Below, one piece after another: positions 1 to 64,000 of a stretch of 64,000 nt of DNA. Source of the stretch: Monosporascus cannonballus (lineage: Eukaryota; Ascomycota; Sordariomycetes; Xylariales); NCBI GenBank assembly GCA_004154925.1, contig QJNS01000119.1, positions 1 to 64,000 on the forward strand, written 5' to 3'. A program made the translations under genes and the position numbers. A model generated the notes under the pieces. It worked only from the letters and a program-made list of their open reading frames with translations. It ran no database searches and was not told where the DNA came from. Position 1 is the first letter of the stretch. Each line of letters begins with the position of its first letter.

Positions 1-1315
1 GGGGATGCAGCAGGGGTCTCAAAGTGTAGATAAAGGGGTCCCTAACCCCAAGACATTAAGAAGGTAGGCGCTAATGGTCATTCCTACTGCTACCTAACTA
101 CGAAACTGTTACCAGACTTTCGTTCTTGCACCACTTTCCTTAAGACAGACACTATGGCCTGAGCGAGTCTTGGACGTAATTGGAACAGGAGTGTGCATAT
201 ACATATGTGTATGTGTAAATCACAGTAGAAGGGCTGTCACAGAAGAAATTGAGGCTATATTGACAGCTTTGACTTTAAGGAGGGAAAGATTTTCCCAAGC
301 GCATTAAAGCTGATCGAAGCCCTTTTTATAGCCCCTGGTGGAGCTCACTAAGTGATTGGAGCCTTTTAGAACCCCATTTTTCCTATGACAAGGGCAGAGC
401 CGAAAATATACTGGAGATTGGCCACCCTAAGTGACGAATCTTGATGAGAAAGAGCTCTCACAGCCGGCCTGGAGCTGGGCGAACTTGCACACATACCCTC
501 TCATAGTTTGCGTCGTGCTTCGCGCTTCGTTACACCAAAAACGCGCGATCTGCTAGGGGCTTTTGGCATCATACTGTTTAAGTAATTTGATTTCCCTTGA
601 ACCTCTGAGATGGATTCAGACCATACTCATACAATCGTCCAAGGCCACTAGTTCTGCTGCCACTTCGGGGCGTGCACTTTCATCATAGCAAGGTGAAACA
701 TGGCCCTATTCCCCGCACATATCGAGCTCGATCAGCCTATCCACACTCCGCTATGTAGGAATACATATACAACGATATAACGCTTGAACTGAAAACAGTT
801 CGACCGCCCGATCTTTTGCTAATAATCTAAGACGCTAACAGCCGCTTGGTGCTTCCTGCGGTAGGCGTGGAGCTAATAGCCCGACCGGGCGTAATTACTG
901 TTATCCTTGATGCCCTGTAGTAGGAACGCCAGTGCCCTGAGGCGGTCCGCGTGCTTGATCCGGCTCCTAGCGCGGCACAGTTGCGGGGCGATGTGCACTC
1001 ATTTTCCTTTTCCCAAGCTCCTTGAGTCTGCGTCACTCGCCTCTTTCTCCTCAGCCATATTTGGAGCTGTTGTCTTTCCCACCGAAAGCGCCCCCTTATC
1101 ACCTTTGCGGCGAACCTAACGCCCCCCAATCTCCAACAAGTATGTAGTTGTTGCAATATATATATAGACTTACCGTCTGTAGTTCCTACAAACTAACTCA
1201 TACCCGAGGTGATGAAAAGCTTATCATCCCTACAGGCCTGAGGTGTCGCACAAACTGCTGGTAGTGAATGATACAATAAGGGGACAAAAATGTGGTCCCA
1301 CTCAATAACCACTTA
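1..1315. other. Balanced-composition segment, no secure gene
   Basis: This is the only stretch at the left edge that is not A+T-saturated; it stops abruptly at about 1315 where repeat sequence begins. On the minus strand a frame is open from about 1110 to 840 apart from one TGA, and a good splice donor (GTAAGTC, 1173 to 1167) lies upstream of a possible acceptor (GTTAG) near 1114, so a gene remnant or an exon of a gene lying to the left is possible. I recognise no family in any frame and the frame choice is ambiguous. The plus-strand frame 907-1119 overlaps it and has no better support. Confidence 0.3.
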
Positions 1316-1325
1316 CCTCAGCCAG

Positions 1326-1418
1326 CTCAGGCCTCCCGGGCTCGTTTTCGATATATTAATGTACTTTTTTTTTAACTAATCAAATACCACATCCCCGTAG
1401 CAAACCAATAAGGCCTCA
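1326..1418 (+). mobile_element. MITE-2 copy 1 (short inverted-repeat element)
   Basis: Begins CTCAGGCCTCCCGGGCTCGTT and ends with a decayed inverted copy around AGGCCTCA. The same element is present at 17002-17119 and 31356-31460, where the terminal inverted repeats (about 21 bp) are clearer. Ten bases upstream (TTACCTCAGC) are shared with the 17002 copy, so both copies may sit at the edge of a larger repeat. Confidence 0.45.
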
Positions 1419-1705
1419 TTTGGAATTACTTAAAAAATATTTATGTTTTACATTTTTTTGGAATTTTTTTAAATAAATATTAAGGCCAATACAGCTAAAA
1501 TTAAAGTTTAAAAGATGGACGACTGTAACACCATTGAAATTGTAATAATATAATTACCAGTGATATTATTATATATCGGGTTTCTTTAATAATTTTTGTA
1601 TACAAAGATTCCGTTTAATAAAAGTTTTTACTGTTTAATATTATTATTATTATATCGCAAGTATAAAAAATTAGAATTAGTTAAATTCGTGTGATAATAT
1701 GTACA
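1419..1705. other. A+T-rich spacer
   Basis: No reading frame, LTR end or repeat that I recognise. Its last five bases (GTACA, 1701-1705) are the left copy of the target duplication of the split solo LTR that follows. Confidence 0.4.
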
Positions 1706-1726
1706 TGTTATAATCTAACGGTTTTG
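1706..1726 (+). mobile_element. Left stub of a solo LTR split by E1
   Basis: Twenty-one bases beginning TGTTATAATCTAACGG match the start of the LTR that resumes at 15851 (intact form TGTTATGACCTAACGGTCTTGG). Preceded by GTACA, the same five bases that follow the far end of the LTR at 16226-16230. E1 inserted after TCTTG of this LTR; the left copy of that duplication now reads TTTTG (1722-1726). Confidence 0.85.
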
Positions 1727-2096
1727 TGTGACGGCTAGGCGGTTTAACCAATTATTAAACCTTAGTCGTACGGGTTTATGTTGACAGAAATATCGTAAGA
1801 AACTGAACAATAAATACAGTAACGTATTATATCTCGTAATTCCAAGGGTGCCTTAGGTAACGATATTATATTGCAAGTTGGTACTATTTAAATTATGGAA
1901 ATAATAAGCATATTATACTTGTTTCTTTCGACTTTGTTAAGCCTGGCTTTATAGGCTTTATAATAGATCCTGTCGAGTTTGGCTTTATGGGCTTTACGAT
2001 AGATCTTGTCGAACTATTACGTAACTTAATTTACATAACTTAATTATTTTCTTATTACGACCGTTTCCCGAGGCCGCAATTTGTTAGGTTATAATA
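1727..2096 (-). repeat. E1 3' LTR
   Basis: 370 bp, same length as its partner at 15476-15845; differences are nearly all transitions typical of RIP. U3 holds two 36-bp tandem units (CCTGGCTTTATGGGCTTTAC...), clearest in the partner at 15691-15726 and 15727-15762. The palindrome TTACGTAA lies at 2017-2024, where the partner reads TTACGTGA (15766-15773). Confidence 0.88.
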
Positions 2097-2160
2097 TGAT
2101 TCTCCTTCTTTATAATGTTCGTCCCGAAAATTCTTTTTTTATAAGTTCTTTTTTGCCATT

Positions 2161-2740
2161 ATATCGGGTCGCATTAAAAAACCGATTAACAGAAAAACGA
2201 AAAAGCAAAATAACTTACTTAAACTTATTATTTTTCGAATTATAAATATATTTATATATTCTTATTGTATTTATTGCAGATTATTATTTTATCGTATTTT
2301 TTCGTCGAATTTCTCTCGATACGAAATATACGTAACGCGAAACTAAGGTTTTTGCGACGTTAATGGTTTTTTTATTTTTTAGATTAAAACGCTTATTTTT
2401 AATTACTTTAAGGTTAAAACGGAATTCGAAAAAGCTGAAAAAAGGCGGAATAAGCGTAGACCAAGAATCGCCCGCTTCGAAAATAAAAGAAATTATAGGC
2501 CTATTATGTAATACGTATATTATCCTGCGGATTTCGTTACCTGAAAAAGTTAAATAAGTTAAAACGTTAAAAAAATAAGTTAAATTAAAGGTTATCAAAG
2601 CTATATCGACAAAGGCCGTATCTTTTTTTAATTAATTTAATTTGGCATTTATTAATTAATTATTTATGAATTAAAGGACCTTTAATTTTATTAATTTCGG
2701 CGTTATTAGTAAAAGCTTTTTAATGGGCGTTAAACATTAA
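2161..2740 (+). pseudogene. E1 antisense reading frame (aORF), decayed
   Basis: Runs opposite to gag-pol, from just inside the 3' LTR towards the end of pol. The expected ATG is now ATA (2161), followed by Ser-Gly as in E4. The next 115 or so codons have only TAA/TAG stops explainable by C-to-T change; downstream part is frame-disturbed, and the end reads ...ISKSFLMGVKH and a stop at 2738-2740, aligning with GKSSLIGVRR in E4. The middle is rich in Lys and Arg. Function unknown; I recognise no domain. Confidence 0.65.
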
Positions 2741-5700
2741 TAAGACTTTTGGCGGGTTTTTAAGTATTTTCAAAATCCGAGTGCTTTTTTATATAATTAG
2801 ATATTAGACAAATCCGTTTTATTTTGGTATATCGAATTTTTTTATTTTATAAATTTTTTCGGTTTCCATTTTCATATCGTTTTATATTGTATATATTTTG
2901 ATTATATTTATTGTTAATTAAAAAGATGTAAGAAATTAAATAAAATTTGATTTTTCGTAAAAGTTCTAATTAGTAATTCTTTTTAAATTTCTTTAACGAT
3001 TTTATACGGACAGATATATTTAGAATCGAGTTTTTTATTACGTCGTTTTATTTAAATATTTTTTATGGCAAAGGAAACTATTTTCTCTTTTTTAAAAATT
3101 ATTTATTTTTTAATTGTTTTAGATTATAATACTTACTTATTTGATTTTGTACAAATTTTAGTTTTGTTTTCATTTCTTAATATAATTATCGTAAGTATTT
3201 TAACGTAAAAAGTATTTTAATATTTATTCAATCATTATTATGTATTTTTTTATAAATTTTTAAAATAAAACCAAAACTTGTATTTGCTAATATTATCTTA
3301 ATACTTTTGTAATAACTGGTATTATAAGTTAATTATGTAATTAATAATTTTTTAACTTAATTATTTTATGCGGAATTAATATAATATCGTAAGTAAATTT
3401 TTAAAGTTCAATTTTTGTAATTTATTTATTTATTTATTTGAGGCTTAAATATGCTAAATAATTTACAGTTTAAATTAATTTTATTATGAAGTTTTTTTAA
3501 AATATAAATATAAATATTAATACTTTATTTAAAATGGATTTTATTTGTAATGCCCATATATTAAAAATATATGTAAAAATATATATATATTATTTATTTA
3601 ATGTTTATATTTTTGTAATATCATAAGAAAAAAGAATATTTCGTAAATCGGTCGACGATTACGAAAATGCTATCGTAATATATTATTATAATTAAATCTT
3701 TTTATAAAGAAATTTTAATAATAGAATTAAATATAATTAAGTATTATCATTATTTTACGATTAATAATAATTATAATTTTTCGTATAGCTTATATCGTCG
3801 AGTTTTTATTTTGGCGCAAATATTATATTGCCGTATAATGTTTTATACCGTTAATTCTATTTTAAGAAAAAAATATATACGTTAAAGCTGTTTTAAGATT
3901 TAATAAATTCTTGGATATCCGTATAACTAATATTTATGTATATTTTATATTAAATCCTTTTAATATTCGTTTTAAAACTTATATTTTATTTACTTTATAA
4001 AGTCTTAAAAAACCGTCGTAATATTGTTAAAGTTTTTAATATATATTAAAAAGTACTGCTCGAGTTATTACCATTTATTGTAAGCCCAAATATCATTTTA
4101 TAATAATATCGAAAATTATATAATTAATTTTAACTAATTTCTTTTCAAAATTTGGTTACTTATTTAGGGTATTTATATTATTATTTTTTAATTTGTATCT
4201 GTGAATAATAATAAAATCGAAATTTGCTAATTTTTTTTGGCATAATAAAATTATCGTTTTATAAGTTCACTGGTCGTAATAAATCGGGTAAAATTTTATA
4301 ATCCGGGTACAATTTAACTTGGTATATATTTTCCTTTAAAATATATCTAAATTCTCGAAATACCATAATAATAGACATAAATTCCTCATTTAAAACACCG
4401 TAATTAAATTCAGTTCCTTTTAATTTATATGAAAGAAATACAATACAATATAATTTATTTTAATTATTTTGTTATCCGATTATTAGGCTTAATACGTAAT
4501 CCGAAATATTAATTTCTAGTTTAACAGGGCGGTTTAAATCGCATATAATTAATATCAATTCGTTAATAATTACATTTTTAATATTTTAAAATATATCTTC
4601 CGTATTTATTGTTTATTTAAACTTTTTATTTTCTAAAATTCGTTAAAATATAATTATTTTATTAAAGTTTCGAATAAATTTTCTATAATAATTTGCGAAT
4701 TTAAAAAATACATATATTTTTTTAACCGTCGTTAACGTTTGTAATTTTGTAATTTTAATAATATTTTTAAAACTTAATTTAATATATTTTATAGTAATAA
4801 TATATCCCAGATATTTTATTTTTTATACGTAAAATTAACTTTTTTTTTACGTTAACCAATAACTTTACATTTTAAAAAACTTAAAAAAAATTTATAAACA
4901 TATTTTATATATGCTTTTTCTATTTCTGAAAAAATTAAAATATTATCGAAGTAATATATAACGACAATAATAAGGTATTTTCGTACTACATAATTTACCA
5001 TCTGTTAAAAAATTCCTAATACGTTGGTAAATCATATTAATACAATCAAATACTTAAATAATCCGTATTTCGTTTTAAAAGTTGTTTTTTATTTATATTC
5101 TTTTAATTCTAATAAGATTATATTTTTGAAATCGAACATTATGAATTGTTTAATTCCGTAAAATCGGTTGTTTATTTCTATAATCAAAAATAATAATATT
5201 TAATTTTTAACGGTAATATCGTTTAATTATCGATAATTAATTATAAATTATAATTTTCCATTTTTCTTTAATATGAAAAACATTAAAAAGCCGGATTATA
5301 ATTTCGAAAATCAAATCCATTTTATTCTGTAACCAATATTCTAGATATTTTTTAAAAATACGTAATTCGTTTTTATTAACATTATAAATAAGATAAAATT
5401 TTACCGAAAATCCTTTTTAAAAAATATTTTATAATTTTATTATTATATTCTGAGATTTCTTTATTAAGCTTTTTTCTTAAAAAGTATATATATTTTTAAT
5501 ATTATAATAATATGCTAATTCGATTTTGTAACTTTTAAAATTATCATTTTAAATTATTAATTAGTTACTTTACTTTGGCTTCAATAATAATAACGATACG
5601 TTATATTTGTCTCTAATATTTATTCGTTTTCGTATATTTTATCCTTCTAAATAATAAAGTTTTTATTATATTCTTATATTTATATTTGTCATTATATTTA

Positions 5701-6978
5701 ATTGAATTTTACAATGTTAATTTTTCCTTTTTTTATTTACTAATAAAGTACAAGATAAATTTTAGTTAACTAATTTTTCAATTAATTAAAAGTTCGTATT
5801 AACGTATTTATAATAATCTTAAAATTATATCGTGATTCTTAAATAAAACGATATCGAAATTAATTATCTAATATTATTCTTAAACAAAAATCTCGAAATA
5901 ATTAATTTCGCATATAATTTTCCCGTTATTATAAACGAATTTCTAATTTTCGATATTTGATATTATATAAGATTTTAATTTATATCTTTATAACAATTTA
6001 AATTTATTAACTATATTTGGTATAATATAATTTCTACTCAGAATTTCGCAATTTACTATTACGATATACCAACATATTCCGATTTATATATCCAAAACAA
6101 TAAAATTATTAACAACTTTTATCGTTATATTTAAAGCTTTTTTTAAAAATTTCTTTTAATTTCTTTTAGTTTTATTATTTTGCAACTTTTTTATAAATAA
6201 ATTTTTAACATTTATTTAAATTTATCGAATTTTATTTATAATTTTGCGTTTAACGTATTAAACTGCTGTATTTATTATTATTATCGGCGTATTATTTTTT
6301 TGAATTATATTAATTACCTTTATTTCTGCTATAATCTTTTCCCTATTAAATAAATTGTTTTCTTATATTTATAACTGTATCTAATTATACGTCGTTTTAA
6401 TTATTATTTCAAAATTCTTTTATAAACTAATGTATTTTTTCCTTAATAACCTTTTTTTCGTAAAGATTTATAATAAATATTAATTAAAAATAAAAATCAG
6501 TTATAAATTCTTAACAATACCTTTCTATTATATGCTAAATTAACTCATTTTTCATTTAATAATCGCATTATTAGTAATAACAAAAAAGGCTTTCTTACGG
6601 ATATTATTTTTCTTCGAATTAGCTTTTTGTTTCGGCTAATTATTAAATATTTGTTAAGATTATACATCGAAAATATTAATACCACTATTTATTATTTTTA
6701 TTATTTCCGGTACGGTTCGGAAAGTTAGACTTTTCGTAATATATACGCGTAATTCGTTCGTAAATATGTTATTTTTATTTTTTATAATCGGGATATTCTC
6801 GTCATCGATAATATATAGTATATATTTTGCCGTATTAATTAAAGGTTCCAGAATAAAAAAATTTATTTAATCTTAATATTTACGTAGTTATCCTTATAAT
6901 AGTTTCTATTATATTCGTAATATTTATTAAATTAGGTTTTTCAATTTTATATATTTTTTATTAAGCCTTTCGCTATAT

Positions 6979-7365
6979 TGTGACGGCTAGGCGATTTAAC
7001 CAACCATTAAACCTTAGTCGTACGGGTTTATATTAGCAGGAGTATCGTAAAAATCTGAGCAATAAATACAATAACGTATTACGTCTCGTAATATTAAAGG
7101 TGCCTTGGGTAACGAATTATTATAATAAGCTGAAATTATCTAAATTATGGGAATAATAAACATAAATATCTTGATTTTGCTTGCTGGATTACGACCAATA
7201 AATTGGTAATCCGGCTTATTAGCTTACTACTAGTAAATTGATAATCCGGCTTATTGGCTTATTACCAGTAAGTTCGTAATTTATTACGTAACCTGCCTTA
7301 TCGCGTATTTGTAATTGGGTTATGACAAATCGTTTTTGGAAACCGTGGCTCGTTAGGCTATAATA
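6979..7365 (-). repeat. E2 3' LTR
   Basis: Starts TGTGACGGCTAGG and ends TATAATA (TCATGACA-like in the partner). Palindrome TTACGTAA at 7284-7291. The minus-strand frame at 7219-7434 is only this LTR read in a chance frame. Confidence 0.85.
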
Positions 7366-7439
7366 TATTCTCTCCTTTTCATAAATTTTACCCTTAAGAT
7401 TTCCTTTTTTTTTCAGTATGTTTTTTATATCCATTTAAT

Positions 7440-8009
7440 ATGTCTTTCGATATGTCCAAATGTCGTTTTTGCAAATACGAATAACGATTTACCCTGGCTA
7501 ATTTAATTAAGTTCGAAAGTTTTAATACGATATTTTGTTTTTTTTTCTTTTGTCTGGTAACTTAATTGCCAAATAATAAACGGAGTTCTTTGTTATAAGG
7601 AATATGTTCGTCGAGGTTGTTCGTACGATAAAACAAAAGTTCCTATTTTTATAATTTACCGTTATATCGCAAAGTTAAAAAAATTAAAATAGGAAAAATT
7701 AACGGCCAAAAAATCTTTATCCGAAGTTTTTGCGCGTTTTTTTATATATATCGTTAACGCTAATACTATTAATCTCAAGGTGCAAAATTTGTTAATCGTG
7801 CCCTTTAACTTTTGGACGATTTTAACGACCTTGTATAGTTAAAGTCAAAGTTTATGGTCGAGGTACAGGCTTTAGATAAGGTGGACGTTATTAATTGGTA
7901 TACGGTGGACCAAGGGCTTCCTGTTTTAGATTTTATGGACTAGAATACTATTATTTCGAGTGGCTCCGTTGTTGTTGGTAAAAATTCTTTAATAGGCGCT
8001 GGGCGCTAA
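7440..8009 (+). pseudogene. E2 aORF: antisense reading frame, complete in one frame
   Basis: Begins ATG TCT TTC (Met-Ser-Phe, 7440) just inside the 3' LTR and ends TAA at 8007-8009 after ...VVVGKNSLIGAGR. The 570 bases are exactly 190 codons with no frameshift; every internal stop is TAA or TAG, as expected from mutated CAA, CAG or TGG. Residues 18-40 align with E8 (Asn-Leu-Ile-Lys ... Ile-Phe-Cys-Phe) and the last 15 residues are the best conserved part across copies. Hydrophobic stretch at about residues 30-40, basic middle, acidic/aromatic C-terminal third. It lies opposite the non-coding 3' region of gag-pol and overlaps the end of pol tail to tail. Function unknown. Confidence 0.75.
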
Positions 8010-11000
8010 TAAGATTTTTGACGAATTCTTAAATATTTTCGAAATCCGGATATTTTTTCCACTTAATTAAATACTGGGTAAATCCATTTTGTTTTCGTAT
8101 ATCGAATATTTTTTTTTACTTTATATACTTATTCGTTTTTTACTTTTATATGGTTTTGCGACATATATATTTTGATTATATTTTCTATTAACTTGAGTAA
8201 AAAAAACGTAAAAACTAAGCAAAATTTAATATTCGGTAAAAATTCCAATTAATAATTATTTTTTAAGATTTTCTTAATGATTTTATATAGACTGATATAT
8301 TTAAAGTTAAGTTTTTTATTAGGTCGTTTTATTTAAATATTTTTTGTAGTAAAGAAAACTATTTTTCTTTTTTCGAAAGTTAATTTCTTTAATTCTTTTA
8401 ATTATAATATGTATTTATTTGATTTTGTGCGAATTTGAATTCTGTTTTTGTTTTTTTAATATAATTATCGTAATTATTTTAATACAAAAATTATTTTAAT
8501 ATTAATTAAATTATAATTACGTATTTTTCTGTAAATTTTTAAAGTAAAACCAAAATTTACGTTCGTTAATATCGTTTTGATATTTTCGTAATAACTGATA
8601 TTATAAATTAATTATGCGATTAATAATTTTTTAACCTAGCTATTCTGTTCATAATTAATATAATATCGTAAATAAGTTTTTAAAATTTAGTTTATCCGTT
8701 TTATTTATTTATTTATTTAAGGTTTAAATACGTTAAATAACTTATAATTTAAACCGATTGATATTATAAGATATTACCAAAGCTTAGATATAAATGTCGA
8801 TCTTTTATTTAGGATAACCTTTATTACTAATCCCTCTATATCGAAAATACAATTTTAAAAAATATGTATTATTTGTTCGGTGTTTATATAGTTATAATAT
8901 AATAAAAAAATAAGGAATTTGGTAAATCGATCGACAATTACGAAAATATTATCGTAATATATTCTGGTAATTGGAATTTTTAATACCAAAAGTTTAATAA
9001 TAAAGTTAAATATTACTAAATATTATGGTCCTTTTGCGATTAATAATAGCTGTAATTTTCCGAATAATTTATATCGTCGTGTTTTCGTTTTAGCGCAAAT
9101 AATATATTGCCGTATAATATTTTGTACTATTAATTTTATTTTAAAAAAGAAATATATATGTTAAACCCGTTTTAATATTTTATAGATTTTTGGATATTCG
9201 TATAACTAATATTCGTATATTTTTCGTATTAGATCTTTCTGGTATTTTTCTGGAATTTATATTTTATTTGTTCTTTAATTTTTGGGAAAACCATCGTTAC
9301 ATTACTGGATTTTCTAATATTGTTACGTTCAGAAGGGACTCCACTAGGCCCAAAGGAGGCCCAGGAAATTGGAAACGCTCGGGATCTCCAACTTCCATCG
9401 GATAAACCTCGGGTCTCTGTCAATCTCCAAAGACACCAGGAGACTCGTGGACGACAGATACCATGGTCTCTCGAGATCCCCAGAAACCATAAAAAACATA
9501 AAGGATAAAAATAATATATAAGGTTTGGGTTTTTTATGTAAATAATTATTTATTTAATTTTTTATTCCTTAATTATTAATTTAAGTTCTTAATTAAAAAT
9601 AATTATATTATTTTTTAATTAAAAAAATATCTTAAAATTTTTTTAACGAATATATTAAATTATTTTTTGCCTTATTATTACTTATAAATTAAAATTTTTT
9701 TCGGATATTATTTATATTTCTAAGTAAATATATAATAGGTTCGTTATAAAAATATATTAAAAGGTATAACCTAAATTATTGTAATTTATTACGGGCGTAA
9801 ATATCTTTTTTTGGTAATAACGAAATTATATCGCTAATTTTAATTAATTTGTTTTCGAAGCTTGATTATTTGCTTAAGATATTTGCTTTGTTATTTTCTG
9901 AATTCTTTTATGCATAATAACAAAGTCGATGTTCGTTAATTTTTCCACGTAACGAAATTATTATTTTGTAAATTTTCTGGTTATAATAAATCGGGTAAGA
10001 TTTTGATAATCCGTATAAATTTTTATTTGGTACAAATTTCCTTTGAGAAAATATTTAAATTCTCGAAATGCCATAATAATGGCCATAAATTCTTTATCCA
10101 GAATGTCGTAATTAAGTTCGATTCCTTTTAATTTGTACGAAAAAAATGCAATAAGGTATAATTTGCCTTAATTATGTTATTGTCCGATTATTACTTTTAA
10201 CGCGTAATCCGAAATATCGGTTTTTAGTTTGACGAAATGGTTTAAATCGTACATAATTAATATTAATTCGTTAATAATTGTATTTTTAATATCTCAAAAT
10301 GCTTTTACCATATTTGGCATTTATTTAAATCTTTTTTTCGTAAGGTTTATTAAGAGTATAATTATTTTATTAAAATTTCGAATAAACTTTTTATAATAAT
10401 TAACGAATCCAAAAAATGCTTATACCTTTTTAATTATTATTAACGTTTGTTATTTTATAATTATAACGATTTTCTTAAGACTTATCCTAATATATCCTAA
10501 AGTAATAATATATTCCAAATATTTTACTTTTTATTTATAGAACTAATTTTTTTCTATTAATAAATAACTTTGCGTTTTATAAAGCTTAAAAAACTTTATA
10601 AACGTATTTCACGTATATTTTTTCCATTTCTGAGAAAATAAAAATATTATTAAAATAGCAAACGAGGATAATATCGAGATATTCCTATAATATATAGTTT
10701 ATTATCTGTTAGAAAGTTATTAATACGTTTGTAAATCTTATTGGTATAACCAAATACTTAAATAATCCGTATTTCGTTTTGAAAGTTGTCTTTTATTCGT
10801 ATCCTTTTTTAATTTTAATAAGGTTATATTTATTTTTGAGATCGAATGTTATAAACTATTGGATTTCGTAAAATGTTTTTTTATTTCCGTAATTAAAGGT
10901 AATAACATTTAGTTTTTAATAATAATATCGTTTAATTGTCGATAGTTAACCATAAGTCGTAATCTTTTAATTTTTTAAGTACGAAAAATATAAGATATCC

Positions 11001-13911
11001 TGCTGGTGATTTCAAAGGTCGAATTTATCATTTTTGTAACCATTTTTCCAAGTATTTTCTGAAAGTACGTAATTTATTTCCGCTAAAATTGTAAACAGGG
11101 TAAAACTTTGTCGAAAATTCTTTTTTAAAAATTATTTCATAATATTATTCGCTATGTTCTAGTAATTTCGTATCGAACTTTTTTCTAAAAAGCTATTCGT
11201 ACTTATAATATTATAATAATATACTAGTTAGATCTTTTAACTTTTGGGGCTATTTTTATTTTAAATCGTTATTTAATTATTTTAATTTCGTTTTGATAAT
11301 AATAACGATACGTCGTATTTTTCTTTAATACTTATTTTTTTTATATTTTGTCCCTTTAGAGAATAAGTTTTTTATCGTGTCCTTATGTTTATAATCGTTG
11401 CCATTATTAATCGAATATTAAGATTTTAATTCTTTTTTTTTATCTATTAATAGAGTATAAGGTAAATTTTACCTGGCCAGTTTTTCCATTAATTAAGATT
11501 CCGTATTGGCGTATCCATGATAATTCTAAAATTATATTATAATTTTTAAATAAAAAGATATCGAAGTTAATTATTTAATATCGTCCTTAGATAAAAATCT
11601 CGAAATAATTAATTTCGCGTATAACATTTTCGTTATCGTAAGCAAATTCTTAACTTTTGGCATTTATCGTTATATAAAGTTTTAATTTGTATTTCTAAGA
11701 TAATTTAAGCTTATTAACCATAATCAATATAATATAATTCCCACCTAAAGTTCCGCAATCTATTATTGCGATATACTAATACGTTCTGATTCGTATATTT
11801 AAAGCAATTAGGTTATTAACGGTTTTTATTGTTACGTTTAAAGCCTTTTTTAGGAATTCTCTTTAATTCCTTTGAGTTTTGTCGTTCTGCGGCTCCTTTA
11901 TAAGCGATCTTTTTTTTAAAATTCTTATTCGAATCTATTAAACCTTATTTGTATTTCTTCGTTTAACGTATTAAGCTATTATATTTGTTATTATTGCCGG
12001 CATATTATTTCTTTTAATTATATTAGTTATTTTTAATTTTGCTCTAATGTTTTCCTTATTAAGTAAATTGTTTTCTTATATTTTTAACTACATCTTATTA
12101 TGTATCGTTTTAATTATCGTTTTAATATTTTTCTGTAAATTAACGTATTTTTTCCTTAATAACTTTTTTTCGTAAGGATTTGTAATAAACATTGATTGAA
12201 AATTAAGATCTGTAATAGTTTTTTTAGTAATATTTGTTTTATTATATATTAGATTAATTCCTTTTCCGTTTGGTAATCGTACTACTAGAAATAATAAAAG
12301 GGGGTTTTCTACGAGAATTATTTTTTTCGAGCCAGCTTTATATTTCGGCCAGCTGCTGAATATTTTCTGGGGCTATGAATCGAAAATATCGATATTATTA
12401 CTTATCGTTTTTATTATTTCCGATACGGTTTGGAAAATCGAATCCCTTATAATATATGCGGGTAATTTGTTCGTAAATTTATTGTTTTTATTTTTCGTAA
12501 TCGGGATATTTTCGTCGTCGACAGTATATGGCATATATTTTGCCGTATCGATCGGGGGTTCCGGGATAAACCTTTTTTGTCCAGTTTTAATGTTCGCGTA
12601 ATTATTCGTATATTATTTGTTATGTTCGCAATACCTATTAAGCCAGTTTTCTAGTTTTTCGCGTTTTTCGTCGAATTTCTTATCGTAACAGCCCTTATTA
12701 TGTTTTTTGCTATGGGAGACCTGGTATATATTTAGGCTAAATCGTATTAATGGATTTGTTTTCGTTTTTTTAGCTTTCTTTAAATTATCCTTCAGGTATA
12801 AGTTTTTAATTATTTTAACGTGATTTCTTGAGTACTTTATACCATATTGCTTGATGTTTTATTTTGTTGCAATTATAGCATTTGGTTTGGCTTTTATCCT
12901 TTTTGTAAATAACTTCTAGTTCCATGGATTCTGGTTTTATGCCGTAAAAAGTGTTTTTACGTCGAAAAACGCTAGTATTACTTACGTATCGGAGTTTGCT
13001 ATTATTTTTCCGTTTGGTGTCTTTAATGCGTTATACATATTGTCGATCGTTAATCTTAATTGTTATCGTAATATAATTCGATAAATAATTAGGCCGATTA
13101 AGCTTAAAAAAACCTTTTTTATATTTTCTTTTCAAGCCGTCGAAAAACTTGGCTATTAATGCTTTTTGTCCTTAATTTAGCTTAGCGGCTAGCTAAACCT
13201 GCATATTGTCGTAATTGGATACGGATCCTTTTTGTCGTAACTATTAAATCTGTATCTCGGTTTTTGTTTTTTCGTTTATTATTCCGAAAGCTTTTGTTAA
13301 TTTTTTTCGAATTATTCGTAATTACTATAAATTTATACCATTTTTGGGTTTCGTTTTTTAACTAGCAAAATAACGTATTTCTTTATAACAGGTTCAAATT
13401 AAATGGCCGTATTTCCAGTAAGTCGTCTAACTGCAAATTCGATTCGTATAATGGGCGTAATAAGTCGAATAAGAAAATATCCGAAATATATTCGGCATTA
13501 AGTTAAGAATAATTATAACTTGGTTAAGATTTTGTGGAAAAGTTTTGGTTTAGAAAGCTTAAGGACCTTTCCTAATTCCTTAGTGGAATTTAGCTGGATA
13601 ACCTGGCTTGTTCGAAGAGGCTGCTTAATTTTGGGAACTTTTTTTTAAGTCTTTTATAGGCAGCTTAAAGGGATATCGTAAGATCATTATTATCTCTCTT
13701 AAGCTAAATAATGCGTTCGTTTATGGCATCCAGGTATTACAAAATATTTTCGCGAAAAAAAACGAGGTTTTTCTTTTTTCTTCTCGGATTCCATTTTAAT
13801 CCGAGTAATCAAGGATTTGGTAAATGAGCTATTTGAGTTACTTACTAATAGATATAATATCGGTAATATTGTTCAAAGTTTGACAGGATTATTAAATAAG
13901 AGTTTATAACG
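8010..13911 (-). pseudogene. E2 gag-pol remnant
   Basis: Minus-strand polyprotein: gag nearest the 5' LTR (about 12800-13900) with a recognisable zinc knuckle, C-x2-C-x4-H with the last Cys mutated to Tyr (12836-12880, starting Cys-Tyr-Asn-Cys), then protease, reverse transcriptase (active site degraded to Tyr-Phe-Asn-Asn near 10640-10665), RNase H, integrase and chromodomain (about 8010-8100). Interrupted in the integrase-proximal part by LTR-B at 9321-9750. Stops throughout are of RIP type. Confidence 0.78.
9321..9750 (+). mobile_element. LTR-B solo LTR in E2
   Basis: Begins TGTTACGTTCAGAAGG, ends about TTATAAA, flanked by AATAT at 9316-9320 and 9751-9755. E2 pol reads through once it is removed. 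The first 180 bp are G+C-normal (AGAAGGGACTCC ... ACCATGG) and the rest is A+T-rich, a split also seen in the copy at 45352-45751, so it is native to the LTR. No internal region, hence a solo LTR. The small frames 9190-9508 here are shadows. Confidence 0.8.
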
Positions 13912-14317
13912 TATAACGGCTAAGCGGTTTAATTAATTATTAAATTTAAATTATACCGATTTATATTAATAAAACGGATTTATATTAATGAAAATATCGT
14001 AAAATTTTCAGTAATAAATATAATAAGGTATAGTATTTCGTAGTATTAAAAGTATTTTAAATAATGAATTATTATTATAAATTAAGATTATTTAAGTTAT
14101 AAGAATAATAAGTATATATATCTTGATTTTGTTTATTGGATTATTACCAATAAATTAGTGATCCGGCTCACTGGCTTACCACCAGTAAGTTAGTGATCCG
14201 GCTTACTGGCTTATTACTAGTAAGTTGGTGATTTATTACGTGACCTGCCCTACCGCGCATTTGTGGTTAGGTTATGACAGACCGATTCTAGAGACCGTGG
14301 CTCGTTGGGCCATGACA
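13912..14317 (-). repeat. E2 5' LTR
   Basis: Starts TATAACGGC (mutated TGTGACGGC), ends CATGACA. Contains two 35-bp U3 units and TTACGTGA at 14236-14243. Its right end is better preserved than the left copy at 7365. Confidence 0.85.
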
Positions 14318-15475
14318 TATAGGGGACTTGATATATATTTAAATTAAATTATATTATTAAATTTGTTTCCGGTTTTTAAATTCTTTCGGAATTTTCTTTT
14401 GAATATTAACTTTTAAATATTTGAACGAGGTTTTTTAGATATCTTATATTACGTTATTTTATATTCTATTTTATTACAATTATATTATTTAATTTGGTTC
14501 CAGGTTTATATCGTAAAAAAATATTAATATATTAAAAACGTTAATATTAACTATATATTAGGATTCCTTTTTTCTTTTAATACTTTTAATATATTATATA
14601 TATTATTAATCGTTAATCTGAAATATTATAACGATATAATCTGACAAATAATTAGGCTAATTAAACTTAAAATCTTTTTTTATATTTTTGAGCCATCGAA
14701 AAATATAGCTGTTAATATCTTTTATTTGGAATTTAACGTAACGGTTAATTAAATCAAGGGATTGCCGTAATTAAATATTAATCCCTTTTATGATAATTAC
14801 TAAATTTATATTTCGGCTTTTATTTTTTCATTTATTATTCCGAACAGTTTTATCAATATTTATTTAAATTATTCGTAATTATTATAAATTCGTATTACCC
14901 TTAGGTTTTATTTTTCGATTAATAAAGTTACGTATTTCTTTATAACTAATTCGAATTAAATAATCGTATTTCCGGTAAATCGTCAGATTACGAACTTAAC
15001 TCGTATAATAGGCGTAATAAATCGAATAAAAAATATCCGAAATATATTCGGTATTAAATTAAGGAAAATTATAATTTAGTTAAAATTTCATCGAAAAGTT
15101 CTGGCTGAAAAGGCTTAAGAACTGTTCTTAATTCTTTAATAATATTTAGCTAAATAATCTAGTTTATTCGAAAAGATTTTTCGATTTTAAAAGTTTTTCC
15201 CTTTTTCTTAAGTTTTTTATAGATAATTTAAAAGGACGTCGTAAAATTATTATTATCTTTTTTAAGTTAGATAATGCGTTCGTTTATAGCATCCAGGCGT
15301 CGAAAAACATTTTTGCGAAAAAAGTAAGGTTTTTCCTTTTCCTTTTCGAATTCCATTCCAGTATCTGAGTAATTAAGGATTTAATAAATAGGCTGTTCGG
15401 GTTGCTTATTAATAAATATAATATCGGCGATATTGCTCAAAATTTAACAGTATTATTAAACAAAATTTTATAACG

Positions 15476-15845
15476 TATAATAACTAAACCAGTTAATTAA
15501 TTATTAAATATTAATCGTACAGATTTATATTAATAGGAATATCGTAAGAAATTAAGTAATAAATATAATAACATATTACGTTTCGTAATTCTAAGGGTGC
15601 CTTAAGTAACGATATTATGTTGCAAGCTGGTATTATTTAAATTATGGAAATAATAAGCGTATTAAATTTGTTTTTTTCGACCTTATTAAGCCTGGCTTTA
15701 TGGGCTTTACGATAAATCCTGTCGAGCCTGGCTATATGGGCTTTACGATAGATCCTGTCGAGCCATTACGTGACTTGACCCACATAGCTTAGTCATATTC
15801 TTGTTGCGACCGTTTCCCGAGGCCGCAGCCTGTTAGGTCATAACA
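15476..15845 (-). repeat. E1 5' LTR
   Basis: 370 bp, ends GGTCATAACA at 15845, followed by the target duplication TCTTG. Two 36-bp U3 units at 15691-15762 and TTACGTGA at 15766-15773. The outer half is much less mutated than the inner half. Confidence 0.88.
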
Positions 15846-15850
15846 TCTTG

Positions 15851-16225
15851 GCTTCCTTGCGGACGGTCGGGCCCACGAAAAAGACAAAACCCGACCGCCG
15901 CCAAGATGTCACGTAATCAGCTTAAAGGCCTCAAGGTGCCAAGCACCTTGAGCCCCTTAAGCCGGCGAAGGAGCTCAAAGGGCTTAACGGGCTTAAGGGT
16001 TTAAGCCGCTTGAGCATTTTGAGCCAGAGCGAGGATATATACGCTTATTATTTCCATACTTTAGATAACTTCAGTTTGCAATAACAATTCGTTACCCAAG
16101 GCACCCTTGGTATTACGAGATATGACACGTTACTGTATTTATTGCTCAGTTTCCCACGATACTCCTGCCAACATAAACCCGTACGACTAAGGTTTAATAA
16201 TTGGTTAAACCCCCTAGCCGTCACA
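15851..16225 (+). mobile_element. Right part of the solo LTR split by E1
   Basis: Continues the stub 1706-1726 and ends CCTAGCCGTCACA at 16225, followed by GTACA (16226-16230), identical to 1701-1705. Same family as the E elements but opposite in orientation to E1, with a G+C-rich U3 built of short direct and inverted repeats (AAGGTGCCAAGCACCTT near 15933). TCACGTAA at 15909-15916. Nearly unmutated. The minus-strand frame 16048-16263 is this LTR read backwards. Confidence 0.88.
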
Positions 16226-16278
16226 GTACAGCGAGTCCTTATAAGGTGGATTAGGGTGTCCAAACCCCAATTGTAGCT

Positions 16279-16445
16279 TTGTCAGATATAGGGGACATCA
16301 GTTAGGTTGTTATATTCAGCTAAGTTATAGGTATTATCGCACGCGTATAACTTTAAGTAATTTAGCCACGGAACATATATGAGCCGATCAATATGGGACC
16401 TTTCCGTATATGGGGAGCGCTCCGTCCTCCCCAGCTAGCTGATAT
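16279..16445 (-). mobile_element. Harbinger-type MITE, copy 1
   Basis: 167 bp; on the minus strand it matches the 166-bp copy at 31040-31205 end to end (CAGCTAGC..., CCCCATATACGGAA, CATATATGTTCCG, AACTGATGTCCC.TATATCTGACA). Ends TTGTCAG and CTGATAT are mutated forms of CTGTCAG. No target duplication is visible here. Confidence 0.65.
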
Positions 16446-16682
16446 ACCCCCTTAACGCCTTAAAGTATTTACGGCGTTAATCGTTACATTTTATTATTTC
16501 CTAAAGTTACAATTATCTATTCCACGTTCTTTCCAGCGATTAAATCCTCTTAATTAACTAATTCTTTAATTAAAATAACCTTTAAAGCTGTTTTCCGTTA
16601 ATCCAAAGCTTTTATAATATTTATTAATCTTAATTATTTTTTAAAATGTCTAAAAGCTTTTCGTAATAAGGCTTTAATTAAT
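16446..16682. other. A+T-rich spacer
   Basis: No frame or recognised repeat before the minisatellite. Confidence 0.4.
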
Positions 16683-16834
16683 CCATTAATTAATATATTG
16701 TCCATTAATTAATATATTGTCCATTAATTAATATATTGCCCATTAATTAATATACTGTCCATTAATTAATATATTGTCCATTAATTAATATATTGTCCAT
16801 TAATTAATATATTGTCCATTAATTAATATATTGC
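16683..16834 (+). repeat. Minisatellite, eight 19-bp units
   Basis: Eight head-to-tail copies of CCATTAATTAATATATTGT (units start 16683, 16702, 16721, 16740, 16759, 16778, 16797, 16816). Unit 4 has one C for T, units 3 and 8 end in C. The array stops exactly where the E3 5' LTR begins. Confidence 0.95.
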
Positions 16835-16979
16835 TGTTATGACCTAACGGTCTTGGCTTCATTACGGACGGTCGGGCCAACGATAAAGACAAAACCCGAT
16901 CCCCGCCAAAATATTACGTAACTAGCTCAAAGGTCTCAAGGCGCCAAACACCTTAGGCCCTTTAAGCCGGCAAAGGAGC
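16835..16979 (+). repeat. E3 5' LTR, left part (split by element X)
   Basis: Starts TGTTATGACCTAACGGTCTT and follows the U3 type of the solo LTR 15851-16225. Broken at about 16979 in CCGGCAAAGGAGC and resumed at 28166 with GAGCTTAACGGGC, where the intact LTR is continuous. TTACGTAA at 16914-16921. The five bases to its left (ATTGC) do not match those right of E3 (GGTAT). Confidence 0.82.
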
Positions 16980-17001
16980 AAGCATAAATTACCTCAGCTA
17001 G

Positions 17002-17119
17002 CTCAGGCCTCCCTGGCTCGTTTTCCCAATTTCTTCAAAGTCACTCAAGTACCGCTCCATAACGCTAAATATTAACCAATCAAATCCCAAATCCCCGTAA
17101 CGAGCCAGCGAGGCCTAAG
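17002..17119 (+). mobile_element. MITE-2 copy 2
   Basis: 118 bp with near-perfect 21-bp terminal inverted repeats: CTCAGGCCTCCCTGGCTCGTT and, inverted, CTTAGGCCTCGCTGGCTCGTT. The middle holds AACCAATCAAATCC, shared with the copies at 1326 and 31356. Located 13 bp inside the left end of X. Confidence 0.65.
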
Positions 17120-20039
17120 TTGTAATTACGTAAAAACGGCTTCGTTTGGTATATTTGCTTTTTCAAAAAAACAAAAATTCGTAATAATTTAATAATAATA
17201 CGTTTTTGTAAATATATATATATATATACGATTACCTTAACCATGGCTTATTATTAATATCATAATAATTTTGATTAAAATTTATTTATTACTTTTATAC
17301 CTTAACATATATTACAGTTACAGTTTAAACCCGTTACGTTATTATCCCCTTTCTTAAAATACGATAAATCCGAATTCTCTCAGTTTTACCGGGCCACGTC
17401 CTTAAAACAAAATATACATACGCGTACCTTAAATTTCTGGCATTAACATAAAAAAATTAACATAATATTTAAAAATTTTATTCGTAATTAGGTTTTATAC
17501 GATAATTTAGACCGAATTATTAATTCGACCGTTTGGATTAACCGATTAATTAACGTATTAAAAAAAATACGCGAACAATTATTAACATGCGAAAATTAAC
17601 AGGAATTTCTAATTCCTATTAATTAAAACCCCGTTATATATAAATATTATAATATATTATAGAGGAAGCTTATAATTTTTATAAAAGGGCCTAAATTCTG
17701 CCGCCCGCCGAAAAAATTATTATTCGAAATTAACGTAATTTATATTATTTTAAACGAAAATTAACATTTTATAAAAACGTTTACCTTTAATTAATTTCAG
17801 CTTTTAAATTAAATAATTATATATTTAAGGAAAAATAGTAATCGTATAATACGAAATAAAAAACAAACCGGTTTTATAATGATAACGATCCGGATATTTT
17901 TATATATATTTTTTTATAATTTTAATTATTATAATTAAAATAATTTCCAAAATAACGCTAATTATTTACCTTATTTACTGGGCAGATTTTTATTATTTTC
18001 GGATTTATTACGGAATAATATCAATATATTAAAAAGGTTTAATATTTCCAAAAGTTATTTTACATTAAATAAAAATATAATTCGGTTAATAAAATAATTA
18101 AGGTAATTATATTAATTTTTTTATAATAATATAATTTTAATTAAAATAAATTACGCTTTATAACTAGATATAATAAAACGATATTTTATTTTAATATGAT
18201 AATTTTAATATTTAAATTATTTTCATAATATAACGTTTTAATATAATATTATTATACGGAATATTATTACCGCTTTTATCCGTTATTACAACCGTATTTT
18301 TAAAAAAGAGTTAAAATAATCCATATTTCGGCTTAATTAGTATTACAAAATAAAATAATTTTATAAAATATTATAATAATATCTGGTACCGCTTAATATT
18401 TCTTATTAATTCGTAATTAATATTATCCGGATTTTATTCCCGGTTTTTATTAATATATTTTTTAAACGTAATAAATAAAAGTTCCCCGGTTTTCCCAAAT
18501 TAAAACATATATCGTATAATAAATGCCGTTCGATTTCGTTAAATATAATTAACGAAAATAAATGCATTATCGACGGTACTTATAATGTTTATTAAAAACT
18601 TTTTTAAAAATATGTAAATTTAAAAAAATAATCTTATTAATTTTCGAAATATTCTTATTTTATTTATGGAAATTAGAAAATAATTAGTTATATTTGAAAA
18701 ATATAAGTTAATTAAACCGAAATAGCTGATTTATATAATAAAAAACGGTAACTTTTTCCTGTTTTTACCTTATTCTATATATAGATAAATTTCCTGCTTA
18801 TAATTATATATATTTATTATTTCGATAATATAATTAAGATATATAAAATATAAATAATTTTGGAAACGGATTATCAATTTTTAAATAAAATAACGTAATT
18901 ATATTAAAAATTGCCAAAACTTTATTTTTTTAAGCCTTTTATTTTTTATATATATAATGTTCGTATATTTACGTTATTTTTGCAGGAATTACGTATTTGA
19001 TACGATTTATTTATAACAAAAACGTTTAATATATATAAAATTTCCCGAAATATCTCGATCGAAAATTTTATTTCGACAACCGAGTTTACCGAATTCATAA
19101 AATATATATGTTCTTAGTTAACCGTTATTAAATTTAAATTTATTATACATAATATAATTTTTAAATATTTTGGTTGCGCCGGATAAATAAGGAAAATATC
19201 GTGGGATTTTAATTAAAACGTATTAATAAATAAGGATTTTTTAACGAAAATCTTTTATTATTATTTGTTAATAATACGTTATTAAGTAATATAAATAATT
19301 TAACGGACCGTCCGTAAATATTTTATTTTTTAATTTAGGAATATAATTTATTTATATTATTTATTAAGCGGTATGGTTTTAATTAAAACGTGCTGATTAA
19401 GGCCTTTTTATCGGATAATTATAAGGCCGGAAATATTTTTAATACGGCCGATGTTTTATAAAACGATAACTTTTTTAATTTTATTAAAAATAATAAGTAA
19501 TTATTGATCGATATTGCTTTTATCGATAAAAAATTACGAAATTATTATCGTTTTTTTAAAAAACCTAAGTTTATTTATATTTTTCGTATATTATATAATA
19601 TGGCAATTTTAATTATATTAAACGGTTAATACCGATATTATTATTTTTTTAAGGCCGGTTAATTTAATTACGGCAAAAAAATGTTTTATTTTAATTAGAT
19701 ATTACGTTTTATAATATCAAATCAAATCCTTATTAATTTAATTTTAGTATTAAATTTGGTTTCGACAAAATTTAAAAAAAATATGGAAAATATTTAATTA
19801 AAAGGGCGAATATTATAATTTGTAACTTATTAGCTAATTCCGCCGGTCGAAAAATAATATATATAATATTAATATTTTTTTTTCCGAGATTCGTTTTTAA
19901 TTAGGTATCGTATATCTTTATAACGCGAATTTTGTGCCCGTTATGTTTTTTTACGAAATAGGCGTTACGTTATTCGGGATTTTTATAACGAAATTTTCGA
20001 ACGCGTTTATTTTTTGCTTTGGAATTTTTGGCTTATTAA

Positions 20040-20439
20040 GGGATATTTATTTCGGATTAAAAGGGTTAACTAAAAATCCGAAAATATTCTGGTTACGGGC
20101 CGTAAAACTATGGAAATTAAGTTTATCGATTTTAATAATACCGTACCTATTATTAATGACGTAAATAAGCTTAATTAACTAAATACGGCAAAAAACGAAA
20201 ATTAATTTATAAATAATTTTAACGTAATTACCCGAAAAACTTTTGGTATTAAATTCGTTAAGAATAATTTGGTTTAGGATGACCGTAATATCCCATATAT
20301 GGAAAAAAGTTATAATCTTATAGTACAAATTATCGATAACTTAATTAATAATCCTGATTAAGGCAGTTCGTTATTGTTATCGTTATCATTAAATAAGTAA
20401 AATAAGGATTTGTCGGACGAAAACGAATTATTAATATAA
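20040..20439 (+). pseudogene. Decayed coding remnant in X, C-terminal end
   Basis: One frame ending TAA at 20437-20439 is open for at least 130 codons apart from TAA/TAG stops of RIP type. The visible end is Asp/Asn-rich and then Ser/Leu-rich, finishing Leu-Ser-Asp-Glu-Asn-Glu-Leu-Leu. Upstream frames towards 19300 are also partly open. No family recognised. The overlapping frame 19934-20164 is hydrophobic by chance composition. Confidence 0.3.
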
Positions 20440-21717
20440 TTTTTTATTTGTTTTATTATTTTATAATATATCTTTATATAAGCAATATAATATTTATATT
20501 ATAATTTTAATATTAATATAATTTTATTATTTACATAATTCTTATTAATTAATTTCGAGATCGTTTTATATATTACCGTAATTATTTAATTATTATATTA
20601 ACGTAATTTATTTATTTTTAATAATAAAACCGTAAATAAAAAGATAATATTTTACGATAAGATATACGATATAATTATTAATAAAATTAATATAAGTAAT
20701 TAAGTATATAATTTGCATAATCTTAATTAATTATATTCCGTTTAAATATTTTGCTTTTTATAAAGTTATATAAAAACATTATATTACTTATAATTAAATA
20801 TAACGCATAATTTCGGGTTAACCCGTATACTTTATTTGCAATTAATTTATTAGTTAACGTTTTTAAATATTTTTGAAGATTTTTTCCTTTCGTTTTACCT
20901 TTTTTTACGTATTATTATAACTTATATATTAATAACTTTTTTTACGTTTTCGGGTTCCAAAATTTTATTCGTCCTAGGCGTAATATTTACGTTTAAATCC
21001 TTTTAAAAATCTTTATTTAAATTATATAATAATATTAAAAATTTAGGCATTACGTATAAATATTTTTCGCCGCGTTTTTATACGTAATTTGCATATTTAT
21101 TATTCGTATAATTCTATAAATTATAATATTTATAAAATAATTACATAATATATATTTTCTAATTAAACAGTTTAATTTATAAAATTATAAACCTTTTTTT
21201 ATATCGTTTATATAATACCCGGTTTATATAACTTTTTTATTAAATTATAAAAATCGTAATTAATTAAAAATTCGAAATTAATTTAGCAATTTAATAATTT
21301 ATAAGGCCAATATAATCCGCTATAACGTAAATATTATTTTGCTAATTATTATTATAAAAGATATTCCGAATTATATTATTAATATTTAATATTTATATAA
21401 ATATTGTATTTTTCCGTAATAAAAAGTTTTATTCGTAATATCAGCTTTTTGTAATATTACCGAACTTATAAATTTTTAATAATTATAAGATTTTCTTAAT
21501 TAATATATATTCGTATTAATATTAAAACGTAAGATATTTATTTTCTTTTAATTTTCCGCTATATTAATATAACTTTGTAATATATATTTGGTATTTGAAA
21601 TCGGTTATATATAATATGTATTTTTCGTAAGAAATATTTTTTATTTTGGGATAATCGAATATTACTTAGTTAATACGAAAATGTTTTAATCGGAATTACG
21701 TCGTCGATTTCGCCTTA

Positions 21718-22065
21718 TTGCAGGTTATTTTGGTACAGGTTCCGGCTATTTTTTGGTTAGGGATCTTGTTACCCGTCCTTAAGGCTGTTTTTCGGGAGCA
21801 GATTATTTTTATTTTAATACCTGTTCCGGCTGTTTTTGGTCCGAGATCTTATTACCCGTCCTTAAGGTTGTTTCTTAGGGGCAGGTTATTTTTTGGAAAC
21901 AGGTTATTCTTTAAGAGCAGGTTGTTCCTCGGGGATATTATTAACGAATCTAATTTTTTTAGCCGGGCGAATAAGGTTTTTTGGGTTTATGCGGGGCATA
22001 TTATCGGAAGCCATAACGGAAACTGCCTTTATTATATCGGCAAGGAATTTATCCACCCTTTATAA
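21718..22065. repeat. Less mutated patch in X with two imperfect direct repeats
   Basis: Two copies of about 85 bp, each carrying GGTTCCGGCTRTTTTT or GTTCCGGCTGTTTTTGG followed by TTACCCGTCCTTAAGG (near 21735-21785 and 21822-21870), then short CAGGTTATT repeats. It is open on the plus strand for 115 codons, but the repeat units are not in one phase and no protein is recognised; it may be a structural repeat of X. Confidence 0.4.
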
Positions 22066-22099
22066 TATTATGGAATATATAAAGATATATATTATAATA

Positions 22100-24720
22100 T
22101 AGATTTCGGGTAATAAATAAAAAGAAAATTAATTAATAATTATTGTATGATAAATAACATAATTTTATATATTAAAATATAATAAGTATTTGGAATTATA
22201 AGAAATTATAATTAAGTAATTATAATAATTATATGTATTATATATTTAATTAATATAATTTTATAAATTATATTAAGAAATTTATAATAAAATATAGATT
22301 TTATATAATTTATATATAATTATTAAGTTGTTTTTTATATATTATTATTTCGTTATAAAAAAATAACGTTAATTTCTTTATTTCTATTTAATAACTTATA
22401 TAGATTTAATAATTTACATATTTATAAAAATATAATCCTAAAATTTATATATATTTTAATCTTAATTATATATATGACCTTAAAATATTATTATAATTTA
22501 TTAATTATTTACAAATTTTATTCGTATATTATAAATCTTTATATATTTTTATTGTTATTAATAATATATTCGGTAATTATTTAATATATAAACTTTATTT
22601 TATTTATTATATTTTATATTTTTTATTTATATTTTTAATTTTAATTAAGCCGAATTTATATTAGTAAACTTATAATATTATTAAATTCTTTAATTATAAT
22701 TATTTATTTATATATATTTAATATTATGTAATTATTATAATAATATTATTACCGTTTAATAAAGCAAAATACGGTAATCGAATTCGGAAAATATATAGTA
22801 ATTTAACAAAAAATTGGAATATATATAAAGATTATAATGGCGTTAAGTTAATTTTCGATACGAATTATATTAATTATAATGTTATTTTCCGTATTTCATT
22901 TCTTATTATATATACCATCTTTTTAAACCCTGCCTTAATTTATAAAATAAAACTTTCTTAAATTAAATAATTATTTGATAAAATCCTAATACCATAAAGT
23001 TTTTATAAGGTAAATTTTATTATTATATATTAAAAAATGTAAGTTATTTACCAGTATATATATATTAACGCATATTTTATTCATAATAAGTTCGGAATAA
23101 TATTTAAATAAATATTTCGGAATTTCGATTATATATATATAATATATAAAAAGTTAATAAGAAATATATTTATATATTTTAATAATTCTTAAATTTTGTT
23201 TTTACCGAATTTCGAAAAAAATATTAAATAATATATAATATTATTTATTTTTTTGTACCAAAATATAATAATAAAGCTATTAATATAGATAATACGGATT
23301 ATTAAATAATAAGTTTTTAAAATTATAAAGCAAACGTCCTTTATATTATAAATTTAACCGGCGTATATTTTTTAAAAGATTGTATAATTCGGGGCGTTAA
23401 CCGTTTTTAGGAATTTATAATCCATAACGATTTACATAATATAAATATTATTAAGGATATGATAATTTTATGGTTCCGATTAAAAAAAATATAAAACCGT
23501 AATATATCTTATGGTATATATTATATAAACGTTATTTTTATAATATTAAATAAAAAGAAAATTCATAATTAAATATAATTAGCTGCTAAGTAAATAACCT
23601 TATATAAAGATTAAAATTTTAGATATTACGGCATATTTGGTATTAATATTAAAAATTTCGACGGTTATTCGGAATATCCGATTATTATTATATTTATGTA
23701 AAATTTTGATATAAAGAAATTTCTAGAATTAGCCGGGAAAAAAACAAAGAAATCCCTAGAATTAACCGGGGATTCAGCTACGCCGACAAAGGGAAAACGC
23801 GGCGAAGGGAAGAAAATTAAATCCGGCCGTTAACCTTTATTAAGGGAACCAAAAAGCCCCAGTTCGAAAAGAAATAATTACCAAAATCTCTAATAAAATA
23901 ACGATAAGATATATGGGCGGTTTCGAAAAATACTGATTAGGACCGTACGCCAACAGATATTAATTGTAATTATAAAAGGATAAAGTTATAAAGCGTAATT
24001 AATAAAGATTTATTATAAACCCGGAATCCTAAACGTTTCGAATTAATATTTAAAAAAAAGGACGCCAAAATAATTATATTAATATCAAAAAAATAACTTT
24101 TTTAATATTGGCGAAATATTATCCATATTATTTATTTACCCGTATAATTAATCTTTTACCTTAATTATTTAATCCGAATTAAGATACTTTGAAAGTTAAA
24201 AAAAATAAAAATATTTCAAAAATTAATATAACGAATTCGAAAAAATAACCGGAAAATAAAATTTAAGAAATTTTAGTTCGGCGTCGTAAATTAAAAGCTA
24301 TAAATTAAAAAAATAATTTGTTAATAACCGCGAAAAATTATAATTCGAATTACGTAATATAAAATTCCGTTAATTTTTCTAATTAAAAAAATTTATTATA
24401 TATTTATTACGGCATATAATTAATCCGGATTAAAACAAATTAATATTCCGTATAAAGTTTAATAAATTAAAAATTAATAAAAATAACAAATTTAATAAGT
24501 AAATAATATATTAATAATTTTAACTAATATTATATAAATATTTATAATTATCGCATTTTATAATTATATTACCGCGACGAAACCGAACATATTTTTTGTT
24601 ATCGGCCTTAATTAAAAACGGCAAAATTTCGTTTTTTATTTTTTAATTTAATATCGTAATTATTTTTTAATTTGTTATTAATATTATTATCTGACAGATA
24701 CCGTTTATTCTTAATACGTA
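22100..24720. other. A+T-saturated interior of X
   Basis: No continuous frame. A patch at 23710-23870 is G+C-richer and keeps a short Lys/Arg/Gly-rich frame, which may be a linker of a lost protein. Confidence 0.35.
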
Positions 24721-24780
24721 ATTCCTTAATTTCGATAAAGATTATTATTTCGATTTTTTTTCGATATATTATTTATAACG

Positions 24781-26072
24781 TTAAACTGCGGATTATTACG
24801 TTTTGGCAACGCCGGCAATTCCGGTAATGATATAAAAGCAAATAAATTATGCGAATATAAATACGGTAACGAAAATAAGGCAAGAAAATTAAAAATATTT
24901 AGAAACGATAAATTTTACGTTAACGTTATAAATTAAAGGGACGAAATAAGCTTTTAATTAAAATTACTTAATACGTTACGAATTATATATATAAATATAG
25001 GCGTCGCCATAACCGAAATTGCGATTTTAAATTACGAAACCGTATAAATTATATGCCGGTTTAATATTTAAATTATTAGGATTATTATTAAACCGTTAAT
25101 TACTAATTTAAACCAAATAACCGTATGCGATATATTTTAATTAAAACGGGGCGTAACTTAAAGCGGCTTTATAATTTTTTCCGATATTTATCGAATTTGT
25201 AACGTAATAACAGTCCGTGATTTATATGGATCGGTTTACGGTATAGGGATATAGCGCTATTATTTCCGATTAAGCGAATTCCGCCGTTTGCGGAAAACTG
25301 CTTATGTTTTTTATAAAATCGAAAATACAACTTTTTCGTATATTATACATAATACAGAAAATAAGCGGTTTTTTAAAATATCTTAATACTGTTATTTATC
25401 GAAACCGAAAACCGCCTTAATTAATTCGGTTATATTCTGAATTAAATATGGACCTTTAATTTTATTTAATTTATTCGGGAATTTATTAAATAAAAACCGT
25501 TTAAATTTAATAAAAATAAATATCCATTTTACCTTTTTACCGCCAAACGAAAACAATTACGTAAAAAATAATTTGTTTACTTATCGTTTATATTAAGACT
25601 TTATTATTTCCTAAATAGCCGCCTTTATCGAACCAGCTTTTAATTATTTTTACGCAAATATTTTCGAATTTAAAGGCTCGGGTATATGGAAAAAATTAAA
25701 CGTAAATATGTTATAATAAAATCCAACCGGAATTAAATTATTACGATCCTTTTCCAATATAATAATTTTGTTTTTTTTTAAATATATTAAGATCGTTTTA
25801 CATATATATTTGCCGTTAAATAACGCGTACTATTAAGGCCTTATTTTTATCCGGTACTAGAAATCAAAATTATTTTATTTCGGAAATCTAAAAGTAATAT
25901 TTTAACCGGCCGAAAATTAAGATTAAAATTTAATAATTATTTCGTTTTAATCGGGATTATTCGTAATAAATTACGTATCGTTTTTCTTATTATCCGAATC
26001 CGTTACGTCGTTTTTTATTATGGCTTTTATATTTTTATAAGTAATACAGTTTTTAATTTATTAAGCTTAAAT
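24781..26072 (+). pseudogene. Long decayed coding remnant in X
   Basis: About 430 codons in one plus-strand frame, interrupted roughly once every 20 codons by TAA, TAG or TGA. That is sparser than expected in DNA of this composition, and all fit CAA, CAG, TGG or CGA conversions. The central part has a readable Tyr/Phe-rich sequence (for example Val-Arg-Asp-Leu-Tyr-Gly-Ser-Val-Tyr-Gly at about 25213). No motif of known transposases recognised. The sense strand is not certain. Confidence 0.3.
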
Positions 26073-26661
26073 CTTTTTCGCCATTTTATTCTTTTTTAAA
26101 ATAAACGGCTCGGTTTTATATTTATCGAATTTTTAATAAGGCATAAATAATATGGCTTAGTTATAATTAATTATATTTAACTACTTATAATTACAAACCG
26201 TTCGATTAAATCGTTATTATATATTCTTAATCGAAAAAGTTTACATTATATCTTATTATATTATTCGATTAATATCCGGGATATCTATACCTAGTTCAAA
26301 AATAATAATAAATATAACAATACGAATAAAATTATTTAATTACTTTAAATTATTATATATATAAATTTAACTCCCGTAAAGTATTTCAAAATTATAAAAT
26401 TTAATAAATTTTTTTATAACTTTCGATAAATACCTCCGGTTTATCATAATTTTAATTAGGTAATTACGGACATTTATAGTTTTCGTCGTATTATTAACAT
26501 AAATAATAATTTTAATAATAAAACGTAAGTTATTAAATTGGATTAAAAAAATATTATTTAATAATCCGGATATATTAATTACAATGAAATTTAAATATCT
26601 TTATTTTAAACGTTAACCTTTAGGTATAAGGAAAATAATAATATCGATTTCGGAACGATTA

Positions 26662-26794
26662 TGTTACGGTTTGGGGGTACCGTACAAGCTCCAGTATATA
26701 TATAGCTGTAAGCACCAAGATGATTGCCACAATTGCGATCATTCCACCAATCTTTTGAGCCCCGGTGGTGTAAAGGTATGGTGCAGCCGTAACA
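26662..26794 (+). mobile_element. Solo LTR of the TRIM family, copy in X
   Basis: 133 bp, TGTTACGG...GCAGCCGTAACA, flanked by GATTA at 26657-26661 and 26795-26799. Balanced base composition inside mutated X. Same sequence as 54012-54143 and as the terminal repeats of the complete element 38022-38488. Confidence 0.85.
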
Positions 26795-27129
26795 GATTAA
26801 TATTAAAATGTCGGACCTCCGCCTTATAACTATATTTAATTAAGCCGTCGATTTAACGAAAACCGCCATATTTCGTAATCTTTTTTTTATACTATTACTA
26901 ATAATTATTATATACATAAACTAATATATATAAATGAGGAAAATAAAACGTAAATTACGGATATTAACATATTTAAGCCGGAAAATTTTTTCTTTTAATA
27001 ATAAATATGCTTTATCGATAATAATTAAACCATATCGTCGTTCGAAAACCAAATTTAATATAACAATTTGGAATTAATCGTTCGATATTTATTTAAGATT
27101 AAGAATAATATGGTTATGCCGTCTGGCAA

Positions 27130-27960
27130 TTATGCGGTTAAATATTTTTAAGTTAAGCTTTTTCGTATTTACGGATATTAAGATAAAAATAAAATATAAA
27201 ATTATTAATATAAAAATTCGTTATTTTTCCGTTAACTTAATTAATAATACGACTGAAATAATAATTAAATTAGTTATTAAAAAAACATAAATAATTAAGA
27301 ATTTTCCGAAACTTATTTTAATAATGAAAAAAATATTAAGGTTTCCGAAAACCAGATTGTATACCGTATCGACCTATTTTTTCCGTAAAATACGGCCTTA
27401 CCTATTAAGCATAATGCTTAATATAAGGCGAATAAACCAACAGCATAGGGTTTCCGTAAGGCTGTCGGCCGTATACATAACGTTGGTATATGGGTTAATT
27501 ACGTTTATATCGGCAAAAAACAGGTAAAAATATCGGATAAAAATAAACGTTTCGCTTTGGAAAATTAAGTATTCGAAAATTTAAAATATTTACCCCAAAT
27601 TTTCAAATATATTACCCGTATTTAACTAATTAGAAAAAAAAATATGTTTCGGAACTTATTACGGACGATTTTAAACCTTATATATTATTATTTTAACCTA
27701 TAAGGTTATATTATTATTATGCTAACTTAATAAAGGTAAAAAATTATAACATATATTAATAAGGATTTTAAGTTATTTTTTTATTAAAATAATCTTTATT
27801 TCGTATTAATTAAAATTATTATTATATTAAAAAATAAATATTTTAATTTTGCATTAAATTATATAGGTTAAAATGCTGGAAATTTCGTAATTAACATATA
27901 TTACCAAAGTTAATATTAATAATTTCTGCCAATTTGTATGGGAACGTATCAAACGGAACG
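27130..27960. other. Mutated right part of X
   Basis: Partly open plus-strand frames with CAA-to-TAA-type stops run from about 27310 (including the stop-free piece 27324-27527) to 27960, but I cannot choose a frame or name a product. Confidence 0.25.
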
Positions 27961-27971
27961 AAAAAATCACA

Positions 27972-28150
27972 ACTTGCTATCAGGCCCTATTTTGGAGATT
28001 TTATTATTTTTGTAGGTATTATTCTTAAAGGAGTTTAGCTGATACATTGGACCCCTGACAGATATTTCTTGATTAAAAGCTATAGCTGTGGCTACGGCTG
28101 CTGCGCCGCAGGCGCAGCCACAACCTCCAAAATGGGGTCCTGATCACGAT
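27972..28150. repeat. Inverted-repeat segment with G+C-rich hairpin
   Basis: Arms of about 22 bp face each other: CTATCAGGCCCTATTTTGGAG near 27977 and CTCCAAAATGGGGTCCTGATC near 28125. The centre is unmutated and holds a hairpin (28087-28122) with TGTGGCT/AGCCACA outside and TGCGCC-GCA-GGCGCA inside. It is either a MITE inserted at the edge of X or the subterminal end of X. Confidence 0.55.
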
Positions 28151-28165
28151 AAGGCAAAGCATAAA

Positions 28166-28424
28166 GAGCTTAACGGGCTTAAAGGTTTAAGCCGTTTAAA
28201 TACCTTAAGCTAGAACGAAAATATATATCCTTATTATTGCTATAATTTAGATAATACCAGCTTATAATACTTATTAATATTAATTATTTATAATATAATT
28301 TTTTATATCTTTAATATTAAGAAATATTACTAAATTATTATTATTATAAAGTTTTATAATACTTTTATTAATATAAATCCATATAATCAAGATTTAATAA
28401 TTGGTTAAACTTTTAGCCGTTATA
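28166..28424 (+). repeat. E3 5' LTR, right part
   Basis: Continues the LTR broken at 16979: GAGCTTAACGGGCTTAAAGG then the conserved R-U5 block, ending AGCCGTTATA (mutated AGCCGTCACA) at 28424. Confidence 0.82.
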
Positions 28425-30780
28425 CGTTATAAATTCTTATTTAATATTACCGTTAAACTTTAAACAATATTACCGATATTATGTTTATTAATAAGTAACT
28501 CCAATAGCTCACTTATGAAGTCTTTGATGATTCGAATTTCGGAATAAAATCCGAAAAGGAGCAGCTTCGCCTTTTTCGCGAAAAAGTTCTCCGACGCTTA
28601 AATATTATAAATAAACGCATTTTTTTTAGCTTAAGAAAGATAATAATAACTTTACGACGTCCTTTTAAGCCGCCTATAAAAAACTTAAAGAAAGGGAAAA
28701 AGCTTCCGAAACCGGAAAATCCTTTCGAATAAATCAGGTTATCCAGCTGAATTTTACCAAGGAATTAAGGGAGGTTCTTAAACTTTCTAAGCCAGAACTT
28801 TTCGACGAAACTTTAAGTAAGTTATAATTATTTTTAATTTAATGCCGAATATGTTTCGTGTATTTTTTTATTCGATTAATTACGCTTATTATATAAATAA
28901 AGTTTATAATTGAACAATTTACCGGAAATACAGTTATTTGATTTAAGCTCGTTATAAGAAAATACATTATCTTATTAATTAAAAATCGAAACCTCGAAAT
29001 AATACGAATTTATAATAATTATAAATAATTTAAGCAAATGTTAACGAAAGTTTTGGAATAATAAACGAAAAAATAAAAACTAAAATACAAATCCAGCAAT
29101 TACGATAAAAATTAATATCTAATTACGGTAATACGTTCGTTTAATTAACTTTTAAACTAAATTAAAAATAAAAAATATTAATAATTAAATTTTTCGACAA
29201 CCTAAAAAAGGAAATACAAAAAACCTTTTTTAAGCTTAATCGGCCTAATTATTTATCGGATTATATCGTTATAGCAGTTAAGATCGACGATCGACAATAT
29301 GCCTAACGCATTAAGGGCACCAAAGAAAAAAAATAACAATAAACTCCAATATACGGCTAATATTAACGCTTTTCGACACGGTAATATTTTTTACGACACG
29401 GAACCATGACCTATGGAACTAAGAGCCACTTATAGAAAGGACTAGAACCAGACCAAATACTTTAATTATAACAGAATGAGAGATAAGGCAGCATAATATA
29501 AGGCACCTAAAAAACCCGTTAAAATAACTAAAAACTAATACCGAAGAAATAATCCAGAAAGAATTAGAAAAACGGAAGCAAACCTATTAATATAATTCGA
29601 CCTAGGTACGTATTAGGCCCCCCATAACGAGAAGTCCAATAAAGAATATAAAAAACCAGGAAGCTAATTTAATAAATATCGCGAATATAATACGAAATAT
29701 TATAGGGATAATTACGCGAATACCAGGATAGGAAAGAAAATTTTTTTTTATCTCGGAACCCCTAATCAATACGGCAGAATACATGCCATATACTGTCGAC
29801 GACGAGAATATTGTAACGAACCTGTCATACATCCACCTGGGGGTATGAGCAATATCCGAAATGGGGTCTTGATTTGCAGGTAATAATAAGGCGAGAAATG
29901 ATTTAATGGTTTGTTCGTTAAAGAGATTTAAAAACTTTTCCCTTAATTAGAGAACGGTACGGTTATCTTTAAACTAAAAGCTTAGATTGATAATTAAGGA
30001 ACGAAATTAAATAAGTGCTATTTATATGAAAAACCGATTTATTATATATCCCAACTCCCAAAGTGAGTATATCGTAGATCTATGTGATTTATATGATCTG
30101 GTTAAATTACTTAGATCACTTAGATCACGGAACAAGCCAAGCTTCCCTGTCCGGAGTTTAGCCGTGACAGGTCCGCGCTAGGCCTCAAAGGTAGGTTTCT
30201 TGGAGGCAGGAACCCTGGTTCCTGTAACAAATATCCTAATTATAAGAATGAAAATAATATATTTACGAAAAAATTACCCGTATATATTATAAAAAGTTCG
30301 ACTTTCTATACCGTATTAGAAATAACAAAAATAATAAATAATAATATTAACATTTTCGATCAATAACCCTAGAAAATATTTAATAACTGGCCGAAACAGA
30401 AAACCTGCCCGAAAAAAATAACGCCTGCAGAAAAACCCTTTTTATCATTTTTAATAATATAATTACTAAATAAAAAGAGGGTTAATCTAGTATATAATGG
30501 AAAAATATTGCCAGATATTATTCTAGATTTTTATTTTTAGATAGTATTTATTATAAACGTTTACGAAAAAAAATTATTAAAAAATACGTTAATTTATAGG
30601 CAAACTTTAAAATATCAATTAATACGACGCATAATAGGATATAGTCGAAAACATAAAAAAATAAATTACCTAATAAAAAATTAATTTATTATAAAACTAA
30701 AAATAATTAATATAACTTAAAAGAACAATACGCCGATTAAACAGCTTAAAAGAACGGTTAAAATAAAATACTAGTTATTT
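28425..30780 (+). pseudogene. E3 gag and start of pol, most of pol deleted
   Basis: Plus-strand leader and gag follow the LTR as in E5. A mutated zinc knuckle region lies near 29455-29500 (Lys-Tyr-Phe-Asn-Tyr, both expected Cys now Tyr). The protein-coding match with E5 pol continues past the inserted solo LTR (29812-30229) to about 30780 (compare E5 near 43560) and then passes straight into a 3' LTR. Reverse transcriptase, integrase and chromodomain are therefore missing. The minus-strand frames 29602-29832 and 30775-30966 are chance. Confidence 0.7.
29812..30229. mobile_element. Solo LTR of a third family (LTR-C) in E3
   Basis: 418 bp starting TGTAACGAACC and ending GGTTCCTGTAACA, flanked by AATAT at 29807-29811 and 30230-30234. 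The E3 coding sequence matches E5 continuously when it is removed (GACGAGAATATCC). Base composition is nearly normal and no internal coding region is present. Orientation cannot be set. Confidence 0.82.
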
Positions 30781-31287
30781 TCGATTTAAAAAAAAAATCA
30801 CGGAGTAAAAATAATCAAACTTTATTGGTTTAACCACGTTCGACGAGTAATCGAACATAATTAATTCAACTACGCCCGACGAATAATCGAACGGGATAAG
30901 TTCGACCACTAATATAACTTCGTATATAAATACGTTTATCAATTTTCCAAATAACCTAAATAACACCGGCTTACAATAATAATTCGTTACCTAAAACATC
31001 TTTAGTATTACAAAACGTAACCAATTATTATATCCATTACTGTCAGCTAGCAGGGGGTGCTCTAGCACCCCATATACGGAAGATTCCCTCTGATCGGAAC
31101 ATATATGTTCCGGGACTAGATCACCTTAAAGTGCAGTGCGCGTTCTAGAGCACCTGCAACTAGTCATCAATACACACACAACTGATGTCCCTTATATCTG
31201 ACAGTTACTCCAAATCCCACGATATTCCTGCCAACATAAGCCCGTACCACTTAGGTTTAATAATTAGTTAAACCCTTAGCCGTCACA
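30780..31287 (+). repeat. E3 3' LTR, U3 of a different type
   Basis: Ends TTAGCCGTCACA at 31287 with the conserved R-U5 block, but its U3 does not match the E3 5' LTR: it holds two GTTCGACGARTAATCGAAC-like palindromic units (30838-30856 and 30874-30892). The usual TGTTATGACC start is not found, so the U3 is probably truncated. Interrupted by the MITE 31040-31205. Confidence 0.65.
31040..31205 (+). mobile_element. Harbinger-type MITE, copy 2, TTA duplication
   Basis: 166 bp with terminal inverted repeats CTGTCAG...CTGACAG, flanked by TTA at 31037-31039 and 31206-31208. The host LTR is continuous without it. A hairpin GGGGTGCT-CT-AGCACCCC lies near the left end. Three-base TTA/TAA duplications are typical of the PIF/Harbinger superfamily; there is no coding capacity. 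Confidence 0.82.
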
Positions 31288-31328
31288 GGTATATACATAT
31301 ATTCCATTAATTATATTAATTTAATGCT

Positions 31329-31355
31329 ACAACTGATATGTCTTATATTCGACAA
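31329..31355 (+). mobile_element. Fragment of the Harbinger-type MITE, copy 3
   Basis: ACAACTGATATGTCTTATA followed by TTCGACAA matches the right end of the MITE at 31040-31205 (ACAACTGATGTCCCTTATATCTGACAG). Its left part is missing. Confidence 0.5.
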
Positions 31356-31460
31356 CTCAGGCTCTGTTCGCTCGTTATATAGGATTTGATTGGTTAATTC
31401 TTAGCGTAACACAGAAGTACATTGAAAAAAAAATTGAGAACGAGCTAGCAGACGCCTGAG
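31356..31460 (-). mobile_element. MITE-2 copy 3
   Basis: 105 bp with 21-22 bp inverted ends: CTCAGGCTCTGTTCGCTCGTT and, inverted, CTCAGGCGTCTGCTAGCTCGTT. Carries the shared middle GGATTTGATTGGTTAAT. Forms the left edge of the methyltransferase island. Confidence 0.7.
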
Positions 31461-31677
31461 CTCCCGGAGATAATGCTGAGTGAGTTGTTGTAGTGCCGCC
31501 TGACTCTAGTTGTCATCCTTGCTCTTAACAAGTTGAGTTTGAATGGAGGGGATATTGTACTGGTTAATGAGAGGATGGGATAGCAAGAGCGGCAACGGCT
31601 CACTCCGAGGGGGCGGTTTGGGGAGGGGCCTCGGGCTTCTGACCGTACACCATGTGGCTGGCAGATGATAACATTGA

Positions 31678-33254
31678 TTAACCGACAAAGCTTCGTTCTA
31701 TTATTGCGGGAAGCACGTACTGGTAGCAAAAGCCTTGGTTTTTGGGATTACGGACGGCAGCACGCATCTTAGCAACAAGAACCTGCACCTCCTCGAAGCT
31801 CCAGCCCAGGACCTGGCCAATCGGGTATATGGCAAAGCCGTCCAGACTTAGGTCCAAATAGTATCCGCAGTACATGCCTTGCTGCTTAAGATTGTCGTCC
31901 TTGGGCCAACCGGTGAGAGGAATCTTGAACTTCTTGTGGACGACGCCGGCGAAGCCGGCGTCTTCTGCCCAGGACTTCATGTTTTGTGTGACCCTGAACG
32001 TACGGTCCAGCTTGTCGCCTGCGTCATAGAACACTTTTGCCCATTGCTTGAAAACGCTGGAGTGGATTGTCAGCGGAGTGCCTGTTTTGGCGTAGGAGCT
32101 AAGGAACGATGGGATGACTGCATGGCACGGCAGTTATTCACAGAATCGTGGCGCTTTTCAATACCTACTGATCTTCACCGATTTCGAGGTTTGGGTCCTC
32201 GGAGCGCATCTCGATGTCAGGCTCTAGATGCTGGAACCAACCGCCGGGCTTTAGAAACTTATACAGCTGGCAGTAAAGCTTTGGCCAGTCCTTAATAGCG
32301 CCGTACATGTAGCGAACGTGGATGAAGTCGAATGACTCGGGCTTATATGTCCAGTCCAGTTGCGCATCCTCGATTTCAAAGCGCAGGTTTGGCGGCACCC
32401 AGGTTGGTTGCGTGGGCGAGATGTCAATGCCGATAACTTCAGCGGAGGGATACTCGTCTGCCACATCACTGAAAGCCGCTTAGATGAGGAGGTCAGAAGA
32501 CGGGTTATCGACAGGGTATACTGACATGGCCCAGATGCCTGTTCCGGTGCCGACATCCAGGATGCGCTGGGTATTTGCAGTTAATTGACTCGGTGTCGCA
32601 CAGCAGGTGATTGGTGGGATTGACTACCTGTGGATTGTCCCCGATTGGTGCGATGAATAGCTTGTTGCCCAACATCATCGTCAACCATTGATGTCTGTCA
32701 GTATGAAATGGTCAGTATGGGGTCCTCATTTGGTGATATATCGAGGGAGTTATACGCTATATCGAAGGCTTCCAAATGTCTGTCATCGTTCGGGGCCCTG
32801 GTAGTAGTGTAAGAATCGCCACCGTGGCTGGTCATCAAGTTTGAGAAGGGAGGGTCTATGTACCAGTATTCGGTCGTTTTAGAATTCTGATAGGTGCGGC
32901 CATGAATGTTGCGGTACTCCAGGAGACTAGCCGTGATGGATGCCGTTGACTCTGCTCGGCTAGGTAATGAACTGTCAGCAAGTATCCTGGGGGCATTACC
33001 AGGCTAGATATAAACAGAATGCGATCGTCACGGCGGCGGGCGAGACTTGCCTCTCTGTATCGACAGAGGAGTCACCGTCATCAGCGCCGACAAGTGCTGG
33101 GTCCTAACTGTCTGGGTTAGTCCCAATGAAACGTAAATTCAGGGTCCGTAGACAAAGCCGACGGGGGGAAACGGGAGGGGAGGGGGCGTTGGAAGGGCAG
33201 ACGAGCACTGACAGCTTCGATAGTCGCTGGGTTCTCTCCCGAAGTAGTCGACAT
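31678..33254 (-). CDS. LaeA-like SAM-dependent methyltransferase, intact, eight exons
   Basis: Predicted to transfer a methyl group from S-adenosylmethionine; the family includes LaeA and LaeA-like regulators of fungal secondary metabolism, but substrate and role here are unknown. Exons (minus strand): 33254-33213, 33103-33051, 32971-32864, 32797-32756, 32694-32628, 32566-32526, 32468-32169, 32098-31678. They sum to 1074 bases, 357 codons plus stop, with phase kept at all seven junctions. Introns are 57-109 bp; six are GT-AG and intron 2 is GC-AG (AG|GCAAGT). The protein has a Ser-Ile-Thr-Ala-Ser-Leu-Leu-Glu-Tyr-Arg start motif, SAM motif I Leu-Asp-Val-Gly-Thr-Gly-Thr-Gly (residues 107-114), acidic motif II Ile-Gly-Ile-Asp-Ile-Ser-Pro (130-136) and Lys-Pro-Gly-Gly-Trp (191-195). 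Start ATG has A at -3. No RIP damage, unlike everything around it. Other frames here (31445-32556) are shadows. Confidence 0.88.
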
Positions 33255-33500
33255 TTTGATGGCTAGGAAAATAGTCTTAGCCTACGACAGCAGATGTAGG
33301 AGGATGGATGCTGAAAAGGTGCTCAATATGAAGCGTAAGACGCAATGGAGAAAATGAAGTGCGATGTGGTGAAAGGGAAAGAGGGGTATTGCCTCGTTTC
33401 AACATAGTAGGCTTATCAAGAAGTCGACAAATGTTATTATGTCGAAAAATCCGCTTAGTTAAAAACCAACTTCCGTATTTGAATCTGGCACGTCCCATAT
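33255..33500 (-). promoter_or_regulatory. Upstream region of the methyltransferase gene
   Basis: On the minus strand, C/T-rich stretches (for example CCCCTCTTTCCCTTTCACC near 33390) lie within 150 bp of the start codon, a common feature of filamentous-fungal promoters. No clear TATA box. The minus-strand frame 33277-33498 ends just upstream and is not supported as a gene. Confidence 0.35.
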
Positions 33501-33594
33501 AGGGAAAGTAAAGGTAGCCGTACTATGCGACCCCTACGGATAAATCAGTACCCTAGACCGCTGCCCATTTTGTGGCGCGTACGAAACCTGGTAA

Positions 33595-33690
33595 TGTGGG
33601 TTAGCCAGGTGTGCTATAGCACACCAAAAAGGGAAAGGTCATCTTTTAAACACACATATGAATTGGCTGACCTCGGACCCACCTAATTAA
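33595..33690. repeat. Small palindrome-bearing element at the island edge
   Basis: Contains the perfect 18-bp palindrome GGTGTGCTATAGCACACC (33608-33625). GTGGGTTAGCC on the left and GGCTGACCTCGGACCCACC on the right are partly inverted copies, so this may be a MITE of about 95 bp. Only one copy is visible in the window. Confidence 0.35.
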
Positions 33691-33699
33691 TATATACAC

Positions 33700-36600
33700 C
33701 TATCTATATATATAAACTTCCACTTAAACGCGAGTTATATAAATACTAATAAATTAACAAAAGCGATAAAAATAAAACAGCTAATTATTAAAACTATATT
33801 ATTTACTTTATACGAACAGAAAATATATCAGATACACTAATATAATAAAAGTTCAATTTTACATTTGATTTACTACTAAAATCTATAATGTTTAAAAATA
33901 ACTTTTAAACTGAAAGTAAAATATAAAATTATAAAAGCGATATTATTTTATAATATTTTAAATGTTGTATTTGTTGAACTTTAAATGTTATAATAAATTT
34001 TTTTAATTATATAATTAAGATATATGAAATATAAGTTAAAACAATTAGCAATAAAACGTTTTAAAGTTATATTAGCGAAAGTTCGCAGCTTAGTCTTTAT
34101 ATAAAATTACTTATAAAATACCAAAACTATACAAAATATCGTTTTTATATAAACTATAACTAATATATTATATTATACACATATATCATAGCTTTAAGAC
34201 ATTCAGTTTAATTATAACTAAATAGTAAATACTTTAAGTTTTGCTAGTAAACAAGGCGTAAAACTAGACTTTGGTCTTTTTATTTAACTTTATATTTAAT
34301 AAAAATAGATAATTTAGAAATATTTATAATATAAAACTCTATTACGAATGTATAGATATAACGTCTTAATTATTATAAAATTATATATAAAATACCTGAT
34401 ATTAAAAATATTATAAAATAATACGTAAGTAATATAATATATAGTACCTTATTAATTAAGTAAAATATTAAACTAAGATATAATTTATATAATCATTATA
34501 TTTTACAGTGCTATAGTATTTACCAACGGTAATTTAATATAAAGAACTGTATACTTAGAAATTAAAACATAAGAAGCAAAACAAAGTTGTTTAGAAATTT
34601 AAAAAAAGAATTATAAAATATTTATTAAAGTACCTAGTAATATTTATACAAATAGATAAAAAGTTAGCAAAAGGTTAATGTTCAGTAAAACAATTTAATT
34701 GATAATATAATGTCGTTTTTAAAATGTACTTTTTTAATAATAATAATAATATTATTATTATATAAACATTTATTTGTAATATATTTTAAACATCTTATAT
34801 TAAATGGCGATATTATAAAATTTGAATTCGAAAAACTATTTAACAATTATATTAAAAGTTTGCTATATATTTGGGGTTTATATCTTGTTAGCGAGATACG
34901 CTTAGTAATTTTACGCTATTACGTTATTAGTTTAACAATTTTACCGTTTTAATAAAATTATAATGGTTGGTGTTATTTTTATTTTGATTCTTTTCAAATA
35001 TATCTTTGATATTCATTTTTAATAATTTCGCAAAAATATAAGTTTTAAAACTTTATCAATACTAATATATCGAATGGGGAATTTTTAAGATAAAATATTT
35101 AAAAATCTTATGTAGTTATTACATAAATTCGGTTTTTTGTTTAATATTAATATATAATCTTAACGACCTAGCTGTTTTGCGTTATATTTTTTAAGCGTTT
35201 TATAACTTTATAAAATCTTTATTAGATATACTAGAAATATAAAGGTATATTATAAATATTATAAGAAAAGCAAATTCTTATTTTATTTTTACCAGTTTCG
35301 ATATAGTTATAAATATATATATCTACAAAATATATACAATTTGATTAGTAAATAAAACTGCGAATATTTGATATAACTTTTTCATATTTTTACACCGCTT
35401 TTAAAAGTTACAGTATGTATAAAATATCTTGTTTCAAATTTTTAAAAAAAAGGTATTTATAGAGGTATTAAAAACGGGTTCCAATTTAAATCTAAAAATT
35501 CTTTATCTTATAATAGCATAAAAAATATAACTTTTATACATTTTCTAAAAATATGATACAGGTTGATATATAGATTTTATATAGAATTTCGAAGTTTTAA
35601 AAGAATAAATTACTACATACAATGTACAAAGTTACGAATTTCTTTTTTTAAAAAAATAAATCACTTGTAAAGACCTTGGTCGACTAGCTCACTTATATAG
35701 CCAGCTTGCTTATGTTCTACATTAGTGTTTAACTGTTCATAATTAATACGATAATTTTAATATTTTGAAAACCTGTTTAAATAATACTGGTTTTTATAAA
35801 TATTACTAGGATTTTAATACAAACGTAACTATATAAAAGAAATTGAGTTAAATAGTAAATATTTATAGCTTTTAAAATTAATATAAATGCATTTCTTTTA
35901 TAAGATATTAATTTTATAAGCTTTTATATTCCAAGATTTTTAGTAAACTTTTAAAAGATTATCGTAGTCTCAAATATTGGAGCAAAATGATCGTTTGTGG
36001 TTTTTTTAGTTATTTTTTCAAAATTTCAAAATTTCGAACTTTTAAGCCTGATATTTTTTTAAATATAGTTTAACTGAAGGTTGTTATAAAAATGTATATT
36101 ATTCGATATAGACTTTTATTTAATAAAATCATTTATTGTTATTTTCTTAAATTAAAACGTATGAGAAAATTAAACTAATACTAGTTTTTAAAAAGATATT
36201 TTACAATTAATAAAATTGTTGATAAATTTAGTTCTATTTGCGAACTTTATTTAATATACGCACTACTAATAAAGTATTTTCCTTAAAACCTGCGCGCTAT
36301 ATTATTTTAATTAACTATAAATTAAAAATCCGTATAAATAAGCTAAAATCTTAAAGATTTATAAAAATATTTTTACGTATTAAAAATTTATTGTATAAAG
36401 TTCAACATTTTCTATTCTGTGTTTATCCTAACTTTATCTAAACAACAAATTAACAAATATAATATTATTTCAAGTAAAACTTATACTGTTATATATGTAT
36501 TAAATTTACATCATTGTATTCAAAATATTAAATCAAATATTTCTTATATACATTATTCCGTATAATTACTTTTTGTATATTTAACTTGGTTTTAATATTA

Positions 36601-36710
36601 AAACGCATATCGAAATTTATTTTATATAGTTTAAAATATAAATATTTGGCCTATAGACGTTAGTTAATTAATATATGGATATTTTATATTAAAAGCAATA
36701 ATATTAAGTT
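33700..36710. other. A+T-rich region without recognisable content
   Basis: About 3 kb with no LTR, no frame supported by homology and no tandem repeat. CpG looks scarcer than in the neighbouring gypsy copies and none of their sequence is recognisable. The frame 34710-34952 is low-complexity (Ile/Leu/Tyr) and not credible as a gene. Confidence 0.35.
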
Positions 36711-37090
36711 CGGACCGGTCTCCTTTCCTAGGTGTATGAATGTTGAACGGCTTTATTAGACGATTAGAGGAAGAAAAATGGTCTGGCGTTCTTCGATACT
36801 ATAGAAGCTGCATATAAAAGTTGACAGGTCAGTATTTTATAAACTATTATCGACCCACTTAGAGATCCTAGAACCTTCGACGCTAAGCGTCGTTGACGCT
36901 CAACAACTAGCTAGAACCTTGCAGCTTGTCACAGTTCCAAGTGGCACCCTGTAGGTATATAGGGCAGAACAAGGCCGTCAGGGCTCGACCTGACAACGTT
37001 CCACTTTTAAGTGGTGTAATGACTAGACTCTTGTTCTTCTGTACCGTAACACAGCTAGACAATCCAACACCAACTGTACTTCAATATAAT
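36711..37090. other. Balanced-composition patch hosting a tiny solo LTR
   Basis: Normal base composition begins near GTTCGGACCGGTCTCC and ends near 37090. It contains an inverted repeat CGACGC-TAA-GCGTCG (36878-36892) and the 125-bp element 36927-37051. No coding frame recognised; the plus-strand frame 36926-37126 is the small LTR. Confidence 0.45.
36927..37051. mobile_element. Second miniature solo LTR (125 bp)
   Basis: TGTCACAGTTCC...GTACCGTAACA flanked by CAGCT at 36922-36926 and 37052-37056. Unrelated in sequence to the TRIM at 38022 apart from the TG/CA ends. Contains the hairpin CCACTT-TT-AAGTGG. Confidence 0.75.
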
Positions 37091-37129
37091 CTACGATATC
37101 GTAGTTTAAATAAATTAGTAAACTGAAAT

Positions 37130-37561
37130 TAACTATGTAATAAATTAATTAAATAAATTTTTTTATTATCTTTGTAAAAACTAAAGTTAAAGGCGATATT
37201 TATTAGTATTTAATAATTAAAATAGTATTTTTCATAGTTTCGAATTTTTAAATTTGGCTTATGTTTTTAGTTATAATTATAATTATTACGAAATAATCTT
37301 TCAAATTAATTCTTTTTAATACAATATTAGTGATAAAAACAAAAGTAACTATATTTAATTATAAATTAAAATTAATAACTTAGTAGAACTCAAAAAAGTT
37401 AAAGTGGAATATATATATAGAAATAAAAAACCAATAACATTTTTTAAATATAAAATATTTATTGATGTATTAAGGCTTATATTTTCTTTTAAAACATTCT
37501 CTTCTATCTTGCTTTTCGGAAAAGAAATACTTTTTCTTTTCTGTTTTAAGATTACGCTTAA
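37130..37561. other. A+T-rich spacer before E6
   Basis: No repeat or supported frame; the open stretch 37404-37586 runs into the E6 LTR and is chance. Confidence 0.35.
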
Positions 37562-39787
37562 TATAACGGCTAGAACATTTAACTAATTATTAAATCTTAG
37601 TGATACGGGTTTATATTAGTAGAAATATCATGAGTATTTAAGTAATAGAATAACTTAGCTATTTTTATAATACTAAAGATATTTTTAAAATGAATTGTTA
37701 ATAAAAGTTAATATTATTTAAATTATAAATATTACGAATACATATATTTATATTTGTTTATTATGTTATTGCTAATAAGTTAATAGTTTCGTTTATTAAT
37801 TTATTATTGATAAGTTAGTAATTCAGCTTGCTAGCTTATTACTAGTAAATTGGTAATCCGTTATGTAATTTGAATTACTTACTTTTTCCGTTGTTTTGAT
37901 TACGCCGGTTTTTAAAAATCGCAATTTGCTAGATCGTAATACCATTTTTCTTTTTCTAAAATCTTACTTTTAAAAAATTTTTTTCTAGTAAATTCTTTTT
38001 TCCTTAATTATATTGGGTTATTATTATGGCTGCACTATACAATTACGCCACTAAAGCAAAAGATCGGTGAAATGATCGCAATTGTCATAATTATTCTGGT
38101 GCTTATAGCTGTATAAAAGGTTTTACAATGGACCAGGCCGCTACACGCTGCTTTCTCTTCAAGTTCTTGGTCTCCAAGTCTAGAAGGTTATCCCGCTCGA
38201 CGATAAGGCAAACCTCAAAACTTATCGGCGGGCCCATAACTGCCTAACCCTTAAGATCTACTACGTACTACCTATATACGTTTAGGAAAAAATCTTATAA
38301 GCAATAGCTAGTCCGAAAATCGAACCCAATATTAATAATATTACTTACCGTTTTGCGATTATGATAAGATAGCTATATTATACTATTACGCTACTAAGAC
38401 AAAAAATTGATAAAATAATTGCGATTATAATAATTGTCGTAATATTGTTAGCTATATAAAAGCTTTTCTAATAAACTAGATTATAATAGTTATGTTTTTA
38501 AGCGTTACTTTTATAAAACCGTATAACGCTACATTTTAGCTAACGTAATTAAAGTAAAAAGTTTTAAGATTATGCTTTAATTTTTTAAAACTTCTTTTTA
38601 ACAAAAACTTATAAAATAATAAAAAAGAGTTCTATAATATAAAAGATTTATAGGTTATAATTCGCTACGTAATAAAACACGCATTTTTATTTTTATAATT
38701 AATTATTATTTCACCGAAACTTGTTATTTCAAAAGAAAATTAGTTATTAAAAAGATTTTACTCGATTTCTTTTATCAGGTTATCCTATATTTGTTATTCC
38801 TACCAACAATACTAAATATAAAATATCAACTTTATTAATCGAGCCTTTTGATTCTTGAATTAACTTAACGATTATACACGCTACAACGAAGAATTAATAA
38901 TAAAATTTTAAATTTTTAAAAACTAGATGTTATTAATTAAAATTCCGTCTATTTACAAGTACCGTCTTTATAAAGCGTTAATTAAAATGCAAATTTTAAA
39001 TCTATCAATAAAAAATATTACAAATATTGGATATTTAAAAGACTTTTGAGCAGTTTTCAAGTATTTTCGAAATTTAAATACTTTATTTATTTAAATAATC
39101 GCTTAGTTAGTTTTTTGGATTTATATATTAAAAAGAGTTTTTTTATTTAATATTTATTATAATAATATTTCTTATTAATGTTTAAACAGAAATATGGAAA
39201 ATAAGATTTAATTTTCAATAAATATTTTAATTAACAATGTTTTGAAAATATTTTAGTGACTTTATAAAGACCGATATATTTATAGTTTAATATTTTATAA
39301 AGTTGTTTTATTTAAACCTTTTTTATTAAAATAAATTAATGTTTTTGCGAAATTAAACTATTAAATTCGCTTGTTCAATAACGTACAAAACTCAATTTCG
39401 TTTTTTAATATAATTTAAGGTATTGCTGTATAAGGTTTTATGATATTTATAAATATATTGTATTCGTTTTTATAAATATAAAATATGAAACTAAATTTAC
39501 TATTGATTAGATTTCTTTTAATATTGTTCTAGTATTTAATATCATAAGTTCAATATATAATAAGTAACTTTTAACTTAATTATTTTGTTCTTAATTTATA
39601 TTTTATTGTAAATAATTTGTTTACATTTAATTTAATTGTATTATTTAGTTATTCGATTAAAGTTTAAACGCATTTAATAATTTGTATTTTAAATTAATAT
39701 ATTTTATGAGGCTTTATTAAAATTTTAAAATAAACGTAATTTTATTTTAAAAATGTTTTTAAAAAAGTATCATCAAAATAAGAGGTT
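37562..39787 (-). mobile_element. E6: truncated gypsy copy (3' LTR to integrase)
   Basis: 3' LTR at 37562-37941 of the E2 type (TAGTAA units, mutated palindrome TTATGTAA at 37861-37868), followed by the aORF region, into which a TRIM is inserted (38022-38488). The chromodomain end of pol is near 39030-39110, and pol sequence on the minus strand then runs to about 39787, where homology to E2 and E4 stops. The 5' half and 5' LTR are not found. Strongly mutated; the aORF is no longer readable. Confidence 0.7.
38022..38488 (-). mobile_element. Complete miniature LTR element (TRIM), 467 bp
   Basis: Two direct terminal repeats, 38022-38145 (124 bp) and 38362-38488 (127 bp), around a 216-bp interior, flanked by GTTAT at 38017-38021 and 38489-38493. 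On the minus strand the 5' LTR is followed by the interior, a purine-rich tract CTTGAAGAGAAAGCAGCG and the 3' LTR starting TGTAGCGGCCTGG. No coding capacity. The 5' LTR is A+T-mutated and the 3' LTR mostly not. Solo LTRs of the same family are at 26662-26794 and 54012-54143. Confidence 0.82.
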
Positions 39788-39827
39788 TTACCTTGAAAAG
39801 ACCTACTTTTAAAGCATAGCGCGAACT

Positions 39828-39891
39828 TGTTACGGCTAAATAGCGGATTTAAAGACTTGGCTCTTAAGGTAATATAATTAATCTAGGTAAT
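39828..39891 (+). mobile_element. Left piece of an LTR-B-like relic split by E4
   Basis: Begins TGTTACGGCTAAATAGCGG and leads into the E4 target duplication GTAAT (39887-39891). The continuation at 53817 shows the A+T-rich tail typical of LTR-B. The match of the left piece to LTR-B is weak. Confidence 0.4.
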
Positions 39892-40270
39892 TGTAACGGC
39901 TAGGGGGTTTAACCAACTATTAAACCTTAGTCGTACGGGTTTATGTTGGCAGGAGTATCGTGGGACTCTGTAATAATGAATACAATAACGTATTACGTTC
40001 CGTAATACTAAGAGTGCCTTAGATAACGATATTATATTATAAGCGAAAATTATTTAAATTATAGAAATAACGAACGTATATATATTTGTTTCTGGTATTA
40101 CTGCTTATTTTTGCTTAATTGTGCTTAGTAAATTCCTACTAATTAGTTGTTTAGTATTGATTTGTCGTGTTCAGCAGATTTTTGCTAAGCATTTATCATG
40201 TGATCTGAGAGGTGATCCGTATTATTCTCGTTAACCGTTTCCTGAAACCGGAATTTGTCAAATCGTAATA
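39892..40270 (-). repeat. E4 3' LTR
   Basis: 379 bp, begins TGTAACGGCTAGG, ends TCGTAATA. The palindrome seen in the 5' LTR (TCACGTGA, 53737-53744) is mutated here to ATCATGTGAT near 40196. Confidence 0.88.
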
Positions 40271-40342
40271 CGATTTCCCTTTTTCCCAAATTTAGCCCTT
40301 AAGATTTTATTTTTCCCGATAAGTATTATCAGTTTTTTTACG

Positions 40343-40955
40343 ATGTCGGGTTATATTGCTAAAAGTTGTCGTCAAGATATTTTTACCATTTGTCGGCAAA
40401 ACATTTTTTTAATTTTTAACGATTTTATTTTTGAAATTATGGCATATATTTTGTATTTTTTTAAGAGTTGGAAATGCGAAATAATGAAAAACGTTTTAAA
40501 ATATAAAATTTACGTTAAACATAAATATTTTTGTAATAGGATTAACGTTTTCTTTTCTTTCTGGAAAACATTTATACCGAGAATTAACGCCTAAAACGAA
40601 AAAAGATTCTTGTAAAAAAACGTTTTTTGGAGTTGCAAAAGCGTTATTAGTAGAAGATAAATCAGGTTATCGCGCGTTTAATCCGTTTTCGGAAATAAAA
40701 AGCTTTTTTTCGTTTAAAAAATTAAAAATAATATAATGGAAATTGCAATTACATAAGGAATTAAAGGAACAAAAATACTAGGAACAGGCTATTGCCGAAG
40801 CTTCCATAGCCGCATTAATTCCTCCCGCTAATCCCGTAAACTGGTCTAGTATCGGCGATATCGATTGGTCCATTAAAAATATTAATTGGGACGCGATTAT
40901 TTCCGGTGGTTCCGTCGTTACTGGTAAAAGTTCTTTAATAGGCGTTAGGCGCTAA
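40343..40955 (+). pseudogene. E4 aORF: antisense reading frame
   Basis: Starts ATG TCG GGT (Met-Ser-Gly) about 70 bp inside the 3' LTR; the first 83 codons (40343-40594) are stop-free. After a stop and at least two frame changes it resumes as a basic segment, then Glu-Leu-Lys-Glu-Gln-Lys, then Asn-Trp-Ser-Ser-Ile-Gly and Asn-Trp-Asp-Ala, ending VVTGKSSLIGVRR and TAA at 40953-40955. The tail matches E2, E5 and E8. It overlaps the 3' end of pol by about 40-60 bp on the opposite strand. Function unknown. Confidence 0.72.
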
Positions 40956-41493
40956 TGAAAGTATTGGCAGGTTCCTAAGTGTTTTCGGAATCCGGATATT
41001 TTTTTCTATTTGATCAGGTATTAGGTAAATCCGTTTTATTTTCGCATATCGAAAATCTTCTTTATTTTGTATACTTATTTGCCTTTTATTTTAATATCGT
41101 TTTATGCCGTATATATCTTAATTATATCCGTTACTAATTTAAATAAGAAAATATAAAAAATCGAATAGAATTTAACCTTTCGTAAAAATTCTAATTAATA
41201 TTTATTTTCTGAGATTTTTTAAAAGATTCTTTATGGACCGATATATTTAAAATCAAATTTTTTATAAAGTTATTTAATTCGAATATTTTTGGTAATGAAA
41301 AAAACCATTTTCTTTTTTTCCAAAATTAATTGTTTTAACCTTTTTTGATTATAATATTTATTTATTTAATTACGTACGAATTCTAATTGTGTTTTTATTT
41401 TCTAATATAATTATTATAATTATTTTAACGTAAAAATTATTCTAATGTTAATTAAATTATTATCGCGTATTTTTCTATAAACTTTAAAAATAA

Positions 41494-41862
41494 TGTTACG
41501 ACCCAACAAGTTCTAGCCTTAAGAAACGGTCAAACAGAGATCATACGGGCCACCCCTCGGGTTACGTAACAGTAATCACTGCCAAGCCGGTAATTATCAA
41601 TAATTAGAGATAATCTTAAGTAATTATGATTATTACCGCTTGCGTAATTATAAATAATTAAGATAAAAAAAGATATATACGTTTATTATTTCCATAATTT
41701 AAATAATTTCAGCTTATAATAATAATTCGTTACCTAAGGTACCTTTAATATTACGAAACGTAATATATTATTATATCCATTACTTAAATTCCCATATTAC
41801 TCCTGCTAATATAAACTCGTACAATTAAGGTTTAATAATTGGTTAAACATTAAACCATTATA
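41494..41862 (+). repeat. E5 5' LTR
   Basis: 369 bp, TGTTACGACCC...CCATTATA (mutated CCGTCACA). TTACGTAA at 41562-41569. The minus-strand frame 41806-41997 across its end is chance. Confidence 0.88.
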
Positions 41863-43060
41863 TGTTGCAAGTTTTTGTTTAATAATTCCGTTAAATTCTG
41901 AATAATATTCAATACTGTCAAAATATCGACCAGCGCTTAAGAAACCCTTATTTAACAGCTTTAAGCTCGAATTTCGGAACTGGAAAAAGAAATCCAATAA
42001 ATTAAAGTTACGTTATTTACCTAAACCTTTTTTACCCGCATAAAACCAAGGAAGCTAAAATCTTATAATAGGAAAAATAACTCTTAAATCTTTTTAACTT
42101 AGGTATAAATTTACTTTTACTTCTTAGACCTTCATAACTTAGCGGATAAAATCTTAAGAATAAAAGCACACTTAATAAGAAATACGGTTAATTAATTTAA
42201 ACCCATTATGAAAATTTATTTGAAAATAAGAAAATTAGATAAAGCAATTTTTACCAATAAAGTTTTTCATTTTATACCAATTTCGAAAATAAAATACATA
42301 ATAGTTGCGGTAATTTGAATAAAAAAAGATTTACGATTTAATAATTCTTATAATTCCGATAAAAAGGATTTATGTCCAAGTACGCCGTAATTTTTAAAGG
42401 TTTTACGGCTAAAACGTAATAAGAAAATAATAAAATTAGTATTTTTATCGGTATATTTTATAAAAGGTTAAAAGAGAATATAAAAAATAAAAGTATTTAA
42501 ATTAAATAATTAATTACTTTAAACGGGTATATTATAAAAATAATCATGATCAGTAATTAATAATTTAAAAAATTATAAAAAAATAATATGCCTTATAATT
42601 GGGGTATAATAAGTCCAACCAGAGGAAAAAACGAAACGCGCTTTTTACTTTTTACGGAACAGCGTTAGGATTTATGGAACTCGGCGTTACCCATAGACAA
42701 AACTAAAGCCAGATTAAGTGCTTTAATTATAGCAAAATAAGACATAAAGCTTACAAATGTAAAAAACCCGAGAAACCACGACAGGATAACTGGATACCTG
42801 TACCGGAAAAACAGTTCAGAAACAACCAAAGGAACGATAACAAAGCCATTAATATAATCTAAGCCAAGTACGTATTAGGCCCATAACAAAAGGCCTAATA
42901 AGGACTATTACAATAAGAAATTCGATAAAAAATACGAAAAGCCAGGAAGCTGGTTTAACAGGTATTGCGAATATAACAAAAAGCATTATAAAAATAGTTA
43001 CGCGAATACCAAAACTGGACAAAAAAAATCTGTCCCGGAACCCTTAATCGATAAGGCAAA
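41863..43060 (+). pseudogene. E5 gag remnant
   Basis: Follows the leader TGTTGCAAG just inside the LTR. Diagnostic feature is the zinc knuckle at 42719-42760, Cys-Phe-Asn-Tyr-Ser-Lys-Ile-Arg-His-x4-Cys, in which the second Cys of the C-x2-C-x4-H-x4-C pattern is now Tyr (TGT to TAT). No start codon can be fixed. Gag would package the element RNA into virus-like particles. Confidence 0.65.
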
Positions 43061-46000
43061 ATATATACTATATATTGTCGACGACAAAAATATCCCGATT
43101 ACGAAAAATTGAAATAACATATTTACGAACGAATTACCCGTATATATTATAAAGGATTCCATTTTCCGAACCGTACCAGAAATAATAAAAATAATAAATA
43201 ATAATATGGATATTTTCGAATTATACCCTCCAAAAATATTTAATAGCTAGCCGAAACAAAAATACTAGCCCGAAAAAAATAATACCCGTAAGAAAAACCC
43301 CTTTTATTATTATAAATAATATAATTACCAAATAAAAACAAAAGTTAATTTAACGTACGGTAAAAAAGTATTACTAAAAAGTAATTAAAAATATATTAAT
43401 TTATAAATAATCTTGAAAACGATAATTAAAATAACATATAATGGGATATAATTAAAAATATAAAAGAATTGTTTATTGGATAAAAAAGACTTATATTAAA
43501 ATTAACAAAAATTAATATAATCCGAAAAATAATACGCCGGCAACGACAATAAATATAATACCTTAATGCGTTAAACGGAAAAATATAAACAAAGTTTAAT
43601 AAATTCGAATAGAAATTAAAAAAAAGGTTATTTATAAAAAAGCCGCAAAATAACAAAATTTAAAAAAGTTAAAAAGAACTTTTACGAAAAGCTTTGAACA
43701 TAATAATAAAAGCTGTTAATAACTTTATTACTTTGGATATATAAATTGGAACGTACTGGTATACTATAATAATGGATTACGGAACTTTAGGCAGGAATTA
43801 TATTATACCAAATATGGTTAATAAGCTTAAACTGCTATGGAGATATAAGTTAAAACCTTATATAACGATAAATGTTGAAATTTAAGAATTCGCTTACGAT
43901 AATAGAAAAATTATACGCGAAATTAATTATTTTAAGATTTTTATTTAAAAACGATATCAAATAATTAATTTCGATATCGTTTTATTTAGGAATTACGATA
44001 TAATTTTATAATTATTATGGATACGTTAGTACGGAATCTTAATTAATGGCGGAATTAGCTAGGTAAAATTTGCCTTATATCTTATTAATAGATAAAAAAG
44101 AAAAGATTAAGGTTTTAATATTTGATCGATAATAACAATAAATGCAGATATAAAGATATAATAAAAGTTTTACCACCTAAAAAAATAAAATATCAAAAAC
44201 CGGGTATTAAAAAAATACGACGTATTATTACTATTATTAAAACGAAATTAAAGTAACTAAATAACGATTTAAAATAATAAGAATAATAACTTTAAATATT
44301 AAAGAGTCTAATTAATATATTATTATAATATTATAAATACGAACAGCTTTTTCAAAAAAAGCTCGATATAAAATTATTAGAATATAATAAATAAAATTAT
44401 GAAATAATCTTTAAAGAAGGCTTTTCGGCGAAGTTTTACCTTATTTACAACTTTAATCAAAACAAATTATATATTTTCAGAAAATACCTGGAAAATCGGT
44501 TACAAAACAGGTGAATTCAACTTTCGAAATTATTAGCAGGATATCCGATATTCTTTATATTAAAGAAAAATGAAAAACTACGATTTGTAATTAATTATCG
44601 ATAAATATACGATATTATTATTAAAGATCGAATATTATTACCTTTAATTACGGAAATGAAAAGGAGATTTTACGGAATCCATTAATTCATATCATTTGAT
44701 TTTAAAAATAAATATAATTTTATTAGGATTAAAGAAATATAAATAAAAAATAACTTTTAAAACGAAATATGAATTATTCGAATATTTGGCGACGTTAATA
44801 AGATTTACGAACGTACTAACAATTTTTCAGCAAATAATTAATTATATATTATGCAAATACCTTGAAATTTTCGTTATTTGCTATTTCGACAATATTACTA
44901 TATTTTTAAAACCGGAAAAAATATACGTAAAATATATTTATTAATACAGAAAAGAATTAATTCCATAAATAAAAAATGGAATATTTAAGACATATTATTA
45001 CCCTAAAACAAATTAAGATAAATTCCAAAAAGATCATTACAGTTATAAAATAACAAATATTAACGATAATTAAGGAAATATAAATATTCTTTAAATTCGC
45101 CAATTATTACAACAAATTTATTCGAAACTTTAATAAAATAATTATACCCTTAATAAACCTTATAAAAAATTTAAATAAACGTTAAATACGGAAAGAATAT
45201 TTCAAAACATTAAGGATACGATTATCAAAAAATTAATACTAATTATATACGATTTAAACCGGTTTATTAAGCTAAAAACCGATATTTCGGATTATATATT
45301 AAGCGTAATAATCGGATAGTAAAATAATTAAGGCAAATTATACCTTATTATTATTACGTTTAGAAGGGACTCCACTAGGCCCAAAGGAGGCCCAGGAAGT
45401 TGAAAACGCTCAGGATCTCCACTTTCCATCGGATAAACCTCGGGTCTCTGTTAATTTCCAAAGATATTAGGAAATTCGTGGACGACAGATACCATGGTTT
45501 CTCGAGATCCCTAAAAATTATAAAAAATATAAAGGATAAAAAAATATATAAAGTTTAGATTTTTTATATAAATAATTATTTATTTAATTTTTTATTTTTT
45601 AATTATCAATTTAAATTTTTAATTCAAAAAATATCTCAAATTTTTTTAATAAATATATTAAATTATTTTTCGTTTTATTATTATTTATAAATTAAAACGT
45701 TTTTCGGATATTATTTATATTTTTAAGTAAATATATAATAAGTTCCTTATAATTATATTCTTTTCGTATACGTTAAAAAAGGTTAAACTTAATTATAATA
45801 TTCTAAATAAGGACTTTATAACTATTATTTTATTATTTCGCAAATTTAAGTATTTTTTAAAGAGAAATTTGTACCAGGTTAAAGTTTATACGGATTATTA
45901 AAATCTTACTTAATTTATTACAACTAGGGAATTTATAAAATAATAATTAAAATACGCAAAAAATTAACGAAATTTGATTTCGTTATTATTTACAGAAAAA

Positions 46001-47489
46001 GTTTAGAATATAATACAGTAAATATCTTAAGTAAGTAATTAAACTTCGAAAAGAAATTAATTAAAATTAACTATATAATTTTTAATACTATTATAAAAAC
46101 ATATTTACGCTTACGACAAATTACAACGATTCGGGCAGTACCTTTTAATATGTATTAAAAATTTAGTAATATAACGACGGCCTTTAAAAAACTAAAAAAC
46201 GAATAAAATATAGATCTCGAAAAAATGCTAAAGAGATTTAGTACGAAACATATATGAATATTAGCTATATGGATATCCAGGAATTCACAAAACTCTTAAA
46301 CGGTTTTAATGCATATATTTTTTTAAAATAAAATTAACGGTACAAACGTTATACCGCAACACGATATTTGCGCTAAAACGAAAACACGATAACATAAGCC
46401 ATACGGAAAATTATAGCTATTACTAATCGTAAAACAAATATAATATTTAGTTATATTCGATTTTATTATTAAATTTCCTATATTAAAAAGTTTAGTTACA
46501 AAAATATATTACGATAATATTTTCGTTATCGTCAACCGATTTACGAAATCTTCTTATTTTTTACCATATTATAAGCACATAAATGCCGTACAAATAATAA
46601 ACATTTTTTTAAACATATTTTTAATATATATAAATTATCAATAAAAATTATTTTAAACAGAAGATCGATATTTGTATTAAAATTTTAACAAAATCTGATA
46701 ATATAAATTAACCTAAACTCTAAATTATTTAAGGCATTTAAACCTTGAACAAATAAATAAATAAAACGAATAAATCAAACCTTAAAAACTTACTTACGGT
46801 ATTATATTAATTATGAATAAAATAACTCGGTTAAAAAATTACCAATCGCATAATTAACCTATAATATTAGCATTTACGAAAGCATTAAAATAATATTAAC
46901 AAACGTAAATTTTGGTTTTACTTCAAAAGTTTATAAAAAGTATGTAATAATAATCCGATTAATATCAAAATAATTTTTATGTTAAAATAAGTACGATAGC
47001 AATACCAAGAAATAAAAATAGAATTAAAATTTGTACGTAACTAAATAAGCATATATTATAACTAGAAAAAGTTAAAAAAAATTAATTTTTGAAAAGGGGA
47101 AAATAATTTTCCTTGTTATTAAAAATATTTAAATAAAATAACCTAATAAAATATTCGATTTTAAATGTATTGGTTCATATAAATTTATCAAAAAAATCTT
47201 AAAAAATAATTATTAATTAAAATTTCTACTAAAAGTTAAATTCCATTTAATTTGTGACGTTTCTTTATTCGAATTAGTAACGGATATAATCAAAATATAT
47301 ACGACATAAAACGATATGGAAATGGAAAACGAACAAATACACGAAGTAAAAAAAGTTTTTAATATGCGAAAATAAAACGAACTTACTTAATATCTAATCA
47401 AATAAAAAAAGTACCTGGATTCCGAAAATACCTAGGAACCCGTTAAGAACCTTATTAACGCCCAGCACCTATTAAAGAATTTTCATTAG
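43061..47489 (+). pseudogene. E5 pol remnant with C-terminal chromodomain
   Basis: Protease, reverse transcriptase, RNase H, integrase and chromodomain order of chromoviruses. Readable landmarks: the RT start (Tyr-Leu-Glu-Asn-Arg-Leu-Gln ... Gly-Tyr-Pro, near 44477-44550), the RT active site Tyr-Phe-Asp-Asn (44882-44893, second Asp lost), and the chromodomain at 47343-47472 (Tyr-Leu-Asp-Ser-Glu-Asn-Thr-stop-Glu-Pro, where the stop replaces the conserved Trp). Stop after Asn-Phe-His at 47487-47489. Interrupted by LTR-B at 45352-45751. Non-functional. Confidence 0.82.
45352..45751 (+). mobile_element. LTR-B solo LTR in E5
   Basis: About 400 bp, starting TATTACGTTTAGAAGGG (mutated TGTTACGTTCAG), flanked by ATTAT at 45347-45351 and 45752-45756. 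Compared with the copy at 9321, almost all differences in the G+C-rich first 180 bp are C/T or G/A. Confidence 0.8.
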
Positions 47490-48074
47490 CAGCGACGGGT
47501 ACGTCCTAGTTAACGGTCGACCAATTAATAGCCGAAATATCGAGCCAATCGGCCGCGGCCTGCGCTAACGTAACAGCCGTAATGGCGGCCTTTAATTATT
47601 TTTGTTTTTAACGCTTTTATTTCTTTAATTTATTTAATAATTAAAACCTACGTTATACCATAGTAACGTCTTTTGAACGAACCAGCACCTTTTATTTACG
47701 CAGGCGAATAAAACGAAAAAAAAGCTTTATTTATTTTTCCCTAATAACGACCTTAAGCCTTAAAGTAAAGCCGTTCAAAGTTTAACAATTACTTTTTAAT
47801 AAGCGTTTTTTCGCGCTTTAAACGTTAATATTTTTAACAAATATTCTGCAAAAAGAAAATTGATACGCCGGTACTATTATAAAACCGACCTTGATTAATA
47901 CATTCCTTATATCTTAAAATATTTTCCATTATTTCATACCTTATGTTTTTCGAAAAAATAATAAAAACAAGGCATAATTTCGTACCCAAATTTGTTAAAG
48001 ACTTTTACGAAATCAGTACGACGAACGGTAAAAAAACGAAGTACACGACGAATCTTAAAAATACGAAACGATAT
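47455..48074 (-). pseudogene. E5 aORF: antisense reading frame
   Basis: Minus strand, start codon now ATA (48074-48072) followed by Ser-Phe-Arg-Ile-Phe-Lys-Ile-Arg-Arg, the same as E8. Ends ...NENSLIGAGR and a stop at 47457-47455. Central parts are frame-disturbed. The tail overlaps the end of pol (stop 47487-47489) by about 35 bp. The plus-strand frame 47992-48192 is its shadow. Confidence 0.68.
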
Positions 48075-48156
48075 AATTAAAAATAAAAAAAGTTACTTAT
48101 TAAGCAAAAAAGAAGAAAAAATTCTTACGAGCAAGATTTGGGGAAAAGGGAGATCG

Positions 48157-48530
48157 TATTACGACCTAACAGGTTCTGGCCTCAAAAAATAGTCAAATAA
48201 AGATTATACGGGCCATTCCGCGGATTACGTAACGGTGATCACTGCCAAGCCGGTAATTATCAATAATCAAAAGTAATCCCAAATAATTATGATTATTACC
48301 GTTTACGTAATCATAAATAATTAAAACAAAAAAAAGAAAAATATATACGCTTATTATTTTCATAGTTTAAATAATTTTAGCTTATAATAACAATTCGTTA
48401 CCTAAGGCACCTTTGGTATTACGAAACGTAATACGTTACTGTATCCATTACTCAGATTCCCACCTTACTCCTGCCAACATAAACCCGTACAACTAAGGTT
48501 TAATAGTTGGTTAAATCCTAAGCCGTCACA
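48157..48530 (+). repeat. E5 3' LTR
   Basis: 374 bp, TATTACGACCTAACAGG...AAGCCGTCACA; TTACGTAA at 48225-48232. Less mutated than the 5' LTR. Confidence 0.88.
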
Positions 48531-51500
48531 AATAAAACCAAAATTTATATTCGTTAATATTATTTTAATATTTTCATAATAATTGACATTATAAATTAAT
48601 GATGCGATCGGTAATTTTTTAAGTTAATCATTTTATTTATAAATAGTATAATATTGTAAGTAAATTTTCAAGGTTTAATTTATTCGTTTTATTTATTTAT
48701 TTATATAAGGTTTAAATACGTTGAAAAATTTATAATTTAAGTCGATCTATATTATAAGGCCTTATTAAAACTTAGGTACAAATATCGATCCTTTATTTAA
48801 AATCATTTTTATTAATAATCCGCATATATTGAAAATATATTTACAAACTATATATTATTTATTTGTCGTTTATATCTTTATATTCTGATAAAAAATCGGA
48901 AGATTTCGTAAATCGATCGACGAGTACGAAAATACTATTATAATATATATCCGTAATTAGACTTTTTGATATAAGAAATTTGATAATAAAATTAAATATA
49001 ATTAAATATTATAGTTATTTTATAATTAATAATAATTGTAATTTTCTATATGATTTATATCGTCGAACCTTTGTTTTAGCGTAAATATCGTATTATTATA
49101 TAATTTTGTTCTTTATTAATTTTATTTTAGAAAAGAAATATATGCGTTAAAGCCGTTTTAAAGTTTTATAGATCTTTGAATATCCGTATAACTGATAATT
49201 ATATATTTCTTATATTAAATCCCTTTGGTATTTTTTAAAAACTTGTATTTTGTTCCTTTTTTGGTTTTTTAGAAAATTATTGTTATATTGCTGAATTTTC
49301 TAATATATGTCGAAAAATATTGTCAAAATTGTGATAATTTATTATAGGTGCAAATATCCTTTTATAATAATATCGAAAATTGTATGATTAGTTTCGACTA
49401 ATTCTCTTTCAAAGTTTGATTACTTGCTTAAGGTATTTACTTTGTTATTTTCTGATTTTTTTGAAAACAATAACGAAATCGAAGTTCATCATTTTTTTTG
49501 CGTAACGAAATTATCATTTTATAAGTTTTCTAGTCGTAATAAATTAGATAAAATTCTAATAATCCGTATAAACTTTAACCTGGTACAAATTTCCTTTTAA
49601 GAAGTACCTAAATTTTTAAATGTTATAATAATAGCCATATATTCCTTATTTGAAATACCTTAATTAAGTTCGATTTTGTTAATTTATACGAAAAAATGTA
49701 ATAGAATATAATTTGTTTTAATTATTTCCTTATCCGATTATTATGTTTAATTCGTAATCCGAAATATCGGTTTTTAATTTAACAAAGCGGTTTAAATCGT
49801 ATATAATTAATATTGGTTCGTTAATAATCGCATCTTTAATATCCTAAAATATTTTTTCCGTATTTGTTACTTACTTAAAGTCTAGTTTTTTCGTAAAATT
49901 CGTTAAAGGTATAGTTATTTTACTAAAGTTTGGAATATATTTTTTGTAATAATTGGCGAATTTAAAGAATATCTGTACCTTTTTAACCGATTTTAACGTC
50001 TGTTATTTTGTAACTGCAACGATTATCTTGAGATTTATCCTAATATATTTTAAGATAATAATATATCTTAGATATTTTACTTTTTATTTATAGAATTACT
50101 TTTTTTGCGCATTAATAAATAATCTTATGTTTTATCAAGCCTAAAGAACTTTATAAACATATTTTATATATGCTTTTTCCGTTTTTTACAAAAATAGAAA
50201 TGTTGTTGAAATAGGAAACAACGAAAATATCGAGATATTTTCGTAATATATAATTAATTATTCGTTAAAAAGTTATTGATACGTTCGTAAATCCTATTAG
50301 TATAATTAAATATTTAAATAATCCGTATTTCGTTTTAAAAGCTATTTTTTATTCGAATTCTTTTTAATTTTACTAAAATTATATTTATTTCTATGATCGA
50401 ATATTATAAATTATTTAGCTTTATAGAATCGGTTTTTTATTTCCGTAATTAAGAATAACGAGATTCGATTTTTGATAATAATATCGTTGAAATATCGATA
50501 ATCAACTATAAATCGTAATTTTCCATTTTTCTTACGTACGAAAAATATAAGGTATCTTGTTAGTAATTTCAAAGGTCGAACCCATATTTTTTGTAACCGA
50601 TTTTCCAAGTATTTTTTTAAAAGTACGTAATTTGTTTCCGCTAAGGTTATAAATAAGATAAAATTTCGTTAAAAACTTTTCTTTAAAAGCTATTTTATAA
50701 TTTTATTCGTTATATTTTAGTAATTTTCGATTAAGTTTCTTTCTAAAACGCTATTCGTATGTATGGTATTATAATAACATATTAGTTGGAATTTTTTATT
50801 TTTGGGCTGCTGTTGTTTTAAATCGCTATTCAGTTATTTTAGCTTTAGTTTGATAGTAATAACAATACGTCGTATTTTTTTCTGATACCCGTTTTTTTTG
50901 TATTTTGTCCCTTTAGATAATAAGGTTTCTGTCGTATTTTTATGCCTATATTTGGCGCTATTATCAATCGAATATTAAGATCTTAATTCTTTTTGTTTGC
51001 TAATAGCATATAAGGCGAATTTCACCTAGCCAATCTTTTTATTAATTAAGATTCCGTATTGGCATATCTATAATAATCCTAAGATTATATCGTAATTCCT
51101 AAATAAAACGATATCGAAATTAATTATTTAATGTTATCCTTAAACAATATCTTAAAGTAATTAATTTTGCGTATAATTTTCCTATTATCGTAAGCGAATT
51201 CCTAAATTTCGGCATTTGTCGTTATATAAGGTTTTAACTTATATCTTTATAGCAGTTTGAACTTATTGACCATATTTGATACAATATAATTCACGCCTAA
51301 AGCTTTGTAGTTTATTATTATAGTGTATTAATACGTTCCGATTTGTATATCCAAAGTGATAAGGTTATTAACGGCTTTTATTATCGCGTTTAAAGCCTTT
51401 TTTGGAAGCTTTTTCTAATGTTTTTGGGTTTTGTCGTTTTGCAGTTCCTTTATAGACGATTTTCTTTTTTTAACTTCTGTTCAAATTTGTCGAAATCTAT

Positions 51501-53435
51501 CTATGCTTTTGGATTTAACGCATTAAGTTGCTATATTTGTTGTTATTGTCGGCGTATTATTCTTTCGAAATATATTAATTGCTTTTAAGTTTGCTGTAAT
51601 TCTTTTTCTTATCGAATAAATTGTTTTCGTATGTTTTTAATTACATCCTATTATACGTTATTCTTATTGTTATTTTAATGTTCTTCTGTAAATTAACGTA
51701 TTTTTTCTTTAATAGCCTTTTTTATAAAGGTTTGTAATAAATATTAATTAAAAATGAAAATCTGTAATAACTTTTTGGTATTTTTTTTATTATGTGCTGG
51801 ATTGACCTTTTTTCCGTTTAATAGTCGTATTAGTAATAATAATAAAAAAGGTTTTCCTGCGAGTATTACTTTTTTTAAGGCCAGCCTTTTGCTTCGGCTA
51901 ATTGCTAAATATTTTCTGGGATTATAGATCGAAAATATCGATATTATTATTTATCGTTTTTATTATGCCCAATACGCTTTGAAAAATTAAATCTGTCGTA
52001 ATATATGCGGGTAATTTATCCGTAAATATGTTATTTCCATTTTTCGTAATTGGGATATTTTTGTTACTAATAATATATGGCGTATAATTTTCCGTATCGA
52101 TAAGAGGTTTTAAGATAAATTCTTTTTATTTAATTCTAGTATTCGCGTAATTATCCTTATAATATTTCTTATTATACTTACGACATTTGTTGAGTCAGTT
52201 TTCTAGCTTTTCGCATTTTATACTGTATTTTTCGCTATAGGGGACCTAGTATATACTTAAGCTAAATTATATTAATAAATTTGCTTCCGTTCCTTTGATT
52301 CTTTCTAGATTATCCTTTAAGTATTAGTTTTTAATCGTTTTAACAGGGCTTTTTAAGCGCTTTATACTATGTTACCTTATGTCTCATTTTGTTATAATTG
52401 TAACATTTGATCTGGCTTTAGTCCTTCCTATAAGTAGCTCCTAATTCCATAAGTCCTGGTGTTATGTCGTAAAAATGTTATTACGTCGAAAAACGCTGGT
52501 ATTACCCGTATATCGAGGCTTATTATTATTTTTTCCTTTAACACGTTTACTGCGTTAGGCATATTATTAATCGTTAATTTTAACTGCTATAACGATATAA
52601 TCTAATAAATAATTAAGCTAATTAAATTTAAAAACTTCCTTTTGTATTTTTAAGCCGTCGAAAAACTTAATTATTAATATTTTTTATCTTTAATTTAACT
52701 TAACGGCTAATTAAACTAACGTACTACCGTAACTAGATATTAATCCTTTTTATCGTAATTATTAAATTTGTATTTCGGCTTTTATTTTTTCATTTATTAT
52801 TCCGAAAACTTTTATTAATATTTATTTAAATTGTTTATAATTATTATAAATTCGAATTATTTTTAGGTTTCCTTTTTCGATTAGCAAGGTAACGTACGTT
52901 TTTATAACGGGCTCGAACCAAATAATTATATTTCCGATAAATCGTTTAATGACGAATTTAATTCATATAGTACACGTAATAAGTTAAATAAGAAAATACT
53001 CGAAATATGTTCGGTATTAAGTTAAAAATAATTGTAATTTAAATACAGTTCCGTTAAAAAGTTTAATTTAAAGAATTTAAAATTTTTTCTAATTCCTTGG
53101 TGGAATTTAACTAAATAATCTAGCTTATTTGAAAAGAGTTTCTAATTTTAGAAATTTTTCTTTTTTTCTTAAATTTCTTACAGGCGGCTTAAAAGGACGT
53201 CTTAAGATCATTAATATTTTTCTTAAGCTAAATAATACGTTTATTTATGGCATCTAGGCGTCATAAAACTTTTTCACAAAAAGAATAAGGCTTTTTCTTT
53301 TCCTTTTGGGATTCCATTCCAGTATCCGGGTAATTAAGAATTTAATAAATAAGCTATTCGTGTTACTAATAGTAAACATAATATCGGCGATATTATTCAG
53401 AATTTAACGGTATTACTAAACAAAAGCTTATAACG

Positions 53436-53811
53436 TATAACGGATAAAAATTTAACCAATTATTAAATCTTAATCGTACGGATTTATATTAACAGAAATA
53501 TCGTAAAACTTTACAGTAATAAATATTATAACGTATTATATTTCGTAATACCAAAAATACATTCGATAATAATATTATATTATAAGCTAAAGCTATCTAA
53601 ATTATGGAAATAACGAATATATATATTGGTTCCCAGTATTACTACTTATTTCTGCTTAACTATGCTTAATAAAATTCTGCTAAACAGTTGCTTAATGCTG
53701 ATCAATCGTGCTCAGCAGACTTTTACTAAGCACTCATCACGTGACCTGGGTGGTGGTCCGTGTTATCCTTGTTGACCGTTTTCTGAGACCGGAGCCTGTC
53801 AGATCATAACA
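53436..53811 (-). repeat. E4 5' LTR
   Basis: 376 bp, begins TATAACGG (mutated TGTGACGG), ends TCAGATCATAACA at 53811. TCACGTGA at 53737-53744. The outer half is nearly unmutated. Confidence 0.88.
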
Positions 53812-53816
53812 GTAAT

Positions 53817-54260
53817 CTAGGACGAGATTTTATAAATCTAGTAAATTTATAATATACTTACGTTAAAAATTAGAATATAAAAAAGTCGGGTTTTTGCGTA
53901 AATAATATTCCTTAATTTTCGTTTTTTAATTCATACTTTAAGTTTATAATTAAAGATAACCGTTTTTTATTTTGAGAAAAACACGTAAACATTTTTAACG
54001 AATAAATTATTTGTTACGGCCTGGTCACCCATAAGAGCTCCAGAGTATATATGCAGCTGTAAGCACCAGGATGATTGCCACAATTGCGATCATTCCATCG
54101 ATCTTTTGCCCTAGTGACGTGATGGTATGGTGCAGCTATAACATTATTAAATTACTTTTTCTCTTTATTTTTATTTGTATATTTAAACGTTTTGCGAATA
54201 TTATATATATTTGTAGATAAATATATAATAGGTAGGTTCTATTTCATCAGTTTTTTATCA
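53817..54260 (+). mobile_element. LTR-B-like relic, right piece, with TRIM insertion
   Basis: Matches the A+T-rich tail of LTR-B in order (GGGTTTTTGCGTAAATAAT..., TTTTTAACGAATA, TAAATATATAATAGGT), interrupted by the TRIM solo LTR 54012-54143. Continues the piece left of E4 at 39828-39891. Confidence 0.55.
54012..54143 (+). mobile_element. Solo LTR of the TRIM family
   Basis: 132 bp, TGTTACGGCCTGGTCACCC...GCAGCTATAACA, flanked by TTATT at 54007-54011 and 54144-54148. Balanced base composition in an A+T-rich host. Confidence 0.87.
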
Positions 54261-55344
54261 ATAATCGATAAATAATCGATATATGATTTACTATATAATT
54301 ACAATATCTACTTTCTTAAACTTAATATAAAAGATAATATAAAAACTTATTAAAAAAATAATGTACTCGATTTTCGTTATTAACAGGTAAAAAGCCAAAA
54401 ATTAAAATAAACGATTTTTTATTAAATGAAAGATTTTCAAAATTAACTAATAATATAAGATCTTTTTTATTCGAACTATTATTAAAATTTAAAGATTTAA
54501 AACTGAGAAATTTAAAAAAAACAAGTACGGAGGTAAATGAAAGAATAAAAAAAGATATTAATATTTAAGAAAAGGTTATATATTTTACCAACGTAATTCA
54601 ATGTCTTAAAAAAGGAAAATATCAAATATGCTTGATAATAAAGGGTTTCAATTTATTTTTATTTAATACGAATTGATTTTGCGAAAATGTTATTTTATTT
54701 TTTAGTTGTTATAAAATATTAAGTATTAAAGAATACAAATTAATGTTACCTGAGTTCTAAAATAGATTTACTAATATAAAATGATGTTTTGTTTAAATTA
54801 GATTGTATTTTATACTTATAAAAATTTCTGAATAAAAAATTACTAAAGCTTAATAATTATATGGGAATTACGAAGAGAACAATATTTTTATAATTTAAGT
54901 TTATTATAAAAGACTATTTATAAAAAATATGCTAAAAGTTTTTAGGATATAATTAATTACATTTCTAATAAATATAAATATTTAAACAGAAAATGCAAAT
55001 TGTATATAGAAATTTAAATAAAAAATTATATGTAAATAATGTTATTTTTTTCGTTAAAGTAAATTAAGAACCGAATAGGTAATCGAATTTAATTATTTAA
55101 TAATTCTTCTTAATTTAATTTCAAACGTTTTATATTATCCTTAATACGACGGCTTAAAGTTTCAAGTTGAAAATAAATTATACATAAAACTTAAAATATA
55201 ATCTTTTGTTAAATATATCGACAAGGTTAGTTTCGCGGATCGACAAATTTTCATCGATATCTTAAAAAAACCCGATAAGCGAAATAACGGTAAAGGTTCC
55301 AGTAATAAAGCCAAAAAGAAATAGAACAAACCTTAAAAAATGTA
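54261..55344. other. A+T-rich region with a coding-like end
   Basis: Mostly featureless. From about 55205 to 55340 a plus-strand frame reads Ile-Asp-Lys-Val-Ser-Phe-Ala-Asp-Arg-Gln-Ile-Phe-Ile-Asp-Ile then a Lys/Asn-rich tail with RIP-type stops; it may be the C-terminal end of a lost element lying to the left. Not identified. Confidence 0.35.
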
Positions 55345-56018
55345 AGATAATAGACAGCTGTAAGCTGGGTAAGGTGATCTCCGACCAGTTGCAAAGCGCA
55401 TTCCAAGAAGTGAATATATTAGATTACTTCGATCTACCGTTTCCTATTAGCTGCCAGATAATATATTTATATTAGTATGTAAGTTGGTAATTGATCGGTA
55501 GTTAATCGGTTACCGACCTTATTTTTATAAAGGTTATGATTTTATAATTATTTCCTTTTTTTAAATTATTATTTTAATATAATACGATTTATAAATCTGG
55601 TTATATATAATTGTTAATAATTTATTATTATATTATATTATAAATAATTGCCGTCATAATTAATACGTATTATATTACGTTTAATTCTTTATTATAATTC
55701 ATTTTTTATCTTTATTTTATTTATATTTTCTTTTTTTGCGCTTATATCTTTATTTTTTTTACGTACGCGTTTCGTTCGGTTTTGTGATGGGGCTGTATGG
55801 AGCCCTAGTATGGAACACCGGACAAACGCCAGCACTAAGTAGCATTAGCGCAGCGCCTTATATGCGAGTATATATTACTGTATTTTCTTTTTTTTCTTTT
55901 TTTTCTCTTTAGCTAAAAAGTAAATGCTTATTGGCAACTAATGACAAACTGCTTAGGTAAAACCTTTTACATATTTTCTAGCTTATTATTTAACAAAACA
56001 GAAAATATTCGGAATTAG
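55345..56018 (+). mobile_element. E7 5' region: probable LTR and leader
   Basis: TGTAAGCTGGGTAAGGTGATC (55350) begins a less mutated stretch resembling the start of an LTR, followed by A+T-rich sequence, a balanced patch (55770-55870) and T-rich runs before the E7 gag start. No second LTR is in the window, so neither the LTR end nor a target duplication can be set. Confidence 0.4.
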
Positions 56019-57250
56019 ATGTCAGGATTTTCGAACGTTCCTTAAAGGGCCCAACAAAGGGCCCCTATCGACCCAGAGCTACAAAGGGTATTTAACGTTA
56101 TAACGGAAACCCTAATAAGCTCGATAGCAGCTATAAAGTAATGTATAAATTACCAGTTCGAAAAAAGCAAAAAACAAGCAGCTTAGTTCCGTAAATATAT
56201 AAAAGCGTAATAGAGGGTAAATAAAGAGTTAATACAAGCGGCTGAATAGTTTAAAAATAATTTATTACTTAATTTCAAATTCGAAACGTAATAGCTTTTA
56301 CGAATACCGACCTTTTTTCGACTTAATAACGATCGGAAACGTAATTAGGCCATTTTCTAAAAACGGCTCGAACGACCGAATTAATAATAGGAGCCAAACG
56401 GAAGTTATTATTTTGGCCGGAAAAGGTTAACGGAATAAAAAAAGATTTTCCCGGATAATACATATTTATAACTTATAAGCTCGAAATAAACGTTATTTTC
56501 GTAAGAAAAGTTCGTAAGTAATTTTATATTATATATAAAAAGTTCGAAATTAATATATAACGTACGGTTATTATTTATTATATTACCGAAAGTTTAAATA
56601 ATAGTTATAATCTCGTTAATTTCTTTCAGATATTATACGAATAATATAATAATCGGCATAAAGAAAAAAGTAATGAAGTGTTTTCAGAGTTTAAAATAAG
56701 CCGATAACGCGAAATTTGCGTTATTTTATTTTTTGTTCGAAAACAACGTTATTAAACGTAAAAGGAATTATCTGGATAATAAAAATATAACTTACATTTT
56801 TTTAAAAAAAAGCATTAAATAAAAAGCTTATTTAAGTTTTAATCCTAATAAATCATTTAAAAAGTTATAACGTATAACTAAATAAAGTAATAAAAATTGC
56901 CGGACGCCTTAAAGGAATAATGCGGCAAAAAAAACGAATAATTTTTTAATAACTTAATTAAACAGTAATAAGTAAGCAGAAAATAATCTAAATAACGATA
57001 TAAATATAACGGGTATTTCGGTAATAAGATAATAAAAATAAAAACTCCAAATTTTACCTTTAGTACCGAAATAATATACGTAATAAATGACTTAAAAAAA
57101 CGGAATATCCGTAAAACGAAAGGCCTTTACCTGCATTACAAACGTTTTAATTATAGGGCGAACCGTTATGTCTTTTCATTAATAAAAAAACCGTAAAAAA
57201 GGATTAATTCGTTAAAAACGGACGAAAATAAAAGGTTAAAATCTAAAAGC
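56019..57250 (+). pseudogene. E7 gag remnant
   Basis: Starts ATG TCA GGA TTT TCG (56019) and reads Met-Ser-Gly-Phe-Ser-Asn-Val-Pro, then a Gln-rich helical stretch with TAA/TAG in place of Gln (Ala-stop-stop-Arg-Val-Asn-Lys-Glu-Leu near 56206). A different gypsy family from E1-E6 and E8. Confidence 0.6.
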
Positions 57251-57299
57251 GAAAAAAGAAAAAAGTAATTCCTAACTATCGGCGCGTTCGGGAGCAAAA

Positions 57300-58708
57300 G
57301 GTGATCTAGGCCGAAATAAAAATTATAAAGCAAAATATAGACGGTATTTTATTTATTATCGATATGTATATTAATTAAGAAAGATTTGTAAAAACCTATA
57401 TTAATTAGGAATATAAATATTTTGCCGTAATAAACGAAACGTTCGTAAAATGCTTACGGTTACCGCGTATTCTAATAAAATTATACGGATTAAGAAAATT
57501 TCGAAAAAAAAACCGATAACGGCGAAAAGAAATTAAGGAAATAATATATATAAAGATAGATATCGACGGTTTTAAGACTAGGATATTCGCATATATTATT
57601 AATAACTCTAATTATTTCTTAATTTTAAGAAAATCTTAAATAAAGCGTTATAACGTTATATACCTAACGCAAAAATATTTTTTGACGGTAAACGCAATAA
57701 GTTATATAAGAGTTTACGAAAAAAGATACGAAACCTAAGGAAATAACGTACGAATAATTCGTAAGGTAAAAAGAATTTTAATTGCCGCCTTCGGGACGGA
57801 ATTTCGGAGGATAAAAAAATTAAAAAGATTAAATAAGAAATTTAATTATTTTCAATTATTTTGGCCGATATTAATAAGATGTTAACGTTTAAGAAAAAAG
57901 TAAAGGTTAACAAAAAATTTCCGTTTAAGTTAAAAGCTTTTTGGAAGTTATTTGATAAAAAATTAGGCGACGCCTTACCCCCACCCCGCCCCAAAGTAAA
58001 TTATACGATCTTATTATATAAAAACGAAATAAGAAAAGAAATGCTAGTATTATAAGGTCCTTTATATAATATGATTAAGGGAGAGCTGTTAACTTTAAAA
58101 AACAATCCTAACGAAGCTTTTAAATAAAAAATATATCCGCATAAATAATTCGCCTATAGGGGCTTCGATTTTATTTGTAAAAAAAACCGAAGAAATATTG
58201 CGTTTTTGCTGCGATTATCGGGTATTAAATATAATAACCGAAAAAAACTGTTATTTTTTATCTTTTATTTCGGAAACCCTGAATCTATTTTTTACGTTAA
58301 ATAATTTATAAAAGTAAATATCCGAATAACATTTTATAAAATTAAAATTAAAAAGGGAAATAAGTAAAAAACGGTATTTTAAACGCGTTTTAGTTTATAC
58401 GAATAGCTGGTAATATTATTCGGTTTATGCGAGGTTCCCGTAACCTTTTAATAATACGTTAACGAGGTTTTAAGAGAGTACCTCGACGTTTTTTGCTTAG
58501 CGTATATAGACGATATCTTTATTTTTTCTTCCGGATTTAAAGAAGATTATATATAAAACATAAAAAAGGTTTTAAGCCGTTTGGGAAAAACGGATTGAAA
58601 TTTAGATATTTTTAAATACGAATTCGCCGTAAAAACGACAAAATATTTTAGATTTATCATAGATGCCAGGAAGGGAATACGAATAAACCTCGAGAAATTG
58701 CGCGTAAT
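57300..58708 (+). pseudogene. E7 pol: protease-like region and reverse transcriptase, cut by E8
   Basis: A protease-like region at about 57340-57640, then a linker holding Pro-Pro-Pro-Arg-Pro-Lys (in the stop-free piece 57861-58055), then the reverse transcriptase: Phe-Cys-x-Asp-Tyr-Arg-like segment (58200-58225), and an intact active site Tyr-Ile-Asp-Asp at 58503-58514 within [11 protein letters not shown]. Ends at 58708 where the E8 LTR begins. RNase H and integrase are displaced to the right of the window. Stops and some residues are RIP-type. Confidence 0.8.
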
Positions 58709-59081
58709 TGTGACGGCTAGGCGGTTTAACCAACTATTAAACCTTAATCGTACGGGTTTATGTTGGCAGAAGTATCGTGGGAATCTGAGTAATAGATACA
58801 GTAATTTTGTTACGTTTCGTAATACTAAGGGTGCCTTGGGTAACGATATTATATTGCAAACTAAAGCTATTTAAACTATGGAAATAATAAGCGTATATAT
58901 ATTTTTTTTTGTCTTAATTATTCGTAATTACGCCGTTGGTAGTAATCACGATTATTTAGGATTATTTTTAATTATTAATAATTATTGGCTTGGCAGTGAT
59001 TACCGTTACGTAACCCGGGAGGTGGCCCGTATGCTCTCTGCCTGACCGTTTTTTGAGACCGGAGCTTATCGAGTCGTAATA
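58709..59081 (-). repeat. E8 3' LTR
   Basis: 373 bp, TGTGACGGCTAGGCGG...GAGTCGTAATA, little mutated in its first 150 bp. Palindrome TTACGTAA at 59006-59013. Confidence 0.88.
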
Positions 59082-59171
59082 CGATCTTCCTCTTTCCCAA
59101 ATCTTGCCCTTAAGATTTCTTTTTTTTCTTTTTTTTCGTTTGGTAAGTATCCCTTTTTTTTATTCTTAATT

Positions 59172-59785
59172 ATGTCGTTTCGCATTTTTAAAATTCGTCG
59201 TTTTCCCCGTTTTTTTACCGTTTATTATATTAACCTTATAAAAGCCTTTAACGAATTTAATTACGAAATTATATTTTGTTTTTATTATTTTTCGAAAAAC
59301 ATAAAATGTAAAATAATGGAAAATGTTTTAAGGTATAAGAAATATATTAATTAAGGTTAATTTTATAATGGTACCGGTGTACTTATTTTTTCTTTATAAC
59401 ATATTCGTCGTAAGCATTAACGTTTAGAACGCGAAAAAACGTTTGCCGAAAAGCGATTATTAAAGTTTTAACGGCTTTACTTTAAAGCTTAACGTAAATA
59501 TTAAGAAAAAATAAATAAAACTTTTTTTATTTTATTCGTTTACGTAAGCAAAAAGCGTTAATTCGTTCGAAAAACGTTATCATAATATAACGTAAGTTCC
59601 AATCGTTAAACGAATTAAAGAAATAAGAACGTCGGGAATAAAAATAATTAAAGGCTGCCGTTACGACTGCCACGTTAATATATGCGGCCGATTGGCCCGA
59701 TATTTCGGCTACCGATTGGTCGGCTATTAATTAGGACGCGTCCGTTATTGCTAATAAAAGTTTTTTAATAAACGTTAGGCGCTAA
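59172..59785 (+). pseudogene. E8 aORF: antisense reading frame
   Basis: ATG TCG TTT CGC at 59172, stop-free to 59354, then continuing in the same frame with only TAA stops through Arg-Leu-Glu-Arg-Glu-Lys-Thr-Phe-Ala-Glu-Lys-Arg to about 59525, where a one-base shift leads into Phe-Ile-Arg-Leu-Arg-Lys-Gln-Lys and on to Ala-Asp-Trp-Pro-Asp-Ile-Ser-Ala-Thr-Asp-Trp. Ends ...ANKSFLINVRR, TAA at 59783-59785. Strongly basic with a hydrophobic stretch at residues 30-40. Overlaps the end of pol by about 40 bp. Confidence 0.75.
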
Positions 59786-62700
59786 TAAGGCTCTTGGCAG
59801 ATTCCCAGGTATTTTCGAAATTTAAGTACTTTTTCCATTTAATCAGACCTGAGGTAAGTTTATTTTATTTTCGCATATCGAGGATTTTCTTCATTTCGTA
59901 TACTTATTCGTCTTTTATTTCCATATCGTCTTATGCCGTATATATTTTGATTATATTGGTTATTTACTTAAGTAAAAAAACATAAAAATTAAATGAAATT
60001 TAACTTTTGGTAAAAGTTTTAATTGGTAATTATTTTTTGAAATTTTTTTAGTGATTTTATATGGACCGATATATTTAAAAACAAATTTTTTACTAGATTA
60101 TTTTGTTTAAATATTTTTAGTAACGAAAAAAACTATTTCCCCCTTTTCGAAAGTTAATCCCTTTAAACCTTTCTGGTTATAATATTTATTTATTTAATTC
60201 CGTACGAACTTTATTTTTATTTTTATTTCTTAATATAGCTGTTATAATTATTTTGATATAAGGATTACTTTAATATTAATTAGACTATCGTTACGTATTT
60301 TTTTGGTAAATTTTTGAAATAAAACCAAAATTTGCGTTTATAGGTATTATTTTGATATTTTCGTAATAACTGGTATTATAAGCTAATTATACGATTAATA
60401 ATTTCTTAACCCAGTTATTTTGTTCGTAATTAATGTAATATCGTAAGTAAATTTCTAAAATTTAATTCGTTTATTTTATTTATTTATCCGTCTTTGGTTT
60501 AAATACGCTGGATAATTTATAATTTAGGCCGATCTATGCCATAAGGCTTTGCTAAAATTTTGATATAAAGGTTGATTCTTTATTTGATATAATTTCTATT
60601 AATAATTCGTATATGCTAAAAATATGTTTAAAAAAATGTATGCCAGTTGTTCGGCGTTTATATCCTTATGATATGGTAGAAAATAGGAAAATTTCGTAAA
60701 TCGGTCGACGATTACGAAAGTGCTATCGTAATATATTCCTGTAGCTGAATCTTTTGATATACGAAGTTTAGTAATAAAGTCGAATGTAATTAAGTACTAT
60801 AGTCGCTTTGTAACTGGTAATGGCTATAATTTTCTATATGGCTTATATCGTCGAATCTTTGCTCTAGCGCAAATATCGCATTGCCGTATAACTTTTTATA
60901 CTGTTAATTTTATTTTAAAAAAAGAATATATGCGTTAAAATCGCTTTAAGGTTTTGTAAGTCCTTAACTATCCGTGTAACTGATATTCGTATATTTTTCG
61001 TATTAAACCCTTTTGGTATTTTTTTGGAACTTGCATTTTGTTCGTTCTTTGATTTTCTGGGAGACTGTTGTTATATTATTAAATTCTTTGATACATATTA
61101 TTAAGTGTTGCCGAATTGTCGCAATTTGCCGTACGCGTAAATATCCTTTTGTAGTAATATCAAAAATTATATAACTAATTTTGACCAATTTTTTTTCGAA
61201 GTTTGGTTACTTGCTTAAAGCATTTGCTCTGCCGTTTTCTAATTTTTTCTTGTAGATAATAACGAAGTCGAAATTCGCTAATTTTTCTGTATATCAAAGC
61301 TGTCGTTTTGTAAGTTCCCTGGTTGTGGTAAATCGGGTAAGATTTTGATAATCCGTATAAACTTTAACCTAATACAAATTTCCCTTTAGGAAATGCCTAA
61401 ATTCCTCAAATGCCATAATAATGGCCATAAATTCCTTATCTGGGATGCCGTAGTTAAATTCGGTTTCTTTTAATTTGTACGAAAAGAATGTAATAAGTTA
61501 TAATTTATCTTAATTATTTCGTTATCCGATTATTGCGCTTAACGCGTAATCCGAAGTATTGGTTTTTAGTTTAACGAGACGGTTTGGATCGTACATAATT
61601 AGTACTGGCTTGTTAGTAATCGTATTCTTAATATCCCGGAATATGTTTTCCGTATTTGGCGTCCATATAAATTGTTTTTTTCGTAAAATTCGTTAAAGAT
61701 ATGGTTATGCTGTTAAAGTTTCGAATAAACTTCCTATAATAGTTAATGAATTTAAGGAATACCTGTACCTCCTTAACCGTTATTGGCGTTTGCCATTTTG
61801 TTATTGTAGCGATTTTCTTAAAGTTGATTTTGAAATGTTCTGAGATAATAATATATCCCAGTTATTTCATTTCCTATATATAAAATTAACTTTTTTCTAC
61901 GTTAATAAATAGCCTTACGTTTTATAAAGCTTAAAAAACCTTATAAACGTATTTTATGTATGCTTTTTTTTATTTTTAAAAAATAAGAATGTCGTCGAGA
62001 TAGCAAACGACGAAAACATCAAGGTATTTTCGTAACACATAATTAACTATTCGCTAAAAGGTTATTAATACGTTTGTAAGTCCTATTGGTGTAACTAAAT
62101 ATTTAAATAATCCGTATTTCGTCCTGAAAGTTATTTTTTATTCGTATTCTTTTTTAATTCTAATAAGATTATATTCATTTTTGAGATCGAATGTTATGAA
62201 CCATTTGGTTTCATAAAATCCGTCTTTTATTTCCGTAATTAGGGGTAATGGTATTTAGTTCTTAATAATAATATCGTTCAGTTATTAATAATTAACTATA
62301 AGTCCTAATTTTCCGTTTTTCTTAGGTACAAAAAACATTAAGTAACCTTTTGGTGATTTCGAAAGTCGAATTTATCCTTTTTGTAACCGATTTTCCAGGT
62401 ATTTTCTGAAAGTACAGAATTCGTTTCCGTTAAAGTTATAAATAAAATAAAACTTTGTCGAAAATCCTTTTTGAAGAATTATCTCATAATCTTATTCGTT
62501 ATATTTTAGTAATTTCGTATTAAGTTCCTTTTTGAAAAGCTGCTTATATCTGTGGTATTATAATAGCATATTGGTTAAATTATCCAACTTTTGGGGCTAT
62601 TGTTATTATTATTTTAAATTGTTATTCAGTCGCTTTAATTTCGTTCTAATAATAATAACGATATATCGTATTCTTTTTTGATATCCGTTTTTTTTCTTAT

Positions 62701-64000
62701 GTCTTGTTCCTTTAGGTAATAAGATATTTATTATGTTCTTATGCCTGCATTTGTTACCATTATCGATTAAATATTAAGACCTTAATTTCTTTTTTTATTT
62801 ATTAACAGGAAATAAAACGAGTTTTACCTGGCCAGCTTTTCCGTTAATCAAAATTCCGTATTGGCATATCTATGGTAATCTTAAGATTATATCGTAATTC
62901 CCGAATAGAACGATATCGAAATTAATTGTTTAATATCGTCCTTTAATAAAAATTTCGAGATAATTAATTTTGCGTATGATTTTTCCGTTATTATAAACGA
63001 ATTCCTAATTTTCGGCATTCGTTATTATATAGGGTACTAACTTATATCTCTATGGCAATTTAAGCTTATTAACTATATCTGGTACAATATAATTTCCGCC
63101 CAGAATTCCGTAATCTATTATTGCAATATACTAATACGTTCCGATTCGTACGTTTAAAATATTAAGGTCGTTAATATTTCCTATCGTCGCGTTTAAAGCC
63201 TTTTTCGGGAATTCCTTTTAACTCCTTTAAGTTTCGTTATTTTACGGCTTTTTTATAGATAACTTTTTTTTTTAATTTTTATTCGAATTTGTCAAACTTT
63301 GCTTATATCTTTTCGTTTAACGCATTAAGCTGCTATATTTATCATTATTATCGGCGTACTATTCCTTCGAGCCGTATTAATTATTTCTAATTATTTTGCC
63401 CTTCTTTTTCTTATCGAATAAATTATTTTTTTATATTTGCAACTATATCTTATTATGCGTTATTCTGGCTGTTATTTTAAAGTTTTTTTATAAACTAACG
63501 TATTTTTTTAACAATTTTCCTTTTTTGGGGATCTATAATAAATACCAACTAAAAATAAAGATTCGTAATAATTTTTTGGTAATGCTTTTTTACCGTACGC
63601 TAAATTAATTCCTTTTCCATTTAGTAATTACATTATCCATAATAATAAAAGCGGTTTTTTTACGGGCATTATTTTTTTTCGGGCCAATTTTTTATTTCGG
63701 CCAACTGTTAAATATTTTTTAAGGCTATGGTTCGAAAATATCGATACCATTATTTATCATCCTTATTATTTCCGGTACGGTTTGGAAAATAAAATCTCTT
63801 ATAGTACGTACGGGTAATTCGTTCGTAAATATGCTATTTCCATTTTTCGTAATCGGAATATTTCCGTCGTCGACAATATATAATATATATTTTGCCGTAT
63901 TAATTAGGGGTTCCAGAATAAACTTTTTCTGTCCAGTTTTGGTATTTGCGTAATTATCCTTATAATATCTTTTATTATATTCGCGATATTTATTAAGCCA
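59745..64000 (-). pseudogene. E8 pol remnant with intact RT active site
   Basis: Minus strand, from the chromodomain region (about 59790-59890) through integrase and RNase H to reverse transcriptase. The active site reads Tyr-Leu-Asp-Asp-Ile-Leu-Ile-Phe, with Tyr-Leu-Asp-Asp at 62002-61991. Remaining stops are RIP-type, so the copy is young or lightly mutated but not coding. The plus-strand frames 59794-59985 and 63396-63608 and the minus-strand frame 61003-61188 are chance or fragments. Confidence 0.82.

What the first reader, a model, noticed from the sequence alone, without database searches (positions are those of the whole stretch)
7440..8009. A conserved antisense gene (aORF) in a fungal Ty3/gypsy family
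Between pol and the 3' LTR, on the strand opposite gag-pol, five copies carry the same reading frame: E1 2161-2740, E2 7440-8009, E4 40343-40955, E5 complement 47455-48074, E8 59172-59785. E2 is exactly 190 codons with no frameshift and only RIP-type stops. Starts are Met-Ser-Phe or Met-Ser-Gly, ends are (G/N)(K/E)(S/N)SLIG(V/A)(R/G)R or close variants, and the stop falls inside the 3' end of pol on the other strand, so the two genes meet tail to tail. Antisense reading frames in this position are known in some plant Tat-lineage gypsy elements; I do not know of one described in fungal chromoviruses. The product could regulate the element or be an accessory protein.
Basis: partly seen in the sequence, partly recalled or inferred. 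Interest (0 to 1): 0.88.

Follow-up and report, generated by a model that had tools for sequence, protein, structure and literature searches.

The report
Swappable antisense gene in fungal retrotransposons
Decayed copies of a fungal retrotransposon carry, on the strand opposite their main genes, a gene conserved as protein that is linked as one interchangeable block with the neighbouring half of the terminal repeat, and its predicted zinc-cluster protein likely regulates the promoter expected in that half.

Summary
The antisense gene is real. Across 59 natural copies its frame shows purifying selection (transversion-only omega 0.36 [0.30-0.44]; 1.26-1.91 in four other frames), and two partial proteins of another fungus, Thyridium curvatum, are related to it (E 3.9e-22). 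The intact relative has six cysteines with the spacing of fungal Zn(II)2Cys6 domains; our copies hold Cys, or Tyr (its expected RIP product), there (52-55 of 60). Nor is an antisense gene in a fungal gypsy element new: brtn of Botrytis Boty elements was published in 2011. What looks new is the architecture. The U3 half of the LTR and the antisense gene form one block in several deeply diverged types (Mantel r 0.87, 0 of 1000 permutations), while pol and R/U5 do not follow the types (nearest pol neighbour shares the type in 15 of 44 copies, 13.3 expected). My reading: an element-encoded regulator inherited with its own target promoter. Transcription, zinc, DNA binding and regulation are untested.

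The parts
7440..8012 (+). antisense gene, copy E2 (type A), broken by stops and by two cancelling shifts; 190 codons plus stop
7537..7626 (+). six-cysteine (Zn2Cys6-like) region of E2, in the +1 frame; placed from the match of L021 residues 32-101 to 7534-7743
   Evidence: arithmetic from the match
6979..7365 (-). 3' LTR of element E2 (element reads on minus); edges placed by eye
7140..7365 (-). U3 part of the LTR in E2; varies with the gene type
7155..7168 (-). TATA-like motif at the border of the variable block (place read from the sequence)
7330..7345 (.). candidate regulator site near the U3 end, CCG-N10-CCG in other copies, TCG-N10-CCG in E2; function inferred
7368..7380 (-). polypurine tract of the element (pyrimidines on +)
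7140..7980 (.). interchangeable block U3 + antisense gene in E2 (-300 to +540 from the gene start)
59172..59788 (+). antisense gene, copy E8 (type B), frame changes near 59525
59754..59900 (-). chromodomain at the end of pol, E8; overlaps the antisense gene tail to tail
47455..48074 (-). antisense gene, copy E5 (type B), frame changes
40343..40955 (+). antisense gene, copy E4 (type C), frame changes
2161..2745 (+). antisense gene, copy E1, a further diverged type

Best explanation
This is an antisense accessory gene of a fungal chromodomain gypsy retrotransposon, conserved as protein and linked as one interchangeable block with the U3 half of the LTR; its product, predicted to be a Zn(II)2Cys6-like coiled-coil protein, likely binds the U3 of its own type and regulates its transcription. 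Shown here: the selected frame; the six-cysteine spacing in an intact relative and its Cys/Tyr trace in the decayed copies; the tail-to-tail overlap with pol; the block of U3 plus gene in several diverged types; the absence of a link to pol or R/U5. Inferred: that the gene is transcribed from an antisense promoter in the 3' LTR; that the cysteines bind zinc; that the protein binds DNA (paired CGG triplets near the U3 end are a candidate site); and that the block is exchanged by template switching. The element RNA has U3 and this gene at its 3' end and R-U5 at its 5' end, so one switch in the 3' part of pol would exchange this block. The types would then be matched pairs of regulator and target.
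For: Purifying selection in the antisense frame, omega 0.36 [0.30-0.44] against 1.26-1.91 in four other frames. Relatives in Thyridium curvatum, E 3.9e-22 and 2.8e-13, with C-x2-C-x6-C-x8-C-x2-C-x6-C (0 of 300000 shuffles). Cys or Tyr at these six columns in 55, 53, 52, 53, 55 and 55 of 60 copies. Long helix predicted behind it. Between-type distance 2.3-14.7 times the within-type distance from -300 to +540 and 0.8-1.1 times outside. Mantel U3-gene r 0.87 (0 of 1000), R/U5-gene -0.07, pol-gene 0.06. Nearest U3 neighbour has the same type in 44 of 44, nearest pol neighbour in 15 of 44 (13.3 expected). The border in the LTR lies at a TATA-like motif, median -274 to -286. CCG-N10-CCG at a fixed place in 44 of 65 copies.
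Against: No RNA, binding or expression data. Pfam Zn_clus scores 12.6 bits against a cut-off of 21; Pfam finds nothing in L079; the cysteine region is predicted with low confidence and Foldseek finds nothing. The E1 type seems to have other loop lengths (by eye). Linkage of U3 and gene could follow from the order of the element RNA alone. The CGG pair could survive because RIP spares CpG, and it is absent from that place in 21 of 65 copies. R/U5 and the pol overlap correlate weakly (r 0.27, 42 of 1000). Part of the pol distances (above 0.13) may be misalignment and may inflate the pol signal.
Confidence: 0.5

Rival explanations
1. The gene encodes a real accessory protein that acts elsewhere in the life cycle (RNA export, particle assembly, nuclear entry or choice of integration site), and its link with U3 is only a by-product of both lying at the 3' end of the element RNA.
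For: U3 and the gene are neighbours, and different types are too diverged to recombine inside the block. A plant antisense product is reported as nuclear and its role is open (PMC7264820, passages).
Against: U3 and gene stay together in 44 of 44 copies although a more alike stretch of about 120 nt lies between them (between-type 0.089-0.120). The Zn2Cys6 spacing points to DNA binding.
Confidence: 0.35
2. What matters is the antisense RNA (double-stranded RNA, small RNAs); the reading frame is a relic.
For: Antisense RNA roles are discussed for plant and animal elements (PMC7264820, passages).
Against: Omega 0.33 within and 0.36 between types in this frame only, apart from the frame that shares its wobble position; six conserved cysteine columns.
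Confidence: 0.08
3. The open antisense frame is a shadow of a coding sense strand (an extension of pol).
For: One sense frame with its wobble base on the same positions also shows omega below 1 (0.50).
Against: That frame has the most stops of all six (18.0 per copy; the antisense frame 8.9 without its last four codons, the next lowest 10.8). The Thyridium proteins match the antisense product.
Confidence: 0.02

Closest known systems
brtn of Boty-like retrotransposons, Botrytis cinerea (Zhao et al. 2011, Virology 417:248; not held; known here from citing papers only)
   Same: Additional antisense gene in a fungal gypsy element with chromodomain pol, between pol and the 3' LTR (PMC7264820, PMC4227169 passages).
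   Different: Sequence relation untested (BRTN not available here). The passages that I saw mention no zinc cluster and no linkage with U3 types.
Antisense aORFs of plant Tat/Retand elements (Grande, RIRE2, Retand; TRP28 domain)
   Same: Position and orientation; predicted DNA binding (PMC11963269 abstract and passages; PMC7264820 passages).
   Different: Non-chromovirus plant elements. TRP28 (PF04195) did not appear in the Pfam scans of 16 copies, of L079 and of the Thyridium proteins.
U3 subfamilies of the crapaud element, Podospora (PMC10787394: abstract, passages, sections 8 and 12)
   Same: Chromodomain gypsy element; many subfamilies differing in U3 upstream of the TATA box; internal region does not follow them.
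   Different: The word antisense does not occur in that text and two ORFs are drawn; whether crapaud has this gene was not tested. Here the variable block includes the gene.
HBZ of HTLV-1 (listing and abstracts only)
   Same: Antisense viral gene for a transcription regulator that acts on its own LTR: what this may work like.
   Different: bZIP protein of an animal retrovirus; no bZIP match here; regulation not shown here.
Fungal Zn(II)2Cys6 regulators (Gal4 type; consensus recalled)
   Same: Spacing of six cysteines, followed by a coiled coil.
   Different: Pfam cut-off not reached; encoded by a retrotransposon.
Immunity regions of lambdoid phages (recalled)
   Same: Regulator and target sites exchanged as one block with sharp borders on a common backbone.
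   Different: Unrelated elements and proteins; no regulation shown here.

Membership tests
brtn-like antisense genes of fungal gypsy elements | antisense gene between pol and 3' LTR of a fungal gypsy element with chromodomain | tested here: met
brtn-like antisense genes of fungal gypsy elements | sequence homology to BRTN | not testable with these tools
brtn-like antisense genes of fungal gypsy elements | antisense transcript | not testable with these tools
   no RNA data
Zn(II)2Cys6 domain | C-x2-C-x6-C-x(5-12)-C-x2-C-x(6-8)-C | tested here: met
   P0001 2-6-8-2-6; Cys/Tyr columns in copies; the E1 type deviates by eye
Zn(II)2Cys6 domain | Pfam PF00172 above its gathering score | tested here: not met
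   12.6 bits against 21; no match in L079
Zn(II)2Cys6 domain | fold | tested here: inconclusive
   cysteine region at low pLDDT; no Foldseek match
Zn(II)2Cys6 domain | zinc and DNA binding | not testable with these tools
   needs protein
Chromovirus (gypsy with chromodomain) | RT, RNase H, integrase and chromodomain in one element | tested here: met
   E8 pieces: RVT_1, RT_RNaseH, Integrase_H2C2, SH3_Tf2-1, Chromo, all above cut-off; no gag match in the pieces tried
Retand-type antisense ORF | TRP28 domain PF04195 | tested here: not met
   absent from Pfam scans
HBZ-like antisense regulator | bZIP domain | tested here: not met
   no bZIP match
crapaud-type U3 diversification | U3 types upstream of the TATA box, not followed by the internal region | tested here: met
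   kinship with crapaud itself not tested

The most novel reading that the evidence does not exclude
The U3 plus antisense gene block is a self-recognition cassette: each type codes for a repressor or activator that acts only on its own U3, so elements fall into regulatory groups and exchange them by recombination, as lambdoid phages exchange immunity regions. This would be group-specific copy-number control in a eukaryotic retrotransposon and could explain the unexplained U3 subfamilies of fungal elements such as crapaud.
Probability: 0.3. Interest if true: 0.92.

Novelty: new variant of a known kind. Interest (0 to 1): 0.72.

Why it matters
Antisense genes in LTR retrotransposons have been known for years without a function (PMC7264820, PMC11963269), and U3 subfamilies of a fungal element have been described without a settled cause (PMC10787394). 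In this family the two are one block, with a predicted DNA-binding protein next to its possible target. That makes both open questions testable: does the protein of one type act on the U3 of its own type and not on another? If so, retrotransposons carry exchangeable regulator-target pairs.

Tried and rejected
Protein database searches with a RIP-mutated copy (L021) and with a profile of 16 copies found nothing; a less mutated copy (L079) found the Thyridium proteins. Pfam gave no credible match for 16 copies and none for L079. PDB sequence searches gave only weak matches without bearing on the case: best E 0.76 with the profile, best E 0.014 to an MtrB entry over residues 105-154 of L079. Foldseek found nothing; the scan of viral contigs none; Rfam none in the window. 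No gag match in pieces of 11900-14200 and 62700-64000. TGA rarity as proof of RIP-type stops was rejected because another frame is as low. Frame by length alone was rejected: only 28 of 65 first-set copies have a length divisible by three (the 60 sequences less the 32 loci of the second set). Whether the Thyridium gene is nearer to one type than another could not be judged, because the degree of RIP confounds the scores.

Rows dropped: the 37 of 65 first-set copies with lengths not divisible by three and the E2 copy itself (L001); all 32 loci of the second set were kept (59 in all; 60 with E2). The second set was picked from protein matches, not at random. In one search, 15 of 59 copies lacked enough flank, including both copies of one type; 44 remained (10, 19, 12 and 3 per type). 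Literature searches; I read listings of at most 20 papers each and passages of six papers. None showed a zinc-cluster antisense gene or U3 and an antisense gene exchanged together; most subscription journals are not in that library.

Full report
WHAT WAS CLAIMED.

WHERE IT LIES. The window is part of contig C32 of an 88.8-Mb assembly in 618 contigs and is mostly AT-rich. The five regions are related at the DNA level. DNA searches of the whole assembly gave 40 scored matches each for E2, E8, E4 and E1, out of 712, 917, 803 and 321 first-look candidates; by eye I saw no place shared between these lists. I call the E2, E8/E5 and E4 families types A, B and C; E1 is a further type. Protein searches with single natural copies (X at stops) gave 150 scored matches each of 1709, 2328 and 2098 candidates, many of them nearly full length in one frame; the rows that I read all carry stops, and I found no open copy.

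ANATOMY. On the other strand, pieces of E8 match RVT_1, RT_RNaseH, Integrase_H2C2, SH3_Tf2-1 and a chromodomain above Pfam cut-offs, so the element is a chromodomain gypsy element; no gag match was found in the pieces tried. The chromodomain match ends at 59754 and the antisense frame at 59785, so the two genes overlap tail to tail by at least 32 nt, or about 59 nt if pol stops at 59727-59729, which the mutated frame does not settle. The LTR of E2 runs by eye from about 6979 to 7365, with a polypyrimidine stretch on + next to its inner edge, the complement of a polypurine tract. The antisense start lies about 74 nt inside. The start codon is ATG or ATA in 62 of 65 copies.

THE WINDOW COPIES ARE MORE BROKEN THAN STATED. 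In E2 the stretch 7534-7743 matches the family best in the +1 frame, so shifts cancel out; E4, E5 and E8 also change frame; E1 was not found by nine protein queries. Six E1-type copies fetched later show a similar layout by eye, apparently with other loop lengths.

IS IT CODING? RIP makes transitions, so I counted transversions only, on pairs of natural copies. Over 1200 pairs between transversion clusters (59 copies) the antisense frame has omega 0.36 (95% bootstrap 0.30-0.44), four other frames 1.26-1.91, and the sense frame sharing the wobble position 0.50. The last has 18.0 stops per copy, the most of all frames; the antisense frame has 8.9 without its last four codons, the next lowest 10.8. 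Within clusters the antisense value is 0.33. Of 593 stop cells, terminal stops included, 479 have a source codon of the RIP kind in another copy; TGA rarity is not specific to this frame.

A RELATIVE ELSEWHERE. A less mutated copy finds two partial uncharacterized proteins of the sordariomycete Thyridium curvatum, E0L32_012438 and E0L32_012437, E 3.9e-22 and 2.8e-13. They overlap by 42 identical residues and lie on contigs of 694 and 745 nt, so they look like two parts of one gene; their genomic surroundings cannot be seen. The first has exactly six cysteines with spacing 2-6-8-2-6, the Zn(II)2Cys6 arrangement (consensus recalled); 0 of 300000 shuffles give the pattern. In 60 natural copies these six columns are Cys or Tyr in 55, 53, 52, 53, 55 and 55; TGY to TAY is the change that RIP makes (TG is CA on the other strand). 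Pfam Zn_clus scores 12.6 bits, below its cut-off of 21, so I say Zn2Cys6-like. A long helix is predicted with high confidence (residues 75-129 of one part; 2-84 of the other, folded without an alignment), then a disordered tail; the cysteine region itself is predicted poorly and Foldseek finds nothing.

THE BLOCK. I followed the transversion distance along 44 copies of four types. From -300 to +540 relative to the antisense start, that is from the middle of the LTR to the end of the gene, copies of different types differ 2.3 to 14.7 times more than copies of one type. Outside, in the outer LTR and from +540 into pol, the ratio is 0.8-1.1. Because types were defined from the gene, the independent tests are these. 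Distances in U3 follow distances in the gene (Mantel r 0.87, 0 of 1000 permutations as high), while R/U5 and pol do not (-0.07 and 0.06). The nearest neighbour in U3 has the same type in 44 of 44 copies, in pol in 15 of 44 (13.3 expected) and in R/U5 in 18 of 44. Pol carries its own signal (two halves r 0.80, though part of it may be misaligned copies), and copies with nearly equal pol (0.014) can carry very different blocks (0.295). One weak correlation lies outside this picture: R/U5 with the pol overlap, r 0.27, 42 of 1000. A TATA-like motif lies at a median of -284, -286 and -274 in types A, B and C (found in 60 of 65 copies), so the diverged part of the LTR is the part upstream of it, U3. 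Near its end a pair of CGG triplets, CCG-N10-CCG on +, occurs at a fixed place in 44 of 65 copies.

HOW IT LIKELY WORKS. Inferred: the gene is transcribed from the 3' LTR; the product binds DNA through the cysteine cluster as a coiled-coil dimer and acts on the U3 of its own type. The RNA of an LTR element carries R-U5 at its 5' end and U3-R at its 3' end, so one template switch in the 3' part of pol exchanges U3 and this gene together. That explains both borders of the block. It also means that linkage alone does not prove co-adaptation, which is the main rival.

WHAT IS KNOWN. An antisense gene, brtn, in Boty-like elements of Botrytis cinerea was published in 2011; I saw only its title and descriptions in citing papers (passages of PMC7264820, PMC8365987, PMC4227169, PMC5987419). 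Plant Retand elements have antisense ORFs with TRP28 (abstract and passages of PMC11963269). In Podospora, crapaud elements have 14 subfamilies that differ mostly in U3 upstream of the TATA box while the internal region does not follow them; the authors leave the cause open and the word antisense does not occur in the text (abstract, passages, sections 8 and 12 of PMC10787394). HBZ of HTLV-1 is the closest analogue in working (abstracts in the listing). In my searches I found no paper that ties a U3 type to an antisense gene.

VERDICT. A real gene of a known kind with a new architecture. The interchangeable U3-plus-gene block is the part worth following.

Noticed in passing
window 32165-32479, minus strand, in the GC-richer island 31000-34000: Host-like methyltransferase exon (Methyltransf_23, E 7.6e-13) inside an island of normal GC between the AT-rich repeats; neighbouring open frames may be further exons.
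   Followed up: partly
window 9327-9490: A GC-richer stretch lies inside the otherwise AT-rich pol of E2; it looks like a later insertion or a less mutated piece.
   Followed up: no
about -46 to -63 before the antisense start in 52 of 65 copies; E2 near 7392: A motif CCCTTAAGATTT with an imperfect inverted repeat partner lies just inside the polypurine tract in all three types.
   Followed up: partly
L101-L106 and E1 2161-2745: In most E1-type copies the N-terminal and C-terminal halves of the gene appear in different frames, in L103 in one frame; whether this is an old shift of that type was not settled.
   Followed up: no
L008 553-1076 and 1501-2070: Two copies of the antisense gene lie head-on within about 1 kb in opposite orientation.
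   Followed up: no
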